From the NCBI GenBank assembly GCA_947650285.1, contig CANTFL010000034.1:424058-488057 (forward strand): 64,000 bases of DNA, given 5' to 3'. A program made the position numbers and the translations under genes. Shown here one piece after another: positions 1 to 64,000 of the stretch. The DNA comes from Hyaloperonospora brassicae (lineage: Eukaryota > Oomycota > Peronosporomycetes > Peronosporales > Peronosporaceae). The notes under the pieces are model-generated. The model saw nothing but the letters and a program-made list of their open reading frames with translations, made no database searches and was not told the DNA's origin. Within the stretch, counting starts at the first letter, position 1, and each line of letters starts with the position of its first letter.

Positions 1-9
1 TGTCGATGA

Positions 10-189
10 TTTGCCACCGCACAAGGCTGGTGGCCTCCACCGCGCGACGTGTTGCTACTGTGGGTGAACGCGCACCTCACCATGCGGCGGAACTGTGTTC
101 ATATTCTTGGCCACTACATTCGCGAAAGGTTTCAGCTGCCACACGCGATGAAGAACCAGACGCTGCTATGGGTTGAGGCTACTTGGTAA
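10..189 (+). CDS. possible 3' exon of an unknown gene
   Basis: After an in-frame TGA at 7-9 this frame is open to TAA at 187-189. It reads like real protein rather than noise: a W-W-P-P-P-R-D-V stretch, then an amphipathic part containing the motif H-I-L-G-H-Y-I-R-E-R-F, ending in V-E-A-T-W. The upstream stop means the exon would have to begin after an intron, with a possible acceptor near the CACAAG at 21-26, or the gene is broken. I do not recognise the family. The next gene (604-1647) faces it, so the two would be convergent. The call rests only on coding appearance and is weak. Confidence 0.3.
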   Translation, partial: FATAQGWWPPPRDVLLLWVNAHLTMRRNCVHILGHYIRERFQLPHAMKNQTLLWVEATW

Positions 190-603
190 CGTTTCTGAGA
201 GTGTGCGCGGCCAGTGTCAGAACAGCACGTTGTGTCCGTCTTCGCTGATGTGACTGTTTTGCACGTATACTTTAGGTGCTGTCGCATTGCACCGTCCGTA
301 TTGTCATACAGGCAGCGTTTGTATGGGTACTAAAGGCCACTTTGGCCGAAGCTTGACGAGCTCGTATCGTTTTGCATGGAATGCGAGAACAGCACTACTT
401 TAGTGCATGTGCGTCTTGTGCACATCCTACGCACGTTTCGGTTCACGCTCGGGTCGCAAACAACACTTGGGCTGGCGTGACAGTGCTGTATTCAGAACAG
501 CAAAACCCCGGCGACATACAGTGTGTGTCACGATACTGCTCAGCAAAGACGGAAAGTGGCACAACCCATTCCCGCATTGGCGTTCGGTGCTCCTGCTTAT
601 TGT
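190..603. other. intergenic, no gene seen
   Basis: This stretch lies between the stop of the possible exon ending at 189 and the stop of the minus-strand membrane protein. The overlapping plus frames at 372-710 and 407-679 have no recognisable motifs, and they run over the 3' end of the real gene. It most likely holds the two convergent 3' untranslated regions. Confidence 0.5.
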
Positions 604-1647
604 TTACTCGGCAAAGTTCTCGTACATGTCCATGGCTTCTTCTTCCGCGACACGTCCAAATGACTTCAGTGCGCGTTGAGCAATCACCACGCGACCTGCC
701 AGCGCCATAATTGGGTCATCATCCAACGCTCGCTCCTCCCCAAAGCCACACTCGGTTTCTTCAACGTAGCTGGTGTCAACGTCTATGAGATGGTCGAGTC
801 CAGAACTTAGACTCGCAGCCACCGCGACCAGTGTTCCTACCCGAAAGGACCACCAGCAATCGTCCGATGTGTAGTACAAGTAGCTTGTCGATACTGTCCA
901 GCAGAGCATCTCGACGAGCGACCGAAGTCCGTGGTTCTGCCAGTTATGTGCGACCTTCGTAAATCGAGACTGTAGTGTCAGCCCCACGCGTCGCGTCGGT
1001 ATCCAGAGGCAAAAGAACTCGGCCGTGACTACAAAGGCCACTCCGGTGCACACCGTCAACAGTGCAAAGAACTTGACGTCGTGAAAGTTCTCCCAAAATG
1101 AGCGCACCGCCAGCACGCCAAGGTAGCCAAACACCACGTTCTTGATCAGCGTAATCTCTTGCCCATCAGTCGGCGCCTTGCCATTCTTCGGTACGTCAAA
1201 ACCAAGACGTTGCAGTAAATCTCCGCCTCCCGGCTGGTTGCGAATGACGCGTGCTAATCCGCGCGCGAATTCCAGCCCGACCTCGTCACACACCGACATC
1301 AGCGCCCCGACGAACGTGCCGACTTCCAGGGCCAGGAGCACGTCACCGTAGCGCGAGTAAGTCGCATACGTGACACTGCTCCAGCACACGACTTCCAAGA
1401 ACGACTGCAACGTTTTCGTCGCCCAATTGAAGCGTGCGTCCGTGAACCTCTGCACCAATGAGGCCGCAATCAGCGGAGCCGCACGTACGGGAAAGCTGCC
1501 GCAAAAACGCAGCAGCGAGTCGGACAGCACGTCGGTGTCGGGCATGAACTTGCCGTAGAACGTGCTGTCGCTCAGAAGTTGTTGCGTGGCGACGCTTCCT
1601 GGGTACAGAATCTCGTACTCGCTGTCCGTGTCGCTGGTCGCTCCCAT
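604..1647 (-). CDS. two-repeat multi-pass membrane protein, function unknown
   Basis: A 347-residue protein when started at the ATG at 1647. The frame is open a little further upstream but without another ATG, and the bases just before it resemble an intron acceptor, so an upstream exon is possible. Hydrophobic segments lie around residues 83-120, 168-185, 193-215 and 245-285. It contains a clear internal duplication. Residues about 67-123 and 228-287 share the pattern R-F-T-x4-N-W-x4-L-x-S-x2-E-x2-C-W and, further on, V-G-T-x-V. The C-terminal tail (about 290-347) is hydrophilic and acidic. I recognise no catalytic motif and no named family. It may be an oomycete-specific membrane protein. 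It is divergent from the anoctamin gene at 2115 and shares a roughly 470-bp upstream region with it. Confidence 0.7.
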   Translation of the reverse strand: MGATSDTDSEYEILYPGSVATQQLLSDSTFYGKFMPDTDVLSDSLLRFCGSFPVRAAPLIAASLVQRFTDARFNWATKTLQSFLEVVCWSSVTYATYSRYGDVLLALEVGTFVGALMSVCDEVGLEFARGLARVIRNQPGGGDLLQRLGFDVPKNGKAPTDGQEITLIKNVVFGYLGVLAVRSFWENFHDVKFFALLTVCTGVAFVVTAEFFCLWIPTRRVGLTLQSRFTKVAHNWQNHGLRSLVEMLCWTVSTSYLYYTSDDCWWSFRVGTLVAVAASLSSGLDHLIDVDTSYVEETECGFGEERALDDDPIMALAGRVVIAQRALKSFGRVAEEEAMDMYENFAE

Positions 1648-2114
1648 CTGCCAACACAAGAAGAACAAGCACAGAGGCGCGTTAGGTTACTACGCATCTG
1701 CGACAGGGTCCGACTCGTTACCTTTGAGGAGCTTTGGCTCGCGCTTGGCATTGGCTCAAGAGCCGCGTCTTTGTTCTCTGCGCGTTGTCGTAACTTCTGA
1801 AGTCTTCGTTTCGTTTCACACAAACATCCGATTCGTCCGTGGACTGACTGCAGTAACCGCTCGAAGCACGTGGTTGAAGCGAACCTTTTGTGTGCCGGTA
1901 GAAAGAGGTGGGTACTTTGGCCGGTTTATACCGGTTATCGTACCGGCTTTTGAGCCCTGTGGAATCCGATCCACTTGGCCAATAGTACTCGTTGGGGAGG
2001 TGGACATGGCGTGCCCGACTGACAGTCGGTATTTTAGACAGTTTATACCGACTACGGTAATGCCGTTCAAGTCTTTCGGAATCAGATCCATTCCGCCAAA
2101 AGGTACGCGTTGGG
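1648..2114. promoter_or_regulatory. divergent promoter region with tandem duplication
   Basis: This is the intergenic space between the minus-strand membrane protein and the plus-strand anoctamin, so both promoters should lie here. It holds two diverged tandem copies of a block of about 90 bp (1911-2000 and 2028-2118). Each copy carries TTTATACCG flanked by CCGG/CGG-rich palindromic bases. The second copy ends on the anoctamin start codon. No TATA box or oomycete initiator was assigned with confidence. Confidence 0.45.
1911..2000 (+). repeat. tandem repeat copy 1 upstream of anoctamin
   Basis: It begins GGTACTTTGGCCGGTTTATA and ends GTTGGGGAGG. It aligns nearly gap-free with 2028-2118, sharing GTTTATACCG, a GGAATC-GATCCA core and GTTGGG near the end. 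By eye about two thirds of positions match, so the duplication is old. Confidence 0.6.
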
Positions 2115-2118
2115 ATGG
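2028..2118 (+). repeat. tandem repeat copy 2, reaching the anoctamin ATG
   Basis: Second copy of the block described at 1911. It starts GGTATTTTAGACAGTTTATA and ends GTTGGGATGG, where the ATG is the inferred anoctamin start. The position equivalent to the ATG in copy 1 reads GGAGG, so only copy 2 supplies a start codon. Confidence 0.6.
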
Positions 2119-4859
2119 AAGACGATGCAACGCCCGAGTTAACGCCCGTTCCGATAGGCGACCACGTGCAGGACTGCGCTAACAGCCATTCTACGATGCG
2201 CATGGAAAGTCACGAAGACCGGCGTACATTGACTTCATGCACGACGTTTCAGCCAGGACAAATGCATTCGGTTCGGTCAGGCACGTACCGCTACTTGAAG
2301 GGGGTAGAACTGGATGGCGCTCCCTACGACTTTGCCATTGTGACACGGAGGAGCTCACTCGAGAAAAAGGAAACTAAAGCATCGATTGACGTGGATATGG
2401 GCGACGAAGTTGACTGTGCTACGGAAAGAGGGGCCGGGTTGATCGAGAATCTAGTCGCCAGTGGTCTGGACGTGGACGTGCTGGAAGGAGATTTTAGTAG
2501 AGTAAAGATTGACGGAAAGAAGACCAGCAAGTACTTTGTGCTGCTGATCCGCGGGAACAATGAGGTGTTGGCTATTTACGGGAGACGGTTGCGACTCCAG
2601 ACGTGGTTGCGTTGTGGCAACTCGCGTGAAGTGGACTCAGTAGTGCAAGGCAGTCTTATTGTCACCCCAGCTGAGAGGATCCAAGTCATTGACCATGTTA
2701 TTCGAGAAACGGCCAAGATCACAGAAGACCACCCAAACGTGCGGTCGATGTTTCCCGTACACGACCCCGCAACGAATCGATACTTGCTGACGTTTATTGG
2801 AACGCAGAAGCTGGAGTTTTTGTCAGGAAAGTTCTTACAAAAAGTCAGAGATCATTTTGGTGACAAGGTCGGGTACTATTTTGCGTTCATGGATTTTTAC
2901 AACAAGTCGCTCTTGCCGATCGCGTTGCTTGGTGTGCTGTTGACGTGTCTGCGCCGTGTCATGAGCACGCCTATGTACATGCGCGTACTTGTGTGGTGGG
3001 CTGTGCTTATTTCAATAGTGTGGAGCTTCGGGGTTCTCAAGGCCTGGTCGCGACGCCAAAACGAACTCAATTACTTGTGGGCGAATAACATAGAAACCCA
3101 AACGATCGTGTATCGCAACCCGAAGTTCCGTGGCGTCGCTTGTATGAATCCCGTTACGGGGTTGCCTGACCAATACTACCCGAGCTGGAAAAGATATCCG
3201 ACGTATCTGGCCGTGGTCACTTTCATGGTGGTACAAATCGCCATAATGATGTTCGCTATCGCAATCTGGATGACTGCCTTTGTGGTGTTAAAAGTACGCT
3301 ATCCAGATCGAGGCATCTTCTCCGCACAGTGGTTTTATATCCTAGGAGGTGGCATCTTGTACGGATTCTTCGTGGACATTATCCAGTGGAGTGTGCTCGT
3401 GACGCGAGTAGCGCGCATTTTCACACAGTGGGAAAATTGGAAAACCATTGAGCAGTTCGAGAAGTCCCTGATACGCAAGTTATTCCTCATGGATTTCCTC
3501 AACTACTACACGTGGTTCTTCCTACTGGCCTTCGTCTATGTGATTCCTGGAGCTGGAGATATGATTACCAACTTTCTCAACACACTGATATGGGACGATC
3601 CAGCGAACTGCTGCTTCGGGCCGTATATGGATCGTTCGGGTTCACAGTGTACTTCCTGTCCGCCCGCATGGAATCGAATGGGGCTCATCGAATCACGCTG
3701 CATCCCATGTCGTGGATGGGTGACTTTTGACAAAAGTCACCTGGACTTGGAAACGCTCTTCCTCACGCCCATCATTGTCACCCAGTTACTCAACCTGCTG
3801 ATAGCTGTCGCCGTTCCCTGGATTCACCGCAAGCACTACGAACAGCGACTACGCGGAACAGACCAAAAAGTAATGGACATGGTAAAGGCTCAAAGTGAGC
3901 GGCATCTGCTGGCCGAGATGTCGTACCAAAATGAAGGCTTTGACAACCATGGCTCTAGTCCCGTGGTTCGCCATCGCGACGAACTCGCGCACTTTCTCAA
4001 TCGGTCATCAGCTCGATACCTAGAGAATAGCGACAATGAGGTGGAGCTGCTTAACGCAAAGGTGCGCGCAATTCTGTTCGAAAGCGAGCAGGAGAACTAC
4101 GATCCGTACGATGACTACCATCACATGACGGTGCAGTTTGGCTTCGTGGTCATGTTTTCGATGCTATGGCCACTCATGCCTGCTGCTTGCATGCTTGTGA
4201 ATGCGCTGAAAACCCGTGGCGATGGCTTCCGGTTGTGCCGAACTAACCGGCGCCCGTTGCCGCGCAAGGCTGGGGGCATCGGGGAGTGGAACAACATTCT
4301 TCACGTCATTGCGCTCACCGGTGTGCTTGTCAATATCGGTCTCATTTTCATCTCCACCGGTGCCATGGAGTTTTACTCGCCCTCTTGTTCAAAGCAGATC
4401 ACGAACGCAATTGGCGGCAACTTTTCCTACTTTCGCTTTGGTCCGGACTTCGCCTGTTTCTCGCTCACTACGCGCATGATAATGATTCTAGTGAGCGAGC
4501 ACGTGTCACTGCTATTGATCTGGGCATTCTGGACGATCGTTCGTAGCGTCCCAGCAAAGGTCCAGCTCAATATGCTGCGCGAGGAGTACACTTTCAAGTC
4601 GCAGTTGTACCAGTCTGCAAGAAGGAAGGCAGATGCAATCGAGACTTCACCATCACGAGCTTCAGCTGCCCCGTCAGACCGCGGCATAAGGTCGCACACC
4701 ACGTATACGGCTACAGCAGGGGGTAAGCCCTCATCACCTGTCGGCGTCTCGCAGCGTGTGGGCGTTTTCACGGGCTCGAGCGAGGAGACCGAGCCACTGC
4801 TGTCGACGAAGCGGCTGGCGCAGGCGTGGGACTCAATGCCAGCGCCACCATTGAATTAG
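2115..4859 (+). CDS. anoctamin/TMEM16 family membrane protein
   Basis: A single 914-residue frame without introns. Residues 1-250 form a soluble N-terminal part with a K-Y-F-V-L-L-I-R type beta segment. From about residue 254 the anoctamin core begins with Y-Y-F-A-F-M-D-F-Y and runs through about ten hydrophobic segments to about 830. The strongest family signature is near 674-735: Q-F-G-F-V, then R-R-P-L-P-R-K-A-G-G-I-G-E-W-N. A cysteine-rich extracellular loop lies around 495-540 (C-C-F-G-P, C-T-S-C-P, C-I-P-C-R-G-W). The hydrophilic C-terminus (about 835-914) is probably cytosolic. Known members are calcium-activated chloride channels or lipid scramblases. Which activity applies here cannot be read from sequence. 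A usual acidic calcium ligand in the seventh helix is replaced by lysine (see findings). The length matches the family. Confidence 0.9.
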   Translation: MEDDATPELTPVPIGDHVQDCANSHSTMRMESHEDRRTLTSCTTFQPGQMHSVRSGTYRYLKGVELDGAPYDFAIVTRRSSLEKKETKASIDVDMGDEVDCATERGAGLIENLVASGLDVDVLEGDFSRVKIDGKKTSKYFVLLIRGNNEVLAIYGRRLRLQTWLRCGNSREVDSVVQGSLIVTPAERIQVIDHVIRETAKITEDHPNVRSMFPVHDPATNRYLLTFIGTQKLEFLSGKFLQKVRDHFGDKVGYYFAFMDFYNKSLLPIALLGVLLTCLRRVMSTPMYMRVLVWWAVLISIVWSFGVLKAWSRRQNELNYLWANNIETQTIVYRNPKFRGVACMNPVTGLPDQYYPSWKRYPTYLAVVTFMVVQIAIMMFAIAIWMTAFVVLKVRYPDRGIFSAQWFYILGGGILYGFFVDIIQWSVLVTRVARIFTQWENWKTIEQFEKSLIRKLFLMDFLNYYTWFFLLAFVYVIPGAGDMITNFLNTLIWDDPANCCFGPYMDRSGSQCTSCPPAWNRMGLIESRCIPCRGWVTFDKSHLDLETLFLTPIIVTQLLNLLIAVAVPWIHRKHYEQRLRGTDQKVMDMVKAQSERHLLAEMSYQNEGFDNHGSSPVVRHRDELAHFLNRSSARYLENSDNEVELLNAKVRAILFESEQENYDPYDDYHHMTVQFGFVVMFSMLWPLMPAACMLVNALKTRGDGFRLCRTNRRPLPRKAGGIGEWNNILHVIALTGVLVNIGLIFISTGAMEFYSPSCSKQITNAIGGNFSYFRFGPDFACFSLTTRMIMILVSEHVSLLLIWAFWTIVRSVPAKVQLNMLREEYTFKSQLYQSARRKADAIETSPSRASAAPSDRGIRSHTTYTATAGGKPSSPVGVSQRVGVFTGSSEETEPLLSTKRLAQAWDSMPAPPLN

Positions 4860-5447
4860 GGCGAAGGACGAGTGAGCGACTTGCAACTGCGGCAACGCAC
4901 GGATTGTAGCCGTGCAACTCCATACGTTGGTCGTGTCTGGACCCGACGCTCAGTGCATGGGGTTCTTCGACTCGTCGACCGGTTTATTCCGTCTGCATGT
5001 GACAGACAACAGCAGGTTTTATTGGCCTCGACGTCGGACAGTGGTGGCAAAACCTCGCAAATTGTCATCTTGTCGATTGTACGATCGTGCGACCGGGATG
5101 GAAGAAACGGTCAGCTGGCATGGACGCGAGGTTTTGCACCTGTGACACTTTGTGAGCCCTTGCCCTCGTACTGTCGACAGGTTTGTGGTCCCTTTTTGCC
5201 TGCTGTCGTTCACATACAAGAGTCGTGTAGAGCAGGTCAAAAACGTCTAGAAAATACCGGTTTGCTTCCCACCCGTCTGCCCTGTTCAGCTCCGTTCGTC
5301 CAGCTGGTATTATCCATCTGTTCGGTCCGTCTGACTCTCGCAGCGCGCCGTCACTATTCGATTAAACCTCAAGTGTGCACATCAAGAGACCACGCAGACC
5401 AACAACGCCAAACAAGAAGAAGAAGCAGAAGCAGAAGAAGCATTAGA
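4860..5447 (+). promoter_or_regulatory. intergenic and 5' leader of CH-domain gene
   Basis: The frame is open upstream of the chosen ATG at 5448, but the translation there is low-complexity and starts from no ATG. I therefore treat it as promoter plus 5' untranslated leader. Just before the ATG lies a purine-rich AAGAAGAAGCAGAAG run (about 5415-5440). The span also includes the 3' end of the anoctamin transcript. Confidence 0.45.
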
Positions 5448-7160
5448 ATGTCCTCTCGTGCTCCTGTGGTCGTTCGTGGCGGTGGCTTTGGTCTGGACGC
5501 TGAGCTGGCGCGTAGAGCTGCCGAGCGCTACGACTACGACATGGAGAACGAGGCGCGCGCGTGGCTCGAGGCCATCTCGGCGATGCAGATCGGCGACGAC
5601 TTTGGCGAAGGTCTGCGCGACGGCGTCATCCTCTGCACTGCGGCCAACAAGATCCACCCGGGCGTCGTGAAGCGCATCGAGACCAAGTCGAAGATGCCGT
5701 TCAAGCTCATGGAGAACGTGTCGTGCTTTATCAAGGCCTGCCGCGTCATGGGCGTGAGCGAGTTCGACCTGTTCGAGACAGTCGACTTGTTTGAGCGCAA
5801 GGACTTGGGCAACGTGGTGCGCTGCGTTTTTGCGCTGGGGCGCGCCGTGCAGCGCAATTACCCGAAGTTTGAGGGTCCTACGCTGGGCGTCAAGGAGAGC
5901 AGCAAGAACCAGCGCTCCTTCACGTCGGACCAGCTTGCTGATGGGAAGAACATCCCCGCGCAGCAGACACTGGGCAGTTTCCGTACAATGAAGCGACAGA
6001 CGACTTCGTATACGAACAACGTCATGCTTGGAGCCGATGCTGCCCAGAGCGCGTATCGGGCCCCACCGCCTCCGCCGCCTCCGTCAGCCGAGAAGATCGA
6101 GCAGTTGTCTCGGTTTCGCAAGGCGGACAAGTTGACATGGTCTTGTTCCCAGCCTGCGGTCAAAGCGTCGCCTCTGAAGCGTACACTGACAAATGAGGAA
6201 GTCGAGGCGACAGTTGCAGAACTTTCTGATGACGTGAACAAGACGGCCGTGGGCGACAAGAGGGTCGCGCCGTCAAGGCTTGCGCTGAACAGCGTAGCTG
6301 ACAGCATTGGACCAACAGCTGAACAAGAGGCGCAAGCGTGGATCGAGGCGGTGCTCGGGGAGAAGTTTCTAGCGAGCTTTGGCGATAGCTTGAAGGACGG
6401 CGTCATGCTGTGCACCGTGATGAACAAGATCAAGCCTGGATTGATTCCGCGTATCCAGACCTCAGCAACGCCTTTCAAGCAGATGGAGAACGTGAGTAAC
6501 TTTGTTCGTGCATGCCGCAGCATTGGCGTCGCCGAATTCGATCTGTTCGAGACGGTCGACTTGTACAACCAAACGAATCTCGCGCAGGTTGCGCAGTGTA
6601 TCCATGCGCTGGGTCGCACGATCCAAAAGACCATGCCTGCGTACGATGGCCCGCGCCTTGGCGTCAAGGAGTCTACCGTAAATTTGCGGCAGTTTTCGGA
6701 GGCCCAGCTTCGTGAAGCAGCTTCGGCCGTGCCCGTGCTAGCACATGCTAGTCAATCAGTGATGGAACGACGTCCGTTTGATCACTCTACCTCAATCACT
6801 TTTCGCTCCGACACTGCTGCCGCCGCTGCTGCAGCTGCCGATAAGCTGACCACTGAAAAGGCTTCACTGAAGCCGGAGAGTGATGCAAGTAAGCAAGAAG
6901 CGTTGCCGAAGATGCTTGCTGAACTGGCACCTTCGAATGGTGGAGCCGACGCTCCGCTGGCGTCTGAACCAGAGAGCGTGGACACTGGGGTTGCTTCGAT
7001 GCCGGAGCCGGAGAGCTGCAAGGAAGAGCTGGTAAAACTGCAAGGGCCTGGCTGGCTTGCACAGCGTGTGATGTCTCTGAACGCCGGAAGCGTTGGCAAG
7101 TCGCACATGCCTGTCGGGGGCTCAACTCCTGTGCTTCCGACCCGCACCGTCTGGAGCTAG
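5448..7160 (+). CDS. double calponin-homology (CH) domain protein with calponin-like repeats
   Basis: A 570-residue protein from the ATG at 5448, which sits directly before the first conserved domain. CH domain 1 spans about residues 33-137 (W-L-E-A-I, L-R-D-G-V-I-L-C, F-K-L-M-E-N-V, V-D-L-F-E). CH domain 2 spans about 292-397 (L-K-D-G-V-M-L-C, F-K-Q-M-E-N-V, V-D-L-Y). Each is followed by one calponin/transgelin-type repeat of the form G-P-x-L-G-V-K-E-S-x2-N-x-R-x-F (143-163 and 401-421). The linker has a short poly-proline run (205-212), and an alanine run lies at about 457-464. Proteins of this type bind and bundle actin, so a cytoskeletal role in the cytosol is inferred. The C-terminal about 110 residues are low-complexity. 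No introns. It converges with the sirtuin gene. Confidence 0.88.
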   Translation: MSSRAPVVVRGGGFGLDAELARRAAERYDYDMENEARAWLEAISAMQIGDDFGEGLRDGVILCTAANKIHPGVVKRIETKSKMPFKLMENVSCFIKACRVMGVSEFDLFETVDLFERKDLGNVVRCVFALGRAVQRNYPKFEGPTLGVKESSKNQRSFTSDQLADGKNIPAQQTLGSFRTMKRQTTSYTNNVMLGADAAQSAYRAPPPPPPPSAEKIEQLSRFRKADKLTWSCSQPAVKASPLKRTLTNEEVEATVAELSDDVNKTAVGDKRVAPSRLALNSVADSIGPTAEQEAQAWIEAVLGEKFLASFGDSLKDGVMLCTVMNKIKPGLIPRIQTSATPFKQMENVSNFVRACRSIGVAEFDLFETVDLYNQTNLAQVAQCIHALGRTIQKTMPAYDGPRLGVKESTVNLRQFSEAQLREAASAVPVLAHASQSVMERRPFDHSTSITFRSDTAAAAAAAADKLTTEKASLKPESDASKQEALPKMLAELAPSNGGADAPLASEPESVDTGVASMPEPESCKEELVKLQGPGWLAQRVMSLNAGSVGKSHMPVGGSTPVLPTRTVWS

Positions 7161-7360
7161 CTGCTCCTATCTGCAAGCTGTAGGTTCACCCATGGCAGGC
7201 TCTGGTGAAGAAATTTTGCTGCATTTTGCGTGTGTAACATATCAACGCAAATGTCATTTGCGGTGTGTTTGCAGTTTTGGTCAAGCGCTACGAACTACGT
7301 TGCTGTATGTAGGTGAACCCTGAGCGACCGGGTCTCCATGGCTTCAATGTAGTGCGTCTA

Positions 7361-8407
7361 CTACCAATGGTCCGCTACATCAGTGAGCAACTGTGTGCAC
7401 GGTTGACCGATGCGAAGTTCACAAAGCTCGTCAGCTCGCGTCGGTCCCAAGTTAACAATGGCGATGGGGATCTTGCGAGCGTGCGCCTGGTTGATCAAGC
7501 GCATGGCCGAGAAAACCTTGAGCGACGAGCCGACGACCAGTAGCGCGCTTGCATTGCTCACGCGCTCCACTGTAGTCGTTCGAGTAATGCCCGGCATGTT
7601 CTCACCGAAAAACACGACCCTAATAGGACAGGGAGCAGCATCTGCGCGTTAAGATCTTTGCAATACGCGATCATTGCGGAACGAATCGAGCGTACCTGGG
7701 CTTCATAATGCCGCCGCACTTGCCGCACGCTGGGTAGACGAATTCGTCGTAGCTCCACGAAATGTCGATGTCCCCATCTGGGTTCACGTTTTCACTAGAG
7801 GGGGCGTCGCTGGTCTTCTCGATCGGGTGTTTGACCGACCACCAAGCAGCCTCTGGGTTCAGCTCGCACAACGCGTCTTGAAAGCTTTGACGAGGGATCG
7901 CGTCGCCGCACCCTTGACACTCCACCTCGTGCAACGATCCATGCATCTCCACGACACTGTGCGAGCCGCTTTTCGCGTGCAGCCGGTCTACGTTCTGGGT
8001 CAAGATGCTCGAGACCGCGCCCGCGCGTTGGAGCTCCGTGAGTGCGTAGTGCGATCCATTCGGCTGCGCGTTGAGAATTTTGGGCCAGCCGAGGAAACTG
8101 CGTGCCCAGTACCGCTGTCGATACGTGTGCGCTGTCACAAACTGGACATGCAAATCAGGTTAGTCGTATGCCAACTCGGAATCCAACCACAGTACGTCCG
8201 GTTGACCTCCTGGAACTGGATCGGGCGGAAGTCCTTGTTGCGCATGTAAACACCGTTGGGTCCTCGGTAGTCTGGAATGCCCGAGTCCGTCGATATGCCC
8301 GCACCGGTCAGCACAATCGTCTGACCGCGACCAGCCTCGAGGAACTTTCGCAGTCGTGTGGCATCCACTAAGGCGACGTCGGTTACAGCCTTCTTCACTG
8401 CCTGCAT
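7361..8407 (-). CDS. SIR2: SIRT4-like class II sirtuin, NAD-dependent deacylase
   Basis: Three exons on the minus strand: 8407-8207, 8141-7696 and 7619-7361. The introns (8206-8142, 65 bp; 7695-7620, 76 bp) have GT-AG ends and restore a 301-residue protein without internal stops. Sirtuin motifs in order: T-G-A-G-I-S-T-D-S-G-I-P-D-Y-R (about 34-48), T-Q-N-V-D (115-119), catalytic His134 in M-H-G, zinc ligands Cys142, Cys145, Cys206 and Cys209, and V-V-G-S-S-L-K-V-F (244-252). R-Q-R-Y-W-A-R and the joint across intron 1 match the SIRT4 pattern closely. The family removes acyl groups (or acts as lipoamidase or ADP-ribosyltransferase) using NAD, usually in mitochondria. No clear targeting peptide follows the ATG at 8407. 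The frame is open further upstream without an ATG, so a missing upstream exon is possible. Confidence 0.88.
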
Positions 8408-8915
8408 TTTGTCGAGTGTCTGTCCTTCATGCGTCACGATCAATAACGGCTTCCGTCGTTCTTTAATTACCAAAAGCCGGACGCAGTTGGCCTAGCCGGA
8501 TACCATCCGTTTCGGACTGGTATACCGTACCACGTGATGTCGAGCCTCGTGCTCTGCCTACTAGTGCGCAGAGCACCAGCTCAATGCTCGTATGTATGGT
8601 AATCTGGCAAGAGGACGCCGGTATGTTCAGCTTGCACCGGTGTTGCGCCGATTGATAGCGCTCACTCCACTCACGCAACGTTGTTTGTATTTACCGTACT
8701 GATTCGACGGTATGCGTGAGTGTGGTCGGTATCTCGTACTTGACAGCGACAGATACTGGTGTCGTTTGCACCGGTATTTTGTCGCCAGCGATTACTGGCT
8801 AGAATATGTCGAGCCTGTGACATCCATGGCCTGACCTTCTCGAGCTTATTGGATGCCATGTCGAATATTCTCCACTTTGTCGCCCTCGTTTCGCGTTACC
8901 ACGACGACCGATCGG
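8408..8915. promoter_or_regulatory. bidirectional promoter, repeated CACCGGT motif
   Basis: The sirtuin reads left and the CCDC124 homologue reads right, so this 508-bp gap must hold both promoters. It contains TTGCACCGGT twice (8632-8641 and 8766-8775), each followed by a GCGCC or GTCGCC. Several GGTAT/ATACC elements also occur, including the palindrome GGTATACC near 8520. A CCACTTTGTCGCCC stretch near 8873-8886 resembles the loose oomycete initiator plus flanking region, but I cannot fix a transcription start. Confidence 0.4.
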
Positions 8916-9777
8916 ATGGGCAAGAAGCAGGGAGGCGCCAACACGAAGGTGGAGGCTGCGAAAGCCAAGAAGGCGGCCGCCAAGACAACGAAGGACGCTG
9001 CACAGTCTGCAGCAGATGCTGCGGCTGAGGCTGCAGAGTGGGCCAAGGGCTCAGACACACGCGCGGAGCGGAAACGTCAAGAGGACGAGCGAAAGCGCGC
9101 AGAGCTGGAGGCCAAAAAGGCCGAGAAGCAGAAGGTGTTAGCGCTGGAAGAGCACGCATTGAATGAGGACAAGCACGCTATCCGAAAGCAAAAAAAAGCA
9201 GTGAAAGAGGTTGCAAAGCCTTGGGAGGAAGCAGTCAAGCCAGTCGTGAAGAAGAGCAATCGGGGGGCAAAGAAGCAATCGGGCTTTGTTGTGGCTGATG
9301 GAGAGATCAGCAAGAAGCTTACGCAGGCCGAGATTTCGGCGTTGAAGGAGGCTGAGGAAGCTCGCACGGCTGGAAGGCCCGGAAAAAAGGAGATCAAGTT
9401 TGAAAACAAATTCCAGGCCAATAAGAACAAGAACAAAGACGAGCCATCAGAAGCGCGCAGTCTGGATGCAGCACTAGATCTGCTGATTGTGGGGGACAAA
9501 GAGCTCGGAAAGCATCCAGAGCGTAGAGCAAAGGCCGCTTACAAGGCATTTGAGGAGGTCATGCTGCCACAGGTCAAGGAGGATTTCCCGGGCTTGAAGC
9601 TATCGCAGTACAAGCAAAAATTGAGCGAAATGGTAGGATGCGGTGATCGTTGCGACGGTGTGTTTTTGACAGTGATTAACTGGTGCTCTTTTTTTGCCGT
9701 TTGCTATGTAGTGGCGTCGCTCTCCGGACAATCCGCTAAATCAGGAGAGTTTGGCTTATAATGCCAAGAAGCAGTAA
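8916..9777 (+). CDS. CCDC124: CCDC124/Lso2-family ribosome-associated coiled-coil protein
   Basis: Two exons, 8916-9632 and 9712-9777, joined over a 79-bp GT-AG intron, give 260 residues. The ATG at 8916 is chosen because M-G-K-K-Q-G-G-A-N-T-K matches the conserved family start. After a lysine/alanine-rich coiled coil (about 10-110) comes the conserved C-terminal part: S-L-D-A-A-L-D-L-L, H-P-E-R-R-A-K-A-A-Y-K-A-F-E-E and L-S-Q-Y-K-Q-K-L. Exon 2 supplies the family ending W-R-R-S-P-D-N-P-L-N-Q. Without the intron the frame would run into an unrelated tail, so the splice is well supported. Family members bind the ribosome near the inter-subunit and tRNA sites and are linked to hibernation and recovery of ribosomes. 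It is divergent from the sirtuin gene. Confidence 0.9.
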
Positions 9778-11030
9778 GCTGTAGGAGAGCTTGGCCGTGT
9801 GAGGCTAGGAGCAGTTCTGGAGGTGGATTGGTTGGATGCTTTTTGCCCAGGACTATATTCTCAGCCGTTGCAAGAGAGCGTGACGAAGACTCTCGCCTAT
9901 AGACCAAAGTCAGGTGAAAGAATAAAGCCTTGTTGTGTCTGAGAAGGTTCTGGCTGGAGCTAGAAGTGTAACCCCGTTTAGTGAGCCGATGCGGGCGTAA
10001 TGCGTTTCGGGACAAGGAAACTCAGTTCTGTGTTTTTGCTGGAGAATTCGTGTCCTCATTTGAGCCAGCTTGCGATCAAAGAAAACGTCATGTGCAACAG
10101 CAGCATCAAAAGCAATGGCGTTTCTGATCTCCGGATTGTCTTTACTGCATCACTATATGCAATTCAACAAGTCTGAGGGCAATATAGTTGAGCACGTAAC
10201 GATAACTTTTACTTCCTGCGGCTGTCGCTTCAGTCATTTTAGTCTCAAGTCAGCAGAACAATGTGATAGCAGAAAAGACACTTACATTCTCGCGTTGTCG
10301 TCATTTCCTCACTAGAACACCAAACAGTAGTGCCAGATGTCTTCGACGATGGCATTACAACGAAACAGAAGCGCACTCTTGGCTTGCTAATCGAATCGCG
10401 ATTTCGCCGACTTGTATTTGCAGCATCTATCATAAAAATGTACGACAATGCTATGCGTCACGTCTAGTCCTGTGCACCTTAAATGGCCGAAATCGCGATT
10501 CAATACACGCGCCATCGTAGCATAAACACAAGTCCTGATACCACGTATACCAAAACCGAAGTTTTCGTCACCGCGCAATCTCGAGCCAGCAAGGCTCTAA
10601 CAAAGAATTGTAAAGAGCAATTGGCTGTTTTGTTGAAAAGCTAATGCTGACATACCATATGCAATAGCATTTTGCGACATTGACGTCCACGCGTAGCACC
10701 TTAGGAAGCGAAAATCTCATGGCACAACGGTAACAGGAGGCAAAAGCCTTCGAAATCCAGGAGGATGACCTGTAGAGATGGACACATGAGCTGAAACGAG
10801 GTTACACGTCGACTGGTAGTCGACAATAGGTGTGGTGCACACAAGGGATGGGATCCCCTTTTAAAGTGATATTAGAACAGAGTATCAATTGTTGAACCCT
10901 GATGTCTGTCAACCATCGATTACGAGATCTTTTGAGAGGTTTAATCAGGACATTAGCGAGTAGGTTAATTTCGTTGTTCTGAGGTGTTCTTGTAGGTTAA
11001 AAGTAGAAATAAAATTCAGTTCCCATTATG
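9778..11030. other. intergenic, no gene seen; GC falls sharply
   Basis: This stretch includes the 3' untranslated region of the CCDC124 gene and then increasingly AT-rich sequence. Short frames on both strands have no recognisable motif. It marks the edge of the gene island. Confidence 0.5.
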
Positions 11031-11046
11031 GATCCGATAGACACGT

Positions 11047-11325
11047 GCCTCTTTGAGGCGTCTTGTGATCGTTGAGGAGATAGCAACGCCTTGTTAAGGC
11101 AGCTACTCCTTGTGCACTCTGTGCGTTGATTCTCTGAATCGTTTGGTCCCCCTGGAACAGGGACCGTAAGCTCTCTGAGCTTGTTGACTCTCTGAGTCGG
11201 TTCTTTGAACCAAACCTTAGCTCTCTGAGCTGTTGAGTCTTTGAGTCAGGTTCGCAGAACCAAAGTTGCTCGTTTAGCGTTAAAGTCTTCCTCTGACTTA
11301 AGGAGCTGTGTAGCTCCGCTACATA
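11047..11325. repeat. array of tandem mini-hairpins
   Basis: A run of small inverted repeats with about 5-bp arms and 3-nt loops, the loop usually TCT or TTT. Examples: GCCTC-TTT-GAGGC (11047-11059), GCCTT-GTT-AAGGC (11088-11100), GCAC-TCT-GTGC (11114-11124), GATTC-TCT-GAATC (11128-11140), AGCTC-TCT-GAGCT (11169-11181), GACTC-TCT-GAGTC (11186-11198) and GGTTC-TTT-GAACC (11199-11211). AGCTC-TCT-GAGCT recurs at 11219, followed by GGTTC-GCA-GAACC and GGAGCT-GTGT-AGCTCC. Part is also a direct repeat with a period of about 50 bp. The array ends just before the Copia LTR. Its origin is unknown; it may be a remnant of another retroelement. Confidence 0.7.
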
Positions 11326-11339
11326 AGTGATGAGCCGTT

Positions 11340-11553
11340 TGTAGGCAAGTATGCTTGTTGCAGTAGGAAGACGATAAAATTCTGTATTGAACATTTATGT
11401 CTCTTCTTATACCGCTCTCTTCTTCAAAGCTGTTCTCACCACTCATCTTTCCAAGCAGCTGTCCTGCCCTCTTCCCATCGAACGCATGACGCTAATCGAC
11501 ACAGCTTACCGAATATTCGATCCACCTAATAGCAAATCCCTTGCTTTCCTACA
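11340..11553 (-). repeat. Copia 3' LTR (left copy)
   Basis: 214 bp, TGTAG to CTACA. It is the same length as the copy at 16382, with roughly 85-90 percent identity by eye, which suggests an old insertion. Confidence 0.85.
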
Positions 11554-11566
11554 CTCCTCCTCGAGT
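11554..11566 (-). promoter_or_regulatory. Copia polypurine tract
   Basis: The plus strand reads CTCCTCCTCGAG. On minus this is a purine run abutting the 3' LTR, as needed to prime plus-strand DNA synthesis. Confidence 0.5.
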
Positions 11567-11749
11567 ACGTCTCCAATGAGGTCTCTCTCTCTTTTCCTCC
11601 GTCGTCGGTTTCTTTCCTCCGACCTTACACTTCTCACGCGCGTCCCATTCCTTGTCGCGCACTATGAAGCACTCATCTCGCCCGCTCTTGCTACTCCAGC
11701 TCCTCATTCGCGTCCCGCCCTTACTGGAGCCGCATGAGGTTGCGCAGCG

Positions 11750-14700
11750 CCCCCAGATTAGTTGCGTCGAGGGCCTTCGTCATCAGGTCCGCGATCATCA
11801 GCTCAGATAGAACATGCTACGCCGTGATATTCCGCGTTGAGCGAGGTCGCGTAGATGCTTGCGTCGCACGTCGATGTGCTTGGCCTTAATCGAGTAAGCC
11901 TCGCATTAGATCTGGATGATGGCTGCCTGGTTGTCCGCATGCATCAGCATAGGGACAACCAGCGCCATACCCACCTCTCCGAGCATCTGGAGAAATCCAA
12001 TGAGTTCGCGCGCGACCTCCGACGCCGCAACAAACTCGGCTTCTATTGTCGAGAGGCTCACACCGCACTATTTCTTTGCGACCCACGACAACGCCATCCC
12101 ATTTAGGAGCAAGGTGCCTCCCGTTAGCGACTTCCGGTCCTCTTTGTCATATGACAAGTCGGCGTCGCTGTAGGATTCGAGCTGCAGCGCGTCGCAACTC
12201 GTTCGTGCCGGCGCCATCTCGATCTTGAGCGATGAGGTGCCCTTGAGGCAATCTGCGACACGCTTGGAGAGCTTCCAGCCGTGCACCCGTGGTGAATGCG
12301 TCTGTCTAGTCGCTTGGTGCACTGCAAATGCAACGTACGGCCTCGATCACCTCGCGACCTACAGCAGGCTTCCGAAGAGCAACTAGAATGCGTTAATTGT
12401 CGCACCACCGCCTGCACTTGCTGTTTTTAGCAGTGCGGCATCGTCTACCACCTCGTAGCAGTCGTCTCCTATGGGCGTCTTCGTCGGGTTTGCATCGCTC
12501 ATCCAATGAGCATGCACGAGCTCCTTGATGGCCTCCTCCTAGTCGATGAGGTACGCGTTATCTCTTCCGAGCTCCACCATCATCCACAGGAACTAATGGA
12601 CGTGGTTGAGATCCTTGGTCGAAAGCGGCTCCAGGATCGCGAAGAATCTCTCTACCGCCGCGACGCTCGTTCCCGTTGCCATCAAATCTTCGCGTAGACA
12701 CCGAAAACGACCGACTCTTCGCCGTCGTGCTATGTAATAAAACCACATAACTGACACGGAGCGCACGTACCCTATGACTCATTTTCGCGAATGAAGCAAC
12801 TGTCTCCAGAGGCGCCCAATTGCTTCAGCCTGTACAGTATCCTCCGCAGTTCCAAGACGACCTCGCCTGGATGCGTAGCGCCAATCTTGCGCAAAGTGCT
12901 CTCCAAAACGGTCATACCGCGTGGCACCTGCAAGCAGATTTCGAGGTGTATTTCCCTCTCGGCAAGCACTAATGCGTTCGGAATGTCTCCGCGCTTGGTC
13001 TCCCCCCCCTTCACGTCGCTGGTAGCGCCAGCCCGACATTCTCGTCGAGATATTTATCACAGCGGCAAATGTCAGGTTGTAATCAACGCCAAGCACTTGC
13101 TCATTACCGCATGCGACAATCCTTGCCTGGTTTCGCTCGATCACTCCGTCGGATCCGTCTTGGTCTTAAAGACCCACTTAAAGTGAAGAGCGTTCGCGCC
13201 CGGGATGCGCTTCGTCACGCGCCACACGTCGTCGGAATCGAGCGCGGCGATTTACTCTTGCATCTGCCACTCCGCGCGCTTCGAGCTACGCATGGCCTCT
13301 CAATAGTTGAGTGGACCAAGCTGGAAGGATGCGCGGACCACCTCGTTCCTCGCATCTCGCTCATCTTGGCGCGAAGCTGCTTGCTTTCGCTTCGATGCGC
13401 GACGCATTCCGTGCGCTTGTCGCGCCCACGGCTTCTTGCTCTCCTCGCGAAGTTCACGACCATCTTGTGTTCTTCCACTGCCGTCGCAGGTCGCCACCGC
13501 TGCCTCTGCTGCCACCGCTGTCGCCGCTTCCTCTTTCACTTCGTCGTCTTGATCGCTGACCTCCATCGCGCGCTGAAGTTACGCATTCCGCGCGTCGGAC
13601 AGCGTAGATATGTTCTTCGCCTGTTGCGTGACGATCACCTTATTCTTTGGATGGAGGAGGACCTTGTACCCCTACGTCTCCTCACTCACGTGCCAATAAT
13701 GCATGTCTGCGATTACTGCTGCAGCGAGCTCTTGCGTGGATCGTGGTAGCCGTTACACGACCATCCGAAAAAAACGACGATGCTGCGCAAATCCATCGCC
13801 TTACTAGTCAGCACTTCGATAGGCGACGCTCTATTCGCGTTTGCTCGCGTAGGACTGCGATTTAAGATGTGGATGGCGGACTGCACCGCGTCGCCTTCAA
13901 AAACTAGAACGGCAGCGCGCACGCGAACATCATGCTGCGCGCAAGGTTTAGCACAGTCCGGTGTGTTCTCCCCACCTTATCGTTCGAGGCCTAGTTGCTC
14001 TCTTCAGACACTCGGCGCGCGACAACCGTGCGCTTGCAGAACAGGTCGACGTTGGAGTGCTAGCCACCGCCGTCTGTACGCAGTACGTGAAACTTGAAAC
14101 CGAATATCTTCTCAAAGTGGACGAGGAACGCCTTATACGACTTCTCCGCCGCTAACTTCGTGCTCGCAAGGAACACGCGGCAGTAGTTCGACTTATGGTC
14201 GATATAGTTGACCAGCTATCGAGTGCTGGGCCGATCCTGCGGCGTCATCGGGGCCTGAAGAACGGATCAGATGACGCCGCCAATCCTGGTGATTGGCGAG
14301 TTGGCGACGCTGTCTTGATGCGACTGCGCGTTGCGCGTCAGCTTACCCTCGCGGCAAAACACGCCCGATATGCTCTTGTTGTTGGACAGTCGGATGTCCA
14401 ACGCCGGATCGCGCGCCATACACACAACCGTATCAAACGCAAGGTGGCCGAGTCGCTTGTGCCAGTGTAGCAGCGATGCTTCGTGTATTCCGTACGCATC
14501 AGCACCCATTGCACGCGTTTCGAGCGTGGCCATGATCGCATATCCAGCGCTGTGCCTCACGCGTATCGCTGTAGTCTTAACGTACAACACGTTGCTGTCG
14601 ATCGCGAAATCGAACACGACGATGCCTTCGCTGCGCTGCGCTAGCGTGCATTTGTTGCTGTCGTATGCGAGGGTAAAACATTTGCTCAACAGCTTTCCGT

Positions 14701-15700
14701 AAGAGACGATGTTCTTCGCCAGACGCGGCGCAAGATAGACTCCGGCCAACGTTACAGTCATCTTCACACCGCGCGCGAAGACCACGAGGCGCATACCCTC
14801 GAAACGCGTCAGTCGCAGCAACTCATTATCTGCCATAACGATCACGTTAGCGCAAGTAGCTGTGTCGATCAGCAACGACTCATCGCTCACGAGGTGTCTG
14901 CTCGCGCCGCTGTCGAGGATCCAGCCACCTCGACCAATTCTAATCGCATCGTTTGCGGCTGGCACGAAGCCACCCGCGTAGGTTGCAACTCTCGCTTTGT
15001 CGCTCGCGGCTCGCGCGACTCGCACAAGCCGCTTTGCCTCGCGAGTTTTTATACTTCTTCTTGATTTTGGCTCCTTTTGTGCGAGTCTCTGACGATTTCT
15101 CCGTGAGCGCAAGCATTATGTCACCTCTGCCAATAGTGTTGCTCGTCTCGTCATCATCATACACGAATCTTGCCTTGCAGTAAGACACGACGTGCCCCGT
15201 ACTACCGCAGCGGAAAAACTTTTGCGTGTCTTGGCGCTCCTAATCATTATGCGCCGCAACAACCTCGCGACCGGCCGGTCCGCTGCCGAGCTCGACCAAC
15301 TGCGCAAAGGGCGCCGTCTCCTCAGCGTGGTGCAGTTAGTCGGACCGCGTCGGGTCGTGATTCGCCCACATAAAATTCATTAGCTGCGGCGACGCGTGAT
15401 GCACGATGTTGTCGAGCATAAGCGAGTCGGCGCCACCGCGCGTGTCGCAGAAGGCCGCCATATATATAAAGTGCTTGGCCCAGGTGCGTCGCGCTTCTTT
15501 CTAAGTCACTCACAGCTTCATGGCTTGGATCACTGTGATCGGCGTCTTGAAATGTAAGGCGCAGCTGCTCCATGACGCGCTCGAGTCTTGGCTTCTGCAC
15601 CCACCAAGTGTCGACCTGTTTGTGATAGTAGCGCTCCGCATTACCGGCTGAGAAATGGCAAAGGAGGTCGACCTTCACGTCCTCCGTTCACGAGAAAACG
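11750..15700 (-). pseudogene. Copia gag-pol remnant, many frameshifts
   Basis: On minus from right to left: a gag-like part (about 15320-15680, N-A-E-R-Y-Y-H-K-Q and V-M-E-Q-L-R-L-T-F); a zinc knuckle near 15180-15235 whose first cysteine is phenylalanine (F-x2-C-x4-H-x4-C); protease and pre-integrase (14267-15112, W-I-L-D-S-G-A-S-R-H-L-V and H-W-H-K-R-L-G-H-L); a broken integrase tail (13713-13922, I-L-N-R-S-P-T-R-A); reverse transcriptase (about 12560-13140, R-I-V-A-C-G, L-E-I-C-L-Q-V-P and L-Y-R-L-K-Q); and RNase H (12068-12420, S-Y-S-D-A-D and L-L-L-N-G-M-A-L-S-W). The expected catalytic Y-V-D-D position (about 12700) reads Y-A-K-I and then a stop, the result of a one-base loss plus substitutions. 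Confidence 0.85.
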
Positions 15701-16381
15701 CACGAAGCCTTCGCGAGGCTCACGGCGCGCATGAAGGTGCGTCCCCAGTCAAAGAACCCGCTCCCGAGCTCTTTGTAGAAGTCCGTCCCATCAAACTTGG
15801 GAATGTGGAGCTTTCTCTGACCCGCAGTCGGCATTCTATAACTTGCCGGTCACTTCTGCCATGTGCGTCGCAAGTGGTGCCACTTATTGACGCGGCGCGG
15901 ATATGGACTAGGACTCTCGTGCCGGCATGCGATACTGAGCTAACGGCTATCTACGCGGTGGTGCTATTGAGGCGAACATCTACTCGCCGTCATCTGGCCA
16001 GCGTGCGCGTGCGGGGTGCTGCTGGCTTCTCTCCCAGCGGCTTACGCGCGTCGGTGGTCATGGGGCGTCCACACATGTTCTCTCCAAGCTTAGACACAAA
16101 CATTACGCTCTCAAAAGCTCCAAGCGTCCTCTAGTGTTCGTCCCGGACGAACTACAAAGACTCGAGCCTCGACAGGCGGTTGGTCACTGCGGCGAGGGCC
16201 GCGAGAATACTTGTCATCGGTCGCCTCGCTACTTTCGCGAGCGGGCAATTCTTTGACGACTACCAGCGTGGTCGCCGATGAGGGCGCACGTGCTGGCAAG
16301 CCACGCTTGGCGCAGCTCCCGCGACACATTTTTGGTGTCTTGGCGGTCGTGTTAGCTGCTCTAGCCATAAAGCCCATAGCC

Positions 16382-16595
16382 TGTAGGCAAGTATGCTTGT
16401 TGCAGTAGGAAGACGAAAAGACGTTGTATTGAAACTTTATGTCTCCTATTATGCCGCTCTCTTCTATAAAGCTGTCTTCACCACTCATCTTGCCAAACAG
16501 CTACCCTGGCCTATTTCTATCAAACAAACGACGCTAATCGACACAGCGCGCCGAATATCCGATCCACCTAATAGCACATCCCTTGCTTTCCTACA
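16382..16595 (-). repeat. Copia 5' LTR (right copy)
   Basis: 214 bp pairing with 11340-11553. Just inside it, read on minus, is GGCTATGGGCTTTATGGC where the primer-binding site should lie. I could not assign a tRNA. Confidence 0.85.
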
Positions 16596-17212
16596 CCGTG
16601 CACATGCAGACTCGTTGCGTGGTCCGAAATTACGAGTAGACAACTGAAGTTCAGGTTGCTGAATATGTGGTCAAGGAGCCTTTTCAACGGTATCGTTATA
16701 AAGAAAGGGATTTAACCGTGTGTAAAGCAGACGGAAGATTGATGAATAGCAAAGCTAAAGATGTACAAATCGCTTTGACTCTGAAATATCTTGACTGATC
16801 TTTGGATCTGCTGATGATACCTCTGTTATCAGCTGAATTATTTTATACAAACTAGGAATTTACTGTGTAAAAAAACGTAGACCGCGGCAGGTTTTATTGT
16901 ATATTAATGCTTTGAACTACATACCGTCTGTTGTATGGAACATGTCATAGTGCACTCGGATTGAGCTGCAAGCCTTCACATATATAATCTTTTTTTCTTT
17001 AGATAATGCCCTGTTTTTACTTTGTGTTGGCTGAACTTTTTTGCACACACATTTAGTGTTTGCTTATGAGCGTTCACCCTTGAATACTAAACAAGCTTTT
17101 TAAATCGAAGCTTTTCATTGGTTACTGTATTTTTTATCATCCCTGTTGCATACCGTCAAATTTGCTCGATTGTTGAGGCATATTGTCTCCTTGCTGTGTG
17201 TTTGAACGTCTT

Positions 17213-17346
17213 TTGTCTTGATACTTAAACTTCCTGTTTGACAACTAGGTTTTCACGTCGGGAATCTTGATATTTGAACTTCCTGTTTGACAACTCTGTG
17301 GGCAAGTCATTTGTCTTGACATATGAACGTCCTGTTTGACAACTGT
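17213..17346 (+). repeat. three-copy spaced repeat, CCTGTTTGACAACT
   Basis: The unit TCTTGATAYTTGAAC followed by TTCCTGTTTGACAACT occurs three times (about 17215-17247, 17266-17296 and 17313-17343), spaced by about 50 bp with variable filler. A partial TTTGAACGTC precedes the first unit. Confidence 0.7.
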
Positions 17347-20300
17347 GCTTGTTAATTAATTAAAGAAATCTTCGCATATATCTCCCCGCAATTTTCTAGT
17401 GTAAGCGTCCAACCACCAATCATCAAAATGTCGATAATCGTTTATTTAATCCTTGTATCTTTGCTTTTGGTTGGTATTAAGATTAAATTATCCGAACCGA
17501 AACATGATGATATCATATGAGTTTCCGCAAATATATTTCCGCGCCATGTTAAATTATTTAGAGAAAGACGTGCTATTTCCAAACTACAATGAATAGCTTG
17601 GCCCCGCTACTTCAGATTGCAAAAACCCTTTTGAAGCAAGCGAAGGCAGTAAATAGTACCGATGCACAATTGTATAGTTACGTCGTTGTCAGATACACAA
17701 ATACACAGGCAATAATTGCAGTCACCGACGTAAACAATTTGGTCCTTGCCTATCCCAGTCATACCCCGGAGTGATACAATAGGAAGTCGCCAATATTGTC
17801 AGTTTCTGCAGATAGGATGCTCGTTCCCGGCCAGCACCCGGCGTAAAGAATCTGGTCGCTTACAAGTGCAAAACGCATGCATAGAAAAGCCCATACACCC
17901 ATCTCATAAGTTTGTACATCCTACCGAAATAAGATTCATAGATGACAACATTAGGTCTGGGTGTTTGATCGTTCTGGCGTGAAAGCATGTGGTGACATTG
18001 TCATTTCACTGCGCAATCGGCAATGGTATGTTAACAGCTCAATATACTTTCAATCTGCGCAACGACATCCGCAACACAATGCTGATTGGACTATATATAG
18101 TGGACGCCCTGACGGCCTTGCTTCCGACAAATATGTTTGTCACTTTTTATTGATACCCGCAAATTACACACGTGTATAACTCTTGACTTTGGCAAAGGAT
18201 ATCGCAAAAATGTACAGGGCTGAATGAGTCTGAATTGATGTAGCCGTACGAGAACAGCACACACCTTCATACAGCTCTCGTTGTCAATATTTGTGAACAA
18301 ATAGCGTCATCTGGGGCCAACTTTTTTATTTTCCATAAGAGCTTTGGGCAGTATTAAGCATAGAAGGCTAAAGCATTATTTTCGGTCTTTGTAAGAGACT
18401 TTGCAGAATGGCAAGATTATATAAGGGGTCTCGAGATTGGAAGCTACATGTAATCGTAACGGTGTATGGCTTAGGAAATTCCTATTGCTTTTCATTAAGA
18501 TGACTGGTATAGGGTTCCTTGAACGGGTATGACTCGGTAACAAGTACAACTTAGTGCAACGACATGAAAAGTGAAATACTTCAAATCATTTTGCGCAGAT
18601 TTCTATTCCACTTATGAACAATTATAGTCGTGTGCTCACCGCAGTGAATGTGTGTGGCACAAAAAACATTCTTTAACTTGTAAATATGAAAGCGTACCGG
18701 AAATTACGATTGAGAGAAAGGAGTATTCGGTATGTCGTAAAGCCTTTTTTGTTTTCACTCATTAAACTTACGTCAATCGTCGCTTGTCATCGTCCTTTTC
18801 ATAGGAAGGATACTTTCAGGTTTATTTGCAACATATTGCAACAGTGCGTGCTGGAACATTGGAAACCACTTCCGTGTCAGGAACAAAGTCATCATAATAT
18901 TTACGTGATGCAGCCTTAGGAATTGCATGAACTATATTGCTGCACGCGAGAGTAAAGGTATGTTACCCGTCGTGAGAATAAAAAGGCGTAAGTTTACATT
19001 GTGCGGGGCACGTTAAACCTCCTGCACTCATCCCGTAGCTTTATGTGACGAACCAGAGTAAGGTGTTGGTAAAAGATAGCAAAATGTTGTGTGCTCGTAC
19101 CCACATTCCGAGATTGAAACCAAGAATGGCCCAAATCTCTTAAGCGCAAACACTTGGTTTTTAAAGTACCAATAGATTTTAATACACACTGTAGTTTGTC
19201 CTTTATATACAAGCGACATTTAATTTGACACTATTCCGGATACGATCTTCAATATCTGGAAACTTGCAAAGGTGTTCGAACTCTGTCGTGCTAATCGATA
19301 CAAGAGAAGTATTAAATTACTTCACACACGCGTATTATTGTACAAAACATGCTAGAAATTCACCGTAGCTTTCCGATATATCATCAACAAAAGATTATCC
19401 CAGCTTTGAAGGAATCAGACAAACAAAATCAAGGTCTCGCTAAACTTGGGTATAAAGTACCCATATTTTTGTAAATGTTGTTATGGGTTTTAAGCACATG
19501 AATTTAAATTGTAGTGTTTTCGTTCCTCTGTGTTTATTACTGAAACTTGCTTGTATTTAGAGATACACTGAGCTGGACACCAATGAAATGAACTCTGTAT
19601 AGTTTGCCTTCAAGTAGTCGCCACATTCACCAAGAGGTAATGTAGGTGTCACAGAGAGAGTCTTGACAATAATTTACATTGTCAGTAACAATTCTGTAAC
19701 GCATGCACGTGCTAAGAACAAGTCAATATGGTCTTTCGGAAGCCTATAAGGCTTATTGCGGCCTCAAGTTTTAGTCACGTTTCGACCTCTCCAACCCTTT
19801 AAGGTATATGAACTGTGGACACGTCCCCTAGCCAATTGTCTCCGGTAATTACCGTCTTTGATATGGTAGTGAGAGTCATCAAACGATGAAACACGGAATA
19901 GGTGACATTATAAGTAGACACATCCACATTCAGGCATATTCACACAGCGAAAGTACTAAATAGGCCGTATAATTGTCATTCTATATATTATTCTTTCAAT
20001 CCACTGTATTTAAACATGTCGGTTTCAGCGAAAGTACTATCCCTGTACAAGGCTACACGGATTCAGATGTTAGCATACTATGAGTAATCAAGGTCTACTA
20101 ATTGTAGTGACACGAGGCAATACATGCAGAAGTTGGAAAATTAGGATTCATATATAATAAATAGAAGATGAGGTGAGTAATTGGCCATATTTGAAACATA
20201 AAAACGATTGTATCACATAATTGAACTTCAAATTGGCGAGCTCTCGCATATTCGATGGAATATATACGAATAGCAGAAGTGAAAAATGGTTATCTTACAC

Positions 20301-20555
20301 TCGGTATAGAAGTACTAGGAAACAGCAATCTGCAGCCCGCCAGCATTCGCTCTTGAGTCTCCTCGTCTGCCACAGAACACTCATGGCAATTGAGCGCGCC
20401 AGTTTATCCAATTGATTGTCTGCGCTTTCCTCTGTAACAGGATAGCTTACCGAACGATTGTGATGGTGTGCGGAGCTACAACGAAAGTAAAACGATTAAG
20501 TACGACATTGCACCGACTCGTAGACAATTCGCTGTAATACATCGTGTGAGGCACA

Positions 20556-20560
<5 letters not shown>

Positions 20561-20602
<42 letters not shown>
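20561..20602. repeat. TA dinucleotide microsatellite
   Basis: An uninterrupted TA run of about 21 units. Confidence 0.95.
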
Positions 20603-20607
<5 letters not shown>

Positions 20608-23351
20608 GTAATTTCAATAACGGCACATTTAGATGGTAGAATGGCTTTTAGGCTCCTTCGAAGTTTCGTGTATGTTACGAAGCATGCCTGTTGCATGACA
20701 TTGACACTTCTCTATAATAATTGTCAATTCGATTTTGGCGGATTGCATCCACCCATATTACAACAAAGAGTACCAGTAAGCAGCAGGTGAGGACAAAAGA
20801 CTACATGGCTATTATATTCATCATGACGTCAATTGGTTTAGCGTATGCGAAGAAGTATGTGCGATGAATAACGAGCAAGTATTCGAAATACATAAATACG
20901 AGTGCAGTATATATTTTTATCCAGGTGCACACCAGTCTGTATTTTATAGACAGGTTGATCAAATATGTGATGTACGTTTATCCAATTTAGCGTCTGTCAG
21001 TTTTGCATGCGCTGCATCAGACACAAGCTTTTGTAGGTTCGGTCAACGTGTCTTCACTGGATTTACAAAGTGTGTATTTTAGAATGGATAAGCATAAGCC
21101 GGTTGTACATGAACAAGATACGCAATTACATTCTCTTAAGATTATTCACCAGTAACGAGCATTAGCCAGGCTAGTGGAACAAGGGATAAAGAAGGAAGTG
21201 CTATACTTTTATTAGTCTATATGTATGACTGCTGTGTTATGTGCTAGCCTGATTGGCTTCCTTGACGTTAAAGGTCATTTACGTTTTTAAAGACATCAGT
21301 GTGATGTGTGAACCTGTCTATAACTACATTACAATCCTCTTTCCTTCATCTTTTCACCGTACATGCACAATAAACGGATAAGGTTTGAAGGAGAACGTAT
21401 CTTTTTGGTAAAAGCTGACGGTATTCACACATCGCCCGCACAAATTAGTAAGTGCTGGCTACAATGTGTGAACTGAGTCATTTGCGAATCCAGAAACAAA
21501 GTGTAGTGAAAATATCGCAGATAAAAATTTGAACAAAACAGCACATACAATCAATATTGTGAAACGCATCCAGTATGACTATTTATATAGTCAACATACA
21601 TAAAGAAATGATCCACCTTTACCGCACGATTACTATAAACATCTCACCCTACTTGTCGAGTCGTCTCAATGAGATCGTTTTTAAAATCCGTCACCCCACC
21701 CATATGGTTTTACCACTCACTATTAATGTAATGTCTCGGGTAGTGCCCAACCTTCAGTGTTTTTAGACCACCTCACCCATGAGCAACTTCGAAAGGGGTA
21801 CATTTACACGCGAAGGGTACACATAAGTCCAGAATAAAGATCGCTATATTGCGTAAAATTAGCCACAAATAAACAATTTATTTCATAAGAGTTCAGTTCT
21901 GCGAAGGTGTCGTCCACTCACTCATACGCGAATATGATGTCACGAACGCAAAAAATAGAGTCGACTTCTCATATTTAGCATATCTTCGTGAGCACTAGCA
22001 AGATCATCGTTTGAATCCTAGTTAAAGTAGACGATGCGCAGGATGCTGCCCAGATTGGTTGGACAGAGCGCTTTACACGTTTTCTACCGAATGTGCAACA
22101 AACTTGAGTCGGTACTGAGCCTAGCTCTGAAGTCAAGGTTGCAAATAACAGCTGTAATACGTAAGCTACAGGTCATGCCTGCTAACCTTCCTTTCCATTC
22201 TGCGCTTGACGATGACGTAAGTGGGGCAACTAAAATCTCATTGATAATTAGTGATCAGCCTTCTCTATTATCCGTAACTTTCATTTAGAGCGGCCCCCGC
22301 GGTCGCATTGGGTTGTCACCGCACTCGTAAATCTTTTTACTAACGATCTCATGTCAGCATTCAATAATGTTGATGAGGAGGTGAGGTATAGTGGGATACT
22401 CCGTGAGATCTCAAATGTGAGCTTTAAAAAGTCCGTCACACCTATTCTTGAATGTATATGACGATGCTGTCGATCAAAAAAAGAACCGAAGCATGAAAAT
22501 CGACGTTCAATTGTGACTCAACGTCGACTTACACAAATGAAACGGACGCCGAGCAGAATGACGGTTCTCATTAAAATGGTCTGCTGAAAAGGGCGCCTGG
22601 TAGAAGGGCTCTTCTCGTCACAATGGGCACAAAAACCCTAGAGATAACTCAAACTATAGTAATGTGACAGAAAGTTTTGCTAAACGCTTATCAAATGTGC
22701 ACAAAGTTACAGCTCTATTTTTTTGCAATATATAAAATCCACGCTGTATGTAACCGCCAATGATGAACATGTTAAGTATGATCATAAATAACTAAAATAT
22801 GTCAGAACTCGAGTACACACTGAGTGTGTCTTTGTATTCCATTCAAATTCGTCCTCATCCAAATCAGATTCTTCAGGGTTTAAAAAGATGTATGGTGAAC
22901 GTAAGAGATGTTGCCGTAGGGGACGACTGTACATGATAAATGATTTGATCGCTTTAGCATTACCCTCGACGAGTGCTATCTCCGAATCGACATGTGTCAT
23001 TTAGCGATTTAGTTTTAAGCGGCATACCAATGTGAATGCTCATGCGCATCAAGGCTTATTCTGGTTCTGTCATGCTTCCTAATGTCTTATATTTACCAAT
23101 ATTGCTATTGTTACAGGTCATTTGTAGCTATGATTGTATTGATTGACCCGGCTCCTTATGGTTGAAATACCCCGATTTGGACAAAGTCTACCTAGACCAC
23201 ATAAAATAATTAGCCTGATTTAAATTTTGCAGAACTGCAGCCATAGTCGATCTCATATTTTCGCTACTTACTCATTACGAAGTCGTAAGACTGAACTCTG
23301 CTCGAATTGTTCATACATCGAATATTCCACAGCATATATGATTCGTACTTG

Positions 23352-23810
23352 TGTAACGGAATATGCATGTTACATATATTGATACCAATTTATCAATTTT
23401 ATAATATTATCTATCGAGATAATATTTAATTAACATTACTCGAGAAGAGGTAATGTTGGTGGAATATTACCCCCGAGGGCAATATTCGTGGGTGCTCCAG
23501 GTATTGGTTAATGTACACGGTACATCAACAAAATTAACCACCAATCGCTGCTAGACGCGCTCAATGGGTGGTGAGCGAGAAACCCAAATAGGAGATTGTA
23601 GTTTAATATATTTAGATCAAGACAAAGATGGTTTTTACAGAAACTTAACAATATTAAATACGGTTCTACCTTTCCCATAAACAGAGCTTTCGAGTTCTTT
23701 TACTTTTTCGCTTCCTCACGCCACGTGTACGTGAAGTCGGGAGCTTGCAACCGTGTGTTCTGTGAACGCAAGGTCTTACCAGTCATTTGGTAAGAGCGTG
23801 CCCCGTTAGC
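23352..23810 (+). repeat. 5' LTR of decayed Gypsy element
   Basis: It begins TGTAACGG. By eye about 96 percent identical to 32191-32649; most differences sit at the two ends. It contains serial hairpins, for example TTGATA-CCAATT-TATCAA and AACATTAC / GTAATGTT. Confidence 0.88.
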
Positions 23811-23950
23811 CATAATATAACTTTGTCGTTCATCTTACGACCACATTCACTTCATTTAACATGAATATCTTAGGTAAAGAGGAGTGCTTTAACGCCAAGT
23901 TTGAGTGCTTTTATCATCCGCGTTAAATCGAATGGAGCGCGATAGAGATT

Positions 23951-25094
23951 TTGAGTTCTACCGTAGTAAATATCGCCATTGGCGCCATGTTGGAGTCTCT
24001 TGACAGAGACCAACAACATAATGCTATAGTCAGGTTCGTTAGAAATAAACTTGTCGCCAAAATATATAAAGTAGCCTTGGTTCGCCACCAAGTTCTTAAA
24101 CAGGCCAAGCAGTTCAGAAAACTAGGTGCTCAACAGACAGATCTGTTGAGACAGCAGCAATACAATGCTGCTATGGGTGAGACAAAACTTATGCGTCGTC
24201 TTGAAATCTTGAAGATAGATGTGTACAATTACAGAGATGTCGAAGAAGACTCACTGTTGTTATGTTTCGTCGAACTAGACATATCTATAAAGGCACGTCT
24301 TATCGACGATGAGCAAATGAATCTCACATTTTCTCAGCCCAACTTAGTGGGACGTGTTAAGACTTGGGCCTTATTGCTAGATGTGAGAGACCCATATGCT
24401 TTTAAGTCGCTAGTAGCCTTTAAGAACTGGCTCAAACAGACGTTGGATACGCCACGGGCTCAATGAATGGCTTCATCAGAGCTCCTGATATTCAAGCAGG
24501 GTAAGCGTGATGTGCACGATTAGGCTTAACATATACGAATCCTCACGAGTAGAATAACTGCTAAACTAGTACATGAACACACGTTGATTTCTGTGTTCAT
24601 GCAAGGGCTCGCAGAAGGACCCGTCAGGAACTGCCAGTTCCGCTTATAGTTGAATACGCTTGGACAAGCAATCTCAGCTGCAGAACAGGCGGACATTAGC
24701 ATGAGACAGGCTTATGGTAGCTCGAGCCCTTATTGTCGCCCGAGAGACAACAAGAGACTGGAGTTCCAGAACCAATACTCCTCTGTTATATGTTAAAAGC
24801 GAAAGACCTCGCTCTTCAAACAACAAGCCTTTGCAGAAGTGCAATCGCTGTCAGAAGTTGGGAAACTACGCTGAAGCGTTTATTACCCCACGCCTAGTAC
24901 CAAACATTACTGAGCAAAATGGTTCGCCATTTCCTAAAAAGGGCAATGGGCGTGGTTCCAACGCTGTTGCGGAGCTCCATACTGATCCAGCAGCCTCAAC
25001 AGAACTTGCAATTATCTTAACGAAAGTTGTTTACGAAACACAAATATTGTGTGTCTCTGCACCTGATGATGAGATAATACTCGGCTCCTTGTAG
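23951..25094 (+). pseudogene. gag remnant of decayed Gypsy element
   Basis: Colinear with the intact gag at 44013-45167. An open part at 23951-24466 retains L-E-S-L-D-R-D-Q-Q-H and W-L-K-Q-T-L-D-T-P-R-A-Q; further on the frame is broken several times. The zinc knuckle survives as C-N-R-C-Q-K-L-G-N-Y-A-E-A-F, so its histidine and last cysteine are lost. The slippery AAAAAAT of the intact copy is absent. Confidence 0.8.
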
Positions 25095-25649
25095 GTGCAA
25101 TTGGCAAAAGATTTGTCACTCCGTGCTTAATGTGACTGTGGGGCGTCGAAAAACTTTGTTCGCCACCAGTAATTAGAGGGTCGTAGGCTCAAGTTCGTTG
25201 AGCACGACATTTATCTTACGAGGATGACGGTACACCTTGCCACGGGCGCACCGATAACATTTGAAAAACGTGTATTAGGATTCCACTACTCGTTAGAGAG
25301 AGAACAGTACGATGACAACTTCATCGTACTGCATTTTGATGACACATTTAATGTCATCCTGGGATTAGCTTGGCTCAGAAGGTACGAGCCAAGAGTGAGC
25401 TGGCAGCATCGATCCGTGAAGATGCCTGCTGCTTGTTCATCAGATGGCCATCTGATGAACGTCACGGAGCGTCCACAAGTGTGTGGAGGCATTGCGGGTG
25501 AGTGCAATGGTCTCGCTTGCGGTACGTTTATCTAACTAAAAACAAATCTTACATGACTTTTTAAACTATAAGCAAAATATTTTTATGTTGTTGTTGTGAC
25601 TTACTCAAAAAAGAATTGTCAATAGATTCTTTCTTTGATAAATTGTTTT

Positions 25650-25714
25650 GGGAATTGCTAAATTCACACCCCTTTTCCTTCGATTCACACCCTTCCTTCA
25701 AAATCTTATATATA
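25650..25714 (+). repeat. left terminal inverted repeat of Pack-MULE-like insert
   Basis: GGGAATTGCTAAATTCACAC and onward, the inverse of 26362-26427 with a few mismatches. Confidence 0.75.
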
Positions 25715-25769
25715 CAAGGTGTCGCCCGTAGCCAAATGGAACAGAAAGCGGCGAGCCTAGACGATTCAT

Positions 25770-26040
25770 AGCCGAGAGCTCACTTGCATGATTGTAGAGC
25801 GCACTGGGGATCGCACAAAGCCCTTGGCATCGTGCGCGATCTCCATTGCGTCCATCGTCTGAGCTTTAACGGGAGTGACACAACGCCCCACGTGATTTGT
25901 GCCACTTGGCTCCAGTCCAGATCGCCACCTTCACGCGCCTTGAGGACCGTTGTCACTGTTAGGTACAACACGTACGCCCAGCCAGCGCAAGAGACGTCAT
26001 TGAAGGCCAGCAGGTACAAATTTAGTTGCGAGGACTACGC
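25770..26040 (-). pseudogene. captured fragment of 3-hydroxyacyl-CoA dehydratase (HACD/PHS1/PAS2) gene
   Basis: On minus, Y-L-L-A-F-N-D-V-S-C-A-G-W-A-Y-V-L-Y matches the first helix of the very-long-chain 3-hydroxyacyl-CoA dehydratase family. After a frame change near 25857 the match continues as A-Q-T-M-D-A-M-E-I-A-H, then F-V-R-S-P-V and Q-V-S-S-R-L, a hallmark of that family (usual form L-x-L-V-R-S-P-V). Only about 80 of the usual 200-plus residues are present and the frame is broken. The protein would normally act in the ER in fatty-acid elongation. Here it is a gene scrap inside a transposon. Confidence 0.65.
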
Positions 26041-26110
26041 ATACAAAAAGAGGGAACCATGGTCAGCCTTCGCGTTGCAACCTGGACACTCTCTGTATCT
26101 CCTCTTGTTC

Positions 26111-26331
26111 TCACCTTTTGGCCTCCACGACCGTTCGTGGAAAGTCGTCAAGAATTAAGCCACAACGGCCAATCGAACTCTTGATGGCATCCTTAATGAT
26201 ATTGACGACAATCTCGCCGGTCACAATTGCGCCCGACTCCATCGCGGCTTTGACCTTTTTGCCTATATTGGTGCCAGCAGCTACAGCAGCGCGCAAGATG
26301 TCGCCTGTAGCCAAGTGGCAGAGGAATTACT
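26111..26331 (-). pseudogene. captured fragment of adenylate kinase gene
   Basis: On minus the translation gives C-H-L-A-T-G-D-I-L-R-A-A-V-A-A-G-T, then G-K-K-V-K-A-A-M-E-S-G-A-I-V and G-L-I-L-D-D-F-P-R-T-V-V-E-A. These are the NMP-binding region and the F-P-R-T motif of adenylate kinase; the usual G-F-P-R-T reads D-F-P-R-T. The P-loop and the C-terminal half are missing. It ends at a GTGAGA that may be the original splice donor, which would mean genomic DNA rather than cDNA was captured. A second scrap of the same motif (H-L-A-T-G-D-T-L) lies at about 25720-25765. Confidence 0.75.
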
Positions 26332-26361
26332 CTTCTTTGTCCAACGGCGATTGCCTACCTT

Positions 26362-26427
26362 TTATATGTAAGATTTTGAAGGAAGGGTGTGAACCAAAGG
26401 AAAAGGAGTGTATATTTAGCAATTCCC
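26362..26427 (-). repeat. right terminal inverted repeat of Pack-MULE-like insert
   Basis: Ends TTTAGCAATTCCC. It pairs with 25650-25714. Confidence 0.75.
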
Positions 26428-29400
26428 TAACTTTTAACTTTTTTATAATTTTTTTTCTTCAAATACTCATATTTACTGAATTTTCATAGATTTTTTATTA
26501 AAAAATCTTTTTGGTTTATAATGAAAACAAGTTTTTTAGAATTATAAATTTTGATTTTTTGGCTAGTTAGCACGACTGCACAAGACCTGAGCGTAGATCT
26601 TCATTGCACTGTGGAGAAAGTTCCCGGTGGCTGTATAGAAGTACAGACAGCGCCGAAAGTCCACCACTTGAATTAGTCGAGTGGACCGAGACATGGATGC
26701 ATGTATAGCGGGCAACATCTTAGAAAAAACATATCGGTTGTCCGGAGACGTCAACCCAGTTATTCTAGGTCGACCGGAAAGTAGACTATAGAGGATCGGT
26801 ACCTGACTGTAATTGCGCAGCCACAGTCAGAAGACGTCGAGGCAATAAGTCCCACGTAGTTGAGATGAGTTCCTCAAAAGTTACTTACTGAAGGATTAAA
26901 CTCTCAGCAACCTGGGCGGACAAACCCTCAGCAGCCTGTGAAAGCAAGTTCCTAGGAAGAAACCGAGACATTGAACGTCTTCGTCAATGACGGATGAAGC
27001 CTAGGCGCTTATACGATTGATCTGATTGAGCCTCCGAAGTTAACTTCGGAGATAACTCAATTGCCAACGCTTGAATTCAAACGGTTTTTGCGTGATCTGC
27101 GTACTGGCAAAGTCAAGCCGATTTTCATACTCTTCACAGAGGATGCGTAAGTGACCGATAAATGGTCGTCAATAGTACTTGCTGAGAACGAACGGGGTTT
27201 CAGCACCTCATCGATGGAAGAAAGTGTCCTCGATGAGAAGACTCGGATTGAGCGATACACGTCTCAATCCTGGGAGTCACTTCAGGCAAATCCTTTGTAT
27301 AAGGATTTGATCGAATTCAAGGATGTGTTCCCTGAATCAGTACCATGCGAGTTGCCTAAGGATAAGGGTACTGAACACAAGATTGAGCTCAAACCGTACT
27401 CGAAGTACTATGTCATGAATCAGTGGCCACTACCTCGTGAACAAGTACTAGCGATCGACAAGCTCTTTGCTGATTGCTTTGCAGCGGGCCATGTGAGGAA
27501 ATTAACTTCCTCTCATAGCTCTCCGAAATTCTGTGTGCGAAAGGTCATTATAGGATGGTGGATAGTGCACGAATCCAAAAATTCAATTGCTGCAACGGTA
27601 CGGGCTCAGACAACGATACCGAGTCGGGACGTAATCATAGACGGTATCTAAGGGTGCCATCTGCTCGTCAATGGGACTGATGGATGGCTTATATCATATC
27701 TTCATGCGTGAACGGGAAATTTATTACACAGCAGCGAGCACCCCCAGCAAGATGCTGAGGGAGTGGCTGACATGCCACAGAGGCTGAGTAATGCCCCTGC
27801 AACATTAAACAGATGTGTAAGAAATCTGTTGAGCTCGGTGCGGGATTTCGCACCGACTTCTTAGACAATGTGTTCGTCCATAGTGGTCTATGGATGTAAA
27901 GATGAACGTAGAAGTTCACAGAACACACGTTAGTCAGGTCCTACAACCTATGCGCAAGCATAAATTGTACGCCAACCTCAAGGAGTGCATATTTGCGGCC
28001 AGCTATACACCACTTCTTTGGGTTTTGTGGGTAAACAAGGCGTACGCCCTGATCCCGAAAAGATCAAGGCGATCACCGAATGGTCCGTGCCAGTCGATGT
28101 CAAGGGAATAAGGAAGTTCCTTGGTATAGCGGCTCACTTGAGCAAGTACTCGCGCAACTACGCCGAGATAACTGTGCATCTTTCTTGTTTACGTAATAAA
28201 ATGTGAAGTGTTCATGGACGCTGATTGTCACCTTTCCTATGAAGGTATCAAGTAGAGACTAATTCAATTTCCCATACTGACGATTGCAGATCAGAAGAGA
28301 CCATTCAATGTGGTCTGTGACTCCAACGATTTTGCAATCGGCTGTGCGTTGATGGAATTTAAGACAGATGGTGCAAAGCGCGTCATCTGATATCAATCGC
28401 GTCAGCTGCAAGCAGCTGAGCGTAACTACCTATAACATGAAAAGAAAATCGTTTCCGTGAAAAATGCACTGGCCAAGTTTTGTGTCAATCCCTTGGTAAA
28501 TAGACCGTTCGTTGTGTATACGGATCATGCGTCACTACGCGCGGGCGTAAACATCCCACACCTCTTATATAGAATGGCAAGGTGGCTGCATTTCTACGCA
28601 AGGTACAACTTCTTCGTGTATTACAAACCAAGACGACTGAACGTCATCGCTGATGCACTTTTACGCCGGCCCAAATTCGATCCGGGCGCGCAATCCAACA
28701 GTTTAAATAATCCCACTGTTGCGACACTTTCGGTCATTACCCGTATTCAACGTTACGTGACGACATAATGAAGGCTTTCGTAAAAGATAAGGATCTTATG
28801 CGCTTGATGTACCATCTGGTGAATACAACTCGTAAATCGTTAAAAGATATATCGGCTTTGTACCATTCCTCATCGGATTGGTACAACACGCAGCAAGTTA
28901 ATGAACTGTACAGCCGTTGCCGACGACACGCCTCTTTTTCTTCTTGTGTCGTCGCCCCCGCTCAAAACTAATTGCGCCTGCGCATCATGTATGAGTGTTA
29001 CGATTCCCCATCAGGTCGACATAATGGTAGAAGAAAAGACTTACCTTAAGGTAAGTCGTGACTTTTTCTGTCCTCGCCAGTATCAGTTTGTGCGCAAGCA
29101 AATTCGTGCTTGCGAGGTTTGTCAACGGGTGAATCCTAGTCCTTCGTCCCTTGAACCCTTATAACCTGTTCCGACAGCGTACTGGCAGTCCATTTCCATG
29201 GAATTTGTTTTCGGTTACATTGATGACGACCACAAGAATGATAGTATACTTGTGCTCGTTGACCGGTTAAGAAAGATGGCGCATTTTGATGCAGTACCCG
29301 AGTCGATCACGTCACAGGGCTGTTCTCGTGTCTCTATCGACACGATGTTTCGACTCCACGGGTTACCTCCTAAACTCGTGTTTGACCGTGACCCGAGGGT

Positions 29401-31527
29401 TCACGGCGAAATTCGGGCACACCGTGTTTCGAGCGATTGGAACACGTTTGAAGATGTCAACAGCTAACTGTCCCGAAACAGATGGTCAGACGGAACGTAC
29501 AAACCGTGTCCTCAAAGAAATCCTACGAGGTTACGTCCACTCGCTCTAGAGTTGGAGCGAATTCCTACCCATAATGGAAATGGCCATCAATAACTTATTG
29601 CATGCTTCAACTTATCATAAAACGTTCAATGTGAATAGCGTATGCCATCCACGTCTGTCCGCCTTCTTAAAGCGTGACTCTTGGTGAAGGTAAGAGGGAA
29701 TCGCTCGAGCAAAATTCGTACTGGCTCTTGCTCATCATGTGTTAAAACTAACGTCGTCAGCAATGATGCCGATACCGATCAAGCCAACATCAAAGAAGAA
29801 GACCGTCTTAATAATAGCGATGACGCTATTACTGAATCAGACGATGATGACGATGCTAGTATTATCAGAATCTCCAGCGACAATTCCAGCAAGGATAATG
29901 AGACCCTCGCTGATCCACAGATACTAAAAAAAGATTTCTGAAGCTCGCACAAGGCGAACTGAATAAACACTGTCTTTTCAGCAAAAGGTTTTCTAGTGGC
30001 TCAAAAAGCAGTGTCCCGTTTCGCGCAGGACTCCATCCATAACGCGGTGGACCGGGAGAAACAGAATTCTGACAAGAATATAAATTCAATGTTCTTTCAT
30101 TTATTGAACGTGATTTAGTCCTTTTATCGACAATTAGCCTACCTGGAGAGATGTAGGGACTAACATGGGCAGTAGTTCACTGCTGCCCAAGTATATCGAC
30201 CCCTTTCGTGTGCTGCGCTGACAAGGAAACGTATACACGATCGAGCTGCCACTTAGGATGCGAGCGCATGCTACCTTTTATGTGGGGCGTTTCCGCCCGT
30301 AATGTAAGTACGAGCCCTCCTACGACGATGAAGGAATCCCTCACATTCAAGAATCTCCATCAGATTCTTGCGCTCGCGCCCCAGGCGATTAGTCTAGTCA
30401 CGTCTTGAAGATCCCTCTTCATTTAACTGAGAGATCTTCCTGCGGGCTGCCGCCAGCTCTTCACCCAGGGGACGGACATCCCATTCGATCTGGAGCTGTG
30501 CAAGGGCGTAATCAGCACAATACTTCGCACGTTCAGCCTCCCGATCCTTGCGGTGCTTCCGCACAGATTAGTTTGGAGCGTATCGTCTGTCTCGTTCGTG
30601 CTTTAAATCCTCGCGAAATTCAGAGATTACGCGATCCACCTTGCATAGATCGAGATGGTGAGTCGAACGGCTTGGAGGAGGTTTCCTACTCCTCAAGATC
30701 TTTTGGTGGACGTAAACGGTAATCGACGCTTCTTTGTGGAGAGTATAAGGTACTGCCGTGACGCGTTAGCATCATAATGAGTTAATATGTTCAGTGGAAG
30801 GGTATCCACCCTCGCGTTCAGCTGGGACCCCCGCTCTCAACTGATGGTGAATTGTTTTTGGCATTGTCAAGAAGCATAACGAGACGCAATCTTTGAAGAT
30901 GGAACCCATCGTCGATTGAACGCCCGGCGCGTCCATTAAGGGATTGTAATGTATCTATCCCGTTGTAGATCTCAGACGTATGCGCACCCTCCACTAGGGC
31001 TGACTAGGAAGGAAGATCTCCCTGGGGGCGCGAATAAAGTTGTCAACGCAAATCTGACAATTCTCTTCCCGCGAGAGATAAGGCAGTCCTGCCTCTCGAA
31101 AAAGTCGGTGCAATTTATAATTTGCACCGGTTGGCGACTTCTGTTCCTATTGCGAGCTAAATTTAGTTAGTTCAGTCAAGCTTCACAGCGAACATTTAAA
31201 ATATTGGCGATAAGTGAGCTCGACGCTTGCACAAACAAAACATCGTCTCGGTTTTTTGAGGTTGCCGTGACACCATTGATGACTATAAAAGCCACCGATG
31301 TAATAATCATGCTCAGTGCGATAATCTCTCGCGCTGACATCAATACCATGTATTATTGACGTATCGAGAAGTAGGATCCGATAATTTTCAGTGGTATACC
31401 CATACCACTCCCTCAGATTGCTTTATAAAGGCTGCCATAAATTTTTTCAGGAGCAGATCGTAACGCGTTACGATATTGGTCCTCTTGCGTAGTGCCAACA
31501 TGAGGAATGGCACTACGATAGCCGCAA

Positions 31528-32058
31528 TCACTGGGATGCTACGGCTACGATGAATACATGGAATTTCATCGATATCGTCACAATGACTGACGTCCTCATG
31601 TTTCTCACTCGCATTAAATGAAGGCGAGCGCTATCAATCCCATCCCCGCGACGAGTCCTCAGACTAGAAGGATGGGCCGAACACCTCGTAGCGCAGAGTC
31701 TTATAAAGACTGCCACGAAACTTAGCAGTCGTCGTTCCCGCACCCACAGCTTTAAGGTCCGGGATTTGCGGGAGACTGCGAGTCGAACGGGGAGTCCCAA
31801 ATCGCCTTCGTAGACGATTGAATTTTCGGAGTCAACGTCCATGCTACTACCACCGGCAGCAGAAGCTGCGGATGACGAAGCTGCACGTGAATTACCATCT
31901 GCACCTGCAACACTGGGTGTTACAGTCTGATTGCCAGTAGCAGCAGGCGATGAAACACGTGCTACCGAGTCTTGGGTAGCTGGTTCGCCGGCTGCACGCA
32001 TATGTGTAGTCGCTTCAGTAGCGACCTTGTTTGCATAACGCATGGACGAAGTCGCCAT
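31528..32058 (-). pseudogene. antisense frame remnant in decayed Gypsy element
   Basis: An ATG-started minus-strand frame of 176 codons begins 133 bp inside the 3' LTR, the same place as the antisense gene of the young element. It is rich in Ala, Ser and Gly, shares S-S-P-A-A-T-G with the young antisense protein, and has an acidic D-V-D-S-E-N-S-I-V-Y-E-G-D patch like [13 protein letters not shown] there. It then ends early at a stop. Its openness for 530 bp contrasts with the heavily broken sense frames next to it. Confidence 0.55.
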
Positions 32059-32190
32059 GCTCTGAAAAGATAGAACGAGTTAGTCAAACCATTAAGTGCT
32101 CGATTTTCGACAGACCAAATAAATGGTGGTCACTCTGTCACCAAATAATCAAATCACTCATTGTGATGACTGATGGTTAACAAGAGCTGA

Positions 32191-32649
32191 TGTAACGGGA
32201 TGAGCCCGTTACATATATTGATACCAATTTATCAATTTTATAATATTATCTATCGAGATAATATTTAAATAACATTACTCGAGAAGAGGTAATGTCGGTG
32301 GAATATTACCCCCGAGGGCAATATTCGTGGGTACTCCAGGTATTGGTTAATGTACACGGTACATCAACAAAATTAACCACCAATCTCTGCTAGACGCGCT
32401 CAATGGGTGGTGAGCGAGAAACCCACATAGGAGATTGTAGTTTAATATATTTAGATCAAGACAAAGATGGTTTTTACAGAAACTTAACAATATTAAATAC
32501 GGTTCTACCTTTCCCATAAACAGAGCTTTCGAGTTCTTTTACTTTTTCGCTTCCTCACGCCACGTGTACGTGACGTCGGGAGCTTGCAACCGTGTGTTCT
32601 GTTAACGCAAGGTCTTACCAGTCATTTGGTAAGAACGTGCTCCGTTACA
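32191..32649 (+). repeat. 3' LTR of decayed Gypsy element
   Basis: 459 bp, starting with TGTAACGGG-ATGAG-CCCGTTACA, an inverted repeat, and ending GTTACA. Pairs with 23352-23810. Confidence 0.9.
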
Positions 32650-32654
32650 ACTTG

Positions 32655-34150
32655 CGTACAAGACCCTCCAACGCTCATGTCCGCAATGCAAACATTCTCA
32701 GCGCGCCATTTAATCGATTACGACTGATTATGTTTCATTCTGCATCATCATGGTGCATTCATGGCTACAGCGATTAGGTGCTGATAGACATGGGTGTGAC
32801 AAGGCTAGTGCTTCCATTCATAACTGATGCGCACAAACATTGTCGTGTCGACGTTGTCCGATCACGCGTTGCGAATTATTTAAGCGATAAACACAAGGTA
32901 AAACACGTTCATTCGTTTGCATTTTCGGCCTGTCGTACATTTGATGTTATTTGAATTTTGTTTACGCTGCCACTTTTTTGAGAAATACAATTGGGTTACT
33001 GCTGTATGGAAATGCCGTTTTAATATATATTCATAACGACCCTACGCGGTACTGCCTTGCGCAAGATCTTTCTATGGAACCCTTACAACCGCATATACGA
33101 CCAATTAGTCCTTAGAGGACCCTACCTGCTGTAGTTGCTATCACTGCTATCGTCATAGTATGAGAATGATATCCTCTTTAGAATACGATCAGGTAAGAAG
33201 GCAGTTCTGTTAAGGAATAGCAATCATTTTGGAAAGGTAGCCGGACTATTAAGCGTTAGACGCGTGCGATGGAATAATCAGTTCGAATAAAAATTACACC
33301 TCTACGCTTTTTAGAGTCGCAAACACGGTACAACACATCCTAAAAATGATGAAGACTGCTCCAGCAAGCTTCGTGTTAAGTGTGATTTTTGCTTTAGTTC
33401 CTTTTACCCCTATATGATGGAACCATTGCGAGCATATTTGCTTTAAAAAGGGTTGCTACGAACGTATATCATCACAGCCCTGATCTCCACATCGTCTGCA
33501 TGCGACTGATTACATGCACAAAAGTTAGGAGCACATATAAATCATACCTCGTCTATTGTGTGTCGACTTAGTTTTATTTCGACAATTGCGTAAGTGCATC
33601 ATCAAAGACTCAGTCGGGTTAAACCATTTTTACAACTCCGAACGCTCACCAATTTATCGATTCATACGCCATAGTGCAACAATTTGCATTCGCGCATGTG
33701 CAAAATATGCCTTCATCGACGGACAATAGACTTGTGGCGGTAACGCTGGCGTGAGATGTACACGTTATGACGACTGAAGCATAGCGGGAGCTGTAAGAGG
33801 TTTTGAGTGGTACCCTCCCTTTCTCCTGGTAGTTTGACCAAGGCTTGTTGTCAGAAGCCTTACTGGAAGGACTTAAGAGCACGGTTGCTTAAAATGCTTC
33901 TCGGTCGGCTGAATAACGTAAGCCTCGATCACAGTACAGATGATACATATTGGAAGTGTGTATCTCCTAAGATGGAAATTGCATGAAGAGGGTGTATAGC
34001 CGGCAAACGCTACGGTGCGGAAGTAGTCCATCCCATACTTGCAGAGGGGAGCAGACCTCAGGCTTACACAATATTTTTGTAATTGTTTCGATATATGACT
34101 TCCAACTTAATCGTGTTTGACAGGCTCTATTTGTCGATTATTACCTGAAC
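32655..34150. other. AT-rich spacer, no gene supported
   Basis: Only short frames without motifs occur. The minus frame at 33646-33882 is cysteine- and serine-rich but matches nothing I recognise. Confidence 0.5.
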
Positions 34151-34153
34151 TCG

Positions 34154-34345
34154 CCAAAGGGAAATCGTAAAAAACATAGGTGTTCGCCTAAAAGCTGTGT
34201 TACAGTTAGTCTATCCATTAGCCTTTTTTACTATATTCTAAAAACGGTAAGGAATAATTCACTTTTTATTGGACTTCAATAGAAATGTTTCTAAGATATG
34301 TAGGAAACTCCGCTTTTTAAACGGGCTGCAGTCTTCAATTGCGAG
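34154..34345 (+). repeat. left TIR of MULE A
   Basis: The outer half includes AAATCGTAAAAAACATAGG and GTGTTCGCCTAAAA. Its inverse lies at 51598-51675; the inner half has its inverse at 38050-38170. Confidence 0.65.
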
Positions 34346-34619
34346 ACGACGGCTGCTACAACGGCGCATGTTAGAGCCAAGGGCGTGGCGGCAACATTTG
34401 CAGCGAGCAATCCTAAACCGGTGGTACCTGCTACGGTTAATAAATAAGCGGGACCGGACAAGACACTGTCTGCAGAGGTGAGATTGGCTGCGTCGTCGCG
34501 TTACAGAGCGAAAGGCAAGATGGCGGCGGTATGTCCATATGCGCGAGTCGTGATGGCGGTACTTGCAGCAAATTAGACGGGATTATCGCGTCGTTGTCTT
34601 GAACAGGCTTAATCTTTGC

Positions 34620-36400
34620 ACGTGAGGGACACTGAAACCGGTTGTGGCCAATTTTAAGGCAATGGTTGCAGGTGTTGCGAGCGAGCTGCCTCTACAATAT
34701 CTCGAAACCCGATGGGAGACGCGTCGTGGATCTCTAGTGGGACCTCTTTCGGTAATTGGTTTTCTGGATGCGGAGGGGAGGGGCAGGATATCAAAAATCT
34801 TGGGGTCGAGAGTGTTATTGTTTCTGTCGATATCCAATCGCCAATATTCAATGAATCCACTAACTTCGATGGGTTGTCTTGTGTCTTTTTGACAGCATAT
34901 TATATGTGCAGATGGGACCCACCGGACTATTGAGTTACAATAGGTGCACGTCTAAAGATTTGCACGATCGAGGACCAGCAGATACTGTTTTTAAGAGCAC
35001 CAGCGCTTGTCGCGATCTCTGGCGATGGAGCTTCGAAAGTAGATCAATGGACAGGTTTGTAACGTATCTCGCATCTTTCCTTTGCCATTGTTTCGCTAAT
35101 TCGCTTGTACTTGGATTTACCACCCCTTGATGTGACTGTGTGTCGAAAAGGTTGGAACTGGTCGATTCTAAATAAAGACCAGTGGTATTGAAGAGGGAAC
35201 GTGTTCTTATTAAGGTCTGCAATTGCTTTGTCGTCCTGAATAAAACAAATTATTTTTAAAAACAAATTAATATAATAAATAAACTATCGGTAAAACATAT
35301 TATAACATCTTGCGATAGCGAAAATACTGCAAAAGTTGAAGCTTTTGCCATAGCTGCATAAACAGTCTTCTGTAGACGCATGGATAATATCGTTTCAGTG
35401 GTCCATGAAAGGTTTCCAACTATTCTCACCGGCACTTGAAAACATTTCTTCGACAACAGGTAATATTATTGTTTGCAATATAGAACTGATGGATTATAAA
35501 TACCCGCGTGACCATCTCTCAGGAATAGCCTTAATGAGGCTAAAATCACAATCGATGACGAGAATATTTGGACCCTGAGGAAGCATCGTGTCGATCTCAT
35601 TATCCATCCATACGTCGTCGATAAATGCTTCTCCATCCATGAATCCAAATGCAGCAGTTAAAGTCTGGTTTGTACACTTAAATAAGACCACGTGCAGGAG
35701 TGGACATCGTAATCATTCGTCTTGTAAGTGCAATCAATGACAAAAACCTTTTTATATCGGCGGATGAATTCTAAAGAATGTTGTGGTTGCTAAAAGAGAT
35801 TCCGGACGTGATTGGCTTCGTCCACCGAGACCGTAGCATTAATCCATTGGGTTTCTAAGTGCTCCATCAACGCCTTCGTGTGAGTCTTACCGCTCAGGGC
35901 CTTCAAGTTTTCCTTTTTAACGATATTCTGTACATCACTTGCCTTGATCAGGACGTTCATCCCCCTAAATGGTTAACTATAGCCTAGCAAAGGAAAAAAA
36001 GCAATAACATAAATTGATATTCGATTTACAATAGTAGTATATGCACACGTCCAAGTATTATCATAAGCTTTAAATATCGAAAATAGTTGCTTAGGGGTTA
36101 TAATATGCACACTACTTACCCGTGGCTCCATCTCTATGCATCTGTACAACCTTGGCGACGGCATCTTCCTCTTCTATCGTTGCACGACGAGCTGCAGGTA
36201 GTGTCAAGAGCATGGCTCTATCATTACATACAATTGGCCATTATGGCATTCAATCACAGAAAGCGTCGCCAAGGCGGTTTCTTCTGGAGCATGTTTGTCA
36301 GATACGATCGCAAGCTCATTCAAGCACCCGACCTATTTCGTAGGAAGATCTTGCAATGCCATAGGCCGATCGTGTTGTCTCTTGTAGAGCTTTCCCTGTG
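34620..36400 (-). pseudogene. FAR1/MULE transposase remnant A
   Basis: On minus, right to left: L-P-A-A-R-R followed by an acidic helix and V-V-Q-M-H-R-D-G-A-T-G (about 36120-36200), as in FAR1-type DNA-binding regions; W-I-N-A-T-V-S-V-D-E-A-N-H-V-R-N (about 35800-35870); the MULE core signature V-F-V-I-D-C-T-Y-K-T-N (about 35710-35745); and A-F-G-F-M-D-G-E and I-D-C-D-F-S-L-I-K-A-I (35494-35660). Near 34640-34680 lies a zinc knuckle, C-N-H-C-L-K-I-G-H-N-R-F-Q-C, which may belong to the element's C-terminus or to a separate fragment. Many stops. Confidence 0.6.
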
Positions 36401-38049
36401 AACAGCACATATAAACGCTCTTGGTGCCAATTCAATTGCTGCGGTAGATACAGACGGCAAAGCCTTGGCGTACAGAGTACTAATTGACGGCCACTACATC
36501 TTCCTTCTGGCAGCCGAAGGTCCCGGTCGGTATCAGCTCTTCACATCTCCATGATAAATTGTTTTCGTCTTCGGCATAAACAAATGAAATGCACAAGCAT
36601 AAAATGCTGCATCAGTCGAAGGAGATGAGTAACTCATCACAATGATCGAGATATTGGAATGTTGATAAAGACTGAAGTTGATGGTCACGCGTCTTACGGA
36701 AATGCGTATATATTTAGTTAAGACAGACGGGTAGCAGGTTTAAGTCCAATTTAAAATAGAAAAGAATTCATTTCTTCCCCGCCTCTATTTTAAATAAACC
36801 CCATTCTCTTAAAATTGAGCCTCTGATTTGTCACGAGGCTAATTAAATATCATTTATTAATTACTTTCAGAACAACCAACCTGGGCATAGTCGGCTTGCT
36901 AAATATATCAAATGCTGCTATTGAAATCTCTTATATCTGTATTTATATTCTTTACACATCCATTAGTTGCCAACCTGGACTATTGACGCTCTCATTTGCA
37001 TTACGTCGGCAAGATCATGTCTCCTCGGCTTCATCGTTCGGATTACCCAAAACGAAACTATAGATAACTTTGCGCAAAAGATATCTCTTGTGAGAAAAAA
37101 GCAGACCACCCACGCCATTTTATTCAATGGTGTTACCGTTCATGCTAAATGAAATCTAAAATGCACACGCGACGCTAGTTAGCCGTTTTGCACATAACCT
37201 GTCAGCAGCAGCACAGATTACCATTCTGCTAGTACTTCCTCAAGAGAACTAAGCAAGTAAACCCATGTTTAAACACCACAATATAGGCCGATGGGAAATA
37301 GGACTGCAAGTGCTAGCGTAAACATAAGTAGACCGGTGCCGTATACTGGAGTCTCTTTAACAACACAGATCATTTAGCTCAAACATCGATAGTATGTATT
37401 TCACACAGCATCACAAGTACCTGATGCATTGCGCCAATACAAGACGCAAGCAACGCCTGGTTGATCGCAGACACCGTAAGTCGCATCGAGACGTTTAGAA
37501 ACCTCTAGCATTAAGTCAATCATGGTTACCATGACCGCGCCAGGCACCATGCAACCATCGCCACAACATTTTTTCCCAGCAGTCAGTTCTTGTAGCTCAT
37601 TATTTCTTATGCCCATCCACGTACCTAGACACAACTAGTAGTAAAAACTTGGCACCAGTGAAATAGTCGTCAAACTCCTAGAACGCGACACCAGCGAGGT
37701 CTGCACAACATCAGCAAAAATCATAAATAGGAAAATACCAGCAACGTCAATAAACACAACAAAATGTGGTTTAGTTTGTTATTCACTCAGTCGTCAGCCG
37801 AATCTATGTAGCACACTTTCTCTCTCTCTCTCTCGTTCTCGTATTGCTTTGGCTATGGCTCCACCCACTGCGATAGCTCGTCCCCCGTATACTTCTATTG
37901 TATACTCAGATGATTGGTGGACGATCTCTGGAGACGGCGGGAGGGACGACCGCGAAAGAGAAGATACAGGAGCAAGACCGATGAATTCGCCGTGACACAG
38001 TCGAAGTTCCGGCATACACGCACAGCGATTGTGGGCGTGCGCAAGGCCA

Positions 38050-38181
38050 GTGCCCTGCGCAGGCTATTAACCAATTGAGACTGCAGTCCGTTTATAGAGC
38101 GGATTGCCTTACTTGTCTTGGAAATTTTTCTATTGAAATTCAATAAAAGTGGTATATTCTTCACCCTTTTTAGTACATATT
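38050..38181 (-). repeat. inner right TIR of MULE A
   Basis: Inverse of 34225-34345 with mismatches. Confidence 0.6.
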
Positions 38182-38450
38182 AAAGGGAAAACAAAATATG
38201 CCCCATTTAATCACGAAAATACAAGAATGCCCCAGATATTCGAAAAATAAACAAATACTTCACGTCTTAAATTACTCAACGCAGCGCATTGATACAGATT
38301 CTGTTTCTGGTTGTGGTGATTTGCATCGCAATCTGTATGAGCACGATGCAACCTACTTAACCCCTCGCAGTAGGTGCTGGCAATTCAAAGTGCAAGTTGC
38401 TTGAATTTCATCGTTTTATTTAACCGTGCCACTAGTCTTAAAAGCAGTTC

Positions 38451-38891
38451 TGTAACGGGGCACTGGTGACATCGAACCGGTTAACCAGTACGGAGCTCAC
38501 ATCCACTGACAACAGTGACAGTCAGTGCCCTGCTATGTGTTGCACCAACACAGAGGAAGGAAAGGAGACTAAGTGAACATTCTAGTCCGGTTACAAATAA
38601 AACTGTTCTTTAATACAATTAAGTCCTATCAATCTTATGTCTTTCTTTATCCTGACTTAATTATGTCAGTCTAACTGTACGTATGATGACGTCTACTCAC
38701 TCTTCATTGCGCGCGTCTAGCAGCGATTGGTAGGTTGATATCATCACGATTTTAACCAATGAAAAGACCCTTCGGTCATCTCAACAATATCATCATGCTC
38801 TGTGGTATTGTTGAAAGGATATTCGACGTAATTTTCTTAATTGTCATTTTAGCCTTAATGGCAATATCATTTAACGAGCTATTCCGTTACA
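38451..38891 (-). repeat. solo Gypsy LTR, minus orientation
   Basis: 441 bp from TGTAACGGGG to CCGTTACA. It shares GATATCATCACG and GCGCGCGTCT blocks with the 391-bp LTR family but is diverged. Flanks AGTTC and AGCTC are a probable 5-bp target duplication with one change. No internal region follows, so it is likely an LTR-LTR recombination product. Confidence 0.75.
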
Positions 38892-39005
38892 AGCTCGGCA
38901 GGAGCAGCACAATACTCGTCCACTTCTAGATACACATACACACACAATTACACTGTCGTTCATTGAGCACCAGCACGCGCGTTATGCGGGCGTTCATTCA
39001 CGCGC

Positions 39006-39270
39006 GTGATGCGGGCGTTCGTGCACGCGCCTTTATCGACTGCAACGACTATGTCTTGCAGCTGCAACAGCACCAGAAACATCGACAATATCAACAACAA
39101 TAGCAACCACAGCGTCTACAACAACAATAACAGCATGAACAGCAACCGCAGCACCTACAACGACAGAAGAAGCAACAGCGGTAGCATCATGAACAGAGCA
39201 ACAACAACAGCAACCACAGCACCCTACAACAACACAAGCAGCAGCAACATCAGCAGCAACATTACTTAAT
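39006..39270 (+). repeat. imperfect CAA/CAG trinucleotide tract
   Basis: A run dominated by AAC, CAG and CAA units. In one frame it reads as an Asn/Ser/Thr-rich peptide from an ATG at 39006. Just before it, the GCGCG-TGCGGGCGTTC unit is repeated (38975-39030). I regard it as low-complexity DNA, not a gene. Confidence 0.6.
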
Positions 39271-39604
39271 CGACTTCAACAACTTTAACGAAAGCAATAA
39301 CATTAGTATGATAACATAAACACCAATTGAATGTGTTTACGGCCGCGACCGATGATACGAGGACGCGTTTACGTCCTCATCTCGATTCTGCGCCCGCAAC
39401 TAATGGCTGCAAGCGCAGCACGCCCGCGGCAGAGCTCTCTCCGCTGCTACATAAACAGGGCGGTGGTTTGTCACGGCTGTAAAATGGTAATCGAAAACGA
39501 TTATGGACGTGTGGTTTTATGTGTACCACACTAACTTGAGAATCTAGGACGCGGGGCATTTGTTTATTTTACGGTCATTTGGGGCATTATTTTATTTTTC
39601 CATT

Positions 39605-39850
39605 TATTTAAGGATATTATTAGGTACACACCCACCCTTTGATGCGTACACACCCACCTGAAATACAGGCTTCTCCTAAAGTACCGTAACCTCCCTAATT
39701 AGGTACTGAGCACCTATTAATACAAAACGCCATAATAAATATTCTATGCTTTGTGCACACCCCTCCATAATACAGACCTCTTTTGTGTCAGCACACAGCC
39801 TTGCGTATGGATCCGCTCTCATTATCCGGCACCCCTATACGTATCCCGAT
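39605..39850 (+). repeat. left TIR of MULE B
   Basis: About 245 bp. Positions 39720-39831 are an uninterrupted 112-bp perfect inverse match to 43377-43488; the outer half is more diverged. Confidence 0.85.
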
Positions 39851-40010
39851 TTTTACTACTATTTCCCTAATTTAAATGGAGTCCAGAAAAACGTAACAAC
39901 GCTTGAAATGCGAAAAGCAATAAACCAGGACGGCCTCGCTAGCTCCCGCGGCGAAAGTAAAGAGAAGTAGCTTGTGATCTCAACTCACATACACCCGCAC
40001 GCCTACGCCC

Positions 40011-40044
40011 ACGTACACGTACACGTACACGTACACGTACACAC
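40011..40044. repeat. ACGTAC microsatellite
   Basis: Nearly perfect ACGTAC hexamer run of about 5.5 units. Confidence 0.9.
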
Positions 40045-40249
40045 GGTCGATGACCTGCATAGGTGCGTTCGCTGGTAACTATTAGGTGTTTACCTTAGCA
40101 GATGGTGACCGGATCGCCCAGATTTACGTCGAGGCCACGCAGTTGCTCAACTCGGTTGCCAGACAGCTTCAGCATCAGGTGCTTTTATGCTTTTTCACCG
40201 TATTATATCTTAGATTATTTATCAGATCACGCTCTTTCGACACATGACG

Positions 40250-40643
40250 TGTAACGGGGCACACCCTTGCGTGACCTTAACGCAAGGGTTTTGGTGCCCC
40301 GACAGACGTACACGAGGCAAACGAGGAAGCGTAGATAAGGGAAAAGTAGAACTAATATATTATCATAATTAAATCTTTAACCACTGTCTCTCTGTTTGAC
40401 TTAACTTAATTATACTTATCAAACTGAATGTATGACGACGTCTCGTCACCACTCATTGCGCGCGTCTTGCGGCGATTGGTGGGTTGATATCATCACGATA
40501 TCAACCAATAAACAGACTCTTTGGTCGACCCATCAATATCACCACCATTGGTGATATTGTTTACAGAATATCCAACATAGTATTCTTTATTGTCATTGTT
40601 TCTTTAAAGTGACAATTTCCGTGTAACGGGCTGCCCCGTTAAA
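40250..40643 (-). repeat. solo LTR of the young Gypsy family, minus orientation
   Basis: 394 bp. Its reverse complement aligns along the full 391-bp LTR of the element at 43578, including the TGTAACGGG terminal hairpin and the ACCCTTGCGT / ACGCAAGGGT hairpin. Flanks TGACG and TTACG are a probable target duplication with one change. It shows the family has moved here more than once. Confidence 0.8.
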
Positions 40644-40699
40644 TTACGTGTAATAACACATTATTTTCTTTCTAACACCTCAGCACACGCAATTTTTAT

Positions 40700-42950
40700 T
40701 TCCTGTACCCAGTCAAGTGCTGCTGATGAATGGCCAATTCTATCGTCGTAAGAAGATGATAGAAGATAGGTAAAGCCAAAGGGTCGGCAGAAGAATCACG
40801 AACTTTGTGTAATACTCTTTTGTTCGTCTGTTTGCAATTATTCAAGCAGGCAACGGTGGAAAATGACGACCTGGTGGGGATCACGTCCGCTTTCTCCACT
40901 GCACCAACTTTTGCTATCGCAGCGAGCATGAAATCTCGTCCGGTATGGAGATGCACGAGATTCCGGTACGATATTGTACTCTCTTTTGCGCGGTGTAAGA
41001 AGTAGTCGACGTTACAGTGCATCTAGTTTTGGCATGGATGCGTTTGTTCTGGTGGCTGAGAATTTGACAATGTTTGTTGTCCCTTCAATCGACCACGACC
41101 CTGTTCGTTGACATTGGAGACAGTGTCTAGCCATTGAACAGCTTCAGTTTGCAACAAAACATGCTCGAATGCACTTGGATCGCGGCGGGTAAAGACGTTG
41201 TCTTTTACGCGACGCCCTCAATCTCCAACTGGACGACCGCGACCCTTCCGTACTGGTAGAGGTTGATTCACCTCTACCAATACTCCGCTTGTGATAGTAG
41301 AATAATACGGATCAACAAAATTTGCTGTTGGTGTGGTGGTAGCTGAGAATAGCGATCTCGAATTTGAGGCAAGGCTTGTTTTATAGTAAGATCGGTAGTA
41401 TCCTCGTGACAGGTGTTCTAGTTGCGATCAAGCCACCACTGAACAAAAACAATTCCTTTATAAATCGCCCACGCGTTGCTAAGATGTTGCGAGCACGATG
41501 CGAACATGGGATTCCAAGTGTTGATGTTAAGACATTAGTACATTGAGTTGACGGCGAGACATGTGCCTTCGTTACCTTTTCATAAGCCTTGTTAAGTGCG
41601 TGATGTGATATTTTTCGTCGAACATCAGCCCAAATAACACCCGAGAGAGCGATAAGCGTATGTGCGCGGCTATAGACAATGCTGTGCTGAATGACTTTGT
41701 CCTGATGATCAACGGCAAGCAATATCCTTCGACAAACATCTGCAAGTTCGACCATCGACACTGCTACCGTGATTTGACTGCTTGTGGTGTCCCTCGGCTC
41801 GATCACTTGCTGCGTTTCCAAGATGCCGGTACGCTTTGGTCCATGCAAGGATAAACCGATCTTTATAACAAAGCCAAGTCCTTTCAATGTATTTACTGAC
41901 GGAAATAGGATAGCGTTTGCAGATGCCAGCCCAAGTTGTCTTGAATGATGAAACATCGATGGAATAACACAGCTGTTTGAATTCAGCCTCAAACGTTTCC
42001 CAATCTTGTCGATTTTACAAGTGCTTGCGGCAGTTGGTAAGAAATTCTTTGAAATATGTCAGATACAAAGCAGATTGTGCGCTTTAAAAAGTGCGTACGA
42101 AACGCAGCATTGACGCAAGTTCCCGAATTTGACAACTATATGAGGTAGTTGGTCGGCGATGAGATGCTTTTCACATGACAGAAAGCCAGTTGTAGTTTTC
42201 TTCTCGCTCGGACGAAAGAAATGTGAACGCGACTGAGAAGCTGTCATTACTTGAAGATACTTCAACTATGTGTAGCATTATCATCTTGAATCTAATAAGA
42301 AGAGAAAATCGGTCAATGCTGATAAATGGAGGCATCGTGAAATCAGATGCGATTAATACGTCATATTGACCTTATATATACAATTCATGATCATGACATG
42401 ATAAAATTCTCGTGCAAGTCGGACGCATACGCTTGGTGCAACGAAAAGCTTGGTAGTTCGACCTTGGTCGTCGCGATCGTAAACATGGAGAATGTTATTT
42501 GCCTGAAGTTCATCCGGCAGCATCTCTATAGGTGTTCTCCCAGCAATTTTTTTCGGACCACCGCCTTTGCGTAGTATATGTCCCTTGGAATGAGATTGCA
42601 GTTTGGTTGCTTTGAAGAACTGTTGCCAAGATGACCTTGGGTGCTGCACCTGCTCTTGCCATGGCACTGATCGCCGTGGCGTTGCGAAAACTGATTTTTC
42701 GTGCGGCGGGATAGGCAGATTTATCATCGGCTGCTTCGTGGTTGTGTTCGCTGCTTCTAACAGCCAAAGACCACTGGGAAACTGCCACGAATCTACAACC
42801 GCTGTAATTGCATACTGTTTCCCTTGTAATTGTTACGGTAAATGGAAACTTGTAAATTCGTTTTGAGCTGCGACGCTTTTGCGATTCATCTGTGAGGTAT
42901 TCTCGTCGGTTCTTGTACCGACCAGCATGAGCACAAATCAACTAGACTTC
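40700..42950 (-). pseudogene. FAR1/MULE transposase remnant B
   Basis: On minus, right to left: a FAR1-like DNA-binding part (42510-42941: C-N-Y-S-G-C, then S-E-H-N-H-E-A-A and A-A-R-K-I); G-R-T-P-I-E-M-L-P-D-E-L-Q-A-N-N and the degenerate core I-M-N-C-I-Y-K-V-N (42353-42560), where the catalytic aspartate of the usual L-x-D-C-T-Y-K-T-N is asparagine; and a SWIM-like zinc motif C-T-N-V-L-T-S-T-L-G-I-P-C-S-H-R (about 41490-41550) followed by the family's C-terminal segment. The frame is broken in at least three places, so it is inactive. Confidence 0.72.
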
Positions 42951-43359
42951 CTGATCTCACCCGAGCGGCACTTTTTAGAGCGACTTCTTGATAAGGTGTA
43001 ACCTTCACTTATCACATGAGAAAGAACAATCCTTTCCGCGCCCTCCAGACGCGTAGACAGCCTCCGCAGGCGGTACTAGTATAGTAAATTGATTCTTGTG
43101 ATATTTCGATAGCGTAAATTCAGTTACCCCCTGCACTGGATTAAAGATCGCAGTGCTGTCTAGATATAGAAATTGATACCTTTGTATCTTGTGCATTTAC
43201 GTTATTAATTATGGCAATTGATAAATTTGGACTGTTCAACTAGGAAGGTACATGTCCCCCATTGATAATTCTTCTTGCAGTATGAGTCAGATGTATGCAT
43301 ATTACATGACCTAAAAATTATAAATATACATAAGTTAGAGGAAATGTTGGTATAAATAG

Positions 43360-43577
43360 AGATACTTATAGGGGGATGCCGGATAATGAGAGCGGATCCA
43401 TACGCAAGGCTGTGTGCTGACACAAAAGAGGTCTGTATTATGGAGGGGTGTGCACAAAGCATAGAATATTTATTATGGCGTTTTGTATCAATAAGTGTGC
43501 AATAACTAGCTAGGGAGGTCACGGTACTTAAAGAGGGGTCTCTACTTCAGGGATGGGTGTACGCATCCAAGGGTGGG
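43360..43577 (-). repeat. inner right TIR of MULE B
   Basis: Inverse of 39627-39850; it continues at 51563-51600 beyond the Gypsy element. Confidence 0.85.
43573..43577 (+). repeat. target-site duplication GTGGG (left)
   Basis: Identical to 51563-51567 on the other side of the Gypsy element. Confidence 0.9.
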
Positions 43578-43968
43578 TGTAACGGGGCAGCCCGTTACAT
43601 GAAATTGTCACTTTAAGGAAAGTGACAATAAAGAATATAAAGATGGATATTCTTTAAACAATATCACCAAAGTGGTGATATTGAAGGGTCGACCAAAGGG
43701 TCTGTTCATTGGTTGATATCGTGATGATATCAACCCACCAATCGCCGCAAGACGCGCGCAATGAGTGGTGACGAGACGTCACCATACATCCAGTTATATT
43801 AGTATAGTTAAACTAAGTCAAACGAAGAGACAGTAGTTTAAAGACTTAATTATATTAATATAACAGTTCTACTTTTACCCTACCTACGCTTCCTCGCTTG
43901 CCACGTGTACGTCCGTCGGGGCACCCAAAACCCTTGCGTTAAGTTACGCAAGGGTGTGCCCCGTTACA
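43578..43968 (+). repeat. 5' LTR of young Gypsy element
   Basis: It starts with TGTAACGGG-GCAG-CCCGTTACA. Further hairpins follow in series: ATTGTCACTTT-AAGG-AAAGTGACAAT (43604-43629), AAAGAATAT / ATATTCTTT and CAATATCACC / GGTGATATTG. It ends with ACCCTTGCGT / ACGCAAGGGT. Confidence 0.95.
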
Positions 43969-44012
43969 CCTGGTAGCACTTTGTAGTCCTTCCAAGGACC
44001 ACATCATCCAAC

Positions 44013-45167
44013 ATGAACATGTTGGATGAAGAAGACACCTTTCACGCCACGCGTGAAGGGTTTACCCATTTGAGTGACATCGAATGGGGTGCGGTAGAAC
44101 GAATGAGTTCTACCGTAGGCGAACTCGTCGTTAGCGCCATGTTGGAGTCTCTAGACAGAGACCAACAACATGCCGCTATTGCCAAGTTCATTCAGAATGA
44201 ACTTGCTCTCGAGAGGGAGAAAGTAGCCTTGCTTCACCAGCAAGGCTCTCAACAGGCCGAGCAGTTGAGAGAACTCGGTGCTCAACAGACGGAGCTGTTG
44301 AGACAGCAGCAATTCCATGCTGCTGTGGGCGGGACGGCGCATGCGCGTCGTCCCGAAGTCATGAAAGTTGACATCTCCAAGTACAGTGGAGTCCCGGAGG
44401 ACTCCCTGTTACTATGGTTTGTCGAACTCGACAGAGCCCTAAGGGCTCGTCGCGTCGAAGATGAGCAAATGAAACTCACATTTGCTCAGACCCACTTGGC
44501 AGGGCGTGCCAAAACTTGGTCCCTGGGACTCGAGAGTAGCGACCCAAACGTGTTTAGGTCGCTAGATGACTTCAAGTCCCGGCTCAGACAAACGTTTGAG
44601 CCGCCACGGGCTGAGTTCAGGGCTCGTTCAGAGCTCCTGAAACTCAAGCAGGGTAAGCGTGATGTGCACGCTTACGCACAACATATACGACTCCTTGCGA
44701 GTAGTATAACTGCTAACCCAGTACATGAACACACGTTGATTACGGTGTTCATGCAAGGGCTCGCAGAAGGGCCCGTCAGGAGCCATCTGTTCCGCCTTGA
44801 GCTGAATACGCTTGAAGAAGCGATATCAGCCGCGGAACAGGAAGACTTTAGCATGAGACAGGCTCATGCTAGCTCAAACTCTTATCGTCCACCGAGACGA
44901 CAAGAGATCGGAGGTCCAGAACCAATGGACCTCTGCTATGTTGAGAGCGAGAGACCTCGCTCTTCAAACAACAAGCGATTGCAGAGGTGCAATCGCTGTC
45001 AGAAGTTAGGGCACTACGCATACGAGTGTAGTGCTCCACGCCCAGTACCAAACAGTACTGAGCGAAATGGACGACCATTCGCCAGAAAGGGCAATGGGCG
45101 TGGGTCCAGCGCTGTTGCGAAGCCGCAACAGCGAGACGGACCATCAAAAAATGGTCGGGGTCAGTAG
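44013..45167 (+). CDS. gag: Gypsy Gag protein
   Basis: 384 residues from the ATG at 44013 to TAG at 45165-45167. The N-terminal part is helical and charged with L-E-S-L-D-R-D-Q-Q-H; the middle matches the retrotransposon gag domain (W-F-V-E-L-D-R-A-L-R, L-A-G-R-A-K-T-W-S, F-R-A-R-S-E-L-L-K-L-K-Q-G). A complete zinc knuckle C-x2-C-x4-H-x4-C lies at 44988-45029, followed by a basic, glycine- and asparagine-rich tail. It would form the virus-like particle and bind element RNA. Near its end sits a likely -1 frameshift site that would fuse it to Pol. Confidence 0.92.
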   Translation: MNMLDEEDTFHATREGFTHLSDIEWGAVERMSSTVGELVVSAMLESLDRDQQHAAIAKFIQNELALEREKVALLHQQGSQQAEQLRELGAQQTELLRQQQFHAAVGGTAHARRPEVMKVDISKYSGVPEDSLLLWFVELDRALRARRVEDEQMKLTFAQTHLAGRAKTWSLGLESSDPNVFRSLDDFKSRLRQTFEPPRAEFRARSELLKLKQGKRDVHAYAQHIRLLASSITANPVHEHTLITVFMQGLAEGPVRSHLFRLELNTLEEAISAAEQEDFSMRQAHASSNSYRPPRRQEIGGPEPMDLCYVESERPRSSNNKRLQRCNRCQKLGHYAYECSAPRPVPNSTERNGRPFARKGNGRGSSAVAKPQQRDGPSKNGRGQ

Positions 45168-45183
45168 GGGCGGAGCGCCCTAC
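45146..45183 (+). promoter_or_regulatory. putative -1 ribosomal frameshift signal (gag to pol)
   Basis: A-AAA-AAT in the gag frame (45146-45152) fits the slippery X-XXY-YYZ rule. After 11 bases comes an inverted repeat, GTAGGG(G)CG / CGCCCTAC (45164-45183), whose stem contains the gag stop codon. Pol is in the -1 frame and is open from 45152 with no stop. Position, frame and downstream structure agree; the spacer is slightly longer than the common 5-9 bases. Confidence 0.6.
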
Positions 45184-48100
45184 TGATCCAGCAACCTCAA
45201 GAGAATTTGCAAATCTCTTGACGAAAGTTGCTCCAGATACACAATCATTGTGTGTCTCTGCACCTGGTGATGACGTTTCGCTCATCACCTTGAAGTTGGA
45301 AGCGACAAATGATTTGTCGCTTCGTGCCCTAGTAGACTGTGGGGCGTCGAACAACTTTGTTCGTCGCCAGTCACTAGAGGGTCGTAGGCTCAAGTTCGTT
45401 GAGCGCGACATTCCCCTCACAAGGATGACGGTGCGCCTTGCAACAGGCGCATCGATAACCGTTGAGAAACGTGTAGTAGGAATCCACTACACGTTAGAGG
45501 GCGAACAGTACGATGATGACTTCATCGTACTAGATCTGGATGACAAATTTGATGTCATCCTGGGATTACCTTGGCTCAGAAAGTACGAGCCAAGGGTGAG
45601 CTGGCAGCATCGATCCGTGAAGATGCCTGCCGCTTGTTCATCAGATGGCCATCTGATGAACATCTTGGAGCGTCCACAAGCGTGTGGATGTTCTGCGAGT
45701 GAGTGCGATGGCCTCACTTGCGGTACGGTCGTTAGCACGACTGCACAAGATCACAGTGTAGTTGATCACTACACTGTGGAGCAAGCTCCCGGCGGCTGTA
45801 CAGATGTACAGGCTGCGCCGAAGGTCCACCACTCGAATAAGTCGAGTGGACCGGGACATGGATGCATGCCTAGCGGGCAGCATCTTAGAAGAAAGAAACC
45901 TGTTGCCCCCAAGGGGCAACATGAAAATCCTAGGTCGACTGGAGAGTCGACCGTAGAGGATCGGTGCCTGACTGTGGTTGCACAGCCACAGTCGGAAGAC
46001 GTCGAGGGAATAAGTCCCCACGTACTTGAGGAAGGAATTCCTCAAGAGTCGCTTGCTGAGGGATTAGGCCCTCAGCAACCTGTGGAAGCAAGTTCCCAGG
46101 AAGAAACCGAGACGTTGAACGTCTTGGTTAATGACGGATCAAGCGTAGGCGCTTATACGCTTGATCTGATTGTGCCTCCGAAGTTGACTTCGGAGATAAC
46201 TCAGTTGCCAACGCTAGAACCGAAACGGTTCTTGCGTGATCTGCGTAGTGGCAAAGTCAAGCAGATCTGCATACTCGTCACAGAGGATGAGTATGTGACC
46301 GATATTCGGTCGGCAACAGTATTTGCTGAGAACGAACGGGTTCTCAGCAGCTCATCGATGGACGAAAGTGTCCTCGATGAGAAGACTCGGATTGAGCGAT
46401 ACACGTCTCAATCCTGGGAGTCACTTCAGGCAAATCCTTTGTATAAGGATTTGATCGAATTCAGGGATGTGTTCCCTGAATCCGTACCTTGCGAGTTGCC
46501 TAAGGACAAAGGCACTCGACACGAGATCGAGCTCAAACCGGGCTCGAAGTACTGTGTCATGAAGCAGTGGCCACTGCCTCGTGAACAAGTACTAGCGATC
46601 GACAAGTTCTTTGCCGATCGCTTAGCAGCGGGCCATGTGAGGGAATCAACATCCCCTCACAGCTCTCCGACCTTCTGTGTGCGAAAGGCCACAGGAGGGT
46701 GGCGGATAGTGCACGCATTCAACAAATTGAATGCTGCAACGGTACCGGCTCAGACGCCGATACCGAGGAAGGACGTAATCATAGATGGTATGTCAAAGAG
46801 TACCATCTTTTCGTCCATGGATCTGATGGATGGATTCTATCAGATCCTGATGCGTGAACGGGACGTCCCGTTCACGGCAGTGAGTACCCCCAGCGGGATG
46901 CTGTGGGAGTGGCTAGTGATGCCACAGGGGCTGAGTAATGCCCCTGCAACATTCAACAGATGTGTTACAAATCTGTTGAGACCGGTGCGAGACTTCGCAC
47001 CGAGTTACTTCGACGATGTGTTCGTCCATAGCCGGGCTATGGACGGAAAGACGGACGTTGAAGTTCACAGAACTCACGTTCGTCAGGTTCTTCAACTTAT
47101 GCGCAAGTATAAGTTGTACGCCAACCTCAAGAAGTGTATATTCGCGGCTAGCGAAATACCACTTCTTGGGTGCATCGTGGGTAAACACGGCGTACGCCCT
47201 GATCCCGAAAAGATCAAGGCGATCACCGACTGGCCAGTGCCAGTCGATGTCAAGGGACTAAGGAAGTTCCTTGGTCTTGCGGCGTACTTGCACAAGTACT
47301 CGCGCAACTACGCCGAGATGACTGTTCATCTTTCTTGTCTGCTCAAGAAAAATGTCAAGTGGTCATGGAACGCTGAGTGCCAGCGTTCCTTTGAAGGTAT
47401 CAAGCAAAGCTTGATGCAATCGCCGATCTTGGCGATTGCAGATCAGGACAGACCATTTCATGTGGTCTGTGACGCCAGCGATTTCGCAATCGGCTGTGCG
47501 TTAATGCAGTTCGATGCAGATGGCGCGGAGCGCGTCATCTGTTATCAGTCGCGTCAGCTGCAAGCAGCTGAGCGTAATTACCCAGTGCATGACAAGGAAC
47601 TCCTTGCCATGAAATACGCACTGGCTAAGTTTCGCGTCTATCTCTTGGGAGATAGACCGTTTGTTGTCTACACGGACCATGCGTCATTACGCACGGCCGT
47701 AAACAGCCCACACCTCTCGCAAAGAATGGCGAGGTGGCTGTCTTTCTTCGCGGAGTATAACTTCTCCGTGGAGTATAAACCGGGACGACTCAATGTCGTC
47801 GCTGATGCGCTTTCGCGCCGGCCCGATTTCGAGCCGGACGCACAATCCAACAGTGAGGATAAGCCCACTGTTGCGACACTGTCAGTCAGTGTCCCGTCGT
47901 CAAGTTTACTTGACGACGTACGAAAGGCATACGCGGAAGATAAGGATCTTCTGCGATTGATGGATCATCTGGTGAATCCATCCAGTAAATCCATGAGGGA
48001 TTTACCGGCTTTGTACCGATCCTCATCGGATCGGTATAGTACACGCAACGGATTGCTGTACTATACAGCTGTTGCCGACGACACGCCTCGTGTCGTCGTA

Positions 48101-49081
48101 CCCGCTCATCATGATTTGCGTTTGCGCATCATGTATGAGTGTCACGATGCCCCAACAAGCGGCCATCGTGGAAGGGAAAAGACTTACCTCACGGTAAGTC
48201 GTGACTTTTACTGGCCCCGCCAGTATCAGTTTGTTCGCAAGTACATACGTGCTTGCGAGGTTTGTCAACGGGTGAAGCCTAGTCCTTCATCCCGTGCGCC
48301 ATTGCAGCCTCTGCCTGTTCCGACAGAGTGCTGGCAGTCCGTTTCCATGGACTTCGTCTTCGGGTTTCCCGAAGACGCTCACAAGAATAATGGTATTCTT
48401 GTGTTTGTTGACCGATTCAGCAAGATGGTCCATCTTGCTGCTGTCCCTGAGTCGATCAAGGCTCAAGGTTGTGCTCGTGTCTTTCTAGACACGGTCTTTA
48501 GACTCCACGGGTTACCCCGTGAACTCGTATCCGACCGTGACCCTCGGTTCACGGCGGCATTTTGGCAAACCGTGTTCCGTACTCTCGGAACACGATTGAA
48601 GATGTCCACTTCTGACCATCCAGAAACAGATGGTCAGACGGAACGTGCGAACCGTGTCCTCGAAGAGATCCTTCGAGGATATGTCCACTCGTTTCCGAGT
48701 TGGAGCGAATTCCTACCCATGGTGGAATTCGCCATCAATAATTCGGTGCATGCTTCCACACAGCACACACCGTTTTACGTGAATGGCCTACGCCATCCAC
48801 GAGTGCCCACCCTTATAGAGTGTGACTCTTGGATAAGGGGGGAGGGACTCGCTCGAGCAAAAACCGTTTTGGCTCTTGCTCATCACGTGTCGACGCTAAC
48901 GTCGTCACGTATGATGCCGATGTCGATCAAGTCGACATCGATGAAGAAGATCATCTCAATAATAGCGACGACGCTATTATTGATTCGGATGATGATGACG
49001 ATGCTGGTATATTCAGCATCGCCAACGATTATGTCAGCGAGGAAGAAGACAACCTCGCTGAAGAAGAGAGCAATCTCTTAG
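45152..49081 (+). CDS. pol: Gypsy Pol: protease, reverse transcriptase, RNase H, integrase
   Basis: In the -1 frame relative to gag, open from 45152 to 49081. Domains in order: aspartic protease with L-V-D-C-G-A-S-N-N-F (about 45327-45356); reverse transcriptase from about 46465, catalytic Y-F-D-D at 47006-47017; RNase H (about 47440-47840, V-C-D-A-S-D-F-A-I-G and Y-T-D-H-A-S-L-R); integrase zinc finger with H-x-H and C-E-V-C (about 48105-48275); integrase core with the first Asp in S-M-D-F-V-F-G, the second in S-D-R-D-P-R-F, and the Glu in Q-T-E-R-A-N-R. All catalytic residues I can check are present. After about 48840 this frame stops resembling the family, and the integrase C-terminus continues in the next ORF one base back. 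It has no ATG of its own where protein similarity starts. Confidence 0.92.
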   Translation, partial: WSGSVGAERPTDPATSREFANLLTKVAPDTQSLCVSAPGDDVSLITLKLEATNDLSLRALVDCGASNNFVRRQSLEGRRLKFVERDIPLTRMTVRLATGASITVEKRVVGIHYTLEGEQYDDDFIVLDLDDKFDVILGLPWLRKYEPRVSWQHRSVKMPAACSSDGHLMNILERPQACGCSASECDGLTCGTVVSTTAQDHSVVDHYTVEQAPGGCTDVQAAPKVHHSNKSSGPGHGCMPSGQHLRRKKPVAPKGQHENPRSTGESTVEDRCLTVVAQPQSEDVEGISPHVLEEGIPQESLAEGLGPQQPVEASSQEETETLNVLVNDGSSVGAYTLDLIVPPKLTSEITQLPTLEPKRFLRDLRSGKVKQICILVTEDEYVTDIRSATVFAENERVLSSSSMDESVLDEKTRIERYTSQSWESLQANPLYKDLIEFRDVFPESVPCELPKDKGTRHEIELKPGSKYCVMKQWPLPREQVLAIDKFFADRLAAGHVRESTSPHSSPTFCVRKATGGWRIVHAFNKLNAATVPAQTPIPRKDVIIDGMSKSTIFSSMDLMDGFYQILMRERDVPFTAVSTPSGMLWEWLVMPQGLSNAPATFNRCVTNLLRPVRDFAPSYFDDVFVHSRAMDGKTDVEVHRTHVRQVLQLMRKYKLYANLKKCIFAASEIPLLGCIVGKHGVRPDPEKIKAITDWPVPVDVKGLRKFLGLAAYLHKYSRNYAEMTVHLSCLLKKNVKWSWNAECQRSFEGIKQSLMQSPILAIADQDRPFHVVCDASDFAIGCALMQFDADGAERVICYQSRQLQAAERNYPVHDKELLAMKYALAKFRVYLLGDRPFVVYTDHASLRTAVNSPHLSQRMARWLSFFAEYNFSVEYKPGRLNVVADALSRRPDFEPDAQSNSEDKPTVATLSVSVPSSSLLDDVRKAYAEDKDLLRLMDHLVNPSSKSMRDLPALYRSSSDRYSTRNGLLYYTAVADDTPRVVVPAHHDLRLRIMYECHDAPTSGHRGREKTYLTVSRDFYWPRQYQFVRKYIRACEVCQRVKPSPSSRAPLQPLPVPTECWQSVSMDFVFGFPEDAHKNNGILVFVDRFSKMVHLAAVPESIKAQGCARVFLDTVFRLHGLPRELVSDRDPRFTAAFWQTVFRTLGTRLKMSTSDHPETDGQTERANRVLEEILRGYVHSFPSWSEFLPMVEFAINNSVHASTQHTPFYVNGLRHPRVPTLIECDSWIRGEGLARAKTVLALAHHVSTLTSSRMMPMSIKSTSMKKIISIIATTLLLIRMMMTMLVYSASPTIMSARKKTTSLKKRAIS

Positions 49082-50061
49082 CAGTGCGCACGAAGCGCAC
49101 TGACAGACAAAACAAAGAGTCAGCAGAGAACTTCCTGCTGACTCGAGAAGCGGTAGTCCGTTTCGTTCAGGACTCCATCGCAAATGCGGTGGACCGTCAG
49201 AAACGGAACGCAGACAAGAATGGAAGAGCAAATGTTCTTTCATTTAAGGTTAACGACCTAGTACTACTGTCTACGGTAAACTTACCTGGACATGCAGTCA
49301 CTAGTGTCGGCAGTAGTAAACTACTGCCGAAATACATTGGGCCATTTCGAGTGTTGCATCGCAAGGGCAATGCATACACACTCGAATTGCCACGTAGGAT
49401 GCGCACGCATCCTACGTTTTACGTGGGGAGGCTTAGGTCGTACTGTCAGTACGAGCCTTCTTCTTCCGATGAAGATAGCCCCCACGTTCAAGAACATCCA
49501 TCAAGTTCTTGCGTTCGCGCTCCAGACGATCCGTCTGGTCGCGCAGATATGATACCTCGGAACTCAACCGAGATATCTCCCCGCGAGCTGTCGCCAGCTC
49601 GCCGAATAGGGAGCGGACATCCCGCTCGACCTGAAGCTGCGCTGTGGCATAATCGGCGCGATCCCTCGCCCGATCAGCCTCGTGACCCTTGCGGTTCTTC
49701 CGCACGGTATCGGTCAAAGCGTAGCGCCGGTCGCGCTCGTGCTTCAAGTCATCGCGCAATTCATCGATTGCGCGATCCATCTCGTAAGGGTCGAGATGGT
49801 GAACCGAATCATCTGGAGGAGGTCTTTCCTCCTCCACCACATCCTTTGGTGGATGCTCACGGTGATCAACGCTTTCTAGTGGAGCGTATCTTGAATCACC
49901 GTGACGATTCAGGATCAAGGACGAGCTACCTCGTCCAGTGGCGGGGGTATCCACCCTCTTGGAACAGCTGGGAGCCCCGCTCTCAGCTGTTGATGGATGT
50001 TGAAGGTCTCGTCCGCCAGTATGACGAGACCCATCCGATGAGTCCTGTGGCCCATCGGTAA
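48829..50061 (+). CDS. pol: Pol C-terminus: integrase tail and chromodomain, -1 frame
   Basis: Overlaps the main pol frame and is one base back from it; the switch probably lies at the G run 48837-48842. It begins [10 protein letters not shown], has an acidic Asp/Glu linker, then an integrase C-terminal domain ([12 protein letters not shown] and A-Y-T-L-E-L-P). A Pro/Ser/Arg-rich linker of low complexity follows (about 49447-49860). A chromodomain lies at 49864-50040 ([15 protein letters not shown] and W-N-S-W-E-P). Chromodomains steer integration toward particular chromatin. The 3' half is opposite the antisense gene. Confidence 0.88.
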
Positions 50062-51040
50062 ACACGCGCCCTAGGCGCTTGTAGACGGATTGCAAGTTTG
50101 CAATCGCGTCACGCATCTCAGCCGAGATGTGTGCCCTTCCCCAGGGCGAATTTAGGGAATACACATCCCTATGTGCACGCTGCGAGTTGTCAACACAACT
50201 CGCACAAGGGTCTCCCCATGTGAGGCAAGGAATGCCTGCCTCACTCGATAAACAATGCAACCGGTACCTAGCACCGGTTGGCGTTCGCCTTTCGAACCTG
50301 AGGCGTGTCGCCTCAAGTTTCTTGAGCCACCCTTCTCGTCCAAAATTCTTTACGTTTTGGACGAACGCGTTCCACGCAGCCAAAAGCGAGGCCTTGTCAC
50401 GCTTTTGGTTGCTGTTGTACCATCGATGTCTAAGGAAGACATCGAGATAAAAGTCTTCTTCAGCGCGAAAGTTCTTCGCGCTGGAACTCAAGCCGTGAAG
50501 CTCGGTTGCATCGAATAAGGGTATTCGATGGTGTTGGCCTGTCTCGTGAGACAGGCTATTGATGAGCCGTTCGGGCAAACGCCACGGCTTCAACTCATCA
50601 CGCTTCACAGTGGTACCCTTGTCGGTACCACGGCTCCCAGATTGACGACGGCTCGCGCCATCGTCATCACGCTCGTGCGAAGACGCACGAGCCGGCGGTG
50701 GTGAGGAATAGAATTCCTCACCACCCTGATCATCGTCATCACTGCCGAACAGACTGTGATGCAAATCACGAGTCCGTTCGTTCGGCAGTGGTCTTGGCGA
50801 ATACTGAGGCGTCGCCGGTGAGCGAGACGCCTCTGGAGCATTGCCCGAGTCAGACACGTCTGACTCGCCAGAGTAGATGACCTCTACATCAGGGTCATCG
50901 TGCGCACGCGGTGTGATACCGCGTGCACCTGCAGCACCTGTTGCTGCAGGCGAAGAAGGGGCGGCAGACGACGAATCGTCTGCCGCAGAGGCTGGCACAG
51001 CACCGGGCTGTGTGGGTCTTGAGTCACCTCGCATAGACAT
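49433..51040 (-). CDS. antisense gene of Gypsy element: 535-residue coiled-coil protein
   Basis: ATG at 51040, 132 bp inside the 3' LTR, open for 535 codons and ending within the sense pol C-terminus. Residues 1-150 are Ala/Ser/Asp-rich and probably disordered. About 150-310 look folded: [28 protein letters not shown], then a cysteine cluster H-C-x6-G-I-P-C-x6-C-A-S-C that may bind metal. About 310-420 are low-complexity and lie opposite the chromodomain. About 421-520 are strongly charged heptad-like coiled coil ([20 protein letters not shown]) opposite the low-complexity sense linker. The tail is basic (R-K-K-K-A-R). I do not recognise the family; function unknown. About 630 bp overlap sense pol, about 980 bp do not. 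Confidence 0.7.
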
Positions 51041-51159
51041 GTTAACTATGCGAGGTCAAGCGGAAAGTGAATGGAACGGACCCAACAAGTGCTCCCTGTC
51101 CCAATGGTGGCCAACGGGTGGCCTCCATATTTTCGATAGTCACACGGTGACTATCAGTT

Positions 51160-51171
51160 AAGGGGGGGTGA
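51160..51171 (+). promoter_or_regulatory. polypurine tract of young Gypsy element
   Basis: AAGGGGGGGTGA directly before the 3' LTR start at 51172. Confidence 0.75.
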
Positions 51172-51562
51172 TGTAACGGGGCAGCCCGTTACATGAAATT
51201 GTCACTTTAAGGAAAGTGACAATAAAGAATATAAAGATGGATATTCTTTAAACAATATCACCAAAGTGGTGATATTGAAGGGTCGACCAAAGGGTCTGTT
51301 CATTGGTTGATATCGTGATGATATCAACCCACCAATCGCCGCAAGACGCGCGCAATGAGTGGTGACGAGACGTCACCATACATCCAGTTATATTAGTATA
51401 GTTAAACTAAGTCAAACGGAGAGACAGTAGTTTAAAGACTTAATTATATTAATATAACAGTTCTACTTTTACCCTACCTACGCTTCCTCGCTTGCCACGT
51501 GTACGTCCGTCGGGGCACCCAAAACCCTTGCGTTAAGTTACGCAAGGGTGTGCCCCGTTACA
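51172..51562 (+). repeat. 3' LTR of young Gypsy element
   Basis: 391 bp, one mismatch against 43578-43968. Confidence 0.95.
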
Positions 51563-51567
51563 GTGGG
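51563..51567 (+). repeat. target-site duplication GTGGG (right)
   Basis: Pairs with 43573-43577. Confidence 0.9.
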
Positions 51568-51597
51568 TGTGTACCTATAAATCTCCTTACTAAATAA

Positions 51598-51675
51598 GGT
51601 TGATGGATAGCCTAACCGTAATACAGTTTTTTTAGGCGAACACCTACGTTTTTTTTACGATTCTGCCTTGCCAAA
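51598..51675 (-). repeat. displaced outer right TIR of MULE A
   Basis: Inverse of 34154-34222 (TTTTAGGCGAACACCTA and CTAACCG-type blocks). It directly abuts the end of the MULE B right arm. Confidence 0.6.
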
Positions 51676-52198
51676 GTTTGCATCTAAGTCGGTCCGTTTT
51701 TGTAAAGTTTACAGGAAATTAACAAGAAGCTGGTCGCTAGCACAGTTTTACGAAAAGCACAGCAACGCCACAGCAATCATGTTTGTCGATGTTTGTCACT
51801 GTAGATTGATACATTTGAGACAAAGCCCCTCCCCAACAGATGTCGTGTCTAGCGATTATTTTTTTCTCCTTGAAATAACAAGTTTGCCACGCTCTTTATT
51901 TAGTTGATGGGTGGACGACAAGCGTGATGCAGCTGGTCCACACTGAAGTGTGCAGCATAGCCAGTACACACACAAGTAATGGTCCAATGGTAGACCAGCA
52001 ATCACTTGGAGACAAGAAATGATAAAGCTGGTCCAACCGTACCATCATACTCGACGCAGCTGTCACCCCATGCATAGCCTACCGGGATTCGCCACTCACT
52101 TTCGTTGGTGACCCTCACTTCACATTTTACTCTGCGCCTTCACATCGAATAAGTACTTCCTGCGCGAAGCCCTTCGACCGACGGCGCTACCTGCAGCA

Positions 52199-52627
52199 AT
52201 GATCAAGAGCTTATTTCTACTCGGGCTCGCGCTCTTCGTGTCCGGCAGCAGTGGCGCACTTTCGGCTTCAACCGTTGGCAAGCGATCTGAACCGACGGCA
52301 CCGACCCTGGACCGCGCCACATGGTCGGAACATAACGGTGAAAATAACTATCGTGTAACTGAGCCTACCAAGCAAGCCGATCGTGCTGTGAAGGACATCC
52401 CGCAATACGGTGAGACGTTTAAGGAGACCATGTACCGTCTGTGGGGACATTTCAAGAGGTCGCGTTCGGTCAGTCGCATTTGGGGGTTGTTCACAAGGCC
52501 AACATTCATGAAGAAGTTGGGAAAATGGATGTCGGCCTCAAAGACGAAGATCGTTGACATCCTCGGCCGGATCAAGACAAAGAGGGAGGCGCTTTTCAAC
52601 CGAAAGCCTTCGCTTGTTCCTCGCTAG
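52199..52627 (+). CDS. small secreted protein, candidate effector
   Basis: 142 residues, no introns. The start at 52199 gives a typical signal peptide: M-I-K, then a hydrophobic core L-F-L-L-G-L-A-L-F-V, with likely cleavage around residues 20-23 after small residues. The mature part is lysine/arginine-rich and mostly helical in appearance (F-K-E-T-M-Y-R-L-W-G-H-F, I-W-G-L-F and K-K-L-G-K-W-M), ending in P-S-L-V-P-R. There is no RXLR or dEER motif and no LFLAK-type motif, so it is not a classical RXLR or Crinkler protein. Secretion is well supported by sequence; an effector role is inferred from size, signal peptide and its setting next to transposons in gene-poor DNA. There are 523 bp between the MULE A repeat and the start. 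Confidence 0.6.
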   Translation: MIKSLFLLGLALFVSGSSGALSASTVGKRSEPTAPTLDRATWSEHNGENNYRVTEPTKQADRAVKDIPQYGETFKETMYRLWGHFKRSRSVSRIWGLFTRPTFMKKLGKWMSASKTKIVDILGRIKTKREALFNRKPSLVPR

Positions 52628-55600
52628 ATCTAGCTGACGTGCCGCTCGACACAGTGTCCAAGAGCAAGGCATCACCAGTATTTTTTAAATTAACCATAAG
52701 TATAGCCGACAACAATAAACCAGAGCGCATAGGACTTTGTCAATGTCGTTAATTGCGTGCAATATGATAGTGCTAACAATACAGTGGCGAACAGACCGGC
52801 ACGTGGTCAGGTCACTAGTAGCTGCCGATGTCGTGGTGTGCCATGTAATCAGTCGTCTACGTTGCGTTGATGGCGCAGATACTATTGCTTATCAATCGGT
52901 GAGGAGTCCTAGGACGCACAGTTGCCTGTGCATTGCATTTGTCACAACAGGAAGTTAGGATTGGTTTCATTTGTCGATGGTATAACAAGAGGCCATAGCC
53001 CACGAAGAAACTGGAGAGACGTCCAGTATCTTTGTCGACAAGCTAAAGGGTATAATATTACGACATGCTACTTCTTTTTGTGGGCGAATCTCGAGACCTG
53101 TCGATCTAATCGCTAGCAGTAGTGGCACTTTAGATCATAAAGTAGTCTGTCGTTTCTCTATCCGCACAGAATAGCACAGTCGCTCATTGACAGTAGTATT
53201 GGCATGCGTTCTCTCGTGACACCATATAGCGAAAGGACCTGTGAGCAGTTTCCATCAGCTCTACAGCCAGTTCCTTCCACGTACTAAGTACGTTGGAGCT
53301 CAGTTTTGCTTGCTGGAAGAATGGCTTCCTGGTATTAACTTCGCAGCATTGGGAGATTGTATGTCCCAGACGTTACACGAGTGATAGTATCGGTCAAGGT
53401 GACTGATGTTCGGCATATTTTTTACACACTGGGCCCTTGTATCGCTGCATGCTAAAAAGATGAATACCAGTGTGAACAAAAAGCTATGCACTCGGAGTAT
53501 AAGTAGGGTATGTTGCAACGCATGAGCGTCAAGCGCTTGAAATTGTATGGTATGTTGCAACGCAAATAAGCGACTAGCGGTTGAATTGCAGAACTATCTG
53601 CCCAAAGAAGTGCACTAGTAAGTGCCAATCAGATATTACAGCCCATGTCGTGAGTAGGGTGTGACTTAGTGATGTGTGATCCATTGTGTTGTAATACGTG
53701 ACCTGCTGCGTTCGACGTACGAATATTGGATCGCCGTTACCTCGACAGTCGCCGGCAAATGTTAGTTTGACGATAACACGACACAACACGTCTTCATAAT
53801 TAGCCGTATATCGATCGGAATGGGGACAGTCATCATGGGACCTGTCATCCGCATAATTCATGTTCATCCATTCTGTTTGTTGCTTCTAGACGTACAAAGC
53901 AACTCTCTTGTGTTGATCTTACGTCAAGTGTTCATGTGACATGGCCTCGCGTCGGATACTCCGGAGCTCAAGCGACAGACACGAATGTAGGTGCTAAACC
54001 ATATTTCATGACGATCCACGAAGGTTCAATGTCGTGATAGCTTGTGTTTTTCGTTGGAACTTGTTCTGATGTCAAGATCAACCCATTGCACGGACCGCTA
54101 CTTCGAAAAGCCGAAGCTCGAGCAGCAGCTTAGACGACGATGTCACGATGTATGTTCGACGCGTATAGCAGCATCGTCCATTTTAAGCGACAAAACAGCA
54201 ATAGCCTGACATCGTCAAAATCTCGTGCCGTTCTGATCGCGTATTTACAAAGACCTGAGAGTCGTGCTTTCGTCCTCCCGTCCACAGTCTGTCCTCTATT
54301 GCCTGTCGTAAATGCTCATAAGTAGATCGCTTTGCTCAGCTCAATGCAAGTAGGCATGTTTGACCAATACCGCCTTGCACGGTTGCGAATACTGACGTCG
54401 TGGCCGCACTTGAACGTCAATGCCTGACTACAATGAGCATTTCGAGCTGTTGATTCACTGAATCTGTACCCTTAACATACTAGCCATGAATTGCAAGACG
54501 TACAAAAGGTGTGTACAAGAGCTATTTTTACAGTTGACAGCGTAGGCATTGCTATCACCTTTCTGCGTTTAGACACGAGGGCTATCGTAGACATTGCAGC
54601 TCAGAATAATCTCATCATGTATTCCTGTCCGATACTGTTGGCAATGCTATGCCCTTCGTGGCCTCAGCTGATGCTTGATGACGACGATGCGTACGGTCCC
54701 GTCTGAAATCCTTCGAGTATGTCCACGTCATTTGGCAAAAGCTATCACCGTCTCGAACATATAGGTTTTAGCTACCAAGAAGCGTGGTAGTTTTTACCCC
54801 GATGACATTTTGGTACTCATCGTGGACCGTAGTCCAACAAAAAACGAACATTACTATCACATGCTGAAAAACACATTATTCTGACCGTCAAGACAGCAGC
54901 AGAGTATGTAATGTATAAGCGAAAGGAAACTGCTATATCTGCGCTAGATCTGACCATGAGTGACAGTTAGGGCTGGTATGGCACTCTTGAACACACCATT
55001 AATGGACTCGAATTTGAGTCTGTCTGACGCTATTACCGAACCGGGCTGCCTACTTTCTTGCCTTACTACATTTGTGAGGCTGTATACATGAATAATTGAT
55101 CGTACGTAAAAGGATGGTCTTGACGATTGTACTCATGTCGATTCCCAGTCGGCCGTGCTACAATCCCACATCAAAAATTGTTGGATGTGGAGTTGTCATA
55201 GCGGACACTCCCTTTCGGGTCGACTCCCCAGCTGCCAGGTTTGGTAGTTATGGTGAATAATTTGTGTGGGTACACTAAGTTTTTGAAGGTACAAAGTTGT
55301 TGAGTGTAGGCAATAAAAGAAGTCTGGTTGATGAATTCTAGATTGGTGAAGCCACTATCGAGACCCTCGGCGGGGGGGCCGACACGCGTCTGGTTTCACG
55401 TTTGAATGTAGAAGTCATTTACCATACTTTTTCATCTACTACATTGCGCCCGACGAAATATGGCAAGCGTTTTGTATCTGACCTCATGGTGTTGTCATTT
55501 TGTGTGCCTAATGTCGATATAAAATCTAAAGTAAGTTCAGAAATGCTCGACTCGTGACATATCGAAAGCTTTATGTACGACAGAAAGGACAACTAAAGAC

Positions 55601-58600
55601 TCACTTAGTCGACCATCCATCTATACAAACTTTTTTCTTCATTTTATTCACAGTGGACGAACTTGTGAGCTCTCATCCGCGAAAGGCGACCAATAAGTCG
55701 TTGGTTTTCTACTATAGATCAGCAGATTATGACACCCCTTAAAGCGGCACCCTTGTCATAGTTATATTGGTATCCCGCATCAATCAGACCACCCATTGCT
55801 TAAAGGCATCAGTTGCGGGCGATCTTGTGACCACAGAGACATACGTCGACAGTAGGAGACGCTCAAGAAACTGGTCCGAAGGCATCAATTCATCTGTATA
55901 GTCAATGTCAAAACGCGTCCTAGATGGATGCCGACACGGTCTGGCAAAATGAGCGCGTATATCGATTTTTTCCGTCTTGATCCAAATCAACTAATATTCG
56001 TGTAGTTACGTAGCACATTAGAAATCGATCGATTCAAAGCAGGAAGCCGATCTACGTACGACTCCTTGTTGTATATAATTAACAAAATAAATCGAGGGAA
56101 AGGTCTGCCTGATAAAAATATGCTTGTGATTGAAGTCCATACTTGTGATAATTTTACGTAAGGAATATATGGCGATTACATCTTGAACATTTCACACAGA
56201 TTATGCAATGAAAAAATAATGGTGTCGTAGGGTCTACTAAGGTACATTGATACCATTTTTTGGCATGGACACCGACATAATATTGTTAGCACGAATGAAA
56301 AAGGAATAATTGGTACCTTGTATCGCACTCGGTGCGGAGGGATCCATATGAGATATGATCCCAATTGTTAACTTTGTATCGTGACGATTTTGGAACATAA
56401 AGCGCCATCAATACTGTCGGCGTATAAGCCACACAAATTTGGCACATCTGTTCAGAGGGGTAAACACGCTCAAGCACTGAATTCCATCTCGGTACGACGC
56501 TCCGCTTGTTCTTGTTCAGCGCCCGATTAACCTAAAGCTACGATATAAATACCATTACAAGGAGCCCCAGGAGAAACAGCTACATGTCGTATGGGTAGAC
56601 GAGAATGCATCTCAGGGCCTGGAACTATTGAATCATTTCATTATCGACAAGAATAAGTCTTTCAGCCTCCTAGCGCTGATGAAAGAATTGGACAAGTCAT
56701 AGGTGATCCATTGAAATGATGGATTACCAAACAGAAACAACGAAGCCGATCGGAATAGATGCACGCCAAGATCTACGCAAGCGCCGTCTGACTTATCATG
56801 TTGAACTGATGAACCAATACCCCTATAGATCGAATGACAAGGCTCTTGCTGTATCCGCAACCAAAATGACGATTATACCTATCATCTGAATTTAAACGAA
56901 AACAAACATCGACAACAAGATACAACTTATTCGGTATGAGCATCACGCGCATCAATTGCACAAAATGGAATATTATAGAGCTAGTAGACATTGAGCCGTT
57001 TTCCGTTGAAAATGTTAGCTTTTCTATGGCGCGTCGAAGCTGGAAGAGAATATACGTCCATGGTTGGTATATCGATATTATATATAGATGTACTACTCGC
57101 GCTAGTGCACAAAAGTGCATGGCTGCCATATCAACAAGTTTCGGTCATACAATTACAAAAAACCCACCTACACCCACATTAACTAGTGTGATGCATCTCG
57201 AGTCTCAATTAGGGCATGCACGCGGCTAATATGCGTCAAATGGGAAGAGACAATTTTAATGGTAGGGAAGCCTAATCTTAAAGAGTTCCTATGATCCGGG
57301 TATCCATGCCAAACTTTAACGTTCTACAATGGACGATTTTGCCAACGTCGAATAGATTTGCTCCACAACAAAGTGGCAATTTACGTGCTCTTCGAGCAGT
57401 GAAGGAGATGCCAATATGTGTTGGAAAAAGTTCGACCCAAACTTTATTAAGCGTTCGACAACTAAAGCCGAGGTGCAACATCTTCGCGATCGCGTGGAAC
57501 GCTTCAATTAGGTCGCATTATTTGAATTCCGTGAAACAAAGTCAAATGAATTAATAAGGAAAAATAGAGATAATATGATAGAAATGCAGAAATTCGAAAG
57601 ACATCCAATACAGTCGGTGCACACGCCTCGTGCTTCACAAGGAAAGGATATCAATACGACTGGAGTAAGCTAGCGTTAAATACGAGACATGCACGAAAAT
57701 TTTGCGGGAGTTTCAGGCTTGTAAGTAGGGCTATTTTGGCCGTGAACGTAAAATAAGCGATAAAGATCAAGCGAGTCTGCAATGATAGAACGATGATATT
57801 GAACTTGTAGGTATGTTATAGCTTTGATAATTTAATTGATTTGCAACGTTTTGACTTTCAATACAGTCCAACTTTGAGCAACCCCGTATTATATTAATTT
57901 TATTGTTTAGGCATTGCATCATACACTTTCTAAAAATATTTATTTCGTAGCGAGAGCTCGCTTAGTAATTTTATAGTGATATGACCCTACATTTTATTTC
58001 CCTTGATCGGCATGTTGTCCCTCAGAACCACGCAGCTTGAAAATATATATTCTAAGGGTGTGTGAGAGTTGACACATAGAATGGACTGTGGCTACTAATT
58101 ACAGGGAAGGGATTTTATAAAAGCTCAATAATAAAAATTAGGGATGGTCCCTGATTATTAAGCTCGTCGCAAATACTATGTAATTGGGACACATTTCACG
58201 ATCGTCTCGCTAGATTCTGCTTTTAATAGACAAAAGTTCCGCTAGGGAAATGTCTTATCGTGTTTTCGGCATTATAGAAAAAGATTTGCGAGTATTATCG
58301 ATAAAGCGCAGATCAATATCAAACGTGATTGCTACAGGTAAAAACATGAGGATACCATTCAATCTCTAGACAGACACGATGTACAATGCCTTCGAAAAGA
58401 GCCATCATGTACGGTAGGTGAGCCAATTAGATCAGAATTACATGGAAGGTCGATTTACATATGTTAACATATGTATATTTGGTAGGTCGACAACAAATAT
58501 TTACTAACAGATCCTCAATACAAGCTATTAATGGAAAAGTATAGATTGGTATAGCTTTAGGGAGCGAGATTGCCACCCGCTAACACGTTTCACACCAGCT

Positions 58601-61600
58601 AACGTACACATATGCTCATCCATCATGCAATTTAGTACATCAATAGGGTTTGGCTAGCCAATTGATTTTTTTCATGACCGATATATCCACTCAGCACAGT
58701 ATCAAGCGTCGTATAGCTGAATATTACGTTAATTTATGATGATGAGGAGAAAGCTACAACGGCCCATCCCCAACGTCCATGCAGTATTACACAGGCCTTT
58801 ATCGATGGAATTTCCTTCCTTCTCGTACGTAAAGAAGCCGACAATTAAATATCTTCTTCTTTCAACTCCATGATAACAAGCACACGTAGCAGAGCTACTA
58901 AAAGACTGGCATACGCCGAGATGGCTAATCTTGGTATAATTACTACACATACTTACATAAGCATTAAAATATATGGCATGCAATATATAACATATAGCAA
59001 ACGTTATTGCTTACCGTGTTTGTAATGCATATTAGATACTGGTATAAAACGAAATCCATCATGCCATTCTTCTAGCCAAGCCACGCGACGGTGTCGCAGT
59101 GCGTAATGATTTTCAATCGTCATAGAATGCCATGGGTTTGCATCTTGTCCAAAAACAATATTGACTAGTATAGGCTCATCGCAAGTATCTCTCTGTCATT
59201 CTCAAGGAGAATTCTTTTCTGTCAGTATCATATAATATATTCAGACGCGACAATGCTCTTATATCCATTCGTATGTACTAGAGTAGAGCACGTATATTGT
59301 CATAGTCAGTAGAGTCACCGAAAATATAATATATATTTCAGTATAATGAAGAGTAACAACCGCAACCCATAAAAGAATTACCAATTCTGCTTTATATAAA
59401 AATATTTGTGTTCTTTTAAGCACCACATTACGTCCTACAAGAATTTTAAATAATGACGGAGACATATGTACGTATTTTCCAAGATAGTTGTGCAAGTTTA
59501 GCTTAAGGCCTAGGTCACTTGATCAATTCATTTTGGCTTACAAAAACAGGCGATTTGAGAAGGTTCTCGTCCACAGCGATACCGCTCATACAGCTTGCTT
59601 TTCAATGCATTCCCCTACAAAGAAAACCTTTAAGTACCAAAGGTATTTTTCGATGCATCATCATACAGCATATATGTGTGCATGCACTCAAACGCAGACC
59701 GTAAGTTGCTGATATAATATTCACATTGAGCCTAACGTTTGCTAGACAAATATGAACGATATTTTTATTCGATTGTATTTGTGCCTAGTCATAATGAGGT
59801 TCGACAATTGCGTTGCTATAATAGTTAACGTAGCCAAGTTTTAAGATAGCCTTGAGAAAGCATAAGCCACTCAAGACCATGACGGTTGAAGTTATGACCG
59901 CTAACAGTGAGAAATCACTTATTCTCATAAGCAATTAATAAAAACGTTAATATTTTCCAAGCACTAAAAGTGAAAAAGTTGACCAACCCTTTTATATCTC
60001 ATTCTATATTTGAAATAATATTGGAGCAAAAATGATAGTTTTATAAAGCTTAGCATAATCATGATATTTGAGCCACTTGACATCAGGCTCTTATACCCAG
60101 AATGCAGGCATATCTGGTGTATTGGCGATACATCGTTTGAGGAGTCAATCCCAACTCTCCAATGGCGCCCGGACGACCGACTAACAAAGTGGTTTTTTCG
60201 ATTTCGTGATTTAAACTTCGCTCAATTAACGTACCTATCGGTACGGCGGGTTGCTCTCTTACAGGTGAACTCGATTAAATGCCGAGCTTGACCATGGCTG
60301 GGATTGGGGCTACCTCGTTGAAACCTTCACGCGATTGCATACATGGGGTGAATATCAATATGAGGTAAGTCTATCGACATCAGATCGCCTTGCTCAACGA
60401 TAATGCTTCATCTGCCTGCCTTCGGACCACTTGAGCCGTCTCACAATCCCGCAATCTTGCCTTTTCTTGTCTGTTGCGTCCGATCGCAGCTGGGGTGTGT
60501 TTGGGAGTTCTTCATACCTGGCAAAACAGTCCAAGGATATTAATCTGTTTTGAGTAAGCATCTTCTAGTGACGTCGAGAGGCCAGTTATTCACTTCGGGG
60601 GAGAAATTGGCACTTTTATATACCAGCAAAATTAGATATTTTTAATGTCAACCAATTTAACTCAAAAAACATCCTTATGCCTATCTGTATCACGGACACG
60701 TAAGGCCACGCGTCTTTCTTTCCAGATGACCGTCTCTTTTACTTATGTGGCTCAAACTGGGTACGCCTACTCTTGAACCTTGGCGTGGGCCACATCCTAT
60801 TTGTATGTAGATGGCTCTAGTATAGTGGTCGCTGGTCTAACTCGCGGTCTCAGTTGATATCCAGCGTAGATCACGTATTTATCCTGGTGTAATCTAGATA
60901 TACCATCCTTGCCATTAATGAGCTCGCAATCGTGATCCACCCGTGCCAATTTCTATTCTTTATTAGAGCGCTTTCGGGCATAAGTGGATCTGGAGGTCCA
61001 TGCGCTCCTAAGCCCAACTCAACGGTGAAATCTTGTGATCGACTTGCCTTCATAGTGTTGACAGCGTTTTCTTTCATGCCTCAATAATGCACGTGCTTAA
61101 GATGAAAGAAATGTTCAACAAGGTCTTACGCTTATCAAATGCATACATGTGACGCATATTTTATTGCCTTGATCTGGGTCTTTTTGGGACGCATTCTTTG
61201 ATCTAAAGCTAGTATGGGCGGTGGATTATGAAAAAAGACGACTTCAAGTTCAAGACCGAAGAATATTACGGATATCAAATGGTCTTAGGATCATATACCC
61301 AATACGTGCGCTAATATTTAGTCCCTTGTCCTCCAGGATAGACTCTTATATTATAAAGGACGCTTTTATATCAATGTCAGATGGAATGACATCAAAAACT
61401 TGAAAAACTTGCCTGCGATTCAGGCCTGAATGACCTCCAAATTAGACCATTATATCCCATCACGACAATCTAAAATGCTTAATCCTCCATGATTAATTTA
61501 ACTAAATATGTTTCAATCACGCCATTGACTATAGTTAAAAGTAAAATATCATATAATCGCTGATGGAACAGACGCGTTGCTCCTTGCAGCCGCCATTTTG

Positions 61601-64000
61601 TGATGCTTCCACCTTTTTCCTGAAGTAATTCACATTGCGTTTGTTGATATAATGGGGTCCATGAGGTCTATATAAAACGTTTCTTTCTCAGTACCACAAC
61701 CAAATTTTTATCGCCAACCGATGATCACAAATTATATAGCTCAACTCCATTATTGGATCGCGTTCCTCACGACGGGCTTCTAGTGAGCATAGCCCAAAAT
61801 TTCTTGGCTTTAGCCAGCAATGTCTACTGTGCGTATCGGCTTCTTTGGACCAAAACCTTCTATGAACATTACATGCAAATGAGTACGAAAGCACGTCATT
61901 TATCAAAACCAATAAGAATAATTTTTAATACATATACAATTTATTGGAAAATTGTAATTTGCCCCCATATAATCAATTTTGAGGTCAATATTTTAGCCCG
62001 TCAATTTTATATAATAGGTACTAATCAAGTTAACATTGATATAATTTTTCATTCAGAGACTCCTCCCATTACGACTACCTTTTACGAGTTTCAAAAATTA
62101 CTAAGTGCTTCCAATAAATTTTCAATTTATTGTGGAAAATAAGGCGTATATTAATTGGTTAAAAATATAAGTAGTATCTTTAACTGCAACGGAAGTAAAA
62201 TGTATTAACAATATTTTTTCTTGGATGCGACGGCGATGTTAGCGATGCATGATGTATTAGCACCGCAACCTTTCTATCTCGATTATTATCATTTCCAGAA
62301 TTAAATAGCGAGAATTAGCCATTACTCCGCAAAAAAATATATCTATTCATTAACTTCAACCAGATAATTGATGCCATTTATTGCAAATACAATTGTACCA
62401 CGTAGTTTTACTTACCTATAAAAGCCATTAAACGTGACTACAATTTTCTTGAATATAAAAGTTTCTTGATTGTTTCATCAAAACTGTTTTAATTATAAAA
62501 CTTTTTTGTAACTAGTGAATAATTTTGGCCTGTAAAAGGATGCTTTAACAAGTCCACAACATGGGCTACGACAGACCTAAAACGAATATCTTCGTACAAA
62601 ACTATACTAGTACATCTTATAAAGTGATTTTGGTTTTGTGTGATTAATTGATTCAAATCTCATCCTCTCATGACAGTGTAACGAAGTGTAGTTCACCAAT
62701 TAATGATGTAATCAGACTTTCCACTAATACCCGGACGACTGACTATTGGAGGAGGCACTTCGTTTCCGTGTAAGAAGTTCTTATCACTAGATGTAACCTT
62801 TGGCAGGGCACAAGTTGCACTCCAGTCCGTGGCCTTGAGTCGAATCTGACGCTGACCGTATTTGACATCAATCAGGGGCGATCAATCGTTAAGCTTTACG
62901 CGATCGAGGTTATTTTTGGGGGCATCTCTTCAGATTTTCTGATCTATCTTAAGATAGCCTTGTCTAAACTGTAAATACATGAACGACTTAGTTTCTGGTC
63001 AATTCGACTGTCTAGCAATATTGTAACCAGTCCTTTTTGTCATAATAAGTCTAATCTTAGAGAGATTTGCTTGGGTTCAGATCTTCTTCTAATCCCTGAA
63101 CCACCAAATTCAGGTGTTCGAATTGAGGTTCTTGATAGACGCGGGCAGAGATATTTCGCCCGGAAAAATTATGTTTGCGTGTAAGAAGATATTATAACGA
63201 TGTTTATGTTCAACTGCAAAAAAGACAATACACGTCTATGCCTATCTTTAAGCAAAATCATTTGCCATGTGTTATCCTTGTTCGAATGATCGTATATTGC
63301 CTAACTCAGATACCTACCATATATTGCCCATCTGATCTCAATAAAATAAGCCTAAGCTGCAAATCTCGATTGAGCCATCTTCGATCGATCTCGATCGGGG
63401 AACAACATATCGCGGTTACGATAACATAAACTTAGATCGTGGTTACGACCGAATGACCCAGGATTGCGATCACGACATATTGACTCAAAAATTGGGAGCG
63501 ATAAATTAGTCAACATTAACCACCTCAATTGAGCCAGAGATAACGATTTGCTGGCCGTTAGTAGCATCATTGTCTCAACTTCGTCAATGACAAATAGTAT
63601 ATCCCGATCGATTCTCTAGTACCTTGACCCCTGTCGGTCAGGTAGCCCCTAAACGGTATATATATATATATATATATATTTAACTTCAGATGTCCGAGCC
63701 TTGCGAAACATGGGTTCCACTTTATTATTAAATACTCGTCCAAATTATCCTTGACACCGCTGCTTCATCCTTTATGCGTTTTTCACAGCCATATATTCCA
63801 TCATAATTTTTGGGGCCAACGTATATTACTCTATCGATATTTCCTTCGACTGTATACTTAACTTTGATCTCAACGTCATTTAGCATAAAATATGCATACT
63901 AACTGTGAAAATATTGAACATATTATTTATTATCTTATGGGTACGTGAATGAACTATCTGTATGTTTGCGAATGCTAAAAGACCACAGTGAGCGAGTCCG
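52628..64000. other. 11.4 kb AT-rich, no gene supported
   Basis: Only short frames without family motifs are found on either strand. A direct repeat GTATGTTGCAACGCA (near 53507 and 53550) and a TA microsatellite near the right end are the only clear structures. The frames around 56900-57230 and 61753-62142 were read and look like chance. It probably holds very old, unrecognisable transposon debris. Confidence 0.5.
63657..63679. repeat. TA dinucleotide microsatellite
   Basis: About 11 TA units. Confidence 0.9.

Follow-up and report, generated by a model that had tools for sequence, protein, structure and literature searches.

The question raised by this locus is why a retrotransposon would carry short perfect hairpins through almost its entire length. 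The element, here called A, occupies 43578..51562 on the plus strand of the window (the whole 64,000-nt stretch of DNA that was analysed) and is a complete Ty3/Gypsy LTR retrotransposon with a chromodomain (chromovirus), Ty3 being the namesake of the superfamily. Its 5' LTR (43578..43968, plus strand, 391 bp, ends TGTAACGGG...CCCGTTACA) and 3' LTR (51172..51562, plus strand, 391 bp) have TG...CA ends and are identical at 390 of 391 positions, and a 5-bp target-site duplication, GTGGG, adjoins the former at 43573..43577 and the latter at 51563..51567. A G-run is found upstream of the 3' LTR. Pfam matches above cut-off give the gene order gag, protease, RT, RNase H, integrase, chromodomain. The gag ORF (44013..45167, plus strand, 384 aa) matches Retrotrans_gag and Ty3_capsid, with a zinc knuckle scoring below its Pfam cut-off; the pol ORF (45218..49081, plus strand, 1287 aa) carries protease, RT, RNase H and integrase; and a second open frame (48829..50061, plus strand, 410 aa), which overlaps pol in this copy, holds a Tf2-1-like SH3 domain and the chromodomain. 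The LTR identity and the Pfam gag/pol set agree with the description of A as a young Gypsy element in the first-pass annotation, which was made from the sequence alone. Its placement among oomycete elements agrees with the nearest named relatives of pol among the matches listed, from Peronospora effusa (85%) and P. matthiolae (79%); the best 120 of 440 pol relatives are 48-86% identical in protein across the part covered. At least 150 places in the genome have an RT protein 98-100% identical to that of A, of which the analysis took in 47 A-type copies together with five diverged ones, and scans of a set of viral contigs (viral_contigs) found no relatives of A. The first-pass annotation did not foresee a conserved antisense gene within A, an ORF of 535 aa (49433..51040, minus strand) that contains 24 hairpins and has eight homologues in other oomycetes, seven at 36-53% identity and one from ENA at 88%. 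Such a gene would imply antisense transcription.

A hairpin was defined as a perfect inverted repeat with an arm of at least 8 and a loop of at most 12. The 7,992 nt scanned around A contain 114 hairpins, mostly with arms of 8-11 and loops of 4-5, which occupy 34% of the scanned sequence and overlap by just 4 nt, compared with 377 nt expected by random placement. The centre-to-centre distance has a mean of 70 and a median of 52, and the reported spacing of every 30-60 bases was right for the median. All six hairpins that had been quoted as examples lie where they were placed, several being 1-2 bp longer than written; examples are a 28-bp perfect palindrome (45635..45662), a hairpin with 12-bp arms and a 1-nt loop (45299..45323) and one with 11-bp arms (44183..44205). 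Controls consisted of 200 shuffles each, with synonymous codons shuffled in coding parts and dinucleotides elsewhere. There were 7 hairpins in the 5' LTR (shuffled mean 0.09), 15 in gag (0.49, maximum 3), 52 in pol (codon-shuffle mean 1.07, maximum 5), 10 in the chromodomain frame (0.64, maximum 4), 20 in the 3' region (0.21, maximum 2) and 7 in the 3' LTR (0.11). With arms of at least 6, hairpin-free 25-nt windows made up 21% in A versus 89% in shuffled sequence. Three ordinary ORFs at 2115-9758, which are housekeeping genes by the label of the first-pass annotation alone, had 1, 1 and 0 hairpins versus 0.47, 0.95 and 0.17 in shuffles, which is background. Hairpin density was thus neither down at the level of codon-shuffled sequence nor equalled in ordinary genes, the two outcomes that had been named as speaking against the chain, and the claim that hairpins far exceed chance while the protein code is kept was upheld. 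The hairpin chain of A is confirmed as real and extreme.

Chance, base composition and codon usage are ruled out as its cause by the shuffles, and the three ordinary ORFs together with loci L069-L073 rule out hairpin richness as a genome-wide property. A microsatellite cause was also rejected; the window's next densest 4-kb bin, at 20-24 kb with 32 repeats, consists mostly of a single (AT)n run. Predicted folding energy exceeded that of codon shuffles by 46.5% in pol, 55.8% in gag and 41.8% in the antisense ORF, whereas two control ORFs gave -0.6% and 4.4%; the plus-strand folding z was -33 for pol and -22 for gag.

A related element, B (23352..32640, plus strand, end approximate), shares 76-79% nucleotide identity with A across the main DNA matches and served as the comparison lineage. 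The LTRs of B are hairpin-rich and its interior has far fewer hairpins. Its 3.9-kb pol has 10 with an arm of at least 8, and 26 versus 10 expected with an arm of at least 6, which suggests that the wider lineage can do without a dense chain. In the 28-bp palindrome, 13 of the 14 pairs are the same in B. The folding-energy value of a B segment that was shuffled in an unconfirmed frame is set aside.

The first-pass annotation offered two causes for the chain, selection for folding and template switching by reverse transcriptase, of which the data support the first and disfavour the second. Quasipalindrome template switching yields perfect palindromes and loop inversions. It is a known mutational process, as described in the part of PMC7202029 available, and under this explanation it would perfect quasi-palindromes in A while purifying selection at the protein level filtered the products. 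Perfect complementarity with no G-U preference fits such an origin, as do the family-specific arm and loop sizes, the lack of codon-phase avoidance in the related family L067 and the case of copy L029, in which one 4-nt loop is exactly inverted. However, template switching predicts one-arm tracts, whereas differences between A and B fell independently on both arms (one-sided differences 92 vs 90; overdispersion 1.07, p=0.35; shifted controls 1.21-1.62), and the 13 distinct two-sided changes among copies are each a single pair in their copy. Additionally, of 90 clustered changes between copies only 1 matched the local reverse complement in a strict test, in which the match had to be exact over the tract and its 2-nt flanks and lie no more than 60 nt away. 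The even arm differences and the near absence of templated clusters argue against template switching, whose signatures were sought in A and not found except for the one loop inversion, and we consider this origin very unlikely.

Selection is the better explanation of the chain, and it was backed by a variant-frequency test and by a codon-phase test. In the variant test each site was covered by up to 45 young copies, or by about 30 beyond the 45.2-48.7 kb segment, with the window copy as reference; the test dropped 41 of 5,000 sites where the window copy had the minor allele (33 outside, 7 loop, 1 arm). Singletons were as frequent in arms (114/1272 sites) as outside hairpins (314/3292), with 50/395 in loops. 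Variants found in several copies were about twofold rarer in arms, and not in loops (19 arm, 102 outside, 13 loop; arm versus rest, Fisher p=0.0095), and at third codon positions they numbered 9/419 in arms versus 65/1072 outside and 7/119 in loops (p=0.016); these p-values are modest, and some of the multi-copy variants are recurrent mutations. When the reference was swapped to eight of the 44 other copies, the direction held in all eight, with p<0.05 in seven and 0.058 in one, and before sites were dropped none of 543 shifted masks reached as low a value. Such depletion could also be expected if one-sided mismatches were removed during reverse transcription. The codon-phase test showed avoidance of the class in which third codon positions pair with each other. 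This class held 9 of 67 gag and pol hairpins, against 152/511 for shuffled sequence (p=0.0015); in the antisense-only part it held 5 of 18, against 64/98 (p=0.0013). No such avoidance was seen in L067, where the class held 13 of 36 hairpins, or in the chromodomain frame, where it held 4 of 10.

Covariation, which had been proposed as a further test, gave a mixed result. Among eight A-like copies and 26 hairpins, 10 of the 12 cells with two-sided arm changes (9 distinct) kept a Watson-Crick pair, compared with 0-5 in 12 slid registers. In L061, L062 and L065 the hairpin at 45901..45921 (9-bp arms) shows a paired C-G / T-A difference. In the hairpin at 46053..46078 a pair changes from G-C to A-T in two copies, L039 and L043, and L062 has a paired difference at the pair next to it. 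However, no covariation was seen between A and B in pol, where one of five two-sided differences kept the pair, no better than slid registers. In five of ten A-like copies, the number of hairpins retained lies above the 95th percentile expected under random decay. Pairing itself, and not another property of the arms, appears to be the target of selection.

It is less clear which strand is being selected. Both strands of pol are predicted to fold equally well and gag slightly better on the plus strand; neither this symmetry nor the lack of a G-U preference was anticipated by the first-pass annotation. One explanation is that selection favours a plus-strand genomic RNA that is folded, be it for packaging, compaction, stability or control of translation, with no silencing evasion. 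It shares the evidence for selection from shuffles, folding energy and variants, and genomic RNAs of Ty3, Ty1 and HIV-1 have stable structured regions according to the portion of PMC11381356 available. However, this explanation predicts G-U over A-C, and no such preference was found in near-perfect hairpins (16 GT and 13 AC mismatches), in helix flanks, which are near expectation (outer 19 GT and 16 AC of 114; inner 15 GT and 16 AC of 89), or among transmitted arm transitions (3-4 G-U and 10 A-C). Plus-strand RNA folding alone is therefore a poor fit; the equal folding of the pol strands also counts against it, as does the spread of hairpins through every part of A instead of a packaging region. 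We regard it as unlikely. Strand-specific RNA structure is unsupported, and the A-C lean among transmitted variants is not significant. Alternatively, selection could act on DNA, where hairpins that form in minus-strand cDNA while it is single-stranded, or cruciforms, would protect or organise the reverse-transcription intermediate. Strand symmetry, hairpins in all parts of A and perfect Watson-Crick pairing are consistent with this, and an A-C lean on the plus strand equals G-T on the minus strand. However, that lean reaches only p 0.07-0.14, and the Gypsy family L069 in the same genome is near hairpin background. We judge selection on DNA to be quite improbable.

Watson-Crick pairs with no G-U preference and the equal folding of the pol strands suggest instead that what is selected is probably the ability of each strand to pair with itself, in the sense RNA and in antisense RNA or minus-strand cDNA, so that both strands would matter to selection on A. 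Our leading reading, which we put at a little short of evenly balanced, is that selection has shaped A, a young high-copy element, so that both of its strands fold back on themselves locally, with silencing escape the likeliest function. Selection would act on the whole of A (LTRs, gag, pol, antisense gene and 3' region); point substitutions, aided by synonymous sites on the coding strand, would build a non-overlapping row of short perfect stems, and variants that break a stem would tend to fail transmission. Local stems may prevent annealing of the strands, whether with one another or with small RNAs, and A would thereby escape silencing by dsRNA and siRNA, while the stems, which stay at 8-14 bp, are expected to fall short of the length that Dicer needs. 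The portion of PMC3522703 available reports small RNAs of both orientations along two Gypsy-type elements of Phytophthora infestans. The function of the chain may be escape from duplex formation and silencing, packaging or cDNA protection, the first being most likely.

Hairpin chains of other sizes in related families were a further observation beyond the first-pass annotation. Its suggested comparison with other Gypsy families set A apart only in part: the distant Gypsy family L069 and four LINE-like loci are near hairpin background, but L066, L067 and L068 are also palindrome-rich, making four related families with A. Arm sizes differ (L067 has arms of 6 and loops of 0-2), and the folding-energy excess of L068 (7.8%) is under that of the LINE-like control L070 (9.5%). 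Positions mostly differ, with eight of nine tests of A against these three families at chance and the exception being A versus L068 at 1 nt (p=0.041); L066 and L068 share 6, and L067 and L068 overlap at 4 nt (p=0.015). Position-conserved cis-elements are unsupported between A and L066-L068. That a retrotransposon clade evolved a two-strand self-folding shield against RNA silencing, each family with its own stem size and positions, is possible but doubtful. With four related families that differ in stem size and hairpin-poor ones in the same genome, a comparative system is at hand. If selection is the cause, A would represent genome-wide structural selection in a host-resident retroelement, perhaps on both strands, and a testable link between the success of a transposon (at least 150 near-identical RT places) and resistance of its nucleic acids to duplex formation.

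No description of such a hairpin chain was found in the openly licensed PMC papers surveyed in part. Oomycete Gypsy elements (Peronospora, Globisporangium and Phytophthora relatives), compared by protein alone, have a pol of the same type as A. Ty3 and Ty1 are, like A, LTR retrotransposons whose genomes have structured regions; their genomic RNA is described as a mosaic with stable, highly structured regions of up to 30% of the RNA, and the available part of that account does not mention tiling with perfect palindromes, unlike A (PMC11381356). Structured RNA-virus genomes have long runs of stem-loops through coding sequence with poorly conserved positions (PMC7642675, available part), and A is similar in its consecutive stem-loops and in the poor conservation of their positions between families. 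Genome-scale RNA structure of viruses has been linked to evading RNA sensing (PMC3950689, available part). However, A is a host-resident LTR retrotransposon with short perfect stems, no G-U preference, equally folding pol strands and hairpins also in its LTRs and antisense gene. In the available part of PMC7642675, the folding-energy excess is 15% in SARS-CoV-2 and 23.4% in the highest virus genome, with local peaks over 50%; under similar but not identical protocols the mean excess in A is 42-56%, about twice the highest vertebrate RNA-virus genome value seen there.

The interval 43578-51562 of the window (plus strand) is a complete LTR retrotransposon, the Ty3/Gypsy element A, whose window copy serves as the reference for its family. 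Its LTRs are 391 bp each and identical at 390 of 391 positions, a target duplication (GTGGG) borders the element, gag encodes a Ty3-type capsid, pol carries protease, RT, RNase H and integrase, and a chromodomain sits in an overlapping frame. The best named relatives of pol in a protein search were Peronospora effusa (85%) and P. matthiolae (79%) proteins, which makes a downy mildew, or something close to one, the most likely host. Near-identical copies are numerous, with at least 40 full-length DNA matches in the genome and at least 150 RT-protein matches that are 98-100% identical. The open frame spanning RT varies among copies, being often 1339 aa and in some 1605-1666 aa, and two frame arrangements may coexist at the 3' end of pol.

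Hairpins, defined here as perfect inverted repeats (arm length >=8, loop <=12), affect every part of A. There are 114 of them in the 7,992 nt scanned, with arms of 8-14 and loops most commonly of 4-5, and they occupy 34% of the sequence with a mutual overlap of 4 nt. Each LTR has 7, gag 15, pol 52, the chromodomain frame 10 and the 3' region 20, whereas 200 shuffles of the parts averaged 0.09-1.07, with at most 1-5 in any one shuffle, and three ordinary ORFs of the window contained 1, 1 and 0. The first-pass annotation's claim of a density beyond that of codon-shuffled sequence and of ordinary genes is thus borne out. Mean folding energy per 120 nt of pol was -48.3 on both the plus and the minus strand, compared to -32.3 and -31.3, respectively, for codon shuffles, and only 21% of 25-nt windows of A are free of stems (arms of at least 6), compared to 89% in shuffles. 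In 351-nt fragments the folding-energy excess was 46.5% for pol, 55.8% for gag and 41.8% for an antisense ORF, against -0.6% and 4.4% for two control ORFs. The excess is a noisy measure, since the value for the LINE-like locus L070 (9.5%) is above that of the palindrome-rich Gypsy relative L068 (7.8%), though below those of two others, L066 (13.1%) and L067 (13.5%). Two LTR-like pieces lie on the minus strand, one at 40249-40647 (89% identical to the A LTR, with three hairpins kept, arms 10-11) and one at 38589-38891 (75%). (AT)n microsatellites at 20560-20602 and 63657-63679 raise simple inverted-repeat counts.

Variants were compared among 44 young copies and the window copy, excluding seven diverged or mosaic copies and 41 sites where the window copy carries the minor allele. 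Singletons, which should be mostly post-insertion changes, were similarly frequent per site in arms (114/1272) and outside (314/3292). By contrast, arms were depleted in variants found in at least two copies, most of which have already been through transposition: 19/1272 sites, compared to 102/3292 outside and 13/395 in loops. Fisher's test gave P=0.0095, and P=0.016 when restricted to third positions. When the 41 sites were retained the contrast was stronger (arms 20/1273, outside 137/3325, loops 22/402; P=0.00016), and 0 of 543 shifted masks were as low as the real arms. With eight other copies in turn as reference, the direction was the same in all eight and P<0.05 in seven. Codon phase was also biased. 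Pairing third positions with each other wastes free sites, and this phase was used by 9 of 67 hairpins in gag and pol, against 30% in shuffles, and by 5 of 18 in the antisense-only part, read in the antisense frame, against 65%. No such avoidance was seen in L067 (13/36) or in the chromodomain frame (4/10), a part that is coding on both strands.

The first-pass annotation proposed two possible causes, selection for folding and a mutational origin in which template switching turns imperfect palindromes into perfect ones. Two tests speak against the second. Among 90 clusters of at least three close differences between copies, one was a local reverse complement under a strict test. This one, an exact 4-nt loop inversion in copy L029 (hairpin at 45110-45133), is the only clear template-switch-like event. 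Across 79 coding-region hairpins, 92 one-sided differences from the related element B (23352 to about 32640, plus strand) fell on one arm and 90 on the other, and individual hairpins showed no one-arm bias (overdispersion 1.07, P=0.35; 1.21-1.62 in five shifted pseudo-arm sets). A pure correction process could lie behind part of the arm depletion.

Covariation gave a mixed result. Watson-Crick pairing is preserved in 10 of 12 two-sided arm cells (9 distinct) from eight A-like copies, compared to 0-5 in slid registers, but between A and B it is preserved in 1 of 5 two-sided differences, which amounts to no signal. Over a 2-kb pol stretch B is 85% identical to A with 3.0 hairpins/kb against 12.9 in A. 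This two-way comparison implies that, since the two diverged, either A has gained most of the chain or B has lost it. Diverged A-type copies L061-L065 have 7.0, 4.5, 10.1, 11.6 and 10.6 hairpins/kb, which roughly fits random decay; in 5 of 10 A-type copies tested, however, the number of hairpins retained exceeds the 95th percentile of decay simulations. Most arm differences depart from the state common to A and B (L061 24/31, L062 22/32, L039 12/15). Copy L039 is a mosaic: around RT (46.5-47.1 kb) it hardly differs from A, but at 47.3-48.7 kb it is 78-94% identical per 150 nt, with mostly third-position changes and several paired arm changes there, which suggests a recombinant with another lineage. 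At about 46068, L061, L062 and B have a 24-nt stretch, inside the hairpin at 46053-46078, that is missing from A and the other aligned A-type copies.

Eight other RT-bearing loci, each representing one family or group, were read over 3.5 kb, and palindromes abound in three of them, all Gypsy relatives. L066 has 19 hairpins (shuffle mean 0.56, maximum 3) and L068 has 12 (mean 0.68, maximum 4). L067 has none, and its palindromes instead have shorter arms: 33 of exactly 6 nt (7 expected), 4 of 7 nt and none longer, with loops mostly of 0-2 nt; its predicted folding is raised (z -6.8), though single palindromes are weak as RNA hairpins. Two further copies of this family (L074, L075), more than 99% identical, have the same pattern, and among the three relatives' pieces a chromodomain was found in L067 only. 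A distant Gypsy (L069) with 2 hairpins and four putatively LINE-like loci (L070-L073; Pfam gives RT only) with 1, 2, 2 and 0 are near background. Hairpin positions in A matched those of the three relatives at chance level in eight of nine tests, the exception being L068 at 1 nt (P=0.041). The protein-level similarity of L066 and L068 is 69%, and 6 of their positions coincide (0.4 expected); hairpins of L067 and L068 overlap within 4 nt (P=0.015). The LTRs of B (23352-23800 and 32191-32640) are also hairpin chains, with offsets resembling A by eye and different sequences, barely alignable to A; the first hairpin differs between the two by clustered changes. B also has an insert of about 1 kb relative to A (25527-26565), possibly a separate mobile element, with 74-nt inverted arms (25647-25720 and 26357-26430) that are 89% complementary.

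Folding of plus-strand RNA would be expected to tolerate G-U pairs. However, mismatches in near-perfect hairpins of A were 16 G-T and 13 A-C, flanking mismatches were close to expectation, and transmitted arm transitions were 10 A-C-making and 4 G-U-making (P 0.07-0.14). These figures are most simply explained if Watson-Crick pairing is important on both strands, since a G-U in one corresponds to an A-C in the other.

A second, conserved gene lies inside A, the antisense ORF at 49433-51040 (minus strand, 535 aa), whose C-terminal part runs antisense to the chromodomain frame. It has eight homologues at E<=0.001 (coverage 31-96%), Hyaloperonospora and Peronospora proteins among them, with common Cys, His and Trp positions when aligned. 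One UniRef homologue is named a core-binding domain protein, and no Pfam family scored above its cut-off. Antisense transcription would produce sense/antisense duplexes. In Phytophthora infestans, two Gypsy-type elements are matched along their length by small RNAs of either orientation, and the model proposed for them includes duplex-derived siRNAs (PMC3522703). Self-folding may therefore protect A from duplex formation and from silencing, the reading we favour given the antisense gene, the P. infestans small RNAs and the few stem-free windows; packaging, stability and cDNA protection are possible alternative roles.

A partial literature search found no retrotransposon described as carrying such a chain of hairpins, and Ty3 genomic RNA combines structured with dynamic regions in a mosaic (PMC11381356). 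The nearest known phenomenon is the genome-scale ordered RNA structure (GORS) of RNA viruses (PMC7642675), for which a role in evasion of sensing has been proposed (PMC3950689). A differs from these in being no RNA virus and in failing the strand-specific G-U expectation, but like A, such viruses have many consecutive stem-loops whose positions are poorly conserved (PMC7642675).
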